From NCBI GenBank assembly GCA_013115145.1, contig JAAPAO010000077.1, forward strand, positions 25,057 through 89,056: a DNA stretch of 64,000 bases, in the 5' to 3' direction. Below the pieces are notes generated by a model. The model saw only the letters and a program-made list of their open reading frames with translations, made no database searches and was not told where the DNA came from. Source of the DNA: Perkinsus chesapeaki. Its lineage: Eukaryota; Perkinsozoa; Perkinsida; Perkinsidae. The position numbers and the translations under genes were made by a program. Shown here in pieces: positions 1-64,000 of this stretch (its first letter is position 1; each line of letters begins with the position of its first letter).

Positions 1-118
1 AGCTCCCACCTCTCAGCATTTGCCTACCCGTGTCCCCACCACATTATGTGGACTTACTGATGAATCCGATGCCGTAGCGACCCGGCCGGCGTCAGCTCCT
101 CGAGCAACGAAGTTTTCT

Positions 119-2104
119 CTAGCATTTCCGATCGCTTTGAGGAGTTCTTCCTGACACACCGCGAGACCTAGAGGGCAATCGACTCTCATTAAACCTCACA
201 GTGAGCTCCCTCTGTGTTGGGACGTCTCCAGTCGAGCCTTCCTCCGAGGCCCTAACGCGCTTCTTTCGAAATCTCTCAGCAACGTCGTCGATCGTTGCAG
301 TTAATGACTCCGTGATCATTTCTGACACAGCTACGCGAGTGAGGGACTTCCTACCACTTGGAATCTCATCAACGTCGACAAGCGACTTCATCCAGCCGGT
401 GGAGCCATCGATCCCCCGATTTCTCTCACTTCTATCATCATCGCATAGGATGCTTTCTGCCACGTTGGTAGTGCCTGAATAATCAACCATTACTTTGCAT
501 TCTCCAGTGCATATCCAGAAAAGCGTCAACCTCCCATGTCCTTGCGAACTCAAGACTTGTGACAAGTCACTTGTCAGGTACCCGGATAAGCTCCTGGCTG
601 TACTCGCTCAATGACGTTCCTAATTCGATGCAACTTGATAAGCGAAAGCTACCCAATTTCCGCCAGGGTGGGTTCGACTCACAACCGCCATTACTAAAGA
701 CGTCCGAAAAAGAATGGCTTTTCAGCAGAAAGACCGAAACAGCCGACGGCTTCACCAAATGAACAGACTTACCTCCGTCTCCGTCACTCGCTACCATCTC
801 CCGCAGAGTTCGATCCCACTGTAACTCAGCAATACGTCGGAACTTAGGATGGCAGACATGTTTAAGGAACATTTTCTTCGATAGTGGAGAGTCCCTGGCA
901 TCATCAACTCATAACTCCACCAGGTCGCCAATGCTTACATGCTCTCAAAAATCCCCAAGGAGATCGCTCTGTCAACCGCGGCCGCGTCCGCTAGCCCTCG
1001 TCGAATTGCTTCTCTCAGGGTTAATAGCCCCAAATCGGTCCCTGAAAGGCCTCCATTCCGCGACTTTGAAAACAGTTCCTCACCGTAATGGCGCAAAAAG
1101 TTCTGCTGCTTCCTTACGGAAGTGAGCTCGAACAATCGACCCATGAGATTCTTCTCAGCCGTTGGTGAGACCAAAACAGACTCAAGCTCGCCAAGATACT
1201 TTCTGCGATTGGCAGAAACATTCTACTCGAAAGATACTATTGAAACTTACATAATCCACTCATCAACGAGATCATCGCCAGCGCACGGACAGAGGGACTT
1301 CAATAGCGTCCGGAAGGAGACGACTCCGATCCCCAAAGCGCCGCCCTTGAGGCTCATAAACCAGCTCTTAAAGTAGGATACCTGCAATCATTCACAGCGC
1401 ATCGATCAGGAGCGATGAGACCTACCTTGTTGCAAAGCTCTCTGTGTAGGACGGTCATAGCGGCTTTCTCAACCTCCACAGTTCCGTCGTCTATCAGCAT
1501 ACTCCTGGCTCGCTCATAAAGTCGACGGAACTCGGAAAGCAGCACTTGACGATACGATCCATCATAGGTCCTAAGAGACGGGACAATTGCAGAAAAACGG
1601 AGGATCTTGAAAATGCAGACACCACAGGCTTGTGAAGACATTTTAAAGAACCTCTGACAGAGGTTGCCCAAAAACATATATACACAAGGACGTGCGTTTC
1701 GAAACGGTCAAGAATTGCTCTAGAAGGATTTGCAGGCTTACAGAGGACACGAGCGATAATGAAAATATAACAAACAAAGGAGGGTTCTCCGAACTCATTT
1801 AACCCTCGGCAAGTTAGTTCCTGGTTGTTGCCCCTCACCTATCAGCGTGCGTCTTCATAAGCGCTAGGACGTTGGAAGCAACTACAACTTCATATTCATT
1901 GAGATACCGGCATTCGCTTCGATGGCTATGGATTGGGCAAACCCGACCGAAACCTGGGGGAAGGCAAATCCCAACATTCCAGAAAGTGGTTCAACTTACC
2001 AGCAGATAGCTCCACAGAGTATGTCGGGTCGTCCAAGGCCACCCTATCAGCAGCACTCTCCTTCAGCCCTCCTTTCGGTGACCCAGCAGCAGCAGCATTC
2101 GGCC
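119..2104 (-). CDS. Unidentified multi-exon gene (exon set)
   Basis: Five minus-strand coding blocks end in plausible splice sites and probably belong to one gene. They are about 2104-1998 (Ala-rich, ending VALDDPTYSVELSA before GTAAGTTG), 1640-1424 (SEFRRLYERARSMLIDDG, ending before GTAGGTCTC), 1140-935 (KQQNFLRHYGEELFSKSR, ending GIFESM before GTAAGC), 872-771 (FRRIAELQWDRTLREMVASD, ending before GTAAGTC) and a last exon of about 477-119. The last exon is acidic then basic (ERFRKKRVRASEEG) and ends at a stop at 119. I recognise no family; the content is helical and charged, suggesting a soluble protein. Exon order and joining are inferred from strand and splice signals only. The intron near 661-697 holds a tRNA-like B-box on the plus strand. 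It could be two genes. Confidence 0.4.
661..697 (+). mobile_element. tRNA-like B-box fragment in an intron
   Basis: GGTGGGTTCGACTCAC lies on the plus strand inside the intron that follows the exon ending near 771, so it is antisense to the host gene. It matches the T-arm/B-box of a tRNA and resembles the fuller tRNA-like introns described in Brr2. It is weaker than those because the flanking exons are not fixed by homology. Confidence 0.4.
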
Positions 2105-2783
2105 TGATGTGGGAAGTACATCGAGCAACACAAGGGCAGATTCCTTATTAGAATTATTAGGAGCTAGTCTGAGCATGAGGATGATGTGCGAGCTCGTAAT
2201 CGTCGAGATATCTTCCAAGCCCGAACTCTATTCTCAGAGAGCTTTTCGTACAATACAATATGACGTGAATAAATCGAACATCTTACTTTAGAAGTATCCC
2301 CCACGGAGACCAACATCTCAAACGGAAAATAGCATTGCGCTCGACGAGAGGCAAGTAAACAGCAAAAGCGCTATACTCACTTTACGAGGCCATCGTAATA
2401 TATTTCACCCGCAACACTTCGGCTGTCTCCCACCTACCTCAGAGAGGGTAAAGCCGCCATGGACCTCGAGACAGCTCCGTCCTCCAAGGCCCATCGGACT
2501 ACTTCATCAACCGAGAGGCACGCTGTCTTTGGAAGATCATCAAATGACAGGTACCTGGAATACATAATATCAATTTGCTGGTGTTGAAATATACTCCTTC
2601 ATATGTGCGCCGACGAAGAAAGTTTCGACAGGAAAATAGGGTCGATTTTTCGGAGCCTTCTAGCTCGAAGTAATGCACATATTGCGATCATTCGGCATGA
2701 CAATTTTAGGACCCGCTTGAGGAACCGTCTACCTGTCGACCGTCCCAACAGCGAGGTCAAACTCTGCAAGTCCCCGGAACTTC

Positions 2784-3602
2784 TTACACGATATCGGCTA
2801 TCATCTTAGCCTGCTCGTGATGACCAATGACATTTCCTCCACCTTCATCAGCAGCAGCTTGATACGGTGAAGCTTCCCCGCCCTCGATGATGATCCTCGA
2901 GGATACTGTGGTGAAGGCTCGAAGAAAATTGGCGACAAGCAAAACCTAAAAAAGGAAGCTGAAAATTCGGTGAATGCGCCGCTGGAACTTTTAGAGTCCT
3001 TGAGAAGCGATGCATTTATTATCAATGGGCGCTCAGCGATCAAGTGTTTGGTTTGGTCATGCATGGGCTAAAGCGGATCCGATGGATCTAGCTTGACCTC
3101 AGAAATATCTTTTCATCATTGCTTCCGACCAACTAAGCCCCACCGCCTTTGGATTCTCTAAGCACTCAGTAAGTACTGGACGGATTCAGGGCCAAGCCTC
3201 TCCCACACTAATAGAGCTCAATAAAGTTATAAGTCATTTAAATTCTAAGTAAAGTAAGATTCTGATGGAGAACAACTCTAAATATCGCGCACCCATTCCC
3301 ATTGAAGCTCCGTCTAAAGCCACGTGCGCACCGCCGTCTATGCGTATAATTAGCTTTCTAGGTTGAAGCTTGCTCGTAACGTCTCTCAAAGATACTCACC
3401 AGCTCATCGTATCCGATCAGGCCATCTCGGTCAAAATCAAACATGCCCGCAATAAACCTCAATTTCGCTTCCACTGTCAATCCTCTACTCCAAAGGCACC
3501 CAACAGCCAGCAGTTGATACATATCAACACCAAGGTTAACTGCCTGCAAGCCATCAGATTCCCCGTCAATACGCAAACCCACACAGTACCTTTCCCAGCT
3601 CT
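2784..3602 (-). CDS. EF-hand-like protein, partial exon set
   Basis: The exon at about 3602-3394 reads SWERYCVGLRIDGESDG, then a stretch ending in GMFDFDRDGLIGYDEL. The DFDRDGLIGYDEL part fits a calcium-binding EF-hand loop (D-x-D-x-D-G-x-I-x-x-x-E). The donor is a clean GTGAGTATCTTT and the acceptor is CATCAG. A terminal exon in the same orientation runs from about 2900 to a stop at 2784 and ends GHHEQAKMIADIV. Joining the two is an inference; one or more exons may lie between. An EF-hand implies a calcium-responsive role, but partner and location cannot be read. The start codon was not identified and may lie above 3602. Confidence 0.45.
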
Positions 3603-3619
3603 GATGACGTAAAGTTTCC

Positions 3620-4960
3620 TCGATGATGAAGCGAGCACGCTAATTTCCGCGCATCCCCAACAGATAGGCCGATCAACTGCGCCGTAGCCTCTTGCGTCAG
3701 TAGCGGTCCTGCATTCGTATGATAACTTATAACTATACAGACATCATATCACCTTTAACGCAGCGGCGCCTGATAAAATGTGTGTACATCTCACAAAGCT
3801 CTGCTTGACTCTTTGATTTAAACACATCGAATTCGGGTACAGAGACAGCCTGAGCAGCACCAATCAATTCTCTGTATTTCCAACGGGCCCCTCCCGAAGA
3901 TGCTCACTGAGCTATATAGAATACTTTGCATTCGAGTTGGTCCTATGAGGCTCTCTGGTTTTAACTATTACAGTTTGATATAGTTTCCAAAAAGTATAGA
4001 CCGAGTCTATTATATGCCAATAAAAGGAGTTAGTTCGTGGAAGATTCTCACCAACTGGCCAACGTCCACAGATGTCATTCCTGCCATAGTAATACGGAGA
4101 TACGAGTTATTCCAAGTCGCAATATCATGCACTCTGCAACGTCCGATGCAATCAACCCTCTAACACCCAGTCGCCGTTCCAGACCCCCTCCCCATGATTC
4201 GATTCTCAATGCTTTTACAGTGCAGCTCATCAACATTTTACCTGGCATTTAACTGGAAGCACCTCTTTAGTACATTCCCTAAAGAGTTCCCCCTGGCAAA
4301 GGATGTAGGCTAATTTCGCTAGCACACTGAATCCTTTTCGTAATCAAGCGAGTTGTACCGGGCAATATACACATACACTTAAACCAGACGTCGATTATAC
4401 TCTCATCACTGACCCTAGTATGACCTTCGTTCTTCCCTTCTCCATTCCAACTATCAGCGGGTCTAGTAATGAACTATGTTCAGACCCCATTCAAGTGCTG
4501 CATCTCGGCCATTATAAGAAGAACTACCAAACGCTACAAAACGCTCCCCCTCCCAACACAAGCATGCTTCACTGGAAACGTTACAGTTTTCACACTTTAG
4601 TGTTGGTAGCTTTTAGTACAAGTATATGAGCTGCTTGGACTCCAGCCACCGTACCCGATATCATCACACAATGCTTCCATCTGAACAACGACCAACCGTA
4701 ACCGTCTTCTAATTGATGACATTCTCCTTTCTTTTAAAGTGTGACAAATCTACTTGACAATTATAACCGCTGGTGAAAACATTTTTCCAATACGAGAAAC
4801 CTAGGATACGGTGCCTAGGATACGCAATTGTGTGTCGACTATCACATCAACTTCCCCATCTTGCCGCAGAAACACAAGCGTAAGCAACGTATCTTGGAGA
4901 TGCTATCTTCTACAAATCCCTCTTCCACTAGCCTCAATAACAGTAAGCAAAACCCTTAGA
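3620..4960. other. No supportable gene
   Basis: About 1.3 kb with only short, low-quality frames on both strands. I see no conserved motif, RNA gene or repeat here. Upstream exons of the EF-hand-like gene may lie in it. Confidence 0.5.
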
Positions 4961-4972
4961 CGTCCCTCAATA

Positions 4973-5290
4973 TTACTTCGCTGCAAGTTGCTGACTAGTT
5001 ATCAATGTACCAGTCTTAGCCATTATACTATCCAGTTCTCCTTCCTTTATTATCCTCTCCAAAGCCTCCTTATCAACATGGCATTCAATCACACAATGTG
5101 TCTTCATAACCTCCATTCCCTCTCTTGCTCCATCACCAATAACATCTGCCGTAATCGATGTTGACGCTGGCGTCTCAGCATTCGATATGACCATTGAGGA
5201 ATCTTCAAGGCCGTTCAACAAACCAACTCTGACACTCGGAATGCTTTCCTCCAATCTCCGATATACGCTCGCCTCTCCTTGATAAAATTA
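4973..5290 (-). CDS. Unidentified C-terminal exon
   Basis: An open minus-strand frame from about 5290 to a stop at 4973 reads RRLEESIPSVRVGLLNG, then a Thr/Ser-rich stretch, then MKTHCVIECHVDKEAL and ERIIKEGELDSIMAK, ending SQQLAAK. The composition looks coding (long, amphipathic, no low-complexity runs) and the opposite frame is poor. No start codon or upstream exon was fixed, so this is probably the last exon of a gene whose beginning lies toward 5300-5560. Family not recognised. Confidence 0.4.
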
Positions 5291-5666
5291 AGCTGACTAT
5301 CGTTCCCTCTGGCTCACCTTCCGACAACTAATGGATATATCCATCGGAATCATTTGAGAGATGTCAGATTTGCGTACTCAGGACACCTATTGAAGTTCAG
5401 TCCCCTGAATGTTTAACGAGAATCCCGAGGCTCCAGTGAGGATACCAATCAGATGATCCCGTTTCGGCTTTTCACAACTACCTGCCCAAAATTGACCTCG
5501 AACATTGCTCTACCACTCTCCCTATTGATACAAACACAACATCATCATTCCCCGCCAACTCCGAGAAAGAAAAAATACACAAGTGTCGATATACACTAAT
5601 AACCCGCCCAGACTTGATGCAAGTAGCGCTCGCCCAGATAATCGATATATAATAATTACGTTACTA

Positions 5667-7770
5667 CTAGCTCGAAGGTGGAGCAGCTGCCATCACTCCA
5701 TTGGCCCCTGTCTGCTGCTGTTGCTGCATGAGGATGTCGTTCTGCTGCTCCGCGGCCTTTTTCAACGTTTTCGATTCCTTCACTCGGTTGCATTTGTTAA
5801 TGCGAATCCCTCCACGCTTCTTTATTTTCATACGAATGCGATCTCCCGATGATAGATTGTAATACGCCAAAGACTTGCTGTCGTCGCTGAAAACATTAAG
5901 GTGCTTTCCCCCATCACCAGCGAGACATACCGGCCAAATTTAATCCGGAATTCCGGCCTTCATACCCCATATACGACAATACAATTTCTCTAGGGCCAAT
6001 CCGGAGACCCGTTATCAACGTAATAATTGTGAAGTCCGTTCTACCCTGTTCACTATATATTCGAAGACCGCCACTATCAAAGCCACGATCTTTTTTTGTG
6101 GTCATACAGTTATCTCGAAGTTTCCCCTTCCCCCAGAGCCCTTATTACTTCAGCACTCCAGTTTCCCTCACAATAAGCTTCATAACCCCTGTTTTCCATC
6201 CCTGTGCTCTCGACTCTAGCATAGCCTTAAGCTCCCCAATGGTCATTCGCATACTCAAATCATCAATAACTATATTATTAGGTGACACTTGGCCCTTCTG
6301 TCGAATCGGTGCTGGAATTCTTTGTATTATACGTAGAGAGAGAGTATCACCTGCCATAAGACTAAATCGATCACGTGATCGATTTCATCATTCTACGCAC
6401 TCTCAAGAATTTTCTAAACGTTCTCAAAGACCATTATTCAGACGACGAGACAGAGCCAGTCATCGACCCGATGCCTGGCAACGGTTATATTTTAAAAAGT
6501 TGAAAACGGTTGAAAAGATAACTGAATTTTCTTCAGTTTTGCCGGCTAAATCCCACTTCAGTCACCCAGCACAAGCACTACCTTTCTTAGCAATCCATTT
6601 ATCCTCGGGCAGCAGATCAACTCCCAATGGTCTTCTAATGCACAGATCACGCATGTGGCCTCGCCAAGGGTCGATGGCTCCGAATCCACGGACGTCCAAT
6701 TCACCCCTTTTCGCTTTATCACAAGTTGATATGATGAAGCCGGCCTTGGAATGGGCGTTCAGGAAAAACGCGCTAAAATAGTTTGGAAGATATGAACGAA
6801 ATCTGGGATGTTTTGGCTTATTTCAACCACAAGCAATTAAACCGCTCTTAAATGAAAATAAATGAACTTGAGCCGCCGCCTTCTAGTTGATCTTCTAGTA
6901 GTTCTAGATTGATCCCGATTCCTTTTGCCACTTCAGTACATGGCCGGAAAATCACAAAGTGCCCTTGAACCAACCTGGGCCGAATGACGAGGAAAATATG
7001 TATTTTGAGTGGCTTCAAATTTAAAAGGGTTACTTGGCATGCTTTTCATAAGGTCAGAGATATTATTCAACAAAGCCCTGAAGCGATGGACTCTTACCGA
7101 TCCGCATCCAAATGGTCCATAACCTTCAACAAAAGAACATCCGGAAGAGATTGCATCACCACCACACACTTGAGATCAAGTTCACCAGGGCGAAGTGTTC
7201 CATCTGAAGCCGTAAAAATTCATACCACATTTCCTCCTACTCGCGCTCAGGTATTACCCCGAGACCTCGCCGCCGAGTGCAATGCGGGTGTCTCCACGGC
7301 AATCTCAGACTGGTCCCTCACCCAGACCAAAATCGATCATTCGATCGATTCGCGCTATTCCTCCATTACTACCTTCCAAGTACTTCACGATCCTACTCCT
7401 CACTGGTTTCGGCAGGAATCTTGCCGCGTTCATCGCAGCATCGTCGCCGTATTTATCCAACTCCGGGCAATAACTATCCGGCTGCGTCCCCAACCCTAGC
7501 GGTGTCTCATCCACAGGATTCCATTGCATTCCAACATACGTATCACGATCACCTAACAACAACCAACATTCGTCACGCGCCACAAAACTCCCCTTAATTA
7601 CTCAGAACTTTCATCTGCGCACATTGTATATGCTTCGCTCTCTCCTCCGGTGTAGCCAATGTAGTTTCATGACCATTACCGCCAGCGATAGGACGTGGCT
7701 CGCGCATGGCCGAAGGTGGCTGCGGCATACCCGACATCATACTCCCGTTATGGTTCATATTGAAACTCAT
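5667..7770 (-). CDS. Protein with SF3A1-type C-terminal ubiquitin-like domain
   Basis: Start ATG at 7770 (MSFNMNHNGSMM, Met/Asn/Pro-rich). Exons read as 7770-7602, 7552-7373, about 7303-7260, about 7212-7092, 6779-about 6579, 6357 to about 6150, and about 5897-5667. The fifth joins the sixth in phase (AKK-G-DTLSLR). The C-terminal region has MRMTIGELKAMLES, then DDSKSLAYYNLSSGDRI and IKKRGG. This matches the ubiquitin-like domain that ends splicing factor SF3A1 (human SNSLAYYN...LKERGG). It is followed by a Gln-rich tail. The upstream part (PELDKYGDDAAMNAARFLP; VVVMQSLPDVLLLKVMDHLD) does not show the SURP domains expected of SF3A1, so this may be a divergent SF3A1 or another spliceosome-associated UBL protein. 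The phase across the third exon is unresolved. A Brr2 gene lies next door, but shared regulation is only a guess. Confidence 0.5.
6358..6407 (-). mobile_element. ATCGATC-palindrome intron end
   Basis: The 3' end of the intron before the UBL exon carries AAATCGATCACGTGATCGAT, an almost perfect palindrome, 15-20 nt before the acceptor TTATGGCAG. The same core occurs in several Brr2 introns and in the giant gene's intron at 63229-63273. Confidence 0.55.
7304..7372 (-). mobile_element. ATCGATC-palindrome intron
   Basis: Intron of about 69 nt starting GTAGTAATGG and ending CCAGTCTGAG. It holds AATCGATCGAATGATCGATT, a palindrome close to that in the Brr2 intron 11472-11519. Confidence 0.5.
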
Positions 7771-8610
7771 CGAACACTAACATACATAGCGAATCAGTTC
7801 ATACCGACATTCCCTCCGTTATCTACTTGGTAACTCTCTCGAAGTACCCCTGTACTCCCTAGGATAGTCTAATACAGCCCTCCCCAATGAAATAAAACAT
7901 TTCGTTTTTTAACGATTTCTCGTCTGCTATTGAGTGTGCGACCTTAAAATTCTGCAGCATAGTACTAGAAGACACAGCAAGGAAGAATATGCAAATCGAT
8001 CAACCATTTCATGCCTGGGTGCAAAGATACCGGCGCGCGAAATTTACCGCGCGCGCAGGACTGCCTCGGTAAAATAGAATACTTTCGGAAGACACGCGAT
8101 AGAACCCTTCAATAGTATAACTAAATTTCAAAGAACAGCTCTACTCCATTCCTCAACAGTGGTGGGCGTTGGGACGCGGCGTCATCGGCCGTCAGCTCTC
8201 TACTCATAGGAGCGACACTTTATCCCAAGCCCATCATCCACCGATTTGAGGGCAACGCCAGGGAGGTCACTTGTCATCATACATGTCATACCCCAGACTA
8301 CTGAATCATAACCGAGAGCTAGCCAAAACCGCCGCGGTTAATTGGTAGAACCAGAGCCCTTCTAATATTACCAAGAGCTAGTTCAAGCAATCCTCCCGGA
8401 ACCTCCTAATAAGAAGACGCGAACCCGACTAAAGCGAAAGAATTAATAACTGCATTTATCCACAATCTACCCTCATCCTCCAATAGGGCCCTATAAGACA
8501 TGCTTAACCAAAAGGAAGAGTAGGTGAACTCAACAGTTACTATTGCTACTACGTAGGATAATAAGTTGGGAAATTGTAATGAGTGATCATTCGATCGTTC
8601 ATCATCATCA
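7771..8610. other. Intergenic region between SF3A1-like and Brr2 genes
   Basis: About 840 nt between the start of the UBL-protein gene and the Brr2 stop codon. No coding frame is convincing. It contains a GC-rich near-palindrome around 8033-8061 (GGCGCGCG and CGCGCGCGC flanking AAATTTAC) and a run of CATCATCAT just below the Brr2 stop. The promoter of the UBL-protein gene should lie here. Confidence 0.5.
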
Positions 8611-11600
8611 TCACACTGTGATCTCGACCTCATACTCGTGATCGGCACCCATGAAACTATCGCTCATCAAACACCTAAAATATGATACAGTACATAGTCA
8701 ACAATTATCAATTATAAAATATATATCGGAAGAGGAGCGGTATGGAAAGCTAAGAGAATTGTTAATATTGCAACAATAGCGAATGATGACAAAGACAAGT
8801 AAAATGTAAAAATCGATCGCAGAGAGAGATACCAACTATACGATGTAAGTGGCAAATATATGGCAATGTACAAAATAACAGAGATACTGTTTCCATCCAG
8901 GATCCTCCAAAACGAAAACGCTTCACCGAAACCAGAGCAACCAAGAGCGCGTATTCGTCCCTACAATGTATAAGCGTATTTCCCAGGCTTCTCCGGCAGC
9001 CTAAACTGCAGCTTCGCCTTCACTTGAGCTTGATTGATAGTAACTCTACGGATCGCAACAAGACTGTCCTTCATACCAGCCACTAACCACCAGGATTCCT
9101 CCTTCTCACCAGGATAATACCTAGCAGCTTCAACCATGCACCACACCCGATCTAAAGATACTCTTACTTAGCGTAAACCGGCACGAATCCAGCCGTTTTA
9201 TCGATCACACCCAGATCGCCATCCCTCTCCAATACAATAGGAATCTGTCACGAAATCGATCAACCAAATCGATCAACCGTTTCATCCTACAGTCACAGTC
9301 GTGCCATCCTTAGACTTGTTGATTTTATACTCCATATTGATGCTCGGGAACTGATTGCACGCTTGCGCAACTTCAGCAACTTGTGACTCCGACAAATTCC
9401 GGAATAGTTTATTCCTCTTATCATCGTCCAAGTCCAATATATCAAGCACATCTTCAACCTAAGATACCATCCCACAAAATGGTAAGCAAAAATCGCTTCG
9501 CTCCGCCTACATCCATTTTCTTAGCCTCATCCACGATATCCTGAGTAATATACGGTAACTGCATCAACAGACTAGTGTCCGGTCCCATCGCCTGGACAAT
9601 CATCTGTGACAACTCCATTGCTCTCAATGCTACTCGGTACCTAACACCAAATCGATCACCTGGGCGCGCGCTAAATACAAATCCTACCATTCGTTACTGG
9701 CAACAACATCAACCATGGCTTGAATAAGCCTGGTGGAGTTGATGAGGATGGTCCTCTGGTCGGCTGCGAGATCAGATCCTGGAAGCCTTTGGCGGGCCAG
9801 GTGGGCGTGGAGGAGAATAATGCACTTAACGACCGGATCGCCCTGCTTCAACTTGTTAGTTTCCACAGGAACCTAATCGATCAAAGTGCATCCAAGTCAA
9901 CCTTAAGATACTCCCCACCTTCAGACGCTCAGCCAAGTTCCTGAGAGGTCCCTCCTCGCCAGGGCGAACAGGAATAGACTCGAATTCCGTCGCGCCACAT
10001 AATGCTTCGACCAGAGCGCGCCTCTTGCTGGTGCGGGTGATGTTGCGTGAGAAGATCTCAATAGTCGATGGTCTCGTGTAGTAATACCTGATTAAGATAA
10101 CAACAATTTTTAAATACAAGTGTTGATCATATAATTTAATTTTAATAATCAATTCACTCAATCTGACAGTAAAAATTTTTAAATAAGTCTTGAATTGTAA
10201 AACATAAGCTTAGCATCAACCTAAGATACCAAAACCAACCCAGACAGTTCTATTATGTATATTATTTTGATTCCACAATAATCAATATGTAGCCTGCGTA
10301 TCTGTGATATAACGACGAAGCTCAGCCCACACCACATTGCACCATGCTCACACTACAACCCCATCGAACGAGACTACTATTTTCGATCAACTTGATAATA
10401 TTTCTTCTCAAAAACGTCAAGACGGTCACGCCTGGCGATTCCCCCTCGGAAGATTCCAAAATATCCCCTTAAACGTTGATTGAAATGTATAGAGAAGCGA
10501 TATGACGTAAATATAAGACAACAGCAAATACATCCCACTTACGCTGCCACCATGCCAAGATTAGTGCTGCTCAAGGTTATCTCATCATCACCAATTTCGA
10601 TACAGCCTGTCTGAGCCAAAGCATCAGCAGTCGACTCGATAATCTCAGACAAGAAATCTGATATCTCTTGTGGCGACACACCCTACAAAAAAGTTAAACA
10701 AAAAACGCTTCGCTCCGCCGCTTACCTGTAACGAATAGTAGTTAGGATTGCGTGTGATTCTTCTATAGAAGAATGTCCATGTTAACCAATCCACCGCATC
10801 TTGCTTGTTCTCTATGGTACCCGAAACAACCTAGAAAGAATCTTATCATCGCACTATAAAGATTTCAGATCCGCCCCATTGAGCGATCAATGACATTCCA
10901 AGGAACATCATCACTTTTCCATTTCCCATCCAATTTTTAAACCCGGAATTAGCCCATTTCGTTTTTAAAATGAATCCTCCAGTTCAAGTTCCCATGTATC
11001 GTATTCAGGAAGTGTCCATGACAGTTTATATCGGTATCATAGAAAAGTTCTTCACAAAATTCCGAGTCCTAACTCTACCATTCAGTCCAGAGGTTTATTC
11101 TCATCTACTCTATAATATTAAATATTATTATGACGCATTTATATTAATATTTTTTATTATATTTCATGTATATAATATCTACATAAATTCACACCATGCA
11201 TAATCAATTCCTCAACCCGCCCACCTCAGCATTAAGATGATCCGTAAGTTTCTGATCAAGTTGAGATTCAACGGGCATCGGCTCATAAATGAACTTCTTA
11301 TAGTAATCCTTCTTGGTAGTCGGACACAACAGTGCACACCTACAAAACCGGTAAACAAAAATCGCTTCGCTTCGCTAAACCTACGTAGCATGATCATCAA
11401 TTCCAGGCCGACCAGCAATGGACATCATCTCAACTACATCAGCAACATCATAATCGACATAACGACGTTGCCTGATCAAACGCAAATCGATCACGCGATC
11501 GATTTCACATCCATCTCACCTGGCATCATACTTAACCGTATCCATCACCACAACCATTCTACAGCCCGCATTGCGCGACTGCGGCAAAAGCCCCCAAGCA

Positions 11601-14600
11601 AGGTCAACAGTCACCACCATAATCTGCACAAAAATGCCCCTGCCTCGGTTCGAACCCACGCCCTTACCTGTACTGCGCCACTTTCAAACAGCTCCATTAG
11701 ACAGTCCCTTTCCCTATTGCTCAGACCTTCATGCATGTATCCGACGCCATGCATCAATGACGTCACCAATCCACGCTCGCGAGTCTTCCAACCGTACTCC
11801 TTCGAAAGACCGCTGATATGCTCCTTCATAGCTTCCTCTGATATATGACGGAATCTGCACGCATGCACATAAAGATACAAAATAGGTTAACTCGAATGCA
11901 CCCTTACCTGTCCGGACTGTTATCAGCTGTGGCTTGGAGCATCAGGTCGGCTGCCACCATTCTGCTCTGTCGGCGATCCCCAACAAACACCACCACCGGT
12001 TGAGTCGGAGAGTTCGCCTTAATCAAATTATACCTGTTAAACAAAAACAGTCATTCGTGAATCGCTTCGCTCCGCTAAAGTACGTAGGTCTGGTCATTGC
12101 AGCCATTCTCGCATTTCTGCTGTAGATGTCGTAACCATGAATGATGACCTTCACCGGCACCGCACGAATCTTGGTCGGGAAGTTAAATTGAGAGGATACC
12201 GGTGCGCCCATCCAACCACCGAGATCGTTGGCATTCTGAAAATAAAATGTACCAACCAGGATTCGAACCCACGGCCTCCTTTCTTCAAGAGACCTCCGAG
12301 CCGGATTGACACCAGTGTAGCAATGCAAGTGGCACGTTATCAACCCGATAGTTTCGAAGATTTGCCACCAAATCCCCAAAATGAGTCTATTCCCCAGCGA
12401 AATGGCACTGCAAAAATCTACCGGAAATTTCCACCAATTTTTCCCTTACCAACAACTGTGAGCGGAAATTCACATTTCATCACCGATTTACACCTTGAAG
12501 ATTTTATAAACATAATTCCGCTCGTCTGACTTATGAAAAAGTGCGCCCGATAAAGCGACCGATAAAGGGGACCTACCGAGACGGACGCCGCCAAACCGAT
12601 GATCCTGCATGGCTTGAAAGTCTCTCCATTTTCGGATGCCTGCGCTGCCAAGTTCGAGGTGATATATCTGATACCGACATTCCCAAATCTACACGCATGC
12701 ACATGACACATACCTCATCCTCGACACGCACACTTCCATTGTGGCACCGACTGTAGGGTGATTCAAAAGATGCAGGTCATCGGCAATGAAGAGAGATACC
12801 TGACAATAATGCGAAATGGCCACCAACGGTACATTATCCAACTCGATGCCCAAGTACGGTGGTAAATCCATCGAGCAAAATGCGATTTAATAATCTACAT
12901 TATGATATTAATTCTTTGATGTTACGGGAATGATTCTGATTCTGAATTTCATGACTGGGTAAAAAGTGCTAATTTTTCCACCAAAAACCAATTCCAAAGG
13001 AAATTAAATTTCCCCAATATCGAGAACCTACTCTAAAAAGCATAACGTTGTCATTATTCCACAAAGAACCGCGTTCGAGCACATTCCCTTCCGGCCAAAT
13101 TCAACGGCTTCTCACCTGTTGCACCGGCTTCCGAGTTCTCCACCTCCTCGACAACATATCCCAGTGCTCTGGTGTGGTGATGATAATATGCGACGAATCC
13201 AACAGCTTCAAGTCTTGCGAAGCCTCACCTGACAATCGCCATAATTTAGCTAATTTTCAACCAACGCGAAAATCTTCTCACCAGTGAGTTTCGTAACAAC
13301 ACAGCCGAGGCCTTCTGACCCGAACTTCTTCTGCCAGTCAGTCAACCTCAACTCCGCAAGCCGTTCAAACGGGCACATATATACGCATCGTTTAATCTGA
13401 CAAAATTGGTAAACATGAAACGCTTCGCTCCGCCTACATCATATTCTTTCAGCATCCTTAACACAGCAAACTCGGCACACTGCAATTTTCCAGAGTTGGC
13501 CGGCGCGCACAAGAGCGTGTTCTCATCGCTCTGGAACATCTGTGTGAACGTCTGCGTCTGTATAGGGTTCAACTTGCCAGCTAAGACAATGCGCATGCGT
13601 GCAGGCCTATCTCATACCGCTCTTTCCCCTACTCGCGCCATAGAAGACCTGCTCGGCCTTAGGCCACTTCAGTGCGGTTATCGGCAATGGCATCAGATCC
13701 AACAGCTCAGTCTCTGGAGGATTCCTCTCCGGTAGAATCAAACGACGGAAGTTAACGGGCAACAGAGACTCTGCTCCAATCCACCTGATTGAGAAAAAAA
13801 CGAAATCTTCGCAGTGCGAAAGATACGCCTCAGGGGCTGGCGTATTCCCAACAATTCCAAAGGCGACCCAAAAATTTTCGCGAACCTAATTCGGTTTTTG
13901 CGATCGCCCATCGGCCTTAGGCTTATCAAACGAAACTCAAAGGTAAGCGAAAATTTTCCACTGGTGTCTTTCGATCAACCTATTTGGAATCTTTTGCCCC
14001 GAATGCCATTCCCAAATCCTTACCTGTCCGACACACATCTTATAAAGTAATGTGGCGGCATTGGATCTGTGATAGGCACCGTGAAGGTAAGCGTATGCTC
14101 CTGGTCAGCCTGGGACTGCCTCAGCGCAAACAACTCGTAATATAGTATAGTCTCCTGCTGAGTATCTTCAACAAAGATCCAGAAGGGCTCCGTAGTGGAG
14201 TGAACCTGAAACTCAATTTCTACTACTTCACCCATTTTCGAAATTCCTCTCAAACTGCTACGCGAAATCCCCCTAGTGGCTACGAAAGCAATAGTCTCTA
14301 TAAAATATTCCACCGAATATGATATACTATTCGATATCATACACCTAAGACACCCCATCCCCACAACGCCGCTCACCTTCGGGTCGAACTGGAAATCTGG
14401 CGTCAATGTGAGTTCCACCAGCAGACAGCTACGAGTCAACGGTTGGACATAAGCCGCCAAATCAAGCTTAGGGAACTGATGGACGTATTTGTAGATGTGC
14501 TTTCCTGAAAAGGTCGCGAGTTCAAATCCCAGGTGGGGTATTTTTATAACCTAGTTTCGGCGCCCTCAGAAGTTCACCAATTTCGTGAGGTTTGTAATCA

Positions 14601-17600
14601 TAGTACTGCTCGAAACGAATATCTTTCTTCTCGATTTTACGTAGAATATCCTGAACGTATCCAAGCTTGAAGCGCGCATGATGCAAAATAGCTCATACCT
14701 CCGGTATCTCCTTGAAGTGCCTTAAAGGAGTCTGTACGCTCCAGAAACGCTTCTCGACCACTTTGCTCCAAAGAAGCGCCTTCTTAGCCAGATCGGCCCA
14801 ACCACGACGCAAAGCAATCTCAAATAGAGCACGGAAAATACGACCAGCAGATTGCTCAACATACCTGATCAAACAAAAAGCATGCACGCATGCACAACAT
14901 CATATAAATTCAAAAAGTTGCTATTTCCAAGCGGCGATGTCGGAATACATACCCCTAATCCTAGGCCTTTCAGACCTGCCCCACTGAGTGCTAGAAGGGG
15001 GTCAACCTTGCTATAGCTTTTTACATTAGCATTTATTATTATCTTAATTCCTTAACAAACAGGTTGGTGAAGCATAAAGGACTTAATTTCCAACTGTGTC
15101 CATAACTGAGACTCCACAATACTCCATCATCGTTATTCACTATATTATTATTCCTATAATACCTCAACACTGAAGACCCTCCCTCAGCTTCCCCTCTACC
15201 CCACCATGCCCACACTTACACCATGTCCGCTTGTAAGGCAAATCCATCCAGCGGCAACCGTGAGATATAAGCTTGCAGCAACACGTTTATCTTAGAGCCC
15301 GTCTCCTCAGCACCGCCCTTAACCGGTATGGGCACCTATTTGAGAAAAGATTCCCCAGAGCTTGATTGGCTAACCTCACCTTCTCCACCAGTTTACTGAG
15401 CTCAACCTTCTCCTCTTCTCTAACCGGAATGTATTTGAATTCCGAACTCAATGAGAATAGACGAAGCAGCTCTATATCAGACATGCGGGGCTTTAAATGT
15501 TGATTGTAGACAGCCATAGATGGATATCTGAATTAGAACAGAGGAAGTTACGGTATGAAAATACACAACAAAAAGTTGGAAGATGTCGACCATTTCTTCC
15601 TTAAGTACTTCGTCTAACGAAGCTATCGTTTTATCCTTCGTCAGTTCGACCCTTGCCGAAGCTTCACATGGTCGTTCGTGTTCAGTATATGTTGAGTAAG
15701 TAAAGGGAAGTTGGCCCACTAGTATTAACTGTATAATACTAATTCACATTTCCTATAATAATCATTTGTATAATTTATGCACGTCTCGAACCAGTATTAA
15801 AGATTTTGACGACATCTACAAAAGACTCCCTTCGCCAACGCTGCCTTGCGACCTCGCACGGCAGTGGTGCCAGATGATCATTTCATCCATCACTAGCCAT
15901 CATCTCACCTTCACTTATACCATCACACCATCATCAAAATTTCACGCGCCACAAAATTCCCTTTCTTACTTTATGTAATAATGTGCCGCAACTCTTCCCA
16001 AAGCTGTTATGTGGCATTGACCTGTTCTCTTATCGTATTTTACCAAACCATTCTTATCCAGCATCGACATGGCAGCATGGCAGAGATTAACACGATGCTG
16101 AAAAGGACAGAAATTGACAAATCACACTCACTTCCACAATTCTAAAAATTCTACAAAGCTCAGACCAGCGGGTCCCCCCCCGTCCACGCCGAGCGGCAGA
16201 TAACAAAATCAATATGAAAGCTGGCAAGGACAATTTCGGTGAATTCCCCAGCAGCATTAAAATTCCAATCCAAGCTTACCTGTATGAGCTTAGGATCATC
16301 CCTAGGATTCCCCTCCTCATCCCCCATCGGCACACCGTACAGCTGCGGTGCTTTCATCATCCTTACGTGCAGGTAAGTGTACCCGAGCCAACGGACGGCG
16401 TCATCTCGTGATGCTATGGTGCCAAGTGCCATCTCAGCATTGATCATATCCGGCAGGGCAGATAGCATCTGCGATTCAATGGGAAGTTGAGTATTGTTAA
16501 GTGATAGGTAATATTGAAGCTCAGAACGATTGGTGATGACGATACCTGAGAGAGGGGATGAGAGTGGATTGGACCAGGCTTGAAGTTGAACAAGATTCAC
16601 ACCCGCCATATCAACCCGCATCCCTCAAGCAGCACCAGTGGCAATGCTGTTACCCGTATAACCCAGAACGCACAAGAAATTGATAATTTGATCCATGTTA
16701 TATTATAACAAGAGTATTGATAAAGTGCTTCATATAAAAGTGCCACTACTAATAGCTCTATCCCCCCTATTTCTCACCAATCTAGTAAATGCACTATTAC
16801 CAATGATCTACAACTCGATACGTGTCATTATTATCAATATCTCTCGCCCCCCTACTCACCATGTCCAGTAGTATCATACTGTGGTCGTCCAGCTCTACCC
16901 ATCATCTGCATCATATCCATCGGACTGAGTTCAACCCAATCACCCTTCTCCGGGCTGTACACTTGCGTGCCCTTAATAATAACCGTATGCGCCGGTAAAT
17001 TAACTCCCCACGCCAAAGTCAACGTCGACACCAACACTTGAATGTGACCGTCCGCGAACAGATCCTCCACAGTAGTTCTATCAACTCTGGCCATTCCTGC
17101 ATGATGAATGCCAAAGCCATACTTCAACAGATCCGCCAGATCCGGCGACTTGATCGTGTTCTCAATTTCATTCTCGATAATCTGTTTCGACGCTCCGCTG
17201 TCCGGCAGGAACTTCCCTAAGATTTCCTTCTCCATCGCCATGTCTCTCAGCTCCCTCGCCGTCTTCAACGTATCCTTCCTTGAATGTACAAATATGATAA
17301 TCTGGTTGTTTCCAGCGTCCGCTTCGACCTTTTCAAACAATACTTCGTTCATGACATTAGCCCGTTTAATCGCCTTCTTCGAGCTCACTCCCACATATGT
17401 CTGGTCCAATGGCACCGGTCGATACTCCTGGCCGAAATAGAAGAGCCCACGGTTCAGGTTGACCCTCAAGAAAAGGGCGACATCCTTGTAGTTGGGCAAA
17501 GTGGCCGAAAGTCCCACCAACCGAACGTGCTCCTGAGTCTGCTCAATCTGCCGCAACGTACGAGCAACTATGGATTCGATGACAGGACCACGACTGTCGT

Positions 17601-20600
17601 GTAGAAGATGTATCTGAAATAATGAAACAAGAACCTCCTTGCGCTCAGTAATCTCCACAGTCTATCCCGCGCTCTTCCCCACAACAGTTCTTGCCGCAGT
17701 GAAGCTACTCCCAGTCGGTAAAATGCATACCGACTCGAGCTCCTATGATTCCCCTCCTTCCCCGCATTCCTCCCCCAACTACCTCATCAATTATAATGAG
17801 TTTAACCAAAGCCGTGAAGCCTCGACTTTCGCCCGCCTTCCGAGTGACAACATCCCACTTCTCAGGAGTAGTAACAATAACATTGGTCTGCTCGATCTGT
17901 TCACGGCTGAGGGATTGGTCGCCGGAAAGCTCCTTAACGGTAAGACCGAGGTCTCCCAAACGAAGAGAGAAGGATTGTACGACTTCCTGAAGTACAGAGA
18001 AAATAGCCGGTCGGTATAATCCTTTGCTATCATCCAGGCAACCCCGGTTCGATCCCCGCCCACCTGCACAAGTGCCTTCATTGGCGCGACATAGACCATC
18101 TTGAACGCGCTCGTATCGAAGCCATCTTCAGTCCTATACTGCTTCAACACCTACCACACCAGCAATCCTTCCTATGTCTTCATACCGACTTTTTCTCACA
18201 TTCATGATCGTCAGCATAGCAACATTAGTTTTACCAGCACCAGTTGGCGCACACATCAATAGATTCTCCTCAAACTCGTTGTATGCCACCGGGAAGACCT
18301 GAACAACAGTGCAGCTAGAGGTGTCAGAAAATTCAACAAAACTCCTCACCTTCGATTGTACAGCATTCAACCTCTCAAAGTGCTTGAACGCCGGCCACGC
18401 CCATTCCGGTAGAGCGTCCTTAACCTGATCACCATAATTTAGCTAATTTCCATCGTCTTCGAAAACCCCCCTCTACCTTGATCAAAGCTCCCTCTTTAAC
18501 CTTTGCCTTCGGTGGCGCCTGCACCACCACTTCCTCGTATCCTTTATGGCTCGAGGTAAACACATCGGTGTTCTTAGCGGGCTCAAACGACTGATTGCTC
18601 ATAAACCTAAGCAATCAAAATTACATTAAAAATGCCCGTACCGGGGATCGAACCTGGCTCCTCCAGGCAACTGGAGATTCTCCAGATCCAAGAGCTTGGT
18701 AGGATTAGGCATCTTAGCAGCTTCCTTATTCTCTCCAGTGGAGTCGGGCATCTCAACATCACCATCATCATTGGCTGTAGAGGACCGTTTCTCGCCTTCC
18801 CTCAGTTTCTTAGCCTCGGACCTGAACAAGTTAACTTCACATTCACCCCGCAATACATTAGACATTCCGTAAAAGAAAAGCCCTACAAGACGACCTCCGG
18901 GAACTACGGGCGCAGGCGATATTTTTCTTCCTTTACATTTTTACCAACTAAGTCGGCCTGGAATATTTCAATTTCGCGTGGCTTACAGTGTTCCTGACAA
19001 TCTGACAGCTGCAAATAAGAATATATTTCACTGCCGAGATGCCTTATACCGTGAACCCATCCTCCCACCTTAAATTCCTCCTACGGCTTCCACCGGCCTC
19101 TCTCTCGCCCTCCTTATCCCCTTCGCCAGCCTTGTCGTAGTCTTCGTGATGATGAGCAATACGCCATTCCTCAACAACCTCAGCGGCAGCTGGATCCTCG
19201 GTCATCTCTTTCTCCAAAGCTTCACGCTCCTCTAAAAATAAAAGTACCCTCCGTGGGATTCGAACCTGTGCGGGTTTGCCTACCTGGGGTTTGGGCTTGA
19301 TTTATCTTCGTGCAGTACCATATCTTTATCCTGTTATTAACCAAGATCTTGCAGAAGTCGAAGTGCTTATATTTGAAGATTTGCACCAACTTATTCTCAA
19401 CGCTCTGCGAGTCCGGCAACCTCAGCACGTCCAGAATAGATTTCTCCACCGAGATGACTTCCGAGCTATCCTTAACTCTTTTACCCTGATAACATATGAA
19501 TACAATAGATAGTAATAAAGTAGGTAGGCCACCGCCGGGCCACAAACACATTACCCTAATACCAAGCGAATAAAGGGGCGATGATAATACACAGTACAAA
19601 GGTACCGAGACATATACGAAGAGGAGAAGAAGGAGCAAAAGAGGAAGTTCATAAATTACCAGACAACTTCACCTAGCAACACCAAGGCAAACTATATCTC
19701 AACTGGTTAGACCAATGATACTTGTTGTACATTTTACAAATGCATCTTAACTGTTCAGAGACTAGAACGCGCAGTCACATGAACCACAGGCAATTATCCA
19801 ACCTCAACCGACCCAAGAAGTTTATTACAAGTTCTCTCTGAAGCCAATGTGAATGGATCTTCTGGACTGGCAGGTCGGTCGAGGAAGTGTTCCTCTTCTT
19901 CGCTGCCGGGCCTTCATCCCCCTCCTCATCACCAGCCTTAATACCGGCATCTTCATCATCATCTCCACCTAGAAAAGTAACAGCATCGATTCGAACCCAC
20001 GACCTTCACAATAGCAGCCCAACCCCTTAACCATTACCCCGTTTCCTCCTCTTTCCGCCAGCGTCCATTCTATCATCCGCATCAGAATCTTCAGAATCGC
20101 TACTGGATTCATCCGACACTTCATCAGCGTACAACATATCATCATCTCCTCCCATCTCTGAAATTAATCCACATACCCTTCCAATGGAACGAATCCACAA
20201 TCACACCACTCGATGACGAACAGCTCAACTAGTTTCAGTAAGATATCGAATAAGTTATATTATCAATCTCACACCAGTGGCCGCTCATAAGCGTATTCAC
20301 TGATCGATAATAATAATATAACTATATACAGTACTAGACATCCCACAATTCCTATTATGTACCATAATAGTTTATATACTCTATGGATAAAATATGTATT
20401 ACCCCTACCACACTATAATGACACTGCACTCAATAACAACCAACCTTCCCCCAACTCACCATCATTCTCATCATCCTCATCAAAAGTAACAGCAACACCT
20501 GCCGGATCATCAGCTGCCCCTGCCAGCAGTGCAGCATCGACCTCCTCTGCTCCACCAGCACCGCCGCCCTCAGCGGCAGCCACTCCTTCATCCTCATCAA

Positions 20601-22057
20601 CAGCAAAGTCATGGATTTGTTGGGACAGCCTTAACAGTTGAGTATAAAGCTCATTGGTTAAGGAGCGAGGTGGCAGGATCTAAAACGAAACCCATTTTAA
20701 CGGAGAAAACCCGAAACCCGAAAACCCGGATCCCATGCCGAGTAATATGTATACCTACACATGGCGTGCAAAACCCTAAAGTCATGCATCAGGCAGGGTA
20801 AACGTTTCCCCGATCCCCTCCCTTCACAGCACCGACAGTTTCGAACAAATGACGTACTTATCCATTACCGAAGTGCAAAACTGCCAAACTTCGCCCGCGA
20901 ATTATTCCCTACTAGTGACACCCTTTTTGCTAGTCCTCCCAAATCTCATCGACTTGCCCCAAGCCCCCTATCCTACCTCCTCCACATTCTCCTGCTTCAA
21001 AGCATCCTTCTGGTCCGACTTCAGTGCCATCAATATCTCATGCGCAGCTTCCCTCAATACCGTACTAGTCTCACCAACCAGCACAGTTGATAACACCGAT
21101 AACATCTCATCATACGGCCTTTCAGATGCCCGGGATTTCGGTCTGAGGGAGCTCCTATAAAACCCCTCCTCCACCCCAGAATCTACCTGTATATATCTTC
21201 TCCTGCCTCTCCCACAGTAAGAACTGTCTCCCCTTTATTAATATCAATACCCTTCCGACGTTTACGTAGACCTTTATCACCACCAGCCTCTGTAACAGCT
21301 TTCCTGAACAGATAAAATGCAATAGTAATATTACAGGATTTGGTCGCGTAAAAATTTAGCACATGCCGATTTAATTAACTTCACATTAAAAAATGTAGAT
21401 ATCCGAAATACGTTGATTTCAGACAAGATACAAAATAATTTAATCGGCGAAAAACTAATGGGCAAATTTCTCAAATTTATATTCATTTACCATTTCGACT
21501 TTCCACATCAAAATCGATGCAACGTTCCAGTGTACAGCCTCGCGAGAACTAATAGACACTAATACGTAATTACGGGTTTGAGACAAAGCGGGGTGTGAGA
21601 GAAGTATTACACATGCCGTCGTTTAGCTGCCAAGGCCGCCTCTGGCTTCGGCTTGGTCTTCAGGACCTTGTCTCCCATGGTGTGCATTTTATGGTACCGC
21701 AGAGTCTCTGGCTCACCTGGAAAAGAGAATCGTATATTGCAGATAAATCAACCTAAGTTGCATCTTACTCACTTAACCTCAAGATACGACCCATCCGTAT
21801 GACTACCAAGTGAACTATAACTGAGCCTAATCCGAATTTAGCGCACCTAGCTTAGATACTTTCTACTACAAACAAGGTGGGCATCTAGCACCTCCCCTAC
21901 AACCTATAAAGTATCTTTCTCGCGTGAAGCTAAGATATCCCCTATTACCCGTAGGTTCATTAGCCAGATGACTTCCTCCACCAGGATCCCTCTGTAGGAC
22001 TAAGTTACTGTTCTCCTTATACTCGAACCGCTTGAAACGTTCGAACTCCTCAGCCAT
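8611..22057 (-). CDS. BRR2: Brr2-family U5 snRNP RNA helicase (SNRNP200 homologue)
   Basis: Complete Ski2-like tandem helicase that unwinds U4/U6 to activate the spliceosome in the nucleus. ATG at 22057 ([20 protein letters not shown], human-like N-terminus) and TGA at 8611; about 2,100 residues, the usual length. I place 45 exons by homology. Landmarks: 22057-21949, 20679-20460, 19485-19284, 18298-18200 (motif [10 protein letters not shown]), 17613-16860 (IHLL completing [20 protein letters not shown]), 16545-16280 (Sec63-type region), 14205-14024, 13580-13438, 12799-12714, 11854-11668, 10087-9919, 9120-8965, 8674-8611 ([16 protein letters not shown]). The first cassette has intact motifs. 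The second is degenerate: ANSGKL for motif I, DDLH for motif II, AASVS for motif III, as expected for the regulatory cassette. Median intron is near 47 nt and many introns belong to repeated families. Confidence 0.96.
9245..9290 (-). mobile_element. Brr2 intron, ATCGATC family
   Basis: 46 nt intron, GTAGGATG...GTGACAG. It contains TTGATCGATTTGGTTGATCG, two direct copies of TTGATCGATTT. Flanking exons are fixed by alignment to human Brr2. Confidence 0.7.
9459..9510 (-). mobile_element. Brr2 intron, AGCGAAGCG family
   Basis: 52 nt intron beginning GTAGGCGGAGCGAAGCGATT and ending GGTATCTTAG. The first 17 bases are identical to those of the intron at 13397-13437, and the upstream exon ends GAT in both. 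Confidence 0.75.
9641..9687 (-). mobile_element. Brr2 intron, ATCGATC/GCGCGC family
   Basis: 47 nt intron. On the plus strand it reads CAAATCGATCACC followed by TGGGCGCGCGCTA. The same block (one mismatch in about 26) forms the intron at 63229-63273 of the giant gene, but there it lies sense to transcription, so the two insertions are in opposite orientation. Confidence 0.8.
9873..9918 (-). mobile_element. Brr2 intron, ATCGATT variant
   Basis: 46 nt intron starting GTGGGGAGTATCTTAAGG and ending TTTGATCGATTAG. It combines the GTATCTT motif near the donor with a GATCGATT core at the acceptor. Confidence 0.55.
10683..10725 (-). mobile_element. Brr2 intron, AGCGAAGCG family
   Basis: 43 nt intron beginning GTAAGCGGCGGAGCGAAGCG, followed by a T-rich tract with TTTGTTTAAC and ending TTTTTTGTAG. 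Confidence 0.75.
10831..11224 (-). other. Long AT-rich Brr2 intron
   Basis: The 394 nt intron between the exon ending HLNAE and the exon starting [15 protein letters not shown] is one of the few long introns in Brr2. It is strongly AT-rich around 11100-11200. I see no nested gene. Confidence 0.7.
11340..11384 (-). mobile_element. Brr2 intron, AGCGAAGCG family
   Basis: 45 nt intron beginning GTAGGTTTAGCGAAGCGAAG, then CGATTTTTGTTTACCGG, ending TTTTGTAG. The upstream exon ends TAC, as in the related intron 12034-12083. Confidence 0.75.
11472..11519 (-). mobile_element. Brr2 intron, ATCGATC palindrome family
   Basis: 48 nt intron, GTGAGATGG...TTTGATCAG. Its centre is the near-palindrome AAATCGATCGCGTGATCGAT, matching the palindrome at 6358-6407. 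Confidence 0.75.
11624..11667 (-). mobile_element. Brr2 intron made of a tRNA-like 3' half (sense)
   Basis: 44 nt intron. It reads GTAAGGGCGTGGGTTCGAAC, then a short stem-like stretch, then GGGGCATTTTTGTGCAG. GTGGGTTCGAACC is a tRNA T-arm with a good B-box and ATTTTT resembles a Pol III terminator. Both exon borders (...SGAVQ and [11 protein letters not shown]) are set by Brr2 homology. Confidence 0.85.
11855..11907 (-). mobile_element. Brr2 intron, GCATGCGTGC family
   Basis: 53 nt intron starting GTAAGGGTGC and ending TATGTGCATGCGTGCAG. It also carries TTTTGTATCTTT. Confidence 0.7.
12034..12083 (-). mobile_element. Brr2 intron, AGCGAAGCG family
   Basis: 50 nt intron beginning GTACTTTAGCGGAGCGAAGC and ending TTTTTGTTTAACAG. 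Confidence 0.75.
12236..12576 (-). mobile_element. Brr2 intron ending in a tRNA-like T-arm
   Basis: 341 nt intron. Its last 45 nt read GCCGTGGGTTCGAATCCTGG, then TTGGTACATTTTATTTTCAG directly at the acceptor. It may be a longer relative of the short tRNA-like introns, for example a SINE-like element, with the T-arm next to the 3' splice site. Confidence 0.7.
12668..12713 (-). mobile_element. Brr2 intron, GCATGCGTGT family
   Basis: 46 nt intron, GTATGTGTCATGTGCATGCG...GGTATCAG. This acceptor gives an exact alignment with human SRMRYISS; a nearer TAG would leave extra residues. Confidence 0.7.
13397..13437 (-). mobile_element. Brr2 intron, AGCGAAGCG family
   Basis: 41 nt intron, the shortest placed here: GTAGGCGGAGCGAAGCGTTT, then CATGTTTACCAATTTTGTCAG. 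Confidence 0.75.
13581..13632 (-). mobile_element. Brr2 intron, GCATGCG family
   Basis: 52 nt intron, GTAGGGGAAAG...TTGTCTTAG, with CTGCACGCATGCGCAT in its second half. Confidence 0.6.
14505..14550 (-). mobile_element. Brr2 intron made of a tRNA-like 3' half (antisense)
   Basis: 46 nt intron. On the plus strand it reads AAGGTCGCGAGTTCAAATCC, then a GGGG-containing stretch and GTATTTTTATAAC. The B-box and T-run are therefore reversed relative to 11624-11667, yet the piece is still an exact intron (exons ...RAPKL and [11 protein letters not shown]). Confidence 0.85.
14651..14698 (-). mobile_element. Brr2 intron, GCATGCGC-like
   Basis: 48 nt intron, GTATGAGC...CGTTCAG, with TTGCATCATGCGCGCTTC. 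This acceptor (exon [10 protein letters not shown]) matches human EVVKKIEKKN without extra residues. Confidence 0.5.
14865..15219 (-). mobile_element. Brr2 intron with GCATGCGTGCATGC near the acceptor
   Basis: 355 nt intron starting GTAAGTGTGG. Its 3' end has GTGCATGCGTGCATGC followed by TTTTTGTTTGATCAG. Confidence 0.6.
17987..18063 (-). mobile_element. Brr2 intron with tRNA-like T-arm at the donor (antisense)
   Basis: 77 nt intron starting GTGGGCGGGGATCGAACCGG. Its plus strand shows CCGGTTCGATCCCCGC, a B-box, so the element is antisense to Brr2. Exons are fixed (APMKALVQ and [11 protein letters not shown]). Confidence 0.75.
18607..18653 (-). mobile_element. Brr2 intron whose donor lies in a tRNA B-box (sense)
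   Basis: 47 nt intron starting GTTCGATCCCCGGTACGGGC, then ATTTTTAATG, ending TTGCTTAG. The exon-intron join CCAG|GTTCGA uses the GTTCGA of the B-box as 5' splice site. The spliced product GGARFMSNQ aligns with human QGSHFMANK. Confidence 0.85.
19232..19283 (-). mobile_element. Brr2 intron made of a tRNA-like 3' half (sense)
   Basis: 52 nt intron starting GTAGGCAAACC, then GCACAGGTTCGAATCCCACG, then GAGGGTACTTTTATTTTTAG. A clear T-arm with B-box and T-run fills the intron. Confidence 0.85.
19969..20037 (-). mobile_element. Brr2 intron resembling most of a tRNA (sense)
   Basis: 69 nt intron. It starts GTAATGGTTAAGGGGTTGG, which resembles an A-box, and continues to GGTCGTGGGTTCGAATCG (B-box) and GATGCTGTTACTTTTCTAG. 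It is the fullest tRNA-like intron here: D-arm-like, anticodon-like and T-arm parts in order, with the 5' acceptor strand missing. Confidence 0.85.
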
Positions 22058-22880
22058 GGTGAAGAAGAACAAGGAAGAAGATCTGATCAATCAAATCAAT
22101 CAAGTGCCAGAATGCACTTGATAAAAGCATGGGCAGTTGCGAATGAAAGAACATAGAAATAAGTAATTCATAATAGTGAATTTTTAGGAATTCCGAATTG
22201 CTTTTTACTGTCCTTTCATGAGCCCCTATATTATGATGATTAGTAAATATTAAGTGATGAAGGACTTATAGATAATTGTGATACTTACAGGTGGAAGCAA
22301 AATAATACAGATTGAATAAAGAAGAAGCAATGCAGAGCCTAATTTTCACACAAGCCTTGGAGGCATTCAATCAACCTATTTGGAATCTTCGACAATCGTT
22401 CACAAAACGAGATCCTGTCATATATCTCAGCCAGCAACCTATGGTCATCCTAGGAAGCCCCCAAGTCCAAAGCTTGGCAAAAGATACGGATCAGGTTGAT
22501 TGGAGACCCTCTGCGTCCCTCACGAATAACCTAATCCCATGTTCTGGGGGCCAAATAAAGCGAAATAATATCCCCCAAGGAAAGCCACATCCACGCAAGC
22601 AACCTTGAAGTGTGTATAACCAGCGAATCCAAAAGGGAGTATTGCTCGTCAGCATTATAATATTGTATATTCCCAGGTACTGCAAACTAACAATAAAACC
22701 TTAACCACAATTTGGCGAAAAGTTTATAACGCGAAAGAAAAGCGCGCGCCCGAATGATCGGCGCACTTTGAAAAAGGTCGGGGATTGGTATCGCCTGTGG
22801 GAGCTGTTCTCTTGTAGCTCCTTTGTTTACTTTTGCCCATTACTAGAAGTGTACTCCGCTATTATTGATGCGTAGCCTTG
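22058..22880. other. Region upstream of Brr2
   Basis: About 820 nt upstream of the Brr2 start. No convincing exon was found. It carries ATCAACCTATTTGGAATCTT at 22370-22389, an exact 20-mer also present in the Brr2 intron at 13974-13993, and GCGCGCGCCCGAATGATCGG near 22742. The Brr2 promoter should be here. Confidence 0.5.
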
Positions 22881-22899
22881 GTATGGGTGTACCCGGTAC

Positions 22900-23690
22900 A
22901 CCTTTGGTTCAACCAACAACCTTACCAACACAAGTAGGGAGACAGCAACACTAGAACGCACCCTATAGATTTGACAACTACTCTGAGACTTAGTTTTACC
23001 AATATAGGTTGACTTTTATTTTCCTCAGGAGATAGTAGCCCACTTCTGGGTCCCCGATACCTCCGACCCCTGGTTGCTGCTCATGCTACTTACCGTGGCG
23101 TGGTGTGTAAGTCAGGCCCCATGGCAAGATATCTTTTACTTCCGGAAAATCGGGCTTTCTTCGGGACTCTAGCAATTCGCCCTTGAGATTCTGTGCTTTG
23201 AAAATCTCTGTTATCTCCTCGACAACCAAAGGCTTATATGTCGATACTACTGTTTGATGTTAATTTAATGCTAATCATTATATTATTCCTATTATACTTA
23301 CGTTTGCGAATCTCATACGGCCGATTCCGAGAGCTGTCGACATCCGTAATTGTTGGTGAGATATATGATGGAGTTCTTTCAAAAATATCATTCCTCCAGG
23401 GTCACCCTGTAGTGACTCAATTTCAAATAATAATCTTTTTGTACAGTAGAACTTCACTCCATCACCCGTCAACTCGTCGAACGCGTTCTTTATGTTCTCA
23501 GATCCTTTATTCGGTCCTAGTGTGCTCGATTGGCTGCATCAATTCGGGTCGCCGAGCCAGGACTCCTATGGGCCGAAAGTTGGCACCATTGACGCCGTTC
23601 TTGGCCAATAACCTCACCAGCCTTGCCAACACAATACTCAGGTCAGGCACAGGCATGCATCGACACAATTTCTGTCTCCCTCAGTTTTAC
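22900..23690 (-). CDS. Unidentified multi-exon gene
   Basis: Minus-strand coding blocks. About 23690-23560 reads LSIVLARLVRLLAKNGVNGA and continues to PIGVLARRPELMQ. About 23510-23412 holds NAFDELTGDGVKFYC and RLLFEIESLQ before GTGACC. About 23350-23303 reads DVDSSRNRPYEIRKR before GTAAGT. About 23244-23095 holds STYKPLVVEEITEIFKAQN and DFPEVKDILPWGLTYTPRHG before GTAAGT. A short terminal exon probably ends near 23016. The blocks are charged and globular in character. I do not recognise the family; exon joins between the first two blocks are unresolved. It faces away from the TLC gene and the two may share a promoter near 23700-23800. Confidence 0.4.
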
Positions 23691-23820
23691 AGCAGTATCA
23701 GTCTTTGCCATACAGCTCAGATCTGACGGAGCAACCATCAGTTCACCCCGGCTAGTTGCAGGACCTTTAATAGAGTATCTTTCCATCGCCTACGTTCTTA
23801 ATCGAGCTTGCTCCCTCCAG

Positions 23821-24672
23821 ACACACCTCTATATTCTACATTGCTTTTGCAGCTTATTGTGTTTACGATATGCTCTGGGTTATCTTCCTCCAGCCCAGCA
23901 TCGATAAGGTTCGTCACTATCATAATACACTAATTACATCTCAATTCTAGGTCATGCTCGGCCATCATCTTTTATTTTTTGCGGTCGTATGGCTTCTCTA
24001 CGCTGAAGAGGTTTTCCCCCTACTAGCAGCCACGCTACTATTACAGGTAGTCCTCCTCCTGCTTTACCTCATATCAGCTCCGCCTCAGGAAGCATCTGGG
24101 CCTTTCGTTTGTATGTTGCATGTCCTAAGAGAAATAGGCATCACCAAAGGGAAGCTCTATACTGCTAATGGCGTCACAATGACCATCACCTTCGGTGTTT
24201 TCAGAGGTACATTATCACCCCTCCACATGTATGTTGAATTTCTCCCCTCAGTGTTGCTCCCATTGCTCTCCATAATACACGTCTTTGTACATTGGCACAG
24301 TTCTGGTATCAACAACCGAATCAATTGGCGGATAATACTTTGCATCACCCTTATCAATGCCGGATATTGTTTGCAGCTTTATTGGTTTGGAAAGATTGTA
24401 AGAGCACCTATATAGGCTCGTCACAACTACTGCTCAGATTCGGGGCCTCATCAAACACGTCATCGACGCGCCTTCTGTTATGTCCGAAAATGGGGAAGAC
24501 GACCTCGAAGATGCCAAACCATTTCTTGAGGACAAAGTAAGTGGCGCTATCAATCAGTATGATATAGTTTGCCCATCAGGTCCGGCAAGATAGAAAGTCG
24601 TCGAGTAGTTCATCCTATAACCCGAGACTCAGCGCACGATCGGCTGGCGATGCTGCTGCTGGCACTGGTTGA
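23821..24672 (+). CDS. TLC-domain multi-pass membrane protein (5' exon missing)
   Basis: Exons 23821-23908, 23951-24397, 24438-24536 and 24580-24672 (TGA) join in phase. The first ends YCVYDMLWVIFLQPSIDK. The second starts VMLGHHLLFFAVVWLLYA and has EASGPFVCMLHVLREIG, LYTANGVTMTITFGVFRG and NAGYCLQLYWFGKI. This order (YxxYD, HH, SxPF, NG...FxxxR, YWF) is that of TLC domains (TRAM/LAG1/CLN8; TMEM56/TLCD group), ER or plasma-membrane proteins linked to lipid handling. The tail after the last helix is acidic, then Ser-rich, with a plausible cytosolic end AGDAAAGTG. The N-terminal exon with the first helices was not found; the phase at 23821 requires one. Confidence 0.7.
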
Positions 24673-24829
24673 CATGTCATTTATATTAGTTGTCAAACAT
24701 CACATGTGTGTCTAGTTGAAAGATAGTGAAACCGTACACGCTGAATCGTGCCTCTTTTGAGGGAACCTTCCAACACTTCCTTACCATTTCGGTACGGAGA
24801 CCTTGGAAACGGGCCGTCACTTGTCTGGC

Positions 24830-25269
24830 TATGATGCCAATGGCATCATGCCGTAGTCTAGCTGCGCAAACTGCTTAATTAGATTATCTAGGCGCATCTT
24901 TCCGAGGTGGTCACTGCACGCTTCAACTTGTAGTGTGCACGCTGTTGTGGATTCTGCTAGCCTGCCTTGTACGATCATAGCACACATACTTGCCATAGAT
25001 GGCTTTGTTGATACTCTTTATTGATGCGTGTTGTTATGCCGACTCGCCCGGCGGCTGATAAAAAGCCGAGCAAGGCAAGCGTGCTTGGCACTAGTCGATT
25101 CACAATGCCAAAACTCATACCGCAAAGTCGTTGGGTCCTTTGAAGCCGTTGCGTTCTGGTAGTTGTACACAGGCCCTTGTATGCGTAAGTGAGTTCCACT
25201 AGGATCCTTGAGTGAACCATACAGTGTCAATAACAGTATAGATATTAATCTCTCATTCGAAAGCTGCAC
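24830..25269 (-). CDS. Possible small secreted protein
   Basis: An ATG at 25269 opens MQLSNERLISILLLTLYGSL, whose LISILLLTLYG core could be a signal peptide. It continues through GTHLRIQGPVYNYQN and LRYEFWHCESTSAKHACLA. A second block near 24960-24840 reads TTACTLQVEACSDHLGKM and may be the next exon. Several cysteines and the hydrophobic start would fit a small extracellular protein. No family recognised; exon joining unproven. Confidence 0.35.
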
Positions 25270-25299
25270 ATAGTACAGATAGTCTAACTAAGCCTTCTT

Positions 25300-26080
25300 C
25301 GGCGTTGGACTATAAACTCACACACACATACACCGCAAAGTCACTAACTATCTTGACCAGCAAATACAATGCAGCACTGATTTGCTGTAGTAACGATCAG
25401 GTTGAGCGTCAACCGGAAACTGTAGAGGGAACAATGTTTCCTTATGACCATAGTCTGGTATAATGGCCGAACACAGATGGTCAATGAGCTTTGGTACTAC
25501 TCTAATAGAGTGCCCAGTGACTTGTGGTAGTGATCCTTCTCTACTTGTGAGTTGTCGCTGAGATTAGCTTAAACTTAATATACGAATCGAATGATGTGCA
25601 CACATGAGAGTTGAAACAGCAAGAATATCGAAAGCCAACAGCATCGGAGTTCGCAACTCAGCTCAAAGCCGTCCACTATTTCTGAAAAAAGATCACACGC
25701 CTATATCGGAAGTGTATGGGTATTCAGTGTTACAGTGGGCTTCGTTATATAACCTATTACGCGGGTACGCGTGCCGCAGTCTACCGTAGTGAGAGACGGG
25801 ATGTGACTCAAGTCAGCTAGACGTCGCTGTGTCGCATTTTGAGACATAATCATTAACACCGCTAACTCAGCATCGAGTCGCAGTTTATTAGACTTAGGAA
25901 TCTCATCTGAAGATGGATCATTAGTAGTATGGTAATAGCACTATAATCCCTTCGATATTGATGTCTAGTAAGGTGATACTGTGAAGCTTATAAAGCCCAT
26001 ATAACGGATTGATGTTGTCTCATAAAGCAAACGGTTGACAGTTGACGGCACTCGAGACTCAAGTGCATCCAAGCTCGTCT
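25300..26080. other. No supportable gene
   Basis: About 780 nt with short frames only. Nothing conserved recognised on either strand. Confidence 0.5.
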
Positions 26081-26088
26081 TCGGTCCT

Positions 26089-27709
26089 TCATAGCTTAGG
26101 TAACCCGGCGAGGACCATGCGGTCTATACCGCATTCGGTGAGTCCTATCTTGAAGAGGCCATGATCGCCCCAATCTTCATTCCAAGAATTGACAACCAGC
26201 CAGTAGTCTTCACCGTTCTCGTTGCCCCAACCAATTATCTTCACAGCATGTCCTCCGAGCGCGTTTCCAGAAGTGTACTTGTAGACACCAGACTTGTAGG
26301 CTAGGAAATCTTCATAAACGGTGAAAGCCGCAGATACCTGACAAACGACACGACAGCCATTCTGCAGCATTCCAAGTAAAGGAAACCCTTCGAGAACCAG
26401 CCTATGGTAGCAGCTACCGGGCCATTGGTCATAATCTCCTTCTTGATGCTGCTGGTGAAGAAGAAATAGCTCGGGAGAAAGCTGCTGGTGTGATGGCGGT
26501 CCCTTCATAAATAAGCTTCACCCGTGATAGCTGGACTGGTTTACTTGTCCAAATCCGTTGTATACTTTTTATTCGGGCAAGTGCCTTCGCATCTCGGTGT
26601 CTTGTACGGATCCTGGCGGCAGAATAAGCGAGGTTATTATAAAGTATCTTTACCTTAGGACAGGCGGGGTACTCAGAGCTATTCACGTGGTGAGCACACT
26701 TGGGGAAGTTGTATGGCCAGCAGCCATCATCTTTAGTCATTTCGTCTTTCTTAATAAAGTCTCCACCTATATTATGACAGTATCACTAAAAAGTGAGAGG
26801 AGCGCACCTGATACGACTCCAGTTGTATATAACCACATCCACGCAAATAATGGATTGCCACCAGAGCACCCGAAAGAACTGAGACAACACGAAGTGTTAT
26901 GCTACAGTTCTGAGGGTATTGAGCCTCCCTCGCGAGGGACTTACAGACAGCCATGGAATAGGCTACAACAGCCGAGCATATCTCCAGGAGAGAGCAGGGT
27001 TGTAATCGTTGCATTCGACTTGATGCATACCCTATCATTGAAGGCCTCAGTTGTGCCGAATGCCCAACAGCTACCACAGTCGGACTGGTCCCTGAAAAAA
27101 GCTCTTGCGCATGAAGTGAAAATCCACTGACACACCTGACATGTCCGATGACCTTCTCACATCCTTTGAAACCCTCACGGGCATCAAAGCTACCGGGCAA
27201 AGTCTTTAGCTCTTCCTCTGGATAAATAACCTCTTCGAGAGTCTCTGTTATGTTCATAAATGTGCCGCATAGCCTTTTGGCGTCGCCAAGCGTGGAACCT
27301 AGGATGAAACCCGTTGGAAAAGGTGGGGCCCAGTCGAAGGCACCTTTGAATCTTTCCTGGTCAACTGAGGCCGTCCAGGTATTCTGCTTGGAGTTGATCT
27401 GGTTGACGAGGCTCTGCATAATGGCTGGTCTGGTATCATCAAAGATCTCAAGTAGCTCGGTCCTCGAGAGGTCCTCGGCCTGCACTTCCAGCTCCTCTTC
27501 GAAACGGGCGAAGTGTTGGGCTTCTTCATCGATAGTATAAACCAGGCCTAATAGTATCCACTGGAGTTCGGAGGCTCTTGTATGGGAACCTTACCCTTGT
27601 TAGCTTTCAAATCACTGAAGGCAGATTTCAGATCTCTCGGCTTAGTTGCCAGCATCACATAAGGCAAGCACAGTAGCACAGCGAATACGAGCAGATGGCC
27701 GAAATTCAT
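26089..27709 (-). CDS. Cathepsin B-like cysteine protease
   Basis: Papain-family (C1A) endopeptidase, probably secreted or lysosomal. ATG at 27709 gives [20 protein letters not shown], a clear signal peptide, then a propeptide. Eight exons: 27709-27595, 27547-27136, 27091-26945 ([12 protein letters not shown] with the nucleophile Cys), 26878-26808, 26766-26654, 26612-26545, 26483-26418, 26337-26089. The catalytic His is in [11 protein letters not shown] and the Asn in [25 protein letters not shown] carries the His-His occluding loop that marks cathepsin B and gives dipeptidyl-carboxypeptidase activity. Length and cysteine pattern fit the family. The mid region between the occluding loop and [14 protein letters not shown] is less conserved and its two short introns are my best reading. 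Confidence 0.9.
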
Positions 27710-27829
27710 TTGCTCGTTAACTAGACTCCTACCTGTCCAATAACGCTCGAGCCAAAGCTGAAGCGCGGTCGAAGATAGGTTTGAGGCGAGGAATCCGAGC
27801 TGTGGTACAGCTGCTGTACGCATCTTTGC

Positions 27830-29130
27830 GACGCGGTACTAAATCTTTCTATCATGGCTTGCGAGTATATCTGGGCTACTACCCTCAGGGAGTCTGAGTA
27901 GTCCTATACTGATAGAACTACAAAAGATAAGCTCGGCCTTTCTGCTGGCTTTCTAGCGTACCATACCTTGAACCCCGGGCTACGACTGACCTGGCTACAG
28001 TACCAGAAAGTTCGTACGTGTGCATTGCGTCTCTGGGTATCGTGTGATGCACCATTCAATGACTTGTTACAAAGATCCCGCGTGACGAAGACTGACATTA
28101 AACTTCTGAGTCAGAAATTCTGACTCAGACACACGGGGACATTTTTAGCGCGAGCGCGCGCTTGATAGGGGTCGGGCTCGATAATGTGATATAGATTGAG
28201 AAGGCACGTGGCAGATGATACAGCAAATGGTCATGATTGCTCCATTGTACCGGATACAGTGTACTCTTGTTTATCACGCATATGCCCCTCTCATTGCCAC
28301 ACCTCCGAGGTATTGAGTTAGCATTTGACGACTCTAAAATGGGATATGATGTTCAACATTAACACATTCAACCTCGACCTATTTCGCACTTCAAAGGGTT
28401 GGCGTGATAGCTAATCTCGAGCTAGGGCTCATTGGTTCCACCTTTCACCGGTTGCTTCTTCGACAGTTTGAAGGCAAAGTTGCTCGCTTTCTTTTCCGTT
28501 TACTAAAGTTGACTGCCCCCAAGGAAATTGCTCACTTGGTCATATTCAAGGCTGTAACCATAGCATTAACGGAACCTTCGTCTCAATCGCTACGCCTAGT
28601 CTTTCAGGTGCTTCCAAGCGACACCCTCAGTCTCTACGATACATTATATTCGTGAAGTTTTTGCTTCTCCCACGAACCTTAAAGTAGTGCTGCCTTCGCG
28701 TATGGCTTCCCAAAGGAGAGTTAGGCTACTCGTTTTGTAGTTGGATCCTGAGTCGCTGGAGTGTAAACTGAGTGCTAGTAAGCCAAAGAGTCCAGGAGGG
28801 TTCCTGAGACGGTTGCCAGTGTGGTTTACTGGTTTCCTGTCCTTTGCGAGCCTGCACTATTGGCACAGCAGTGCTCATCGAGCCTGTTGGCAACTGTTGC
28901 CCTAGGGAAGGCATCGCCCTTCTCGAAGCGCGACCAATACCGGGTTCTTGGCATATTTCGAATTGATCACTCATCCCTCGGGGATGACAATTCCTCAGTC
29001 CTTTTCAAAGCAAGTCCGATGAGCACTCCTGAGCCAGGGATCCTGACGTCACTCCCTGCCTTGTATGATAACGCGTTCTCGAGCTTTCTCGAGCTCAACT
29101 TGGAGATACGCAACACTGCTACACTAGTGG
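27830..29130. other. Region without a supportable gene
   Basis: About 1.3 kb between the cathepsin start and the 3' end of the HD gene. Frames near 28404-28655 (+) and 28726-28974 (-) are open but look neither conserved nor flanked by good splice sites. A GC-rich AGCGCGAGCGCGCGCTTGAT occurs near 28147. Confidence 0.45.
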
Positions 29131-29141
29131 GAAACCGCTCA

Positions 29142-30353
29142 TCACTTTCTGCCTTGCACTTCATTAAATATTTGATCCAGAAAAAACAGCATAAATTGAT
29201 GTCTTTCTTCGGCGATCTCTCGCCCAGTTTTGGTCTTCATGGTGCCCTTCAAGTGCAATAATTTCTCATAGAAGTGTGCTATTGCTGTTGGGCTTCCTTC
29301 AGCGTATCTGATACCATAAGGGAGGATACTGCCTGCATTACCGTGACAAACGGATACGTAACAGTCAAGCTTCTTAAATTGATCAAGATGAGATTTTTAG
29401 GCATCCTGTAGACTCGATGTCATCTCACGTAATCATTGTCAGGTAGTAATACGCTCCCAAAGAGGGAGCAATGCTTTTTCGAAAATCGACACTGATTGCT
29501 AAGCCCCATCTAGGATTAAGGATGTACCCTCAAAGGCAGCGAATCCCGAGTTGCAGCAACGTCAACGTCTCCCTATCAAACTTCCTATTGGCAGGATTTC
29601 CCCATTTTAATCGATACAATACAATCCCTTCCCGCCCGACCTCACTTGGCAGCGGTAGGTCTGGTGCTCTCAGGATCACCCTCAAACTCTGTCCGTAGTT
29701 GCATCTCCTGCTTGGCTCCTTCAGATATTATCATCCTATCCTTCGCCCCAGAGTAAGCCATGCACCTTTAACCCATTACAGCACCTCCCCCTCGAACCAC
29801 TCTCACCGACAAACTCCAATCGCTCCTATAGCATCCAGTCTGTCCCCATCTTGCACAATCGCAATGTAAGGATCGCAGGCAGCAGCCTCGCCGCTCCTGC
29901 CGTTCTTCAACTCGGCAGAGTAGCTCATCTGGTCCGAAAGCTTCCGCAAGATTTCATAGAGAATCTTACGTTCTTAATTTTCGTTATAATAAACTCCGCC
30001 GTCGGTCTTGGAAAACCAACCGGAGCCTCCTCGAGCTTCTCTTGGACCTCCACGGCCTTCGCGTTTGGATCCTCGCAATACTTCCGATCGAATGAATCGT
30101 GTAAGTAAGCAATGCAGAGAAGCAGATTCAGATCAACTCCCGCAGAGATCTGCGAACGTTGCCTATGTCAAATGAGAAGAGCAGATGGCTGCTGCACCTG
30201 GTCTCTGAGATAGATAGTCTTGACGGTGGCAACAACCCTTTCTATGTGGGCCATGTCATGAGACGAATCACATTCCTCCATCCATTTTGTAACCAGTTGC
30301 TTAACTAGTTCAACTTGAGTATCGGTAGCGCTTACTGGTTGATGAGAGCTCAT
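29142..30353 (-). CDS. HD-domain metal-dependent phosphohydrolase (YedJ-like)
   Basis: ATG at 30353, first exon to about 30202 with SSHDMAHIERVVATVK (HxxxHxxR). The next exon, about 30150-29990, has LLLCIAYLHDSFDRKY (the HD pair) and ends near TAEFIITKI. Then comes an exon with IVQDGDRLDAIGAIGVCR, closely matching the IVQDADRLEALGAIGLAR of E. coli YedJ. An exon near 29764-29650 starts CMAYSGAKDRM. The last exon, about 29278 to the TGA at 29142, reads HFYEKLLHLKGTMKTKTG and ends FNEVQGRK. All metal ligands of the HD fold are present. The family hydrolyses phosphoester or nucleotide substrates, but the actual substrate is unknown. Cytosolic; no targeting signal seen. Confidence 0.85.
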
Positions 30354-30460
30354 GGCGATGTGCTCAGTTAAATAGCAACTGCTGTGGATAGATCCTCCAG
30401 AAGTTTCTTCCCCAATTAACACTAACTTCACCCCAGCCTCATCGACGTTGAAACAATAAA

Positions 30461-31312
30461 TCAAGGTTTATTAGGTATTCCCTCATCAGAGCTCCGCACG
30501 GGTATGCCATGTCTAGCCGCAAACATACCCCCGAACCCCTTCTTGGCCGCTTTGTCCATTTTGAACTTGGACATTCGCTTAGGCTGCACCTCCTCGCTCT
30601 TAACATTTCCTTCGCCATGCTCAGTAACAACACCCGTAAAAGCTTTTGTTCGCCGTGGGAGTTCCTCGTTATCTCCTACAGTCGGTTTCGATCGTACAAA
30701 TGCCTTTTTAACTTCCTCTTCGTCGTGATCCGGCTCGCCATACAGCGGTGCCTTCTCCATCACATCAGCCCACCACTTAACCATTTCCGATCGTTTGGTT
30801 TCGAGATCTTCGTCGTCGATGAGCACCTTGTTCGGAGTGGCCACTTGAGGGGCCTTCGGAGCTTCCTCCTCTTCTATCTTCTCTTCAATGTCAATTATCT
30901 TGTCTCCGTCCTCGTTGGTTGCTCTGAGCGACAACGAGTGAAAGCTACTCCACGAAATCAAACAACAATTTAAGTACTATCCCATAAGATTCATAATAGG
31001 TTGATTCAATGACCTCTAAACGCACAACTGTCAGCTGTTTCCCAAATTTTTACACTGTAAATGCGCTTATCAAGCCTATTAATTGGCAGACCTAACTCGG
31101 AGCTAATTCATTATCCCATTCATCCGTATTTGGACGCCTCTTTAAAGCATCTTACTTTTCTTTCGGTAACTGCTTTAACATCTCCAACAGTTGCCTGAGC
31201 CGTTGAGCCTGTTGCTCCTTTGTCATCGGAGCTTCCTTATTATCCTCCGACGAAGGTCGTGCTGTGGCTGAATTGAAGTATCGTTGAGGTGATGTTCCGC
31301 TATAGGAAGGCA
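30461..31312 (-). CDS. Acidic coiled protein, possibly URI/prefoldin-like
   Basis: Two exons. The first is 31312 to about 31154 (MPSYSGTSPQRYFNSATARP, then a Gln/Leu-rich helix RLRQLLEMLKQLPKEK). The second, about 30925-30461, begins ATNEDGDKIIDIEEKIEEEE and ends HGIPVRSSDEGIPNKP. Donor GTAAGATGC and acceptor GTCGCTCAG join in phase. Near the C-terminus QPKRMSKFKMDKAAKKGFGG resembles the SRFKxxR-type motif of the prefoldin-like RPB5 interactor URI, and it is the only family hint. About 205 residues. Probably nuclear or cytosolic. A short tRNA-like element just upstream could be a 5'UTR intron. Confidence 0.55.
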
Positions 31313-31348
31313 TTATAAGAGAGAAATGTTATTCAAGTTACGGGTCTA

Positions 31349-31405
31349 CTGGAAAATTAAATTACAGTAAAAATACCTGAGCCGGGGATCGAACCTGGGA
31401 CCTAC
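31349..31405 (-). mobile_element. tRNA-like element, possible 5'UTR intron
   Basis: 57 nt reading GTAGGTCCCAGGTTCGATCC, then CCGGCTCAGGTATTTTTACT, ending TTTTCCAG. It has GT and AG ends, a good B-box and the GTATTTTT run, like the Brr2 elements. It lies in the gap between divergent genes, 37 nt above the minus-strand ATG at 31312, so splicing is not proven by homology. Confidence 0.6.
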
Positions 31406-31450
31406 CAAAATGCTATGGAAATTCTCTAAAGGCATTCGTTTGCACCTTAA

Positions 31451-32455
31451 ATGCGTCATAGAAAGTACGAGAATCGTCGAGGAGGTGGTCGGCTCGGACG
31501 ACACCGGAAAGTCACCAAATTCGCCGACCAAAGGTGAGCCTGTTGCAACTAAATTTTGAATATCGTAATTTCCTTATCAAATGTTTTCCCTTTATTTTCC
31601 TTCCACCTGTAAGTATCACCATTATCTGTTAATCATTCATCAGTTAATATTTACTAATCATCGTAATATAGGGGCTCATAAAAGGACAACAAAAACCAAT
31701 ACGGAAGTCCGCAAAATTTTATTCCGATTGTTCAAACTATTTTCCGGCATCTGGTTCTCTGGCGACTTTTTGTTATTTTCAGAACCCCTTTGGCGAAGGA
31801 CTTCGAAGGAAGAAATGAAGCGCCCAAGAAGGACGATGAAGATCTTATCTTGCCCAACAAAGACGTTGAAGAGGCGGCCACTGAGGGGGAGAGAGCAGAG
31901 GCGAAGGTGACCGAGGGAAAGAAGCTTACTAATAGAGAGAAGCATGCATTGATGAAACAAAAGAACGATGAGAGAAGGAAGAAACAAGGAAAGCCGGTCA
32001 GCACTAAAGTCGGCGATAAGAAGAAGATACAAAGTGACGACGGCGAGACCGGCAAAAGAAAGCGCGGCGAGTTTGGTCCTGATTATGATGAAGACGGGGT
32101 GCCAAGTTTGATGAAACCCTTGGTTCTACCTAAGATACCCCGGTTGGAGGACGTACTTGCCAACATGGAAGCGATGCGTAGTGAAGAAAAGAAGGAGGAG
32201 GAGAATGACGAAAATAAGGATGAAAGTGATGATGAGGAGCCCGTCACCGAGAGGCCTGCATTCGGTGACGTCATTGAAGCACCTCCAGTGTTCTCTAAAA
32301 AGGCCGCTTCGGTCGGTCAGAAGGCAGCGAAACACAGCAATGATGCAGCCAGCAAGAGTGCTGTCATTCAAGGTGTCACTGGGTGGCGACGACAAGTGAA
32401 GGGGAAGTCTTTGGAATCTTTGGTTAAGTCGGTTGAAGCAAGATATGAACATTAA
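31451..32455 (+). CDS. Lys/Glu-rich, probably nucleolar protein
   Basis: Exon 1, 31451-31533, opens MRHRKYENRRGGGRLGRHRK. Exon 2, 31783-32455, continues in phase (DQR-TPLAKDFEGRNEAP) to a stop. About 250 residues, very rich in Lys, Arg and Glu. Features are REKHALMKQKNDERRKKQGK, GPDYDEDGVPSLMKP and FGDVIEAPPVFSKK. The FGDVIxAPPxF motif recalls ribosome-biogenesis proteins of the CCDC137 type, but I would not name it from this alone. The highly charged composition suggests nucleolar RNA-associated work. The 249 nt intron 31534-31782 gives the only clean phase match; an intermediate block (31671-31720) with AHKRTTKTNTEV is open but does not join on both sides. Confidence 0.65.
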
Positions 32456-32569
32456 CGACGATTACTCCACGTAAAACTGTTTCTATTCTTATTTTAGCTT
32501 TTGTGTGGTAATCTACGAGGTGCATGAACCAACCTCCGGAGTATCTTCCACAATAGACCTTAAGATCTC

Positions 32570-32941
32570 ATGACGATCACAGCAATGAATGACCGGCGTC
32601 GGCCCTGCGTGCCGGCTGGGGACGAGCCTCCCTATTACAAGAAAGTTGTGCCGTACCTGCCTCAATGGCCACATTTACATTTCAAAGTGCATCTCACTAA
32701 AGGGATGAGCTGGATGAAAGGCAACGGAAATAAAGTCGTTTATGAAGATAGAAGAAACAGGCTGAATGAACCAACAGTTGCTGAGCAGGTTAGGAGTATC
32801 TTGAGGTTGACCGAGGAAGATACTAATGAGGTCGAGATGACGAAAGCGGAGGCGGTCAGTAAAGCTACTTCGAATTGATTGTATTCCTATTCCAGCAGGT
32901 CCAGCCACCAAGCCCACAGTCGGTCTATTTCGATTTCTGTG
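32570..32941 (+). CDS. Small unidentified protein
   Basis: Open frame from ATG 32570 (a second ATG at 32585 is also possible) reading PAGDEPPYYKKVVPYLPQWP, then LHFKVHLTKGMSWMKGNG and VAEQVRSILRLTEEDTNEVE. A short intron, about 32857-32896 (GTAAAGC...TTCCAG), would join it to TGPATKPTVGLFRFL and a stop. Without splicing the frame stops at 32878. About 110 residues, moderately basic, no membrane segment. Family unknown. It follows the basic nucleolar-like gene on the same strand. Confidence 0.5.
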
Positions 32942-33009
32942 AGTTCCCCGAAGATGACGTCAGTCCGGCGCCTCCCGGAAGAGTCCTCGAATTCAACTTT
33001 CACACATGG

Positions 33010-33961
33010 ATGAAAATGAAGCTTGGTACACCAACCTGACCTCGAAAATGTCTTCACAGCATATCTTTTTCAGACGCTGAGATCCTGCTTGAGATCATAG
33101 CAACATCGACCCCTCCCGCTGCCACTCGCCGACGGTCCTCCTTGGCCAGAACGCTCAGCGCGCCCGAGCTGGATATTACCCCAGTCCAGAGGCTTCCTTG
33201 GAGATGCTCCGTCCTCCAAAGAGTCTTTCGAACACGGACGGGTCGACCGGGCATTTGGAAGCAGCTCTCTCATAATGGTCAAATCTACACCTTGACATTG
33301 CCTGAATTCCTTCCACTTTTTCCGAGGTAAGTATCCTATTGGTTCTTTAATCTAGAGTTTTCTCAACAAGAGAACTCCACTCAGTCTTCACCTACTATCA
33401 TTATACCGTATCGCCACTGCACCACCATTGACGTGTGGCAAAGTGTGCGGAACTCGTCTACATGTGTTCGGGGTTTTAGAAAATTCCACGGCCTTCATAC
33501 ACCCTCAGGAATGGCGAACAGACATGAAGAAATTTTAGCAACCGGTAGAGGAAACCCACAAGTCACTAAGCCGCGATAGTCATGACAGTGAAATTCGGTT
33601 TCGTTAGTTCCAAGGTTTCGCCTGGTTCCATGGAGTTACTAGTGCGCCGAGAACGTACTGAAATTCGTGTAGACGAGGTGGCCGTAGGAAAATGTCAAAT
33701 GCGCTCCCCCTTGAGAAGATTATCGTATATTCCCTAAGACTGCCCTAATAATATTTCAGGACCTTCCTCCTTTTTTGGCCTTCTTCCACAACAACCAGCA
33801 TCATCGATCCTTTTGTTAAGCCTAAAGCCTGCAGCAGCTTCCGTGGCCTCACCTCAACAAGCAGCATATCTTCGTCACCGTTTGGATCGGCTCCTGCTCC
33901 TTTGGATTCTGACATTGAAGTCATGACCAATCTTACCAACCTTTTGGAACCTTCTCCATGA
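33010..33961 (+). CDS. Unidentified multi-exon gene
   Basis: Plus-strand blocks with splice signals. The first opens MDENEAWYTNLTSKMSSQ at 33010. The next, 33075-33327, reads EILLEIIATSTPPAATRRR, then SAPELDITPVQRLPWRCSV and ends LPEFLPLFPR before GTAAGTATC. A last block, about 33760 to the stop at 33961, begins TFLLFWPSSTTTSII and ends IEVMTNLTNLLEPSP. The region 33330-33755 between them is unassigned and may hold another exon. Arg- and Ser-rich, with no recognised domain. Confidence 0.35.
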
Positions 33962-34042
33962 GCTCCGTCATGTCCTGTGTTGTTGCCTGATGCTCTTGTT
34001 GTGCTATGAGTTGGTCACAATCGTCCGGCCCAGTCAGTTCTG

Positions 34043-34532
34043 ATGTCTTCGGTAACAGCTGCCACTGTCGCCAACTTTTTATTTTCGGCGCTACTCGGTG
34101 TTGGCGGCGTAATTCCCTTTCCTGCTGTTCTGATTTAACTTCCTCTTCACCAGGTTGTCGGGTATCTCCAGGCTGGTTCGAGGGTCTCTCTCATTGCCGG
34201 CTCCCTCAGCTGCTTAGCTGTAAGGATCACGTATGTCGTCCAGTGGGACTCCTGTCAGGTCGGAGGTGTCGCCGTGGCCTCCAGACTTTTCCCGCAGCAT
34301 CGTAAAGGCCTTCAGAAAACTCAGTTGGTGTTGGCCAGTTTACTCACTTTGTTCTTTGTTAAAAGGCAAGTTGGTTCACGACACATTTCTGCAAATACTT
34401 TGTCTTTTAAGGTTACAGCAAACAGGCAAGTTCATGCCGGGCGGTCTGATGTCCCTAGTTGGGCTTACAGTATCGATGGTCACCGCTGCCGCACTCAAGA
34501 GCGAGAGGTCTCCAGATGATAAAAACGAGTGA
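34043..34532 (+). CDS. TMEM14-family membrane protein, copy 1
   Basis: Exons 34043-34108, 34154-34219, 34259-34365 and 34412-34532 join in phase into about 119 residues. The N-terminus is MSSVTAATVANFLFSALLGV; the second exon starts VVGYLQAGSRVSLIAGSLS. The fourth carries GKFMPGGLMSLVGL, the family signature (human TMEM14C GKFMPAGLIAG). Four membrane helices are expected. In animals TMEM14C is a mitochondrial inner-membrane protein needed for porphyrin transport in haem synthesis; the role here is inferred only from family. The third intron, 34366-34411, starts GCAAGT: a GC-AG intron of 46 nt. A paralogue follows immediately. Confidence 0.85.
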
Positions 34533-34621
34533 AAATATTCTATAGCTTTGTTTTTACCGCCCAAGTTGTATTTCGTTATCCCTTTTCACTGTGATGCTCA
34601 TCAGCCTATTTCCCCGGTATA

Positions 34622-35164
34622 ATGAGCGCTGTTGCCTTTGCATTCGACGAAGCCTTCTTCTACGCTCTCTTGTTGATCGTTGGCGGTGTAAGTCATACGT
34701 TGGCTTCTCGTTTGAGATAACTCCTATCAGGCTATCGGTTTCGTGCAGGCGAAGAGCAAGCCTTCCCTAATTGCCGGTACCATCTCTGGTGTTCTGGTAT
34801 TCGGCGCTGCTGAAGTTGGATCATCTTATGATAATCTTACTGGTTTGTTTTGCCTGGCTGCTATCGCTCTTATACTCACAGTCTTCTTCTATTCCAGGTG
34901 AGTCACTCACTAGCGGTCACATATTTTTGTGAAAAATTAGACTTTGTGTTTCCTGAAGTTTCCTTGTATTTGACGAAGAACGATTTCCACGTTGAGGCGG
35001 ACGTCCGCCTATCGTTTGTGAATATGGGTTTTCTGTTCATGTTGGCATCTCAATTTTATTTCTCTTTCAGGTATGTGAAGACTCGTAAGTTCATGCCGGG
35101 TGGTCTCATGTGCGTGATCAGCGCGCTCAGTTTTTGCATCTATTTCTACGCTGTTGTCGTTTAA
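34622..35164 (+). CDS. TMEM14-family membrane protein, copy 2
   Basis: Exons 34622-34687, 34731-34897 and 35071-35164 give about 108 residues. The start is MSAVAFAFDEAFFYALLLIV, then AIGFVQAKSKPSLIAGTISG, LFCLAAIALILTVFFYS, and the signature RKFMPGGLMCVISALS before a TAA. Four hydrophobic segments fit a small multi-pass protein, mitochondrial by analogy. It shares its first exon-intron boundary with copy 1, 90 nt upstream, showing tandem duplication, but the copies have diverged strongly and copy 2 lacks one of copy 1's introns. A frame at 34902-35070 is open but lies in the last intron. Confidence 0.85.
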
Positions 35165-35393
35165 GATGCTCATAACATTTTAATCATATTATCGTCTCAC
35201 TGTCCCTTTTTTGTGTTACTATCTAGTCAACTAAAAACAGCCGAATATCCGCACGAAACCGCACATTTCCGGGTAGAAAAGAGAGCGCCACATTAATACC
35301 GTCTCCCTCAAACACGCATTTCGAGCGGCACCGTAAAAATACGAAAGCGAGCCTTTTCACTGCTGCTTGTTCATATACCACGTTTCGCGTATT

Positions 35394-36551
35394 ATGTTGT
35401 TTTTAATAGCACTGTTGACGTCGTCGCGATTTCATTTAATGAGGCAACACTCTGTTATCCTCTGGTTCGTGTTACTGGTAACTTGCCGTTCTAAAGAGCT
35501 TCCAGATCTCAAGATGGTCAAGAATAGGGTAACCATAGAGTTCGACGGCCAACCGTTGAGGTTATGGGTTGATACGGGATCCACAAGGCTCCTTGTGGTC
35601 GGTAAAAAATCATATGAAGATATTCACGGTGAAGGAACATGCGAAAAGTTCTCACCGGCATGTTATTCCTGTCCGGCAGATCGGCCCTGTGACTTCACAC
35701 ATGCCCCGAAGTACACGGTTGAATACAGCAGCTTCAAGGTCCTAGAATACGTGCTACACAAAGGCACCTTGCGGATCGGTGATGTCGAAATGCCCGAGTT
35801 TGTCTTTGGTATTGTCGTTAATGCTACTGCCGATGGTGAACCAGTGCGGAAGCCGGAAGGCCAACTCGGACTGTCATTTGGCCGTCCCGATATACCGGTA
35901 ACTTTCCTTGAACAACTGAAAGAACACGGGTTGATGAAGAGCCTATCCTTCTCAATCAATCCTCCAACTTGGTGGAACCGCGAAGGAAGTCTCGTGCTAG
36001 GGCGTCTGAGTGGACCGCAGATTTCTTGGAAATTTACCAGTATAGTTGATAGACCGGATTACCCATTCGAGAAGTTCTTCGTTCGCGTGTCGGCGATCCG
36101 TGTTATCAGTGACGGAAGCCCCATAATGAGTATGACACCAAAGCGTGACACGGCGTTCGTTGACAGCGGTAACGACCTCATTCGAGTGCCGCCTGAAGTG
36201 TACCAGCATGTTGTAGCAGGCCTAGACCCGGCGCAAATTGCGATCGGTCGAGGAGTCATTGAGCGGAGTGATATCCGTTATAAATTGCCAGATCTGGAAT
36301 TTGTCATTGTGGATGGTGATGACGATAGGAACTCTTTTGTCCTCCGTGTGTCAGTGAAGGACTATGTGGTCAACTACCCCAGTGGTAAAGTCGCAATACA
36401 TGTTCGACCCTCGGACAGCTTGATCTTCTTCGGTCAGCCACTCTTCGGAGCCTATAGCGTTTACTTCGATATGGAAAATAAGAAAGTTGCTTTTCGTGAA
36501 AAGGCAGTTGTCAGGCAGGTATCGCGCAGACAGGAAGGAACATCTGTATAA
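35394..36551 (+). CDS. Pepsin-like aspartic protease (A1), intronless
   Basis: Single open frame to the stop at 36551. ATG 35394 gives MLFLIALLTSSRFHLM; a second ATG at 35439 gives MRQHSVILWFVLLVTC, which is itself a good signal peptide, so the start is ambiguous. The first catalytic motif is LWVDTGSTRLLVVG and the second AFVDSGNDLIRVPP, so both aspartates are present. GQLGLSFGRPDIPVTFLEQL is the usual flap-domain follow-up, and a Cys-rich insert (CEKFSPACYSCPADRPC) follows the first motif. About 385 residues, normal for the family. Secreted or vacuolar endopeptidase. Having no introns is striking beside its intron-rich neighbours and could reflect retroposition or transfer. Confidence 0.9.
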   Translation: MLFLIALLTSSRFHLMRQHSVILWFVLLVTCRSKELPDLKMVKNRVTIEFDGQPLRLWVDTGSTRLLVVGKKSYEDIHGEGTCEKFSPACYSCPADRPCDFTHAPKYTVEYSSFKVLEYVLHKGTLRIGDVEMPEFVFGIVVNATADGEPVRKPEGQLGLSFGRPDIPVTFLEQLKEHGLMKSLSFSINPPTWWNREGSLVLGRLSGPQISWKFTSIVDRPDYPFEKFFVRVSAIRVISDGSPIMSMTPKRDTAFVDSGNDLIRVPPEVYQHVVAGLDPAQIAIGRGVIERSDIRYKLPDLEFVIVDGDDDRNSFVLRVSVKDYVVNYPSGKVAIHVRPSDSLIFFGQPLFGAYSVYFDMENKKVAFREKAVVRQVSRRQEGTSV

Positions 36552-37384
36552 CCATCAATGTTGTACGTTATGTGAGACTGCTCTATCACACGCTGTCTTT
36601 TGGTGTCAATCGGTATTCACTTGAGTTACCCAGTTACTTTAAAACACTGTAACCTACCAAATCTCGCCATGGGTAAGGTCACGCAAGTGCCACGTGCATT
36701 CGTTATTGAAAGAAAGTTGGGGAATACAGGCACTACTAGGGCCGTCCTTGTGAAGCACTGACAGACTCAGGCGAGCAAGAGAAACGATTCTATCGGTCTT
36801 AATAAGAAGGATACATAATGGATTAATATAATAATCCGTTCCTAATAATAACTTTTGTTGAGGATATGGAGGTTTCTTTCGAGTATAGTATACTATATAT
36901 ACTAGTATACATATAGTATACTCAGTATACAGCGACTCTGGTTGCTGCGAACCTTTTGTAATTTCTGGATCACCCAATCTATTGGGTAGACCAGTATCAT
37001 GATGTAGATCATCGCATTGAACTCTTACCGCATAGTTCCGCTAGTTGATAAACACAGTGTACTGTATTCAGTAACGAATGGTAAGAGGGTCTCTATGTTC
37101 CTATATTCTCTCCAGCAACTGCTCCGCCTCAGATCCGTTCGCTGAGCTTTTTATACGATTGGAGGTGTTCGACTAAAGTACTGTAGGGTATGATGCCACT
37201 CATGCTGATATGATGCAATCAACGAGTAAGTCCCGTCTACACGCCATCGTTCGAAATTGTATCAATTATGTTGTCAATAACAGATTGCTTCAGTATACCC
37301 ATGACTTGCCGCTCTCACCAGATTGACTATAGCACTCTAAGCACGCAACGCAACTCAATTAGAGACATAGAGATTGAAGACAGT
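36552..37384. other. Intergenic region with AT-rich palindromic run
   Basis: No supportable gene. It includes an alternating run at 36883-36930 (see separate entry). It lies between convergent genes, so terminators of both the protease and the phosphoesterase should be here. Confidence 0.5.
36883..36930. repeat. AT-rich self-complementary run
   Basis: GTATAGTATACTATATATAC followed by further GTATAC repeats. Several overlapping GTATAC palindromes could form a cruciform or hairpin. It may act in 3' end formation or simply be simple sequence. Confidence 0.6.
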
Positions 37385-37939
37385 CTAGAGGCTAATCGTA
37401 GTGATCTTACTCCATCCGTTTACTCCATCGAGACCCCCTTCAGTCTTCCATAGTTCGACCGAGTTAATGTGGAAATAGCACCGGCCCTCCAGCGTTGTCG
37501 ACTCCTTCATTCTTTTAGCAATTTCTACACGCTCCGATTTAGAACAGTTACCATAACAAAGCGATATGTGCGGTGTGTAGTCTGTAGTGTGTGCACCGAA
37601 TGCTTGGTGAAGGGCTAACAGGTCACCATTGTGATCGTCGATCCAGTACACCACAGCCATATTCCACTTATCGGCCTCAACCGCGGAAGGTACGGCATCG
37701 AACTCAACGGTAAAACCACCAGTAGTGACTTTCTGTGAATATTTCTTCGCCTTGGTGATGGCATCCTCGTCACTATCAGCCATGAAGGAACCGACAATTG
37801 TTATATGAGGTTGGAAGATAGCATCTGTCATGTGTGGGTTCATCGTGTGAGCCTTTGTAATAAGTTCTGATATTTCTTGGTATATTTCGCTCGAAGGTGG
37901 CGGCGACACCCAGACACTATAATGGATTCCTTTGGACAT
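37385..37939 (-). CDS. 2H phosphoesterase (cyclic phosphodiesterase-like)
   Basis: ATG at 37939 (MSKGIHYSVWVSPPPSS), with another in-frame ATG at 37963; stop at 37385. About 184 residues, one exon. The two H-x-T/S motifs of the 2H superfamily are present: PHITIVGSF near residue 50 and PHISLCYGN near residue 127. Plant and yeast cyclic phosphodiesterases of this size open ADP-ribose 1'',2''-cyclic phosphate, a by-product of tRNA splicing; this is the closest match by layout. Cytosolic. It sits 80 nt downstream of the ABC transporter stop on the same strand, but the short gap does not show co-transcription. Confidence 0.85.
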   Translation of the reverse strand: MSKGIHYSVWVSPPPSSEIYQEISELITKAHTMNPHMTDAIFQPHITIVGSFMADSDEDAITKAKKYSQKVTTGGFTVEFDAVPSAVEADKWNMAVVYWIDDHNGDLLALHQAFGAHTTDYTPHISLCYGNCSKSERVEIAKRMKESTTLEGRCYFHINSVELWKTEGGLDGVNGWSKITTISL

Positions 37940-38018
37940 TATCAATGACCAGAAATCTTCCATCGAAACTTTTATACCAAACCCAACACGTACTCGGATC
38001 AGAAACACTATCGATAGT

Positions 38019-41000
38019 TCACTCCAGAATTGAACCATGCAGTTGTTGACGGACAAGGTTCGCGTACCTTAGAAAGAGAAAGAGCACGCAGCGATCAGAC
38101 AGCTGAGCTAACCTGCCATCCTCAATTGCTAATAGTTGGTGATGTGTCCCCTGTTCGGCCACGCGACCGTCTTCTATATAGATGACCACGTCCGCTCGCT
38201 GGACTGTAGACAAGCGATGAGCCACGACTATAGTGGTACGTGATGAGCTTAGCCTGAAGAAGGCGTTGACAAACTTGGAAGAGAAAATGGAAAGCGGAAA
38301 TAGGCAGTTTGTCTATTAGTCGCTGATTGGACTGACTAGTAGAGGATCTGCGATGTAAATGAAGTAAGCAGTCCCTATCATTTATTGTAGAAGTGAGCTT
38401 GGGGGCTCCTTATCACTACTAGTAGTAGTAGTAGTAGTAGTAGTAGACAATATTCGGCAGTACAGCTGGGCAGTTGAGAGTCAAACAGTGCGAGAACCCA
38501 TGTACAACGTATCATGTCGAGACCGGTAGGAAATTGTGATGGAGTTCCTGTGGACACTGTAGCAATTTGACAAGGTTGACGGTTCATCACAGTTGACAGG
38601 AGGAATAGGATCTCTTGACACTAACTACATTCTTACTCAGTTACCCATACGGTGACGACAGACACTAACATGCACTCTGGTCCTGCAAAGTTGCACATAA
38701 ACTGCTTTCTTTGGCTTATAAACTCGCACAACCGGATGATTACTCGTCCAGGGCCTCTTGAACCTTTCTTTCGTTCTCGGCATCCAAAGCGCTCGTAGCT
38801 TCATCAAGCAGGAGTATCTTCGGTGAAGCCGCCATTGCTCGAGCGATTGCGACGCGCTGCTTCTGCCTGGATCCAGCAAATTAGAGTTGCCCAGCGAACT
38901 GATGCTACCCTCCGCTGAGTTGAACTCCTCGCTCGCCGACGAGCGTGTTGTAGCCTTCCGGGAAAGACATTATAAAATCGTGGCAGTGTGCTGCTCGGGC
39001 GGAAGCCTCGACCTGGAAGAGGTAGAGCAAGGCGGCCTTGCCAATGCCAGCTTTGAGAGTTCGTCACTTCATCGAGGGTGATGTCATCTGCGGCACCGTA
39101 TTTGATATTGTCCATTATAGACGTTGAGAAGAGCACTGGCTCCTGAGGAGTGACAGTATGGCAATAATGGAATCATAATCCGGATTCAATGTATTAGATA
39201 TCAATCATCAGAACATAATAAAAATTAGCAGCTCATAGAAACGACACGTCGGGAGTGACGTTGTCCTTCATTGGCACTATACTCTTTCAAGCAGTGGAAG
39301 ATTGCAACTAAGTAGTTCTACAATACCGCTTGGGCTCCCCTGCGCATTCTAGCTCGAGGGAATAGCACAACCCACATGTTGGGAACGTTCGACTAGTCAC
39401 AAGAAAGGATGCATCGTTGTATTTGGTTGTATTTCTGAAATACTATTTCACAAGGAAATACAACCGGAATGACAACAAGTTGATCAAATGCAAGAGTTAA
39501 GGTCGAGGGTTCGATCCCCGGTACCGGTATTTATCATACCTGAGCCACCAAGGATACATTTCGTCTTAAACAGTCATCCTTCAACGTAGCCAAGCTCCTT
39601 CCATCCAGAGCGATGATTCCAGAGTTCGGGTCGTAAAAACGGAGGATCAGAGAAATACAAGTCGACTTGCCGGCTCCGCTGTGACCGACTAGTGCCACCG
39701 TCTGAAAGCAGCTCGTCGCAGAATCTGACACTGGAAGTTCCAGTGGGGAACCGACGCCGAGTTTTGGAATTCGTTGTGGGAAGTTTTTCAGGTAGTGAGG
39801 TGGCGAATGTTGGTCTTATTGATGAGATAGGATGGAAAAATACAGGAATGAAAAGATTCCTTATACTCCTCTGAGCGATGTATCTTGGTTGTATGATACA
39901 ACTTGTATCTCAACTTAGGAAAATGTCGATAGCAGACTGGAGGAAGTAGAAGCGATAGGCTAACTCGCATTGACACACCTGTCCTGGCTGTATGGTGAAT
40001 GTTATCCCCTTGAGGACATGGAGGTCACTTCTGGCAGGATAGGCAAACCACACTTCGGTGAAGGACAAAGAGCCGTTACAGACCAAAGGCTGATATACTT
40101 CATCAGAGGCTACCTGACAAAGGCTCAACTCGGAAGCCAGGCAAACGATTGTGGAGCATATCTTTACACCTGAAATGCAACTCCAATAAATTCATAACTG
40201 CACTATTGCACAGCACCACCGGTTCAACTGTACCGAAAACGTTCCTGTGTCATCCGAGTGCTGAACGAACACGTAGGGTGTTCCTCCTTCAAGCGGGAAA
40301 ACATATTTCCTGTCGAACTTTCCAGTACATTTCGGCATGAGGAACACCTCAACCCTTTCGAGGTTGAAGGATTCCCTCCACTCGATAGCTCGCGATAACC
40401 TTTACGTTACAACCAATAGCAGGCTTACTTCGGTCAGCGAGGCTTGTTGCGGCCGGCGATCGATATATTCAAACACTTTCACAGTTGCACCGATGGTCTC
40501 GGCCAATTTGGAGAACACCTCGGACAGGCCAGCCACCGAGCCGCCAATACTGCCGAACGTATAAAAGAGAAATGACATCAACGTGCCTAATGGGAAGCTG
40601 ATGGACACGCGAAATGATGTGGGCTGACCTGGAAGCATTTCGCCTTCGAGCACCAGACCGGCACCGTACCAGACCACGGACGTCATAGCAGTGAAGATCA
40701 TCATACCAACCACCCAGCTGAAGCCTCCGAGACCGAAAGACTTTCTCACGCCAATCCCGTAGCTCTCATCGACATGAGCGGCGTATCTGATCAGAGAGCT
40801 TCCGAAGAACGATATTGAAAGTCCGACCTGGCCTCGGCTTTGGCTTCTCCCTTAGGGAAAGTCTTAACAACTCTTATGCTGCCAAGTGCCTCTGTGGCGA
40901 CCTCGGTCGAATTGGCGAGCTCCTTCTGATACCCTTTAGACAGTTTACCAACGAACTTGGCGTAACACATGGTAGCGATTGCAGCTAGAGGAACAATGGA

Positions 41001-43634
41001 CAGCATTATCTGAGGGAGCTTGATTTCCGCACACCATGGAAAGACGTCAACTGTGCTCCCCGATGACTTGATGTTCTTTAGTGGCTTTTAGCAGCTTAGT
41101 TAAAGCACAAAGGAAGATAAAACAGTACAGAGAGAGATATAGCTTCCCTTTTTATACGGTAAACATGATTCCTGTCAAACTTTCCCTTCTATATCCGACT
41201 AAGGACATTTTTAAGGTTCGTATTCGGACGGCGCGCTTCGATGAACCAATGCTTACCAAAGTGAGCTTGGATGATATAATAAAGAGTATAATTGTGCCGC
41301 CGATGACAGATGCCAATGATCGTACTCCAACCGATACGTTCACAGTAAGAGCGTCTTGCAGTGTCTGAGAAGGCATGTCCAGAAACAAGCACTCCATCGC
41401 ACGTTGCTCTCAGGAAGATTCACTACACCCAGGAGAGTTATATCAGAACATCAATTTCAAGACAAGGAATTCGCTACGTGCTAAATTTCGTAACAGTAAC
41501 ATATTTCCTACCAAAACTTTCTTGGCATCTAAGCATCAGAACCCTTACGTCCCCGAGAAACACACTTTCGGGAGGGTATATGACTCCTTGTGTGGGAATC
41601 GGCTAAAGATTACCCAGGCGGGAGGCCCAAGCGCAGCAGCTACCACTTCTGTTCTCTCCTAAGTGTTTACTATTTACACGTTAATCGAAGTTCTGCAACT
41701 GTTCAGGCAAAAAATGTCTTTGCGGTATCGAGTGCTCGAGTTGAGCGTAGCCGACTTGGTTCATACAGGATGAACCAGGTAAGTGCGTTTTTTTATTTTT
41801 TCTGCAAAGCGAGTAGAACATCTTTGCTTTCGGAAGCTTTTGTCGAAATCTTCGCCTCGGTGAGTGAGTTATCCAATAAAGAGCACACTGGGTCGCCATG
41901 TACAGCACAGGAGCGTCCAACAGACGATTACTACCAAACTTTCCCTCGAGAGGGTTAGAAGCGAAAGCTGGCGGCACAGTTTTGGAAGTGCTATAGCCCC
42001 TACCGTAACATCGTTCGACAGTCTGCTGGTGAGCTCGCCAGATTTGATCTCGTCAAACATGGCTACTTCTTGGTGAAGTAGACTCGAGAATAATTCCTTT
42101 CTGAGGGAAGAATTGGGTAACATCAGACATTGCAGATACACTGGTCCTTGCTGCAAGGACCAGTCCATTACGGATGAGGTGGCATCGAGTGTATAATTTC
42201 AATAGATATCAAAACGTGAGAACTGTGTCGTGCTGGTAGTTGCGGGCTTGTGTTCAGAGCATTCCGAATCTCCCCCCCCCCATATCATCGGATTCGGTCT
42301 TAAAGACGCTTTGTTCGATTCCGCGCGCTATAGAGCAATTAAAAAACTTCACTGACCTGAGACGGGCCACTATACGCTCTCCCGCTATGCTGAACGAAGT
42401 GGCACGGATGCCACTGAAGGCGTTGGCCAAGATTAAACAGACGAGAAGCTCGAAGACTTCTTCGTTGAGCCGGCTGCGCTTTTCCGTGGGGCTCATCGCG
42501 GACGGTACAGAGACCAAGTTGATGATAGCACCAAAGAGCCTAGGATCAGAGTAAAGAGCGGTATGAGATATCGTACAAATACCTTGGCATTGCTAAATTG
42601 GTAGCAGCTGCCGCATATAGAGACAACATGGCTATAGTGTAGAGGGTGATCTCTGGCGATGCTATACGAATGAACCGTCCGATGCCAGTGTTCCCTCGGC
42701 AAACACACTGAAAACAAATAACCGGCTTCTAGCTTAGTTTTGTGAATGCAACTAGGTGCATCACAGAGATACTGTTGTAGCTTCGTAATCAGCACTAATC
42801 ACTACTGCGAACATAGAAAGCCTCGAAACTGATCCGTCCATTTTCCAATGAAGACTTTGCCAGTATAAAAAGTAACCTTGAAATAGTTTCGAGGCTTCGC
42901 AAAACTTTTAATGGTCTCGTAAGATGATACCTTAGCAGACAGTACAAAGCCACCGATGGTCAAAAAAGATAGACCGAGAACAGCGGCAACTGTGTAGATT
43001 ATTATATCGGTGGTGAAGATCGTGAAGGCGTCATCGGTGGGACCAGCGGATGGGACGTGACCTGATAGAGAAGAATCTTCGTTGATTAATCGACAATATG
43101 ACGGTTAGAGAGCCGTAGAAGTTTCCTAGTAGCAACTGTTAAGGATCATGATACATATAAAGTGCAAGTTCTTAGTTCGTGAATCCCTCCTCCTCGGAAC
43201 TGAGCATTTTTGAAGCAGGTTTTAATCGAGATTTCAAAACAGAGTTCATGCTGCCAAATAGATCATGTGTTCTAGATTGTAACGATTGCGCGAGCTTACA
43301 GGTGGAGGAGTAACAGCACTAAGTATACACTGAGTATCAGGTTAAACATCAGAAGCACGCATGAGGTATCGGATACCTGACCTTCTCGGCCCCGACGGAA
43401 AGATGCGCAACACGAACGGGCTAGCTCAATGGGGCTGGCGTCACCTCTGAGATCACTGTTCAATACGGCAAAGCCTCTTCCTAAAGCTATAGCCAACACC
43501 AGACATCCAGTGACGAAACAGACCACCGTGAGAGTTTTTGAGCGGTAAAACAGAGTTGCGCAAGTGATCTCAGCGGACTGATCGCCAAACCGCAGAGGTT
43601 GGACAAGGGGTACTTCAGCTGATGATTCCATCAA
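38019..43634 (-). CDS. ABC half-transporter (ABCB/TAP-MDR type)
   Basis: ATG at 43634; stop at 38019. An N-terminal membrane segment ([20 protein letters not shown]) and a second exon with [20 protein letters not shown] precede the transporter domain. That domain includes [14 protein letters not shown], the intracellular helix [20 protein letters not shown] with [11 protein letters not shown], and [11 protein letters not shown]. The nucleotide-binding domain has GHSGAGKST (Walker A), [15 protein letters not shown] (signature), [14 protein letters not shown] (Walker B) and [13 protein letters not shown] (H-loop), all intact. About 14 exons; the last intron, about 38065-38110, is 46 nt. One membrane domain plus one NBD means it acts as a dimer, exporting or moving peptides, lipids or drugs. 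The intron after [10 protein letters not shown] starts with an antisense tRNA-like element. Confidence 0.88.
38420..38446. repeat. (AGT)n microsatellite
   Basis: About nine uninterrupted AGT units within an intron of the ABC transporter gene. Confidence 0.9.
39498..39539 (+). mobile_element. tRNA-like element at an ABC-gene donor (antisense)
   Basis: On the plus strand AAGGTCGAGGGTTCGATCCC then CGGTACCGGTATTTATCAT, ending exactly at the splice donor of the minus-strand exon [11 protein letters not shown]-box and T-run match the Brr2 introns. The intron is longer than the element (acceptor near 39152). Confidence 0.75.
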
Positions 43635-44547
43635 AGTGTGGTATGAACTGAGCAGACCGCTTTTTAATCGCTCTTGTTTCCGAGCTTCCCAATCATCATC
43701 GTACTCTACCAGTTAGCAGTTTGAAGATTGCGTCGTCGAATCGAAAATCGACAAGCAGTTCGTCGATTAACTTTTTTCCGTGATGACTGAGGAACACAAC
43801 AGGAAGAGTGGATGTGATACGCACTGCCGCATAATGAGATTACAAAGGCATCGATCAAACAAGATTTGAGATAGCGTCATAGTTATCAATTCTGACCGCC
43901 ACTCTTGGACAAACTAGAAAATCATGGGGACATCCGATGCTGGTGTCTTCGTAATGTTACTCTGTTTCATGGAATCATAAAAAAGTGAACCCGGTCGAGC
44001 GGATCAGATCTGAAGGGTATCTGAAACGCTCACAGATGCGAACCAGTGTTGGGCTGTCTCCTCTCCTTCCCCGCCGCGCTGATTCAGAAAATATCTTCTG
44101 GCAGATTAAAATTTTCTGGAATTTTCCCGGAATCTCCCAGAAATTCCCCCTTATCAACAGGTCCAGGCCCAACTCAATCCCTGCGAAATAAAAACCAAAT
44201 TACCTAACAAGTCCAATTTACTAACAGAGCTGATAATACCAGTACAGTACTACTGTCACAGTAGAGATGATCTCAGATGAACTAAACGGAAACTTACAAC
44301 TAGAAAGTTGGTGGTGATCGCGTTATGCGCATGTCCTGTGTCCACAGAGTCGACCATTTGGCCGCGAACTCTCCTTCCCCCCGCTGAGCAGATTGAATCT
44401 GAAGTGTTCGAGAAATTAAAGCCACGATGGACTATCTTTATCAGAATACAAGGTTGTGTATCTACAAGCCGCTTTACAGTGCTATATAAGTATGAGTATT
44501 CCCGCTCCGCCTCTCCAAACAACGATAGCAAGAGCAGCCAGATATCG

Positions 44548-47126
44548 TCACAGTGACACTAGCTCAGCCACGAAGAGCAGTATTGCCGAACCGAAACCTC
44601 TATTCAATGGAAGCCGGTTCTGGCTGCGGCTGTCGAAAAGGCTTCCCAGAGCGGCAGCGAGGTTTTGTATTTCACGAAAGAGATTACGCACTAGTCAATT
44701 ATCTTATCATCTGGTGTACTCGAGGAGCAGGATGAAATATTTCAATTGGATCCTTTTTTATGAGAGGATAATAAGATTGGCAGAAGTTCATCTTACCACA
44801 TCAAGCACATATTTGCAGATCGGTCCCGCGCCAAGCTCCTCATCCACAGGCACCTGATCTACCGTGGCACCTTGATGAACTGAACTCATGTGTCCTACAT
44901 GGATGTCCTGGCCCTTGAAGTGTATTAACTTAACTGGACAGACTATAGCCGCCGTACCAGTGCCTGGTCAAGAAACACGCTCTACAACTCATACATTACA
45001 GCTATCAAATGGTGGTGTGAAAAGAGCAACTCTACCAGGGTCACCGCCCTTACCGAATTCAACCGACGCTCGAAGCCGCCGGCGTGACTTACAGCTCATT
45101 TTAATACTTCTGCACTAAACCAACGACTTGCTACAATTTCAGCGAGTTCATTCCAGAGAAGGCTGTGGGCGAACATTCATCGAAACTGCGCCCTCGACCG
45201 GGTACTACCAAAGATTTCTAGAAGGTCGCCTCGATCGTATGCATCGACAATCTCATTGATGGTGATATGCCTCTCTGATACCTTCAATTTATGCCTGTCT
45301 TCCTCCGCCCTCAAGATCTGCAACGCCTGAATAGCAGCACAAACAGTCTAGCAGGCAGGACTCCCATCTGTGGATCCGAAGGTCGTTGGGTCGAACCTTA
45401 CCGAGTCCCTCGTAATTCCGGGCAATATAACATCACTCAAAGGCGGCGTAACGACTTCGATACCATCCGAATGCCGCATCGCAACAAACAAATTCATCGT
45501 ACCTTAAAAACGACCCTTCTCGTGCACACCAGTCATCTGAGACTCACCAACTTCCGTTACAAAGTAATCCTCAGCCGTGGCATCTGTCGGGAGTAACCAC
45601 AAGATTTGTGAAAACCCTTGTTCAACCTAAGATACCGTGTTCCAGCTACATAACAAAGAGTCGTACAGCTTCACGTAAAGGCAAGAGAGTTGGCCCGTAG
45701 TTGCTTCCCACTTTTTGGGCACCAGTACCTATTGAAATGGATAATAGCCTTGTGAGACCTTTACTGACGTACACAATACCTATTTGAAAGCCTGTTTGCA
45801 ACCTGTTAAGGATGCAGTGTAACAAGTTTATATAATTTAAAAGGCTTCGTTCAACACATTGAGCTCTTTAAAAGTATTACTGGGATTTAGAGTAAGCCCG
45901 CTTATGACGCTCTGTTATTGTATCACCGGCTGCCTTGCACACAAAGGCTGTCCCGCACCGAGGTTTTGCGATGGCTCCTGTACTGGTATTGATAGCAGAA
46001 ATATATACGACGATACCCTATCATCGAGCGACCAGTTCGAGCCTACTTACTTCCTGGCCAGGCACGAACACTCTTTGTGGAGGCCAGCAGTGACACCGGT
46101 TTAAAGCCAGATTTATAGTACCTATAAAAGACTCCCAAGATGTTGATTCGTTCACCTACGGCCCCACTGGACTGCTAATTACGAATATCTTAGCATCAGT
46201 CGGCGGGAACACTCCCAAAGTTGGCTGAGAAAGCATATTTTTTCCAGCGCGCCCTGAAATTATTACCTGCGTTCCAATGCAGGTTGGCCTAAGATACAGC
46301 GAGTATCCCGGATCAGATGGTATCATGTGTTCGTCTATCAGCACTAGTTCCCGAATAAGCTCATACCTATGTCGAAGACAGTCTGACCACTGGGGCCCGG
46401 CAGCTAGTGGGCTACAAGGCTGTCTCATCCTCCTTGGTGAGATCCGCCATTGCGCTGCGTCTGATGGAATTCGCAAACCGAGCTATATTACTGGCCAGTC
46501 GAAACTCGCGGACGCCGTCGGGCACTTTATAACTGGGATTGGAGGGAAGTATGGTATGAAAGAAATGCCACCTAGTACACTTTGGTGCCTTCAAAACACT
46601 GCACTGCGTAATGTAGAACATGTGAGGCCGGATGGACACTCAAGTTCCCCATTGGAACTATTCGAGGCTGAGAATCATGACCGCTGCCCTCCGGAATCTT
46701 CCCGCCCCAGCAGTAATAGTACAGTTCCCCATCCATTGACTAGGTTGTAGTCTATTTCCAACATATGGTCCGAGAACTTCTTGCCGAACTCTAGAGTATC
46801 CAACGGTGGCAATGCAGATAGTCTTGGGGCGCTCGTGAACTGATCGGGATTGTCGTTGGGAAGTAAACAGTTGGCGTCTCAAAGATCCGGAACTTAACAT
46901 ATTTTCTGGGATAATATTCTGGTCAACGAAATGTCTTGCGTTAACAACGAACTTGAAAATATGCGACCAAGTACGTTGCTCTACTATTCCAGAATCGCGG
47001 CATTGGCTTATCGAACAAAATTTTAAGTGAAGCACTCACCTCAATAGAGGACTGATCTATCCTATGATGAGTCGGAGGCCGGGCTGCAGCAGTTACCAGA
47101 CCGCGACGGGAGAGACGGGCTAGCAT
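44548..47126 (-). CDS. Branched-chain amino acid aminotransferase (BCAT)
   Basis: PLP enzyme moving amino groups between Val/Leu/Ile and 2-oxoglutarate. ATG at 47126 opens MLARLSRRGLVTAAARP, Arg/Ala-rich like a mitochondrial presequence; exon 1 ends at 47040. Conserved blocks in order: FGKKFSDHMLEIDYN; NLSVHPASHVLHYAVQCFEG; HMIPSDPGYSLYLRPTCIGT; PTLGVFPPTDAKIFVISSPV; KPVSLLASTKSVRAWPG; QKVGSNYGPTLLP with the PLP lysine; DYFVTEVG-TMNLFVAMRH; VVTPPLSDVILPGITRDS; SERHITINEIVDAYDRGD; GTAAIVCPVKLIHFKGQDIH; DEELGAGPICKYVLDV. The final exon (LFREIQNLAAALGS to the stop at 44548) is less certain. About 11-12 introns; two are 41 and 46 nt. Length fits the family. Confidence 0.9.
45355..45401 (-). mobile_element. 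Possible tRNA-like piece at a BCAT donor
   Basis: The intron after GITRDS starts GTAAGGTTCGACCCAACGAC. GGTTCGACCC is a B-box core and the start resembles the Brr2 intron at 11624-11667, but no T-run follows. Weak. Confidence 0.3.
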
Positions 47127-47474
47127 TTAGCACCAAGAATGGCCGATGCCTCTACCAAGAATGTTGAGAATCGGAATCGACACTATCTGATTACGATCGA
47201 CTCCATTTGGGCCAATAGAAAGACTGCGGAACACAAATTTTGATTATGGGAAGAAAGCTGCGGAGTTCAGGAAAATGAGTAGGTCATTTTGAACTCAACA
47301 ATACTTAATACCTTTATGAGTCATAGTCTAATACTGGCTTGGTTGATGCTTGATTACAATTGATGTTGATGCTTATTTACATTGGTCCCACCGTGCGCGA
47401 GGTGGCTTCACTTTTTGCGCGGCCATCAGCGACGACGGCGCGTTTGTGAATTTCGCTCGCCCTATCACGCCACG

Positions 47475-47492
47475 CGCGACCGCGCGGTCGCG
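47475..47492. promoter_or_regulatory. GC palindrome upstream of membrane-protein gene 1
   Basis: CGCGACCGCGCGGTCGCG, a perfect 18 nt palindrome (extends to 20), 46 nt before the ATG at 47538. An identical palindrome lies before the paralogue at 49187. Similar flanks (TTTGTGAAT, CTCGCTCGCC) are shared. A binding site for a dimeric factor or a duplicated core promoter is the likely reading. Confidence 0.7.
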
Positions 47493-47537
47493 CACAAGTA
47501 ACTCGCTCTGATTATAGTAATTATTACTAATCAGTAA

Positions 47538-48102
47538 ATGATGACCATAATGCTCGTCTATATTTTCTGTCTGGTCGGCACCGTGAGCGGAGGCTTCTTC
47601 GACTCTGTGGAGCTAGACCCCTTTTCGGCCGACGAGGCTACGACTGCGCCGTCCGAGTTCTTCGCCGGCATAGTTCTCGACCCTATTCTGAAGGTCGACG
47701 AATTCACCAGCGTCGAGGGGCCCGCGGTGACGATTACAACGACTCTTGTGCCTCCTATTGCGCAAGGCCAGCTCGGTCCGCCGGTCGATTGGGCTGCAAT
47801 AGACAGAAAGATAACCGCGCTGTTGGTCATCACCTCTCTATTGCTGGTAGCGGGCATAGCCTTAATATGTCTGATCGGGGGAGGGATCGCTAGGTGGAAG
47901 ACAGAACAGGTAGGATAGCTAATGCTTAATACTCAAGGATAGTGATTTAGGGCTATGATCAAGACTCGGAACCAAAGCATACTGAAACCATGGCGTCCAA
48001 AACTCTTCAGGGAGAATGTAAGTGGTTCCCCCGAACCCTGGCTGGAGTCCCATGATGACCCTTTCAGGTGCTTCTGAAGAATCATTGGACGCAATCGTCT
48101 GA
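47538..48102 (+). CDS. Novel type I membrane protein, copy 1
   Basis: Exons 47538-47909, 47951-48017 and 48068-48102 (TGA). Signal peptide MMTIMLVYIFCLVGTVSGG, then a short Thr/Pro-rich ectodomain with FDSVELDPF and FFAGIVLDPILKVDEF repeats. Then DWAAIDRKITALLVITSLLL leads into one transmembrane helix and IARWKTEQ. A cytosolic tail of about 35 residues ends ESLDAIV. About 158 residues. The D-P repeats (VELDPF, IVLDPI) may be a binding motif. No family recognised. A paralogue 1.6 kb downstream has the same three-exon layout, so the tail and splice sites are conserved and very likely real. Confidence 0.8.
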
Positions 48103-48396
48103 GCCTCGATCTCCGAAGCTTAATGTGTAATTAAAGATACAACATGATGCAATATTATGCCGTACACTCGTGTTGAGTATGAGTAATATATGTTGTGTTA
48201 CAGTTTGGTGTGGAACATTGTTCCCGGAACAAGGCCCTTGATATAAAACGAACCATGGCCTGATGGCAAGAACCAACCTAAACCTTGCCCGTGCCAAATG
48301 GCCCTTACACCACTAGAGCAATCTGACTACACAATTCAATGTCGCATTGACTCAATATTGATCCCTCAAAAAGTGCTAATCGCTCCGACAGACAGA

Positions 48397-48419
48397 CAAA
48401 CTTTGTCTGACAAAGTTTG
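48397..48419. repeat. Perfect inverted repeat
   Basis: Arms CAAACTTTGTC and GACAAAGTTTG separated by one base. Lies 295 nt downstream of membrane-protein gene 1. Confidence 0.9.
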
Positions 48420-48421
48420 CT

Positions 48422-48510
48422 AGTTCATGTCGCCTCTGGGAATTGAACGCTTGACGTTCAGCCGACTCAGGCGACCCAACTAGGTGATTGTCCGTACCCT
48501 CTGGGCCAAA
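48422..48510 (-). mobile_element. tRNA-like relic
   Basis: On the minus strand TGGCCCAGAGGGTACGGAC resembles an A-box region and GCGTTCAATTCCCAGAGGCG a B-box region, about 60 nt apart, with GTCGCC and GGCGAC pairing. It looks like a decayed tRNA or tRNA-derived SINE rather than a working tRNA. Confidence 0.4.
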
Positions 48511-48517
48511 GCTTGAA

Positions 48518-48552
48518 ATTCGTAGAAAGTATAACTTATACTTTCTACGAAT
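48518..48552. repeat. Perfect 17-bp inverted repeat
   Basis: ATTCGTAGAAAGTATAA and its exact reverse complement, separated by a single C. With the repeat at 48397 it brackets the tRNA-like relic. Confidence 0.9.
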
Positions 48553-49118
48553 ATACCGTGTAAGGGCTGCAAGACGCGCCAGGCGCGTTGTGCCTTCGAT
48601 AGCGCGCGCTGAAAAGGCCACTGAACTGCACGAGAAAGACCCGTTTGGGCGCCTTTTAACTACTAACTTGGGGCGCCTATTAACTACCCGAAGTTATAGT
48701 AAGCCTCTCGAAATATCGGAACCTACGATCGATATAAGACCATCGTTTCTAGGAGCGAATTACACTTGACAAAATGTGTCACGTTTGAAATGTAACGTAA
48801 TATTGTGAAAAATCGGTATTGGCTTACTGAACAACACTTTGTCAAATTGAAACACAGTGTTCCGAACACTCAGCCACTCACGAGAAGAGACGAAGTTCGA
48901 ATAAAGGGCTGGGCCATTTCAAACTCAACGATTATGAATGCCCCGCGCAGAGTCTGCGAGAGTTCGAGTCGCATAGCATGCGGCGCAGACTTCGACTCTC
49001 AGTCCGAGACTAGGATGCTTAGTTACTGGTAACCAGTATCTGGTTGGTGTTCCTCTACCACCAGCCGCGCTGCGCGGCCCGCGTATTTGTGAATCTCGCT
49101 CGCCTTAATACACCAATC

Positions 49119-49136
49119 CGCGACCGCGCGGTCGCG
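49119..49136. promoter_or_regulatory. GC palindrome upstream of membrane-protein gene 2
   Basis: CGCGACCGCGCGGTCGCG, identical to 47475-47492, 51 nt before the ATG at 49187. Confidence 0.7.
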
Positions 49137-49186
49137 CAAATGCAACGAACTCTCTAACTCGCAGTAGTTTTACTGAATAACAAGTA

Positions 49187-49798
49187 ATGACTATGACTCT
49201 CATCCATATTTTCTGCCTGGTTTACACCGTGACCGGAGGAATTTTCGACTCCGTGGTGCTCGACCCCTTGCCGGCCGTGGAAGCTACGACTACCCCTCCC
49301 GGGCTCTTTGGTAATATTGTTCTGGACCCGACGTGGGAGACAGATACTACCGAAGAGCTATTCGCTGGTATTGTTCTCGACCCTATCCAAAAGGTCGATG
49401 AATCTACCAGCATGGAGGGACCCAAGGTGACGGCCACGACAACTCTTGCGCCCTCTATGGCACAAGGTGGTCCCGGTTCACCGGTCGATTGGGCAGCATT
49501 AGATAGCAAGATGACCGCGCTTTTGGTCATTGCCTCTCTATTGCTGGTAGTCTGCGTAGCTTCCATGTGCTTGATCATCAGAGGGATCGCTAGATGGAGG
49601 ACAGTTCAGGTGAGGTAAATAGAGTTTGATAAGCAAGAGTAGTGATGTCAGGACTCCGATCAAAGCTCGAACCCGAAGGTTGACATAACCACGGACACTC
49701 CTCAAGCAGAATGTAAGAGATTTCCTCGAGCCCGGACTGGACTTTAATTATTTCCCTTCCCAGACGCTACTGAGCACTCCTTAGACGCAATTGTCTGA
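49187..49798 (+). CDS. Novel type I membrane protein, copy 2
   Basis: Exons 49187-49609, 49652-49712 and 49764-49798 (TGA). It opens MTMTLIHIFCLVYTVTGG (signal peptide). The ectodomain has three DP-motif repeats (FDSVVLDPL, GNIVLDPTWETD, AGIVLDPIQKVDE) against two in copy 1. DWAALDSKMTALLVIASLLL opens the membrane helix, then IARWRTVQ. The tail ends HSLDAIV, nearly the same as ESLDAIV in copy 1. About 172 residues. The extra repeat shows the ectodomain grows or shrinks by repeat units. Probably made under the same control as copy 1. Confidence 0.8.
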
Positions 49799-49799
49799 G

Positions 49800-51200
49800 C
49801 TTCGAGCTACGGAAGCTAAATTAGCTTAGCTAATGCGTAATTAAGGATACAACATGGAGTAGTATGATGCCGTAAATTGATATTATGTACGATGAATGTA
49901 TGTTGTGTGACAGTTCGGTGGGGAATCGTTCTCGGGAATACGGGCTCTGGTCAGCTACCAAACTCATGATCAAATTCATCTATGATCACCACTCATCCGC
50001 CGATTTTACGGTCACATGCTCGGATTACTGCTGAATCAGCAGTGCTGATGATTATTGTATTTGATGTGTTTTAGTGCAGCGGTTTTGCCATTAACCGAAT
50101 CCAGCCGTTGATAAAGAACCATATCTTAACCTCTGGCCACACACATTTATATTGCAAGTCAGAAGGCCGTTCTGTTTATCTCGTGAGATACATTATCAGT
50201 ATGAGGTGCGAATTCACGACTAACTACACGAAGCTCGGCTCGCCAAGTTAGTGGCACCAACTGTAGTTGCATGATTCACTTTTGACAAGTCGACGTTGCA
50301 ACAAGGGACCAAAGCTCCCTTCGAATACCATACTGAACGTTTTCCGCGTCGATATGATAGATATATGTAACAGACATGAGCAACGCTGAGCATGTCTTGA
50401 TTAATGAAGAGAAAATACATGCCGACGACCAAAGTCCGTTGTTAAATCAGGCAGCCTCGGTTCTTTGAAAGAACTTCTAAGTTTCATGAGAAAAGATGTT
50501 CAATTTGGACCAGAGGAGTTTTTTAATTTTGAAAAAAGCATCTCAAGTGCATGAAGAATCGTTCAGAAAGCGAACCTGATTTCCTGCTTTAACATCGACT
50601 TTGGAACAGCGAGGATCAGCGGAATATGTGGAACGCTGATGCGATCCCGAGCCGCATCATACATCGAACATCGACGGATCCCCTTCTCTATGACCCCATC
50701 CGGTCTGTTCCGCGAAATGGTGCGCAGAGCTAGTCAAAATCGCAAGAGCTGCCCGTGCTCACGCAAACCAATAGATTTTCGATCCTCTTAGCTAATCAAG
50801 GAGGTCACGCTTTTGTGACCATTCTTGACCGGACTCTTGATCACTGCTCTCATATAGTACACCAGGATTCTGTTCTCAGAACACCACTGGATTTTCGGCT
50901 TACTAGTTATCGAGAATTCATAAGATGAATTTGAGTTACATCTCAATTTTGCACATGAATTCAAGTTCATTTTCGTTAGGGAAGTATATGATCATGACTT
51001 CTGTTACCATTCGTAAGAAATGTGACATTATGTTACTTACATTTAAAATCCTTATACCGCAATGTTTCACCAACAAAATGAAAACAGTAGTGCAAATAGG
51101 ACGATTATTATCAATTTTTCACCAACAGGAAGAAGAGTGCATTACAGCATTCGAGGGGTTCAGTATTGAAGTTGCCAGTTAACGCAAGATTCCCAAGTTG
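49800..51200. other. No supportable gene
   Basis: About 1.4 kb. The first 130 nt still resemble sequence downstream of copy 1 (GATACAACATG, TATGTTGTGT), so the duplicated unit includes 3' flank. Beyond that only short frames are seen. Confidence 0.5.
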
Positions 51201-51212
51201 TACACAACAGGT

Positions 51213-51572
51213 TTATTCACGTGTCGATCTTAATAAATGATATTGATAAATATTTGAGTTGTTCAAAATCGATTCGCTCCTTGAGTTGCTAGCGGTTTCG
51301 GTGTATACTTCGTTCAGTAAGTGCACATGAAGCTTTCTCAAAAGTCGCCAACCGTATACATATGCTTTAATCACTTTATCCCCGACAACACGAACAGTGA
51401 TGTTGAGCATTTTTTCGACGTCGTTATTGATGAGACCGTTCCGATAAGAACCCGTAAAGAAAAAGGTCCTGCAAGAGTCTTTGAGGCTCTCCTCAGTGAG
51501 GTTTTCCAACATCTCCTGCGGTATGCGAGCTCGATTGCGCGATTCAATAGACCGCAGAGCAGACGTATCCAA
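51213..51572 (-). CDS. Unidentified ORF or exon
   Basis: 119-residue minus-strand frame opening MDTSALRSIESRNRARIPQE, then LENLTEESLKDSCRTFFF and VVGDKVIKAYVYGWRLLRKL, stop at 51213. Composition looks coding and the reverse frame is poorer. A start further up in 51600-51650 or an upstream exon is possible. No family recognised. Confidence 0.4.
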   Translation of the reverse strand: MDTSALRSIESRNRARIPQEMLENLTEESLKDSCRTFFFTGSYRNGLINNDVEKMLNITVRVVGDKVIKAYVYGWRLLRKLHVHLLNEVYTETASNSRSESILNNSNIYQYHLLRSTRE

Positions 51573-51805
51573 CTTGGGGCTCAGAATCGACCCTGCAAGC
51601 GAATGATATAAAACATGAAAAAGTAACGCACTAAAGTTTCCTGAATCACAGGTACTGGCTTGTGGCCAGCAAGACGCGGCGAAATCGCAAACGTGTTTAC
51701 ATGATATTTCAGAGTTTCACTCGGAGATTTCGAATCCAAGTGGATCATCCTGAAGAGTTTACGCGAGCAAGTTCGTACAACTGGGGATAGCGATTGCTCA
51801 CTCTG

Positions 51806-51840
51806 CAGTTGGCCAATAGGATTTGAACTCGACGGAAGAT
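51806..51840 (-). mobile_element. Possible tRNA-like intron end
   Basis: Minus strand reads CGTCGAGTTCAAATCCTATT then GGCCAACTGCAG. A B-box core sits just before a possible acceptor CTGCAG, as in the Brr2 elements, but the exons here are unknown. Confidence 0.35.
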
Positions 51841-51952
51841 ATTTCTAACCCTTCAGAGGGACTTTTCATTACCAGATTCACCCTGTACCACGCTGGTCGC
51901 TGCAAAGGGTAAAAACGATATGGATAACTGATCGTTAACCGCCGTGACTTAC

Positions 51953-52257
51953 GAAATCCCCATACTCCATATCATGGAGATTGCCCATATTGTCAAGAAA
52001 TCTGTATCCCTCCTCAACCGTGCCTTCTATTGAACATGTCATAATAGTCCCTCTCTCCATTCCTCACTGCTTGCAAATATTGGTCGATAACCATTTCCAT
52101 TGGCGAATGGGCCAAAGACTTAACACCATCAATCAGTTTATCGCTGGGTTTGACGGGTACGAAAGGTATGTTCCGTAAAACATCTTGGTTCAGCAGCGAC
52201 ACATGATGGTATTGAATTGATGGCTTTGTCTCTATTGTGGCAGGTTCACGGTACCTG
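51953..52257 (-). CDS. Unidentified exon pair
   Basis: After an acceptor at 52258 (CTTTGCAG) the minus strand reads YREPATIETKPSIQYHHVSL, LNQDVLRNIPFVPVKPSDKL and HSPMEMVIDQYLQAVRNGER. The frame stops near 52014. A second block in another frame, about 52028-51953, reads GTVEEGYRFLDNMGNLHD before GTAAGTC, so a short intron probably lies between. Both look like true coding sequence of one gene. Family unknown; upstream exons probably lie in 52260-52850. Confidence 0.45.
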
Positions 52258-53147
52258 CAAAGTAACAGCTTGACAAAGAAATCATGTTACCTGATCAGTT
52301 GCCCTTCAAACAAAAACATGTGACTCCAAACTCACAGCCTTCAACGCGTACGACTCACTTTTTGTCGTAGAATCCGGTGTATGAAATATTAGTGTAATGC
52401 ATACTCTTATCATCATTTTTCACATACCCGATTTCATACTGAAGCACATTGCCAGGATAATTGTCGTTAGCCGCCTGACAGCTTACTCTGCCGAATCCTT
52501 GGCTATGACGGGAGACAAACTCCCTTCTGTAATGCTTCGCAGACTAAACGATAACGAACAAAGATGTCCCACAGGCAAGTGAAGATGCACAGCAGACTCA
52601 CCTGTGTCCCCCCTGAACCGCTTTTTAAGAGTACAGAGCCACTCCTGGATGACAGGAGTGTGACACTGATGTACATAAGTTTCTTTGATTTCGCCAACAT
52701 ATTCAACCACAGAACGGACAAACAAGATACTGTTAAATTCGATTCTTTGTCAGCATTAACTTCCCAAAATCCAGCAAAAATGCAGTCTCGTTTTCTTTTT
52801 AATTCCGCGCACGAGGGCGTCCGAAAAGTAGCTTTAAAAGACATGTCTCGTCACTGGTGATCCACCGGAGCAGTAGAGCCGCGGCAGGTTGAAATGCCTT
52901 ATGGTGCACGCCTCGAACAGTAATGATAGCCGGCAGAAGCCTACTTCATAGGTCTCAATCGAAGTCACATGCACGAAACTCGCGAAATGTGTGAGTTACA
53001 TTTTAAGTTCATTATCGATCAGTAGGGTTCTCGGGCGCTAACTACCACAGGCTGACACTCAACTCGACATTAGGCAAGCGTGACAATTAGTGCAACAACA
53101 ACAAGTTGACCATGATAACATGATGATGACGATGCTCATCACGATTC

Positions 53148-56100
53148 TCACTCACTCAATGCAACTGCTGCTCTCATACGATACTTATTAGCATTTGTTA
53201 TCAAATGTCTCACGGAATGATGTCTAATTCCAGATCTCTTCGACGCCTTATTATCAACACCAATCAATCCGCTACCATCCCCACGTCCTGCCACTGAGAT
53301 GTCATCATCATCATCATCATCGCCCTCACTCGCCGAGAGCCTCTGTACACTAGTTGGGGTATTATTCCCGTTGGTTGTTTGCTCCGTCAGTATTCTAGAG
53401 CCATCTTGATGGGCAGCGGTACTTAGTCTGGTTTCCCTTGGCCGATTCGCACTATTCATTACGGTCGGTCTACCAGGAAGCGTTCCAACATCAACTGGAG
53501 TATCATGGGCACTGTCCTTCCAGAACGCTACGAACTGCGTCAGCGCGGCGATATCATCAAAGGTGAGAGTGACCTCGACAGGCTCCAGTGCGGCAGGATT
53601 GGCGAGATGGATGGCGTGATGATGCGGACAAGCTGGAAGTTCTCCTTCTTGGCATTTAACTTTCAATACGAGGCCGTCCACGGCGACCAATGAGTGTCGA
53701 CCACATTTATAAGCTACTGGATGATACCGTCGAACATCGAAGGCTTCCAATGGCCCGGCGACCAAATCAGGGCGAAGAACCTGAGCGACAGAGATAGACG
53801 CTTTCAAGAAAAATAGGGTACCTCAATGACATGATCCTCGACTGTGTTGCTGTCACCAGCTATGAGAAGTGCGACTCTCTTCAACGGATGCTCTTCCTCT
53901 TTACCCATGTAAACGTTAGCGCCGATGGTGATATGAGTCACGTGATGGGTGATGGCCGAATCAAGAATGATCTGAACCAATAATGACACAATTTCGGGGA
54001 CAGCATCATGTTCACCTCGGAGAGTCTGTGACCTGCGATCATTGAAGCCGCCATGGCCACCATTCGATCATCATATCGAACAGCGATCAAAGGATTGCTG
54101 GAGAAAGTGACTCGAGCCTCTCCTTGCGGGGCGTAGACGACAGGAGCTCTCGCTGGGCAGTTGCATGTGTGATCCTGGCAGTAGTTGAATACTTGCGGCG
54201 AGCGAGAGCGGAAGGGCTTACGTTCACATGTATGACCGGAAGGGAGTTCTGTACAGTCATTTGAGGTGCTGGTTTAGTGAACTTTGAGGCGTAGTAAGAA
54301 TCAACCTGACAATACTTCTGCCAATTAAAGAATTACAACATCTCAGCACCTTAGCATTGACGACTCTCCCCCATCGAACAAGGAAACCAACAGCAGCGTA
54401 AGGGTCGTCGAAATAGACTGTCAACTTTGGCTCCCTGTTGGGCTGCGTTGACGAATCGATGAAGTGTGAAGGACACGGCACTGTCAAGGCGAACTCGAGC
54501 TCCTTGGTCTGCTGAATGGTAGCATCAGCCTTGTCGCAGATGAAGTATCCAGGCGTATCTTTCATCTGCAAGAAATACCAGCTTCGAGCTCACCGGCTAA
54601 AGTGTTCAATCCACGAACCTGTAGATAATATTTTGATCTGTCCTGCTCCATAGTGGCAGCGATTGCCGGACCGAGATCGGAGGATCCTCTCAGAACCCGT
54701 GTCGAGTGCGACATGATCTCAGGCCCGAGCCCAACCTGATTGATTGAATATAGTCCAGAAGGCTATCACAAAACAAATCCCGTTGCCACGAGTGATCTCC
54801 AAAAGCATCCTCAACGGAGAGGTAATTTTTTGACTATGAAATGGAGGCGAACGACAAGTGAAGTAGACTGGAATGTCGTACAGCACTGTTGAGATATAAC
54901 CGATAGATATGATAGGTACCATACATGATAGATTATAGTGTGATTCTATCCTATCTTCGCTATTATCACAGCGATGAAAGATATGTCTCCACAACTGTAC
55001 CCTAGCACTGGTTGTAAGTAGATATAGAGCCTTTATAAGCCTGCTTTTGTGAACTATATAAGATCTCTACTTCTAAGTTTATGAGTGACCCGAAACCGAG
55101 TAGTGTTCTGAATAACTCGACAACTGACATACACCTGCTGCCTTTCAGTACACCAATTAATCTACCAAAACCACTCTTTCAACAGCGCCATTCTAATCTC
55201 TACAAACGACATAATACACTACTACAGTAATTCACAAACACATTGTCAGTAATGAGCTGAATCATATCATTCAGCTTCTTGAGACGAGCCATAAAAATTT
55301 GATGCCAATTTTTTGCCTTTTCTGGCAATTCTAATCTTCATACATTTCAAACTACGAAGGGTGACTTCCCCAGACAAACTACTTACCGTTCGTTTGGAGA
55401 ATCCTCCCCATTGAATGGCAAACGATACAGCAGCTGACTCTGGGCATTCCAGCTTAACGAAAGCCTTGCTTGTCTCATCGAAATCACAAAGAGCTCTGAC
55501 TGTTGCCACCGCGGGAGCACCAGCATCTTCGGGGATCTCCACGGCAGTTATGACTCGTTCACACTGGTAGTCGAAGACTGATGGCTCGTAACGATAAGGT
55601 GTCACTTGGAAGGTGAGCTGAAAAAAAACTGCTGTCGGCGGGGACCTCAATTCTCAGGTAGATTTGTCGTCATTCCTCAAACGACTCTACATAGGCAATT
55701 CAAACGGGAAAGGTACTATCGTGGCAAGGAGATTTTCCCGAGTTCTATGATCAACAGATTCGTTGAAACTCACTTTGAGCTCTCGCTTGGTCATGTAATT
55801 ATCGTTCTTATTTCCGGGCTTGAATGTAGCGCCCTTCAGTGATGCCGATAATAAAGTGTGAAGGTTATCAATACGTTGGACTGTCACCTTCTGACAAGCC
55901 TTCACCAAATCGTGAGAGATATCCAACTGAAACAAGGCATAAAACATACAAGTCAACAGTGCCCTACTCCGCTGTTATCCGAGTCACCCCAACCATAAGC
56001 GAGGTGCTGCGCCCAAATTGAGCCGTCACAGTGAATCTCGTGACGCTCTTTGAACTCCGATCCACAGTATGCCACAACAATATGGTCCTTCTCGCCTGCG

Positions 56101-58494
56101 TTGATGATAGGCGTTGTCACTGGTGCGCACGACAGAGGATTGGAGGCATCGAGCTGAAGAGTTGGAAATCTCGAAGGTTTTATTCAACCTGACTTACCGG
56201 CAGCTCACGTTGATTGACCACTCGAGATGCACCAAGAGGACCTCCGCAGTGCTTCATTATCGGGTCATCGATTCTCACCTGCTCGAAAATCGTAACGCTA
56301 TCGCCGGTTGCTGCTGAGACCTACTCTAGCGTCTTTCTTGCCACCCCACCAGATGGCAACATGGAGTGTGCTTTCAACACCACCACAGTCCAAATGCTCC
56401 GCAATCGAGCAGTCTTCTCCAGCTGGGCAATTTTCGATGACGTAGTCGACGTCGATCCAAAAGAACCAGTCACGGTAAACAGGGTCGTGGTCCATTTCGC
56501 GAACAGGTTTTCTAAGATTTGGTACGCGAACGGGCTCCTAAAAAGATACTCTTTGATCTCAGGTTTTCGGGGCGGAGCCTCACCGATGTGGTCACGCCCA
56601 TCTCGAGGAAGCTCGGAAGTTGGTCGAAAGCCGGCAAGGATGGTATCGTCTCAGCGTTACGATTTCTGTCATCCTCAGGAGGGCGATCGAAAACCTAAAA
56701 GATACTTAATGATTAATAATAATTACACATTAACTCACTCTGCTGATCTTTGTAGTGTCACGTCCGAATCGATCATGATGATGACGGTCACCTCTTTCAT
56801 AAGGTCTAGCGGGTCCGTGAGAGACCGACGTCTGCGCCACAAACACATCAACATCGTCGAGCTCTAACAGGCAGCACTCACCCTAACGTTGACGTTGGGG
56901 TAATAACCGCCGCCACTGGGATGGGGATACCCAGGAGCTCTGATGCTGGTCTGAAAACGGAAGTCCATCACCGATTCGGTGCCAATACTGAGGAGATGAG
57001 TCCTCTCGGTTTAAGTTGCACATAAAATGGACATAAGTTGGACTAAACCATTTTGCCCGTTGGAAACACACAGACTCAGACGTGGACTCACTTTTATTGT
57101 AGTTCGGAATCCAGGCCAACCGACATGTCTCCGTCCACTTTGACCATTGGCAGTAGGAACCTGAAGGCATCATCATCATCATCCAAGATCTACTTAGGTA
57201 GTTCCATCCATACCGGAGAGGTCGGCACTGGGACCGTTGGCGATGAGGCAGTCGGTACTGGTCGAGTGGGTCGAGGCGCAGCAGTTGCCTGAAGGAAAAT
57301 CGTCTGGTAGCTTTATGCCGCCGACGAGCTCACTGTGCTGCTATCTCGGTCACCAGAGTTGCGGAATCCTCCATAATTCGCTCGCTCAGAGCTGACGAAT
57401 CCAGGACGCCGAGGGGATGGTGAGCTGGTTGGGACCTACAGCACTCGAGATGGCAGCCAAATTTCACGCTTCTCCGTTACCTCGATTTCCGGCTCTTCAG
57501 TGGTGTAATCGGATGGCCAAGTGAGATAACGTAGCCCTTCAGTGCCGTCAATCTCAATTTCTATTGTTGCTGTCAACGGACTCATACCATTCCTGTTCTT
57601 GCACTTGGTCACTTCAGGGACGGCAATCTGAAGCAGAAGCATCGATGAAGCACTTTACAACTACCAACGCACCTCGCGGGTTGGGAAGCCCATAAAGGTG
57701 TTCACGTCCACAGCATCGCCGGGCTCCATGCAGTCCACCGTGGCCTCCTTAAAGCAGTCCAAAACGAAGCGGTAGATCGCTGTGGTGGCGCCTTTATTGA
57801 CCACCAAAACAGGTGGAGTGTCGGCAGTTGACTTGCATACCTCCGAAGTGCCGTCGCCAAACTACCACAAGAAGAGAGTGAAGTGATACATTTCAAAACA
57901 TATCACACTTCACTACTTCTACCCATATGATACTTCTAAATTTTGTCACTAAAGAATTTCCAGTTTCTAGAGCGGCAAAAGATCCTCTGCCGTTGCTATT
58001 ATTTCTTCATAATTATAGCTCATCTGGAGCTGCTGTTTTAAATACACATTTTTATTACATTTACTTTATATTCATATTACGAATACAGGTGCGGGGTTTT
58101 CTGGATGCTCCCTTAGAGTGAATCAATGCTAATCAGGAAGCCATCTAGGCTCACATAAATGACATGATCCTGTGGAATCTAGAAATGCACTAATGCGAAG
58201 TTTCAGTGGGGATTTCGCTAGAAAGGACAGTCGCAGATAAAAAGGGAATGTCAAATGCGGACACTTGATCTTCCTCTTTCTGGTGTTAGTATAAGTGATA
58301 TAATAAAGTGGACATGAGGGCTCCCGATTTCCACAGGGCGGAATCATCGAAGATCAGTAATAATAAAACAAGTCTTACCTGCAACATTTTAGCTTTATGG
58401 ACTCGATCAAAAAGAACCGCAGTGATGTCTTCATAATCTTCCTTGCCGTCACGCTTCACTTTACAGGTGTCGAACTTCGATGGGTCGAGGGAGA
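53148..58494 (-). repeat. Super-repeat 3 of the giant gene
   Basis: Modules A1 58494-58379, B1 57861-57673, A2 57627-57481, a linker of five exons (57435 to about 56540) rich in Pro/Ser/Thr/His, B2 about 56513-56322, A3 about 56278-56198, B3 about 56157-55975, A4 from about 55927, B4 about 55617-55386, A5 about 54737-54620, B5 about 54566-54349, A6 about 54308-54225, B6 about 54172-54021. A further A/B pair ends the protein. Blocks match super-repeat 2 in order, e.g. RIDDPIMKHCGGPLGASR here and RIDDPIMEHCGGPIGASR there. A5-B6 are more diverged and B6 lacks the WG. Confidence 0.65.
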
Positions 58495-61400
58495 GCTGAA
58501 AGACATACCAATGTGGCCACTGCTTTCGAGAGGGTCGTTTGGTGTGCGAGATGTCCGGGGCCCGAGCATCGGCTTCACTTCCCAGCGAAACCGATTGGAT
58601 TCAGATACGGTGGCGTTTAGTGGAGCTCTTACACATATGCTATATCATACAATGGCTGTGTGGTCTAGTGGTATGATTCTCGCTTAGGGTGCGAGAGGTC
58701 CCGAGTTCAATTCTCGGCACAGCCCTTCATCCACCCACGATCTTTCCCCACCTACCACTGCACTAGCATTATATCCTCCCCAGTTCTTAGCAAACTCATC
58801 AGAGCTGTCTCCATCATCATTGCATTCAATCATCACGTCACCCTCCACACCGTCACACTTGGTTCTCATCATTATGGCATCTTTGGCCATTATCAGAGGA
58901 TCTTTTATACCATAGTCGCATCGGTACATGTCACTTGTCTGAATGGGAAGCTCACAGGGATCAAGCGAGCAGCTGGGCAACAGCCTCACCATAAGATATC
59001 TACTCGTCACTTCTCCATTCATATCGGCAGTAATCCACGCTTCAACCAAAGCAGCGCCCTTCAAGTTACGGACATCCTTGCATTCTCCGACAACCGTGGA
59101 GTCTATCATAATCTAAGGGCATCAAGTGTTGCACGTATGAAAAGCGAGACGGAGGGAGAGCCTTGAGCTCGATAACGATGACCGAAATACTCTATTATGG
59201 ATGAAAATAATGGCAATAGCGGAAATATAGGATCCTGTGGTGAAGGAAACAACCACTTCGGCAGGCGCCGTCCAATATGAGACTTCGGAAACGGGGAAAA
59301 TAGGACGCTTCAAATGTGATGACGTATCTTTCAATTACAAGTAAAGTCACCGTCGCAAAGGTGCTACGGTGGCGGCACCAACTCGAAATGCAAATGGTCT
59401 CCGCACTCAGTAATACAACTCCGTAACTTCTCATTTATTTGCCAGCTTACCTTCGGGTTTGGATGCTCTCCCCATCGCGCAGCAATCCTCAGCATCGGGC
59501 CGATCTCTCCGAGACCACCACAAGATAATTCCTGCTTCGCTCCGCCGCCGCCACTGCAGCCAACCGTCATATGAATATTATCGCCACGGAAGATGAAATC
59601 CGGCACGGGTGTTTCGCAGACATCATCGCCCTAATAACAAAGACCCTACCGAGTCTCAAAGCTCCGACTGTCGCTCACCCATCGCCTTGTCGTTCCTTGC
59701 CATGTTCCATCGACCGAGACGTCATACGTGAGGTCCAGCAAAGGCTCTCCGCCCGGGCGCTCGCATTCAAGCAAAAGTTCAGTGCTAACTTGAACCTAAG
59801 ATACGCTGCTATTTCACAGTTGCTGCCGTTGGGCCATACTTCTTGCTTCGGGTATTTACCCCACTGATGAGCGACACGAACGGCGCTGCCAGGGTCTTGA
59901 CATTTCAGCACGACAGCGTCTTTGCCACCACAGTCGATCTTCACGTGGAATTCTTGCTCAAGGTCGATATCCTCGGGAGCATCAGTCACAGCAGCGCATT
60001 CTAAAGGATCCTTCATGGAGGCGAACTGCAAAAAGGGAATTCGAGCGTCTTCTATACGACCATCGGCCTACAGTCAAATGGCGAGAAGTCTCATCGTAGT
60101 AGGCACCGGTGAGCTCCGCGGACTGGGCACCGATCTCAGCCTCCTTGCAACTCTCAATCACATCAGCAGGCAAACCGATCTGAAGGGGAGATGACCCAGG
60201 TTCGATCCACAGAAACGGTATTTCTACCCCCGATTTCTCCTTGTCGCCCCATCCATGAGCGAACAACTGAGCCCATTCGAGGCCATCACACCTCACTCGG
60301 GTGACCTTCTCTCTGTTCGGACCACAGTCAGCAGTCACAACGTAACCGCCTTGCCCGCTCATCATGATCGGTTTCGTCACGGCGTCACATTCCAGAGGAT
60401 TTCCGGCATCGTACTGAAAAAAATCTCGAGACCTCTCTCAGGATCTCGAAAGCTCACCGGAAGTTCTCGCTGCGCCACAATTCTCGAGGCTCCAATAGGA
60501 CCACCGCAGTGCTCCATAATCGGGTCATCAATTCGCACCTATCACAACTTTGACAATCGATCCAGCCGACCCCGCCCTACTCTAGCATCGGACTTGCCGA
60601 CCCACCACTTCGAGACGAAGAGTGTAGTGGCCACATCACCACAGTTCAGATGATCGAACGCGATGCACTGGTCGTTTTTGCACTCGGTCGCTGTGGCGTT
60701 GAATTCAAGCTCGACCCAGAAGTGCCAGGCACGGTAGACCGGATCGTCATCTTCACTGTTGATGATTTCCCGTCTGACTTCCTGAAAAAAAAGCATGAAA
60801 AATGCAAAGTGTGGACGCAGTAATGGAGATTAAGAGTTCTAACCTATTTCCAACATGAATCGGGAAGTTTCGAAAAACAAGCTTGACTAGAAAATTTTGC
60901 TGAGAATTCCTCAAAGCTACTAAACGAAGTAAAACGCTAAGATATCGTAACAGAGCCAAGATGGACCTCACCTGACTGTTGCGCTGCCGTTCGAGCAAAC
61001 TGCTTGCCTTCGGTGGGACGAGATCGTCACCTTCTAGAGAAACCTGAATGAAAACATTCATTGGCAAAATTTTCGCGTCTTCGACTCACCCCGGTGGTAA
61101 CAGCTGGCTTCCAGGAGGCTGGCCAAGTCTGACAGAAAAGCACACTGAAGCTCCAGTAGCAGCAGCGGGCTCTACGAGTGATCGGGCACCTGTGGTGCCA
61201 TCCGTATTGATGCGAATGGATGCACGCAAAGGAGACATCCCGCCAGTCTTTGACTTGCATTTCTCAACCTCGGGAACGATTACCTAACCGATTCACTCGG
61301 AAAGTTTCACCCAAAAACGTTCCCTACCTCTCGAGTGCGCAGGCCGAAGAACGTGGAAACATCCACGGCGTTGCCCGGCAGAGTGCAACTGATGTCGACG

Positions 61401-64000
61401 TAGTTCTTGCGATTGCAGGGCAGCTTCAAGTTGTAGGCGGCATCCTCCTCAGTATTGACAAACAAGCTCGGCGGGGAGCTTGGTGCCACGCAGGTCTCCG
61501 TGGCTTTGTCGGGGAACTGAGGAGAAATAATACCATTAACGCATTTACGGGTCGAAGAGGTTCTCATGGTTGGTCTACGATACTGGTAATGTAACGAGTA
61601 TCAAAGTGGAATTTCACTGTAAAACCAACTTCAACGGGAAATTGAACGTCATTAGAAAGCCTTTTGACAGGGATGATCCTTAATTTCAGCGAGCGTATCT
61701 TCGAATATATAAGCTTCAATCCAACACCAAAAATATTGCTCACACTGAGCTGTATGAGACACAGCACGGACTGAGTCGGCTGAGCAGAGTTGGGAGAGAT
61801 AGCATTTGCGTACGCTGTCTATCTACAGGAGAATGCATCAGCTTTATAAGCTGAAATAATGCAGAGATAGCCAAGCACGGTGTCAGCCTCGACCCCGCCG
61901 GCGATGGACTTGAAACTCTCCGTGAGAGGCTATATAGAATGACGAGCAATGCTTACCACTATGCTTCTGAATCTATTCTCAACATTATACGTGATTGCTG
62001 ATATCTTCTCCATGTCTGACTTCTGACCAGCTCTCATCGCCGAACACGACGAATATAATGAAGGATCCAATAACATCTGAAATACGAGTAGTCACTATAA
62101 TACTGCTTACCACTGTTATATGAAAAGAAGTAGAGATAGCTCTATTTTCGCGACTCGGAGTAAACTGACGAAGAAGGATCCTCCCAACTCACCACTGGAC
62201 TATCCCAGCCACCCCAATTCCTGGCGAACTCTCGAACTGCATCAAAGCCATTGTCGCAGCTGATAGCTACCGATCCCTCTGCCTTCTGACCATCACATTG
62301 GGTCTTCACTTTCACGCTGTCATCAGATAATATCAACGGTGACTTCACGCCATAGTCACATTGGACCGCCTCACCGGACTGAATGAGAAGCACACTGAAA
62401 AGTTATCTCAACAGCTCGAAGAAGATTCCGTCATCCTTCAGCACACAATATAACTTGATGAAAATCCACGTCGTGATGCGACGCTTTTGAATTAGGGTGC
62501 AAATAAATCCTAATCCACAAATTTCAGGAAAGTCTCAAACATTTGCTGACCTTCAGATGAATTTCGTGGCGCAGTGACTAATGGCAGCAGCAGCAGCAGC
62601 AGAAGTCTTACCCATAAATATCGCTGGATCGTCGAGCCGTCACCGCTGACTCTGAGCCAGGCCGATTCGATCGTACCATCACCGATATTAGTAACAGTCT
62701 TACAGTGATCAACGATGTCTTGGTTAATCAATATCTATATAGGAAAGGCAATGATGGCCTTGACTTTACAATGCGAAATTATCTTCCTGCTTTCACGTTT
62801 CAAAATAGAGAGATTCGAACTTTTCGACTTGTGTGAAATTCTGTCAAATAGGATTAATAATTATCCTTTTTCGGAGACTTCAAATTCGTCACTGTTGACA
62901 CACAATAATCCTCCCATCGGTCGGGCCTTTCCGGAACATAGTTGGATTAATGCCATTAATGGGTAATATCAATCCCATCATTTCAAAACACCTCATATCT
63001 TTCCAATGTGAATCATGCACGCATGAAGCTCGGCCTAATGCTCACCTTAGGATTAGGATTCTCCCCCCACCGTGCAACAATCCTCAAAGTCTCCTTGATG
63101 CCCTCCAAACCGCCACAGCTCAACTTCACCGTCTCCGACCCGCACGATGCGGAAATGGAAATACTATTTCCAATGAACTTCAAATCTGGCACCGGTGTAG
63201 TGCATGTAAGCCCCTTATCCCCGGCAACCTGAACGACAGTAGCGCGCGCCCAGTTGATCGATTTGTATTCCTTACCCAGGATCTGGTAGTGCCTTCCCAT
63301 TTGCCATCTTCACTTACTTCGTACGTCAAAGAAGTCGTCCCAGACGAACCAGCGCATTTCGAAAGCAATTCCTTGCTCACTTGAATCTGCCAGTAAACCT
63401 TGTCACGCGCCACGAAATTACATTACTAACCTCTTGATTGGTGTAAGAGCCCCACAGGTGAGCCATTTTCACGGCAGCCCCCGGATCAGTGCACTTAATG
63501 ATGACATTTTTGGAGCTGCATGTCGTTGTGATGTGATACTCTCCCAGAAGATCCATGTCCTCGGGCGCCTCAGCCACAGCAGAGCAGGCCACCGGATCCT
63601 TCGATGAAGATACCTAGTTAAATCGAAATACGGTTTTTCTATCAGATTTTCCGCAATATGTTAACCGTCCTCACCATAAGCGTTCTCTTCTGTGAAGTAG
63701 GGTCATAAGCGGCACCCAACAGCTTGGCCGGAGCGCCACCGACGGTTACAGCCTCACACTTCTTGATGACATCAGCCGCAATGGAGATCTGCAGGCATAA
63801 AGCGATTCATGCAGGATCACGAAAATGTCGGAAATAAAAAAACATTACTATTACGGAGTTATGGAAGACAGTTTGATAGGAAATATGTTACTAGTGATAC
63901 GGAGGAGGAGATATAATAGAAAGGAAATTGATAGGAAATATGTTACTAGTGATACGGAGGAGGAGATATAATAGAAAGGAGTTTGATAGGAAATATGTTA
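53148..64000 (-). CDS. Giant modular repeat protein (N-terminus beyond window)
   Basis: One gene reading from beyond 64000 to a stop at 53148. It is built from modules of about 100 residues, each on two exons. The A exon is 27-50 residues and often carries a Cys (ISIAADVIKKC; VQVSTELLLEC; ILINQDIVDHC). The B exon is about 60 residues, with several Cys and a terminal A/V-x-x-WG (VKMAHLWGSY, LRIVARWGENPN, REFARNWGGW). Sixteen modules lie in the window in three super-repeats. All exons carry GT/AG borders and the super-repeats align exon by exon, which supports one reading frame. The C-terminus adds a low-complexity tail with a run of seven Asp and ends RAAVALSE. Cysteine content suggests an extracellular or wall protein, but the signal peptide is outside the window. 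No known family recognised. Confidence 0.7.
56540..57435 (-). repeat. Pro/Ser/Thr-rich linker exons inside module 2
   Basis: Short exons read VPTSSPSPRRPGFVSSER; RPTRPVPTASSPTVPVPTS; RAPGYPHPSGGGYYPNVNV; ERGDRHHHDRFGRD; FDRPPEDDRNRNAETIPSLP. In super-repeat 2 the same place holds one short exon (60972-61043, SLEGDDLVPPKASSLLERQR). The linker is therefore an expansion specific to super-repeat 3. Confidence 0.6.
58654..58725 (+). tRNA. tRNA-Pro (AGG)
   Basis: 72 nt cloverleaf. Acceptor GGCTGTG pairs with CACAGCC plus discriminator C. The D-arm region is TGGTCTAGTGGTATGATTC (A-box). The anticodon stem-loop TCTCGCTTAGGGTGCGAGA has AGG. The T-arm is CCGAGTTCAATTCTCGG (B-box). No intron and no encoded CCA. 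It lies inside the intron between module B6 of super-repeat 2 and A1 of super-repeat 3, antisense to the giant gene. Confidence 0.95.
58756..62076 (-). repeat. Super-repeat 2 of the giant gene (complete)
   Basis: Exons: A1 62076-61957, B1 61516-61328, A2 61283-61090, linker 61043-60972, B2 60781-60581, A3 60538-60458, B3 60413-60228, A4 60179-60072, B4 60025-59840, A5 59795-59679, B5 59630-59451, A6 59111-58990, B6 58938-58756. The last three modules match super-repeat 1 closely: CGGLGEIGPMLRIAARWGEH here, CGGLEGIKETLRIVARWGEN there. Confidence 0.75.
60180..60227 (-). mobile_element. Giant-gene intron made of a tRNA-like piece (antisense)
   Basis: 48 nt intron between B3 and A4 of super-repeat 2, starting GTAGAAATACCG. 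On the plus strand it reads GACCCAGGTTCGATCCACAG then AAACGGTATTTCTAC: B-box plus the GTATTT run, reversed relative to the gene. Confidence 0.75.
62193..63788 (-). repeat. Super-repeat 1 of the giant gene (3' half)
   Basis: Exons: A4 63788-63675, B4 63613-63431, A5 63386-63274, B5 63228-63046, A6 62734-62612, B6 about 62378-62193. B4 reads KDPVACSAVAEAPEDMDLLG against KDPLECAAVTDAPEDIDLEQ in super-repeat 2. Modules 1-3 must lie beyond 64000. B6 ends SPV before a GTGAGT donor; reading on would give a stop at 62142, but splicing to the A1 exon of super-repeat 2 fits better. Confidence 0.75.
63229..63273 (-). mobile_element. Giant-gene intron, ATCGATC/GCGCGC family
   Basis: 45 nt intron starting GTAAGGAATACAAATCGATC, then AACTGGGCGCGCGCTACTG, ending GTTCAG. 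The core matches the Brr2 intron 9641-9687 in reverse orientation with one mismatch in about 26 bases. Confidence 0.8.
63873..64000. repeat. 55-bp tandem repeat at window edge
   Basis: Unit starts TTGATAGGAAATATGTTACT and contains GATACGGAGGAGGAGATATA. About 2.3 copies with period 55 run off the right end. It lies in the intron upstream of module A4 of super-repeat 1. Confidence 0.9.

Follow-up and report, generated by a model that had tools for sequence, protein, structure and literature searches.

The window analysed here is a 64,000-nt stretch of contig JAAPAO010000077.1 of Perkinsus chesapeaki, a clam parasite. On its minus strand lie the genes for Brr2, for an ABC transporter and, at 53–64 kb, for the deposited protein FOL47_010202, and introns of all three carry a short element that resembles the final third of a tRNA gene, a T-arm followed by a T-run (Table 1). 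Splicing was judged from homology, from open frames and from the one deposited protein.

Table 1. Introns and T-arm elements discussed in the text (window coordinates)
Feature	Position	Strand	Length	Element
Brr2 intron	11624..11667	-	44 nt	sense, core 11630-11662
Brr2 intron	12236..12576	-	341 nt	sense, 12243-12275, at 3' end
Brr2 intron	14505..14550	-	46 nt	antisense, core 14513-14545 on +
Brr2 intron	17987..18063	-	77 nt	antisense, near 5' end, B box 18046-18056 on +
Brr2 intron	18607..18653	-	47 nt	sense, core 18628-18660
Brr2 intron	19232..19283	-	52 nt	sense, core 19240-19272
Brr2 intron	19969..20037	-	~69 nt	sense, longer tRNA-like copy with A-box-like TGGTTAAGG
T-arm element	31369..31401	-		high matrix score; intron location not supported
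ABC transporter intron	39143..39539	-	397 nt	antisense, 39502-39534 on +, at 5' end
FOL47_010202 partner intron	55927..55967	-	41 nt	no T-arm; equivalent position in internal duplicate
FOL47_010202 intron	60180..60227	-	48 nt	antisense, core 60193-60225 on +

T-arm elements in the introns of the window

Brr2 was spliced-aligned to a profile built from 11 homologues, none above 57% identity and P. marinus not among them, and, separately, to the P. marinus protein, with which 1,840 of 1,952 codons are identical. Both alignments return the first six Brr2 introns of Table 1 exactly as the initial annotation had listed them. For the seventh, the 5' border alone is backed; the 3' border is uncertain, being placed at 19963 by homology and at 19969 by the gene finder, and the P. 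marinus protein stops short of it. The gene finder recovers 25 of the 28 Brr2 introns exactly, a partly in-sample figure, its splice tables having been trained on the Brr2 introns without T-arms; it replaced an earlier self-trained version that had drifted (16 of 28 exact).

In the 341-nt intron the T-run of the element continues into the acceptor, and in intron 14505–14550 the complement of the T-run is located at the donor. By homology, the donor of intron 18607–18653 falls within the B box, and the intron starts with GTTCGATCC. The 77-nt intron, the B box of which has no adjoining T-run, is the sole intron of 62–115 nt among the 77 of Brr2 and FOL47_010202. Another match of the word search, intron 15528–15969, was not counted as a T-arm intron because its GGTTCGA lacks the following NNCC.

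The deposited protein FOL47_010202 matches the window at 1,995 of 1,995 residues and splices out 60180–60227 exactly. Together with the Brr2 alignments, this bears out the proposal that short introns consist mostly of a T-arm plus ATTTTT, in both orientations. Two other assignments fared less well. Positions 39498–39539 do carry an antisense T-arm; they are not a whole intron, but just the 5' end of the 397-nt ABC intron, the extent of which follows from exons that stop at ...VAQ and restart at EPVLF (the 3' border was counted by hand from the letters). The reading of 31349–31405 as a coding intron is not supported, a stop lying within six codons past the acceptor in every frame. A homologue search with the predicted gene at 13–7770 found none.

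Over the whole window, GGTTCRANNCC occurs 7 times against 0.87 expected, a count that 0 of 100 shuffles reach, and six of the eight strong matrix matches fall inside the 77 introns of Brr2 and FOL47_010202, with none in their exons. Since Brr2 had been picked out by the initial annotation, the genome-wide tests bear the weight.

A dispersed family with a fixed 3' end

The family was defined as a B box, exactly 10 nt, and ATTTTT, which corresponds to tRNA positions 52–73 followed by a Pol III-type terminator. With up to two mismatches this pattern has 1,608 places in the genome vs 37 for the reversed control, and with up to one mismatch 755 vs 5; when the spacing was allowed to vary from 6 to 14 nt, 216 places were found vs 1, all three genome counts including true tRNA genes. 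Despite the freedom allowed, the spacing is exactly 10 nt in 93 of the 100 places listed. These counts, with the motif excess in the window, reject a chance origin. The mismatch counts follow the pattern of a decaying family, by our own estimate of roughly 2,000 copies diverged by about 14% per site. In 264 kb, the most over-represented dispersed 11-mer is GGTTCGATCCC (11 vs 0.07), two occurrences of which fall in tRNA-Arg genes. We demonstrate one family of dispersed copies, with a Pol III B box and terminator in this geometry and copy number, members of which form many introns in several genes and, in sense as well as in antisense, make up entire minimal introns.

Of 20 joined translations tested at other loci, six can be aligned over the point where the T-arm intron was taken out, the known proteins being P4-ATPase, phosphatidylserine synthase, topoisomerase I, CCT-delta, glutamate synthase and kelch proteins. 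Four more align weakly, and the remaining 10 had no usable family match. The gene finder is too weak in the 801-base loci to place copies in or out of genes.

In 41 copies, conservation runs from tRNA position 46 to A73 plus five Ts, a core of 33 nt; before position 46 and past the base after the T-run it amounts to at most 0.22 bit. The body and tail unrelated to tRNA that mark tRNA-derived SINEs were not found. Further comparisons used 66 copies (68 minus two tRNA-Arg genes of locus L020). Here the T-stem is paired below chance (pair 49–65 in 19/66 copies vs 28.7 in shuffles; pair 51–63 in 26/66 vs 33.1), and positions 66–69 are near random in the 41 copies. For these two reasons the family did not descend from an ordinary tRNA, and a single master copy is not enough to explain all of it. 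The tRNA covariance model finds no T-arm element at E 5 in the window nor at E 10 in 47 further loci, which rejects the elements as real tRNA genes; in the structural sense, then, the description of tRNA halves does not hold. A genome scan for tRNAs gave at least 62 matches, with 63 of 3,361 candidates scored.

Upstream of the core the signals are sparse. A-box-like words at tRNA spacing occur in 7 or 14 of 66 copies, depending on the pattern, vs 2–4 in controls, so that an A box is present in about a fifth of copies at most, and D-arm words stand 1.4–3.1 sd over shuffles. A 5' acceptor partner was seen in 5/66 copies vs 5.8 expected, and a split tRNA with an upstream 5' half was rejected for lack of a matching 5' acceptor strand. 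No signal linked the GCGGAGCGAAGCG family to the sequence that precedes the T-arm (z -0.3).

The splice signals lie close to the element. GTAAG occurs 2–24 nt upstream of cores 61 times vs 5 for its reverse, with spacer peaks at 6 (12/61) and 12 (11/61), and GTAAG, GTGAG or GTAGG lies within 35 nt upstream of 23/66 copies vs 2–11 in controls. In the antisense orientation, CTTAC alone is found 6 times vs 1 as a donor in the 66 copies; the broader donor set gives no excess (8/66 vs 3–8). Acceptors of the form T-run-AG also occur, and the splice signals may have arrived with the element. TCGAT, searched in introns as a branch-point word, had no fixed position. The short homology-backed T-arm introns measure 42–57 nt (one has 77) and ordinary minimal introns 41–53 nt; because T-arm introns are near the minimal length, a whole intron amounts to the element plus some 10–25 nt.

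As candidate target-site duplications, flanking direct repeats of at least 6 letters accompany 20/66 copies vs 12.2, and the mean is 2.3 sd up, a weak excess that has no fixed offset; when the downstream repeat has to adjoin the T-run, the numbers are 11 vs 8.1. Individual cases are a tRNA-like unit flanked by a repeat of 11 bp (L001) and CAGGTGA at either end of one intron (L070). An empty-site search gave 208 non-self pairs among 121 loci and, with tRNA genes and overlapping loci set aside, the pairs of at least 70 nt contain a T-arm element, by coordinates, in L056/L068 alone.

Origin of the elements

The reading that we favour, with slightly better than even confidence, is that an old, tRNA-derived, SINE-like dispersed repeat gave rise to the T-arm pieces, many of which serve as minimal introns. 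The copies share a fixed 3' end, in which the B box is followed after 10 nt by an A in the place of tRNA base 73 and by a T-run expected to terminate Pol III transcription, and the 5' end is ragged, mostly recognisable from about tRNA position 44–46 and in some copies from the anticodon loop. Such a structure suggests that an RNA ending in the terminator U-run was copied from its 3' end and inserted with 5' truncation. Genic copies would have persisted where splicing could remove them: in sense because the truncated 5' end coincides with, or closely follows, a GTAAG-like donor and the T-run plus AG provides an acceptor, and in antisense because the donor is where the complement of the T-run falls. 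At least one copy took over a pre-existing intron.

This last point bears on whether the element is a true introner that created most T-arm introns at new positions, a proposal compatible with the SINE-like repeat to which it would add intron gain. The near-minimal lengths noted above fit it, other short families show like behaviour, and six ABC paralogues (40–47% identical) read through the site of the ABC intron, although they are too distant to date it and a seventh match (54%) stops four residues short. Against it stands the internal duplication of FOL47_010202, in which 12 of 14 intron positions are common to both parts but the introns have unrelated sequences. The position at 60180–60227, the one datable case, is older than the T-arm element, because the unrelated intron 55927–55967 shares it; the seeding of introns at new positions, as originally suggested, is contradicted there. 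Apart from the distant ABC copies, paralogue searches returned only the query gene, the repeats within it and a single weak match. We therefore regard widespread intron gain by this element as rather doubtful.

tRNA pseudogenes and truncated tRNA retrocopies keep the 3' part of a tRNA and are truncated at the 5' end, and the T-arm pieces could be remnants of ordinary intronic tRNA genes that landed, died and were trimmed to T-arm plus terminator. A sound tRNA-Pro gene (58654–58725) does sit inside intron 58496–58755, and of the tRNA genes of L020 two, both for tRNA-Arg, are in predicted introns and four outside predicted genes. Copy C209 (L115) is identical at 26/28 positions, from anticodon loop to T-stem, to the tRNA-Thr(AGU) of L016, and positions 35–43 resemble some tRNA at 7/9 or better in 5/66 copies vs 15/660. 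However, the P. chesapeaki element differs from such pseudogenes in its unkept T-stem, near-random positions 66–69 and more than 1,500 places, and neutral decay would not preserve the B box, the 10-nt spacing, A73 and T5 yet erase the 5' half. The covariance-model result in the 47 loci and the absence of 5' acceptor partners beyond expectation also speak against this origin, which we consider unlikely.

Self-copying introns, in which a tRNA-like intron, once spliced out, enters other transcripts by reverse splicing and is then copied back, would account for the frequent GTAAG starts and for copies that span a whole intron of near-minimal length. They are nevertheless very unlikely: the stretch from donor to element varies in length, the family is anchored at the T-run rather than at the splice sites, and four of ten non-tRNA matches at fixed places in 200 kb lie outside predicted genes. 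Selected TFIIIC sites, that is, B boxes acting as chromatin marks and located in introns by chance, are highly improbable as well. The B box is well kept, though the search pattern fixed its letters, and such sites leave tRNA positions 46–48, A73 plus T5 and the donor excess unexplained; moreover, the counts at 0, 1 and 2 mismatches resemble decay.

A more speculative extension, to which we give a low probability, is that pieces of Pol III transcripts, namely 3' fragments of tRNA-like RNAs, overwrite the introns of Perkinsus while the intron positions stay fixed. Some fragments would start in a tRNA-Thr-like anticodon loop, the GUAAG of which is a ready-made 5' splice site, and the terminal oligo(U) could act as a polypyrimidine tract, so that fragments, once copied into genes, became or replaced whole introns. 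If so, intron position and intron sequence have separate histories.

Relation to known introners and SINEs

In the account of Gozashti et al. (2022; PMC9860276), as far as its relevant parts go, introners are mostly DNA-transposon-like families with target-site duplications or terminal inverted repeats, and an RNA-based origin has been proposed for fungi. As in those families, a short repeat is the body of many introns and has copies in and outside genes; their splice sites come from the element, the duplication or the flank. Unlike them, the P. chesapeaki element has a tRNA-like 3' end and a terminator and no clear target-site duplication, and the words tRNA, SINE and Perkinsus are absent from the main text of that paper. 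Amoebophrya, a parasite related to Perkinsus, likewise has abundant repeated introns, described in part of Farhat et al. (2021; PMC7789003) as having inverted repeats of 8–20 nt, direct repeats of 3–5 nt and non-canonical splice sites, whereas the P. chesapeaki introns are modelled as GT-AG. The tRNA-derived AfuSINE2, in the sections of its report that describe it (PMC5063351), shares a degenerate B box and, putatively, a degenerate A box, as well as origins from more than one tRNA-like sequence, the lack of a cloverleaf and an oligo-T tract. It differs by its length of 140–493 bp, its tRNA-unrelated region and its duplications of 4–14 bp, while the P. chesapeaki element has no body, a 33-nt core and serves as whole introns; the AfuSINE2 text has no word starting with "intron". 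Titles and abstract openings of one collection contain no tRNA- or SINE-derived introners and none from Perkinsus, and PMC12879420, PMC6726248 and PMC12235515 each contain "introner" and also "tRNA" or "SINE" a few times. We found no earlier description of a T-arm repeat as a source of intron sequence.

The origin of new intron sequence is a long-standing question, to which a family derived from tRNA, with a B box and terminator, would add a source beside the DNA transposons held, in the part of Gozashti et al. (2022; PMC9860276) concerned, to drive most introners, and it suggests why such DNA can be tolerated in genes, the T-run before AG acting as an acceptor. The internal duplication of FOL47_010202 further suggests that an old position can come to hold a short intron made of a repeat and, therefore, that a count of introner-like sequences is not a count of intron gains. 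Both points are directly testable with Perkinsus genomes.

A dispersed repeat resembling the 3' end of tRNA

The T-arm element has a B box, 10 nt, A73 and a T-run within a conserved core of 33 nt, and was sought throughout the genome of P. chesapeaki (35.4 Mb in 884 contigs; the window is part of contig C735 in this genome, G000, and ends at base 89,056 of it). The word GGTTCGAATCC was counted 368 times and its reverse 8 times, and a B box followed after 6-14 nt by ATTTTT was found in 216 places, against one in the control. Among the 100 places listed, 93 had a gap of exactly 10 nt, which corresponds to tRNA positions 63-72, with A73 and T5 next. With the gap fixed at 10 nt, 755 places were found with at most one mismatch (control, 5) and 1,608 with at most two (control, 37), counts that include true tRNA genes. 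By our own estimate, the mismatch proportions fit a family that has decayed by about 14% per site and comprises roughly 2,000 copies. In 264 kb searched for over-represented words (the window plus 200 kb, from positions 10,001-20,000 of 20 contigs), the top dispersed 11-mer was GGTTCGATCCC. Units with GTGGTTA and a B box number 70 in the genome; 9-10 appear degenerate by eye, and the remainder resemble true tRNA genes.

In 41 copies picked by pattern, in which the pattern letters are thereby fixed, conservation extends from tRNA position 46 to the T-run and the next base (0.45 bit), and is at most 0.22 bit outside this part. Beyond the fixed letters, G46, C48, C50 and positions 70-72 (GGY) are well kept, positions 66-69 are near random and T33 is not conserved. 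In 66 copies (68 minus two tRNA-Arg genes), pairing at T-stem pairs 49-65 and 51-63 was rarer than in shuffles and that at 50-64 equal to them, and no 5' acceptor partner was found upstream. A-box-like words at tRNA spacing were present in 7 or 14 of the 66 (two patterns; 2-4 in controls), and D-arm words upstream showed a weak excess (1.4-3.1 sd). Together, conservation, pairing and these A-box and D-arm data indicate an element with a ragged 5' end and a fixed 3' end. Its ten-mers at positions 63-72 form subfamilies (68 pairs at least 8/10 alike, against 28 in the control). A retroposed origin is the likeliest reading of the repeat, but is unproven.

T-arm elements as introns

The evidence is solid both for the T-arm repeat and for its role as introns. 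Of the seven T-arm introns that the initial annotation proposed in Brr2, six had their borders reproduced by spliced protein-to-DNA alignment, run with a profile of 11 homologues excluding P. marinus and then with the P. marinus protein (94.3% identical to Brr2 of the window); for the seventh, 19969-20037, the 3' border is uncertain. A further candidate, 60180-60227, is among the 39 introns of FOL47_010202, whose alignment reads 1,995/1,995 residues; it is spliced out despite being an open frame and a multiple of three. At 39.5 kb, the stretch originally named is part of an intron of 397 nt, and the case near 31 kb is unsupported as an intron. By our count, 7 of the 77 introns of Brr2 and FOL47_010202 hold a T-arm.

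Elsewhere in the genome, 20 joined translations were tested (10 of 23 chosen by eye and all of 10 further loci). Besides the six loci tabulated, the junction was spanned in L053, L064, L116 and L119, with matches under Pfam's own cut-offs; the other 10 of the 20 gave no usable protein match. The 200 kb contain 10 non-tRNA hits: five in predicted introns (24% of the 264 kb), four outside predicted genes, and one in a stretch predicted as an exon but revealed as an antisense intron by the match to glutamate synthase.

The element is also associated with splice sites. An exact core (with ATTTT) is preceded at a distance of 2-24 nt by GTAAG in 61 places, an absolute count rather than a share of all exact cores, and by the reverse of GTAAG in 5. 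Spacers peak at 6, which puts AAG at tRNA positions 43-45, and at 12, which puts GTAAG at positions 35-39, as in three of the tRNA-Thr genes compared. CTTAC followed the T-run in 12 places, against none for the pattern reversed as a whole. In the 66 copies, this antisense donor signal was weak (CTTAC, 6 against 1; broader set, 8 against 3-8).

Features of the window and of other loci (L numbers)
Feature	Location	Orientation	Observation
T-arm intron, Brr2	from 11624
T-arm intron, Brr2	from 12236
T-arm intron, Brr2	from 14505
T-arm intron, Brr2	from 17987
T-arm intron, Brr2	from 18607
T-arm intron, Brr2	from 19232
T-arm intron, FOL47_010202	from 60180
P4-ATPase	L063		alignment spans junction; no Pfam match
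Phosphatidylserine synthase	L060		alignment spans junction
CCT-delta	L011	antisense	junction spanned, one-residue gap there
Glutamate synthase	L020	antisense	alignment spans junction
Kelch	L059	antisense	alignment spans junction
Topoisomerase I	L113		alignment spans junction
Second-family intron, Brr2	13397-13437
Second-family intron, Brr2	12034-12083
Second-family intron, Brr2	11340-11384
Second-family intron, Brr2	10683-10725
Second-family intron, Brr2	9459-9510
FOL47_010202	53781-63674		39/39 introns phase 0 by alignment
tRNA-Pro gene, sound	58654-58725	antisense	within intron 58496-58755 of FOL47_010202
Partner intron, FOL47_010202	62077-62192		116 nt; partner of 58496-58755; no tRNA by ARAGORN
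tRNA-Arg(CCT) genes	L020:1007-1079, L020:3432-3504	antisense	both inside predicted introns, same gene
Candidate intron, 77 nt	L070, T-arm hit at 679		near-whole tRNA-Met-like by eye; GTAAG start; no score from tRNA model
Near tandem duplicates	L026:8477-9481, 4193-5201		91% identical
Near tandem duplicates	L015:3955-4633, 848-1540		83% identical

Intron lengths and the question of intron gain

Among the 77 introns, 50 measure 41-53 nt, 25 at least 116 nt and the remaining two 61 and 77 nt. The distribution has two sharp peaks, one at 41-61 nt and the other at 116 nt or above, and the sole intermediate, of 77 nt, is a T-arm intron. Short T-arm introns backed by homology measure 42-57 nt, plus the one of 77. 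Since a 33-nt core added to an untouched 44-nt intron could not leave it at 44 nt, the element makes up most of these short introns, which it either created or whose former content it replaced.

An internal duplication in FOL47_010202 bears on this choice. The duplicates are identical at 192/401 and 144/310 aligned residues and share 12 of 14 comparable intron positions within one residue; the partner of 60180-60227 is 55927-55967, of 41 nt and without a T-arm. Neutral intron sequence should be saturated at 46-48% protein identity, yet the T-arm of 60180-60227 is still near the family consensus (33 bits on our matrix), and it therefore most likely arrived after the duplication, into a pre-existing intron. 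From this one case it is clear that a T-arm intron is not necessarily a new one; intron gain by the element, contradicted here, may have occurred elsewhere.

Other short repeats in Perkinsus introns

A second short intron family consists of GCGGAGCGAAGCG or a close variant, then a T-rich stretch, and makes up five whole Brr2 introns of 41-52 nt. Its word with TTTTTGTTT behind it has 26 exact genome matches, 20 of them being loci L071-L090, against none for the reversed control. In the window and L011-L030, GTATCTTAGGT, GTGGCGCGTGA and GAGCGGTATGA are also over-represented, with many copies in predicted introns, and GCATGCGTGCA, AATTAGCTAAATTATGG and GATCGATTTGG were spotted by eye. L056 and L068 have in common a 112-nt stretch, 87% identical, which includes the T-arm and continues downstream; it is a longer repeat of another kind.

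Perkinsus introns look as if put together from many short repeat families. The tandem duplicates in L026 and L015 are without a T-arm hit, and their introns could reveal the pace at which intron content turns over.
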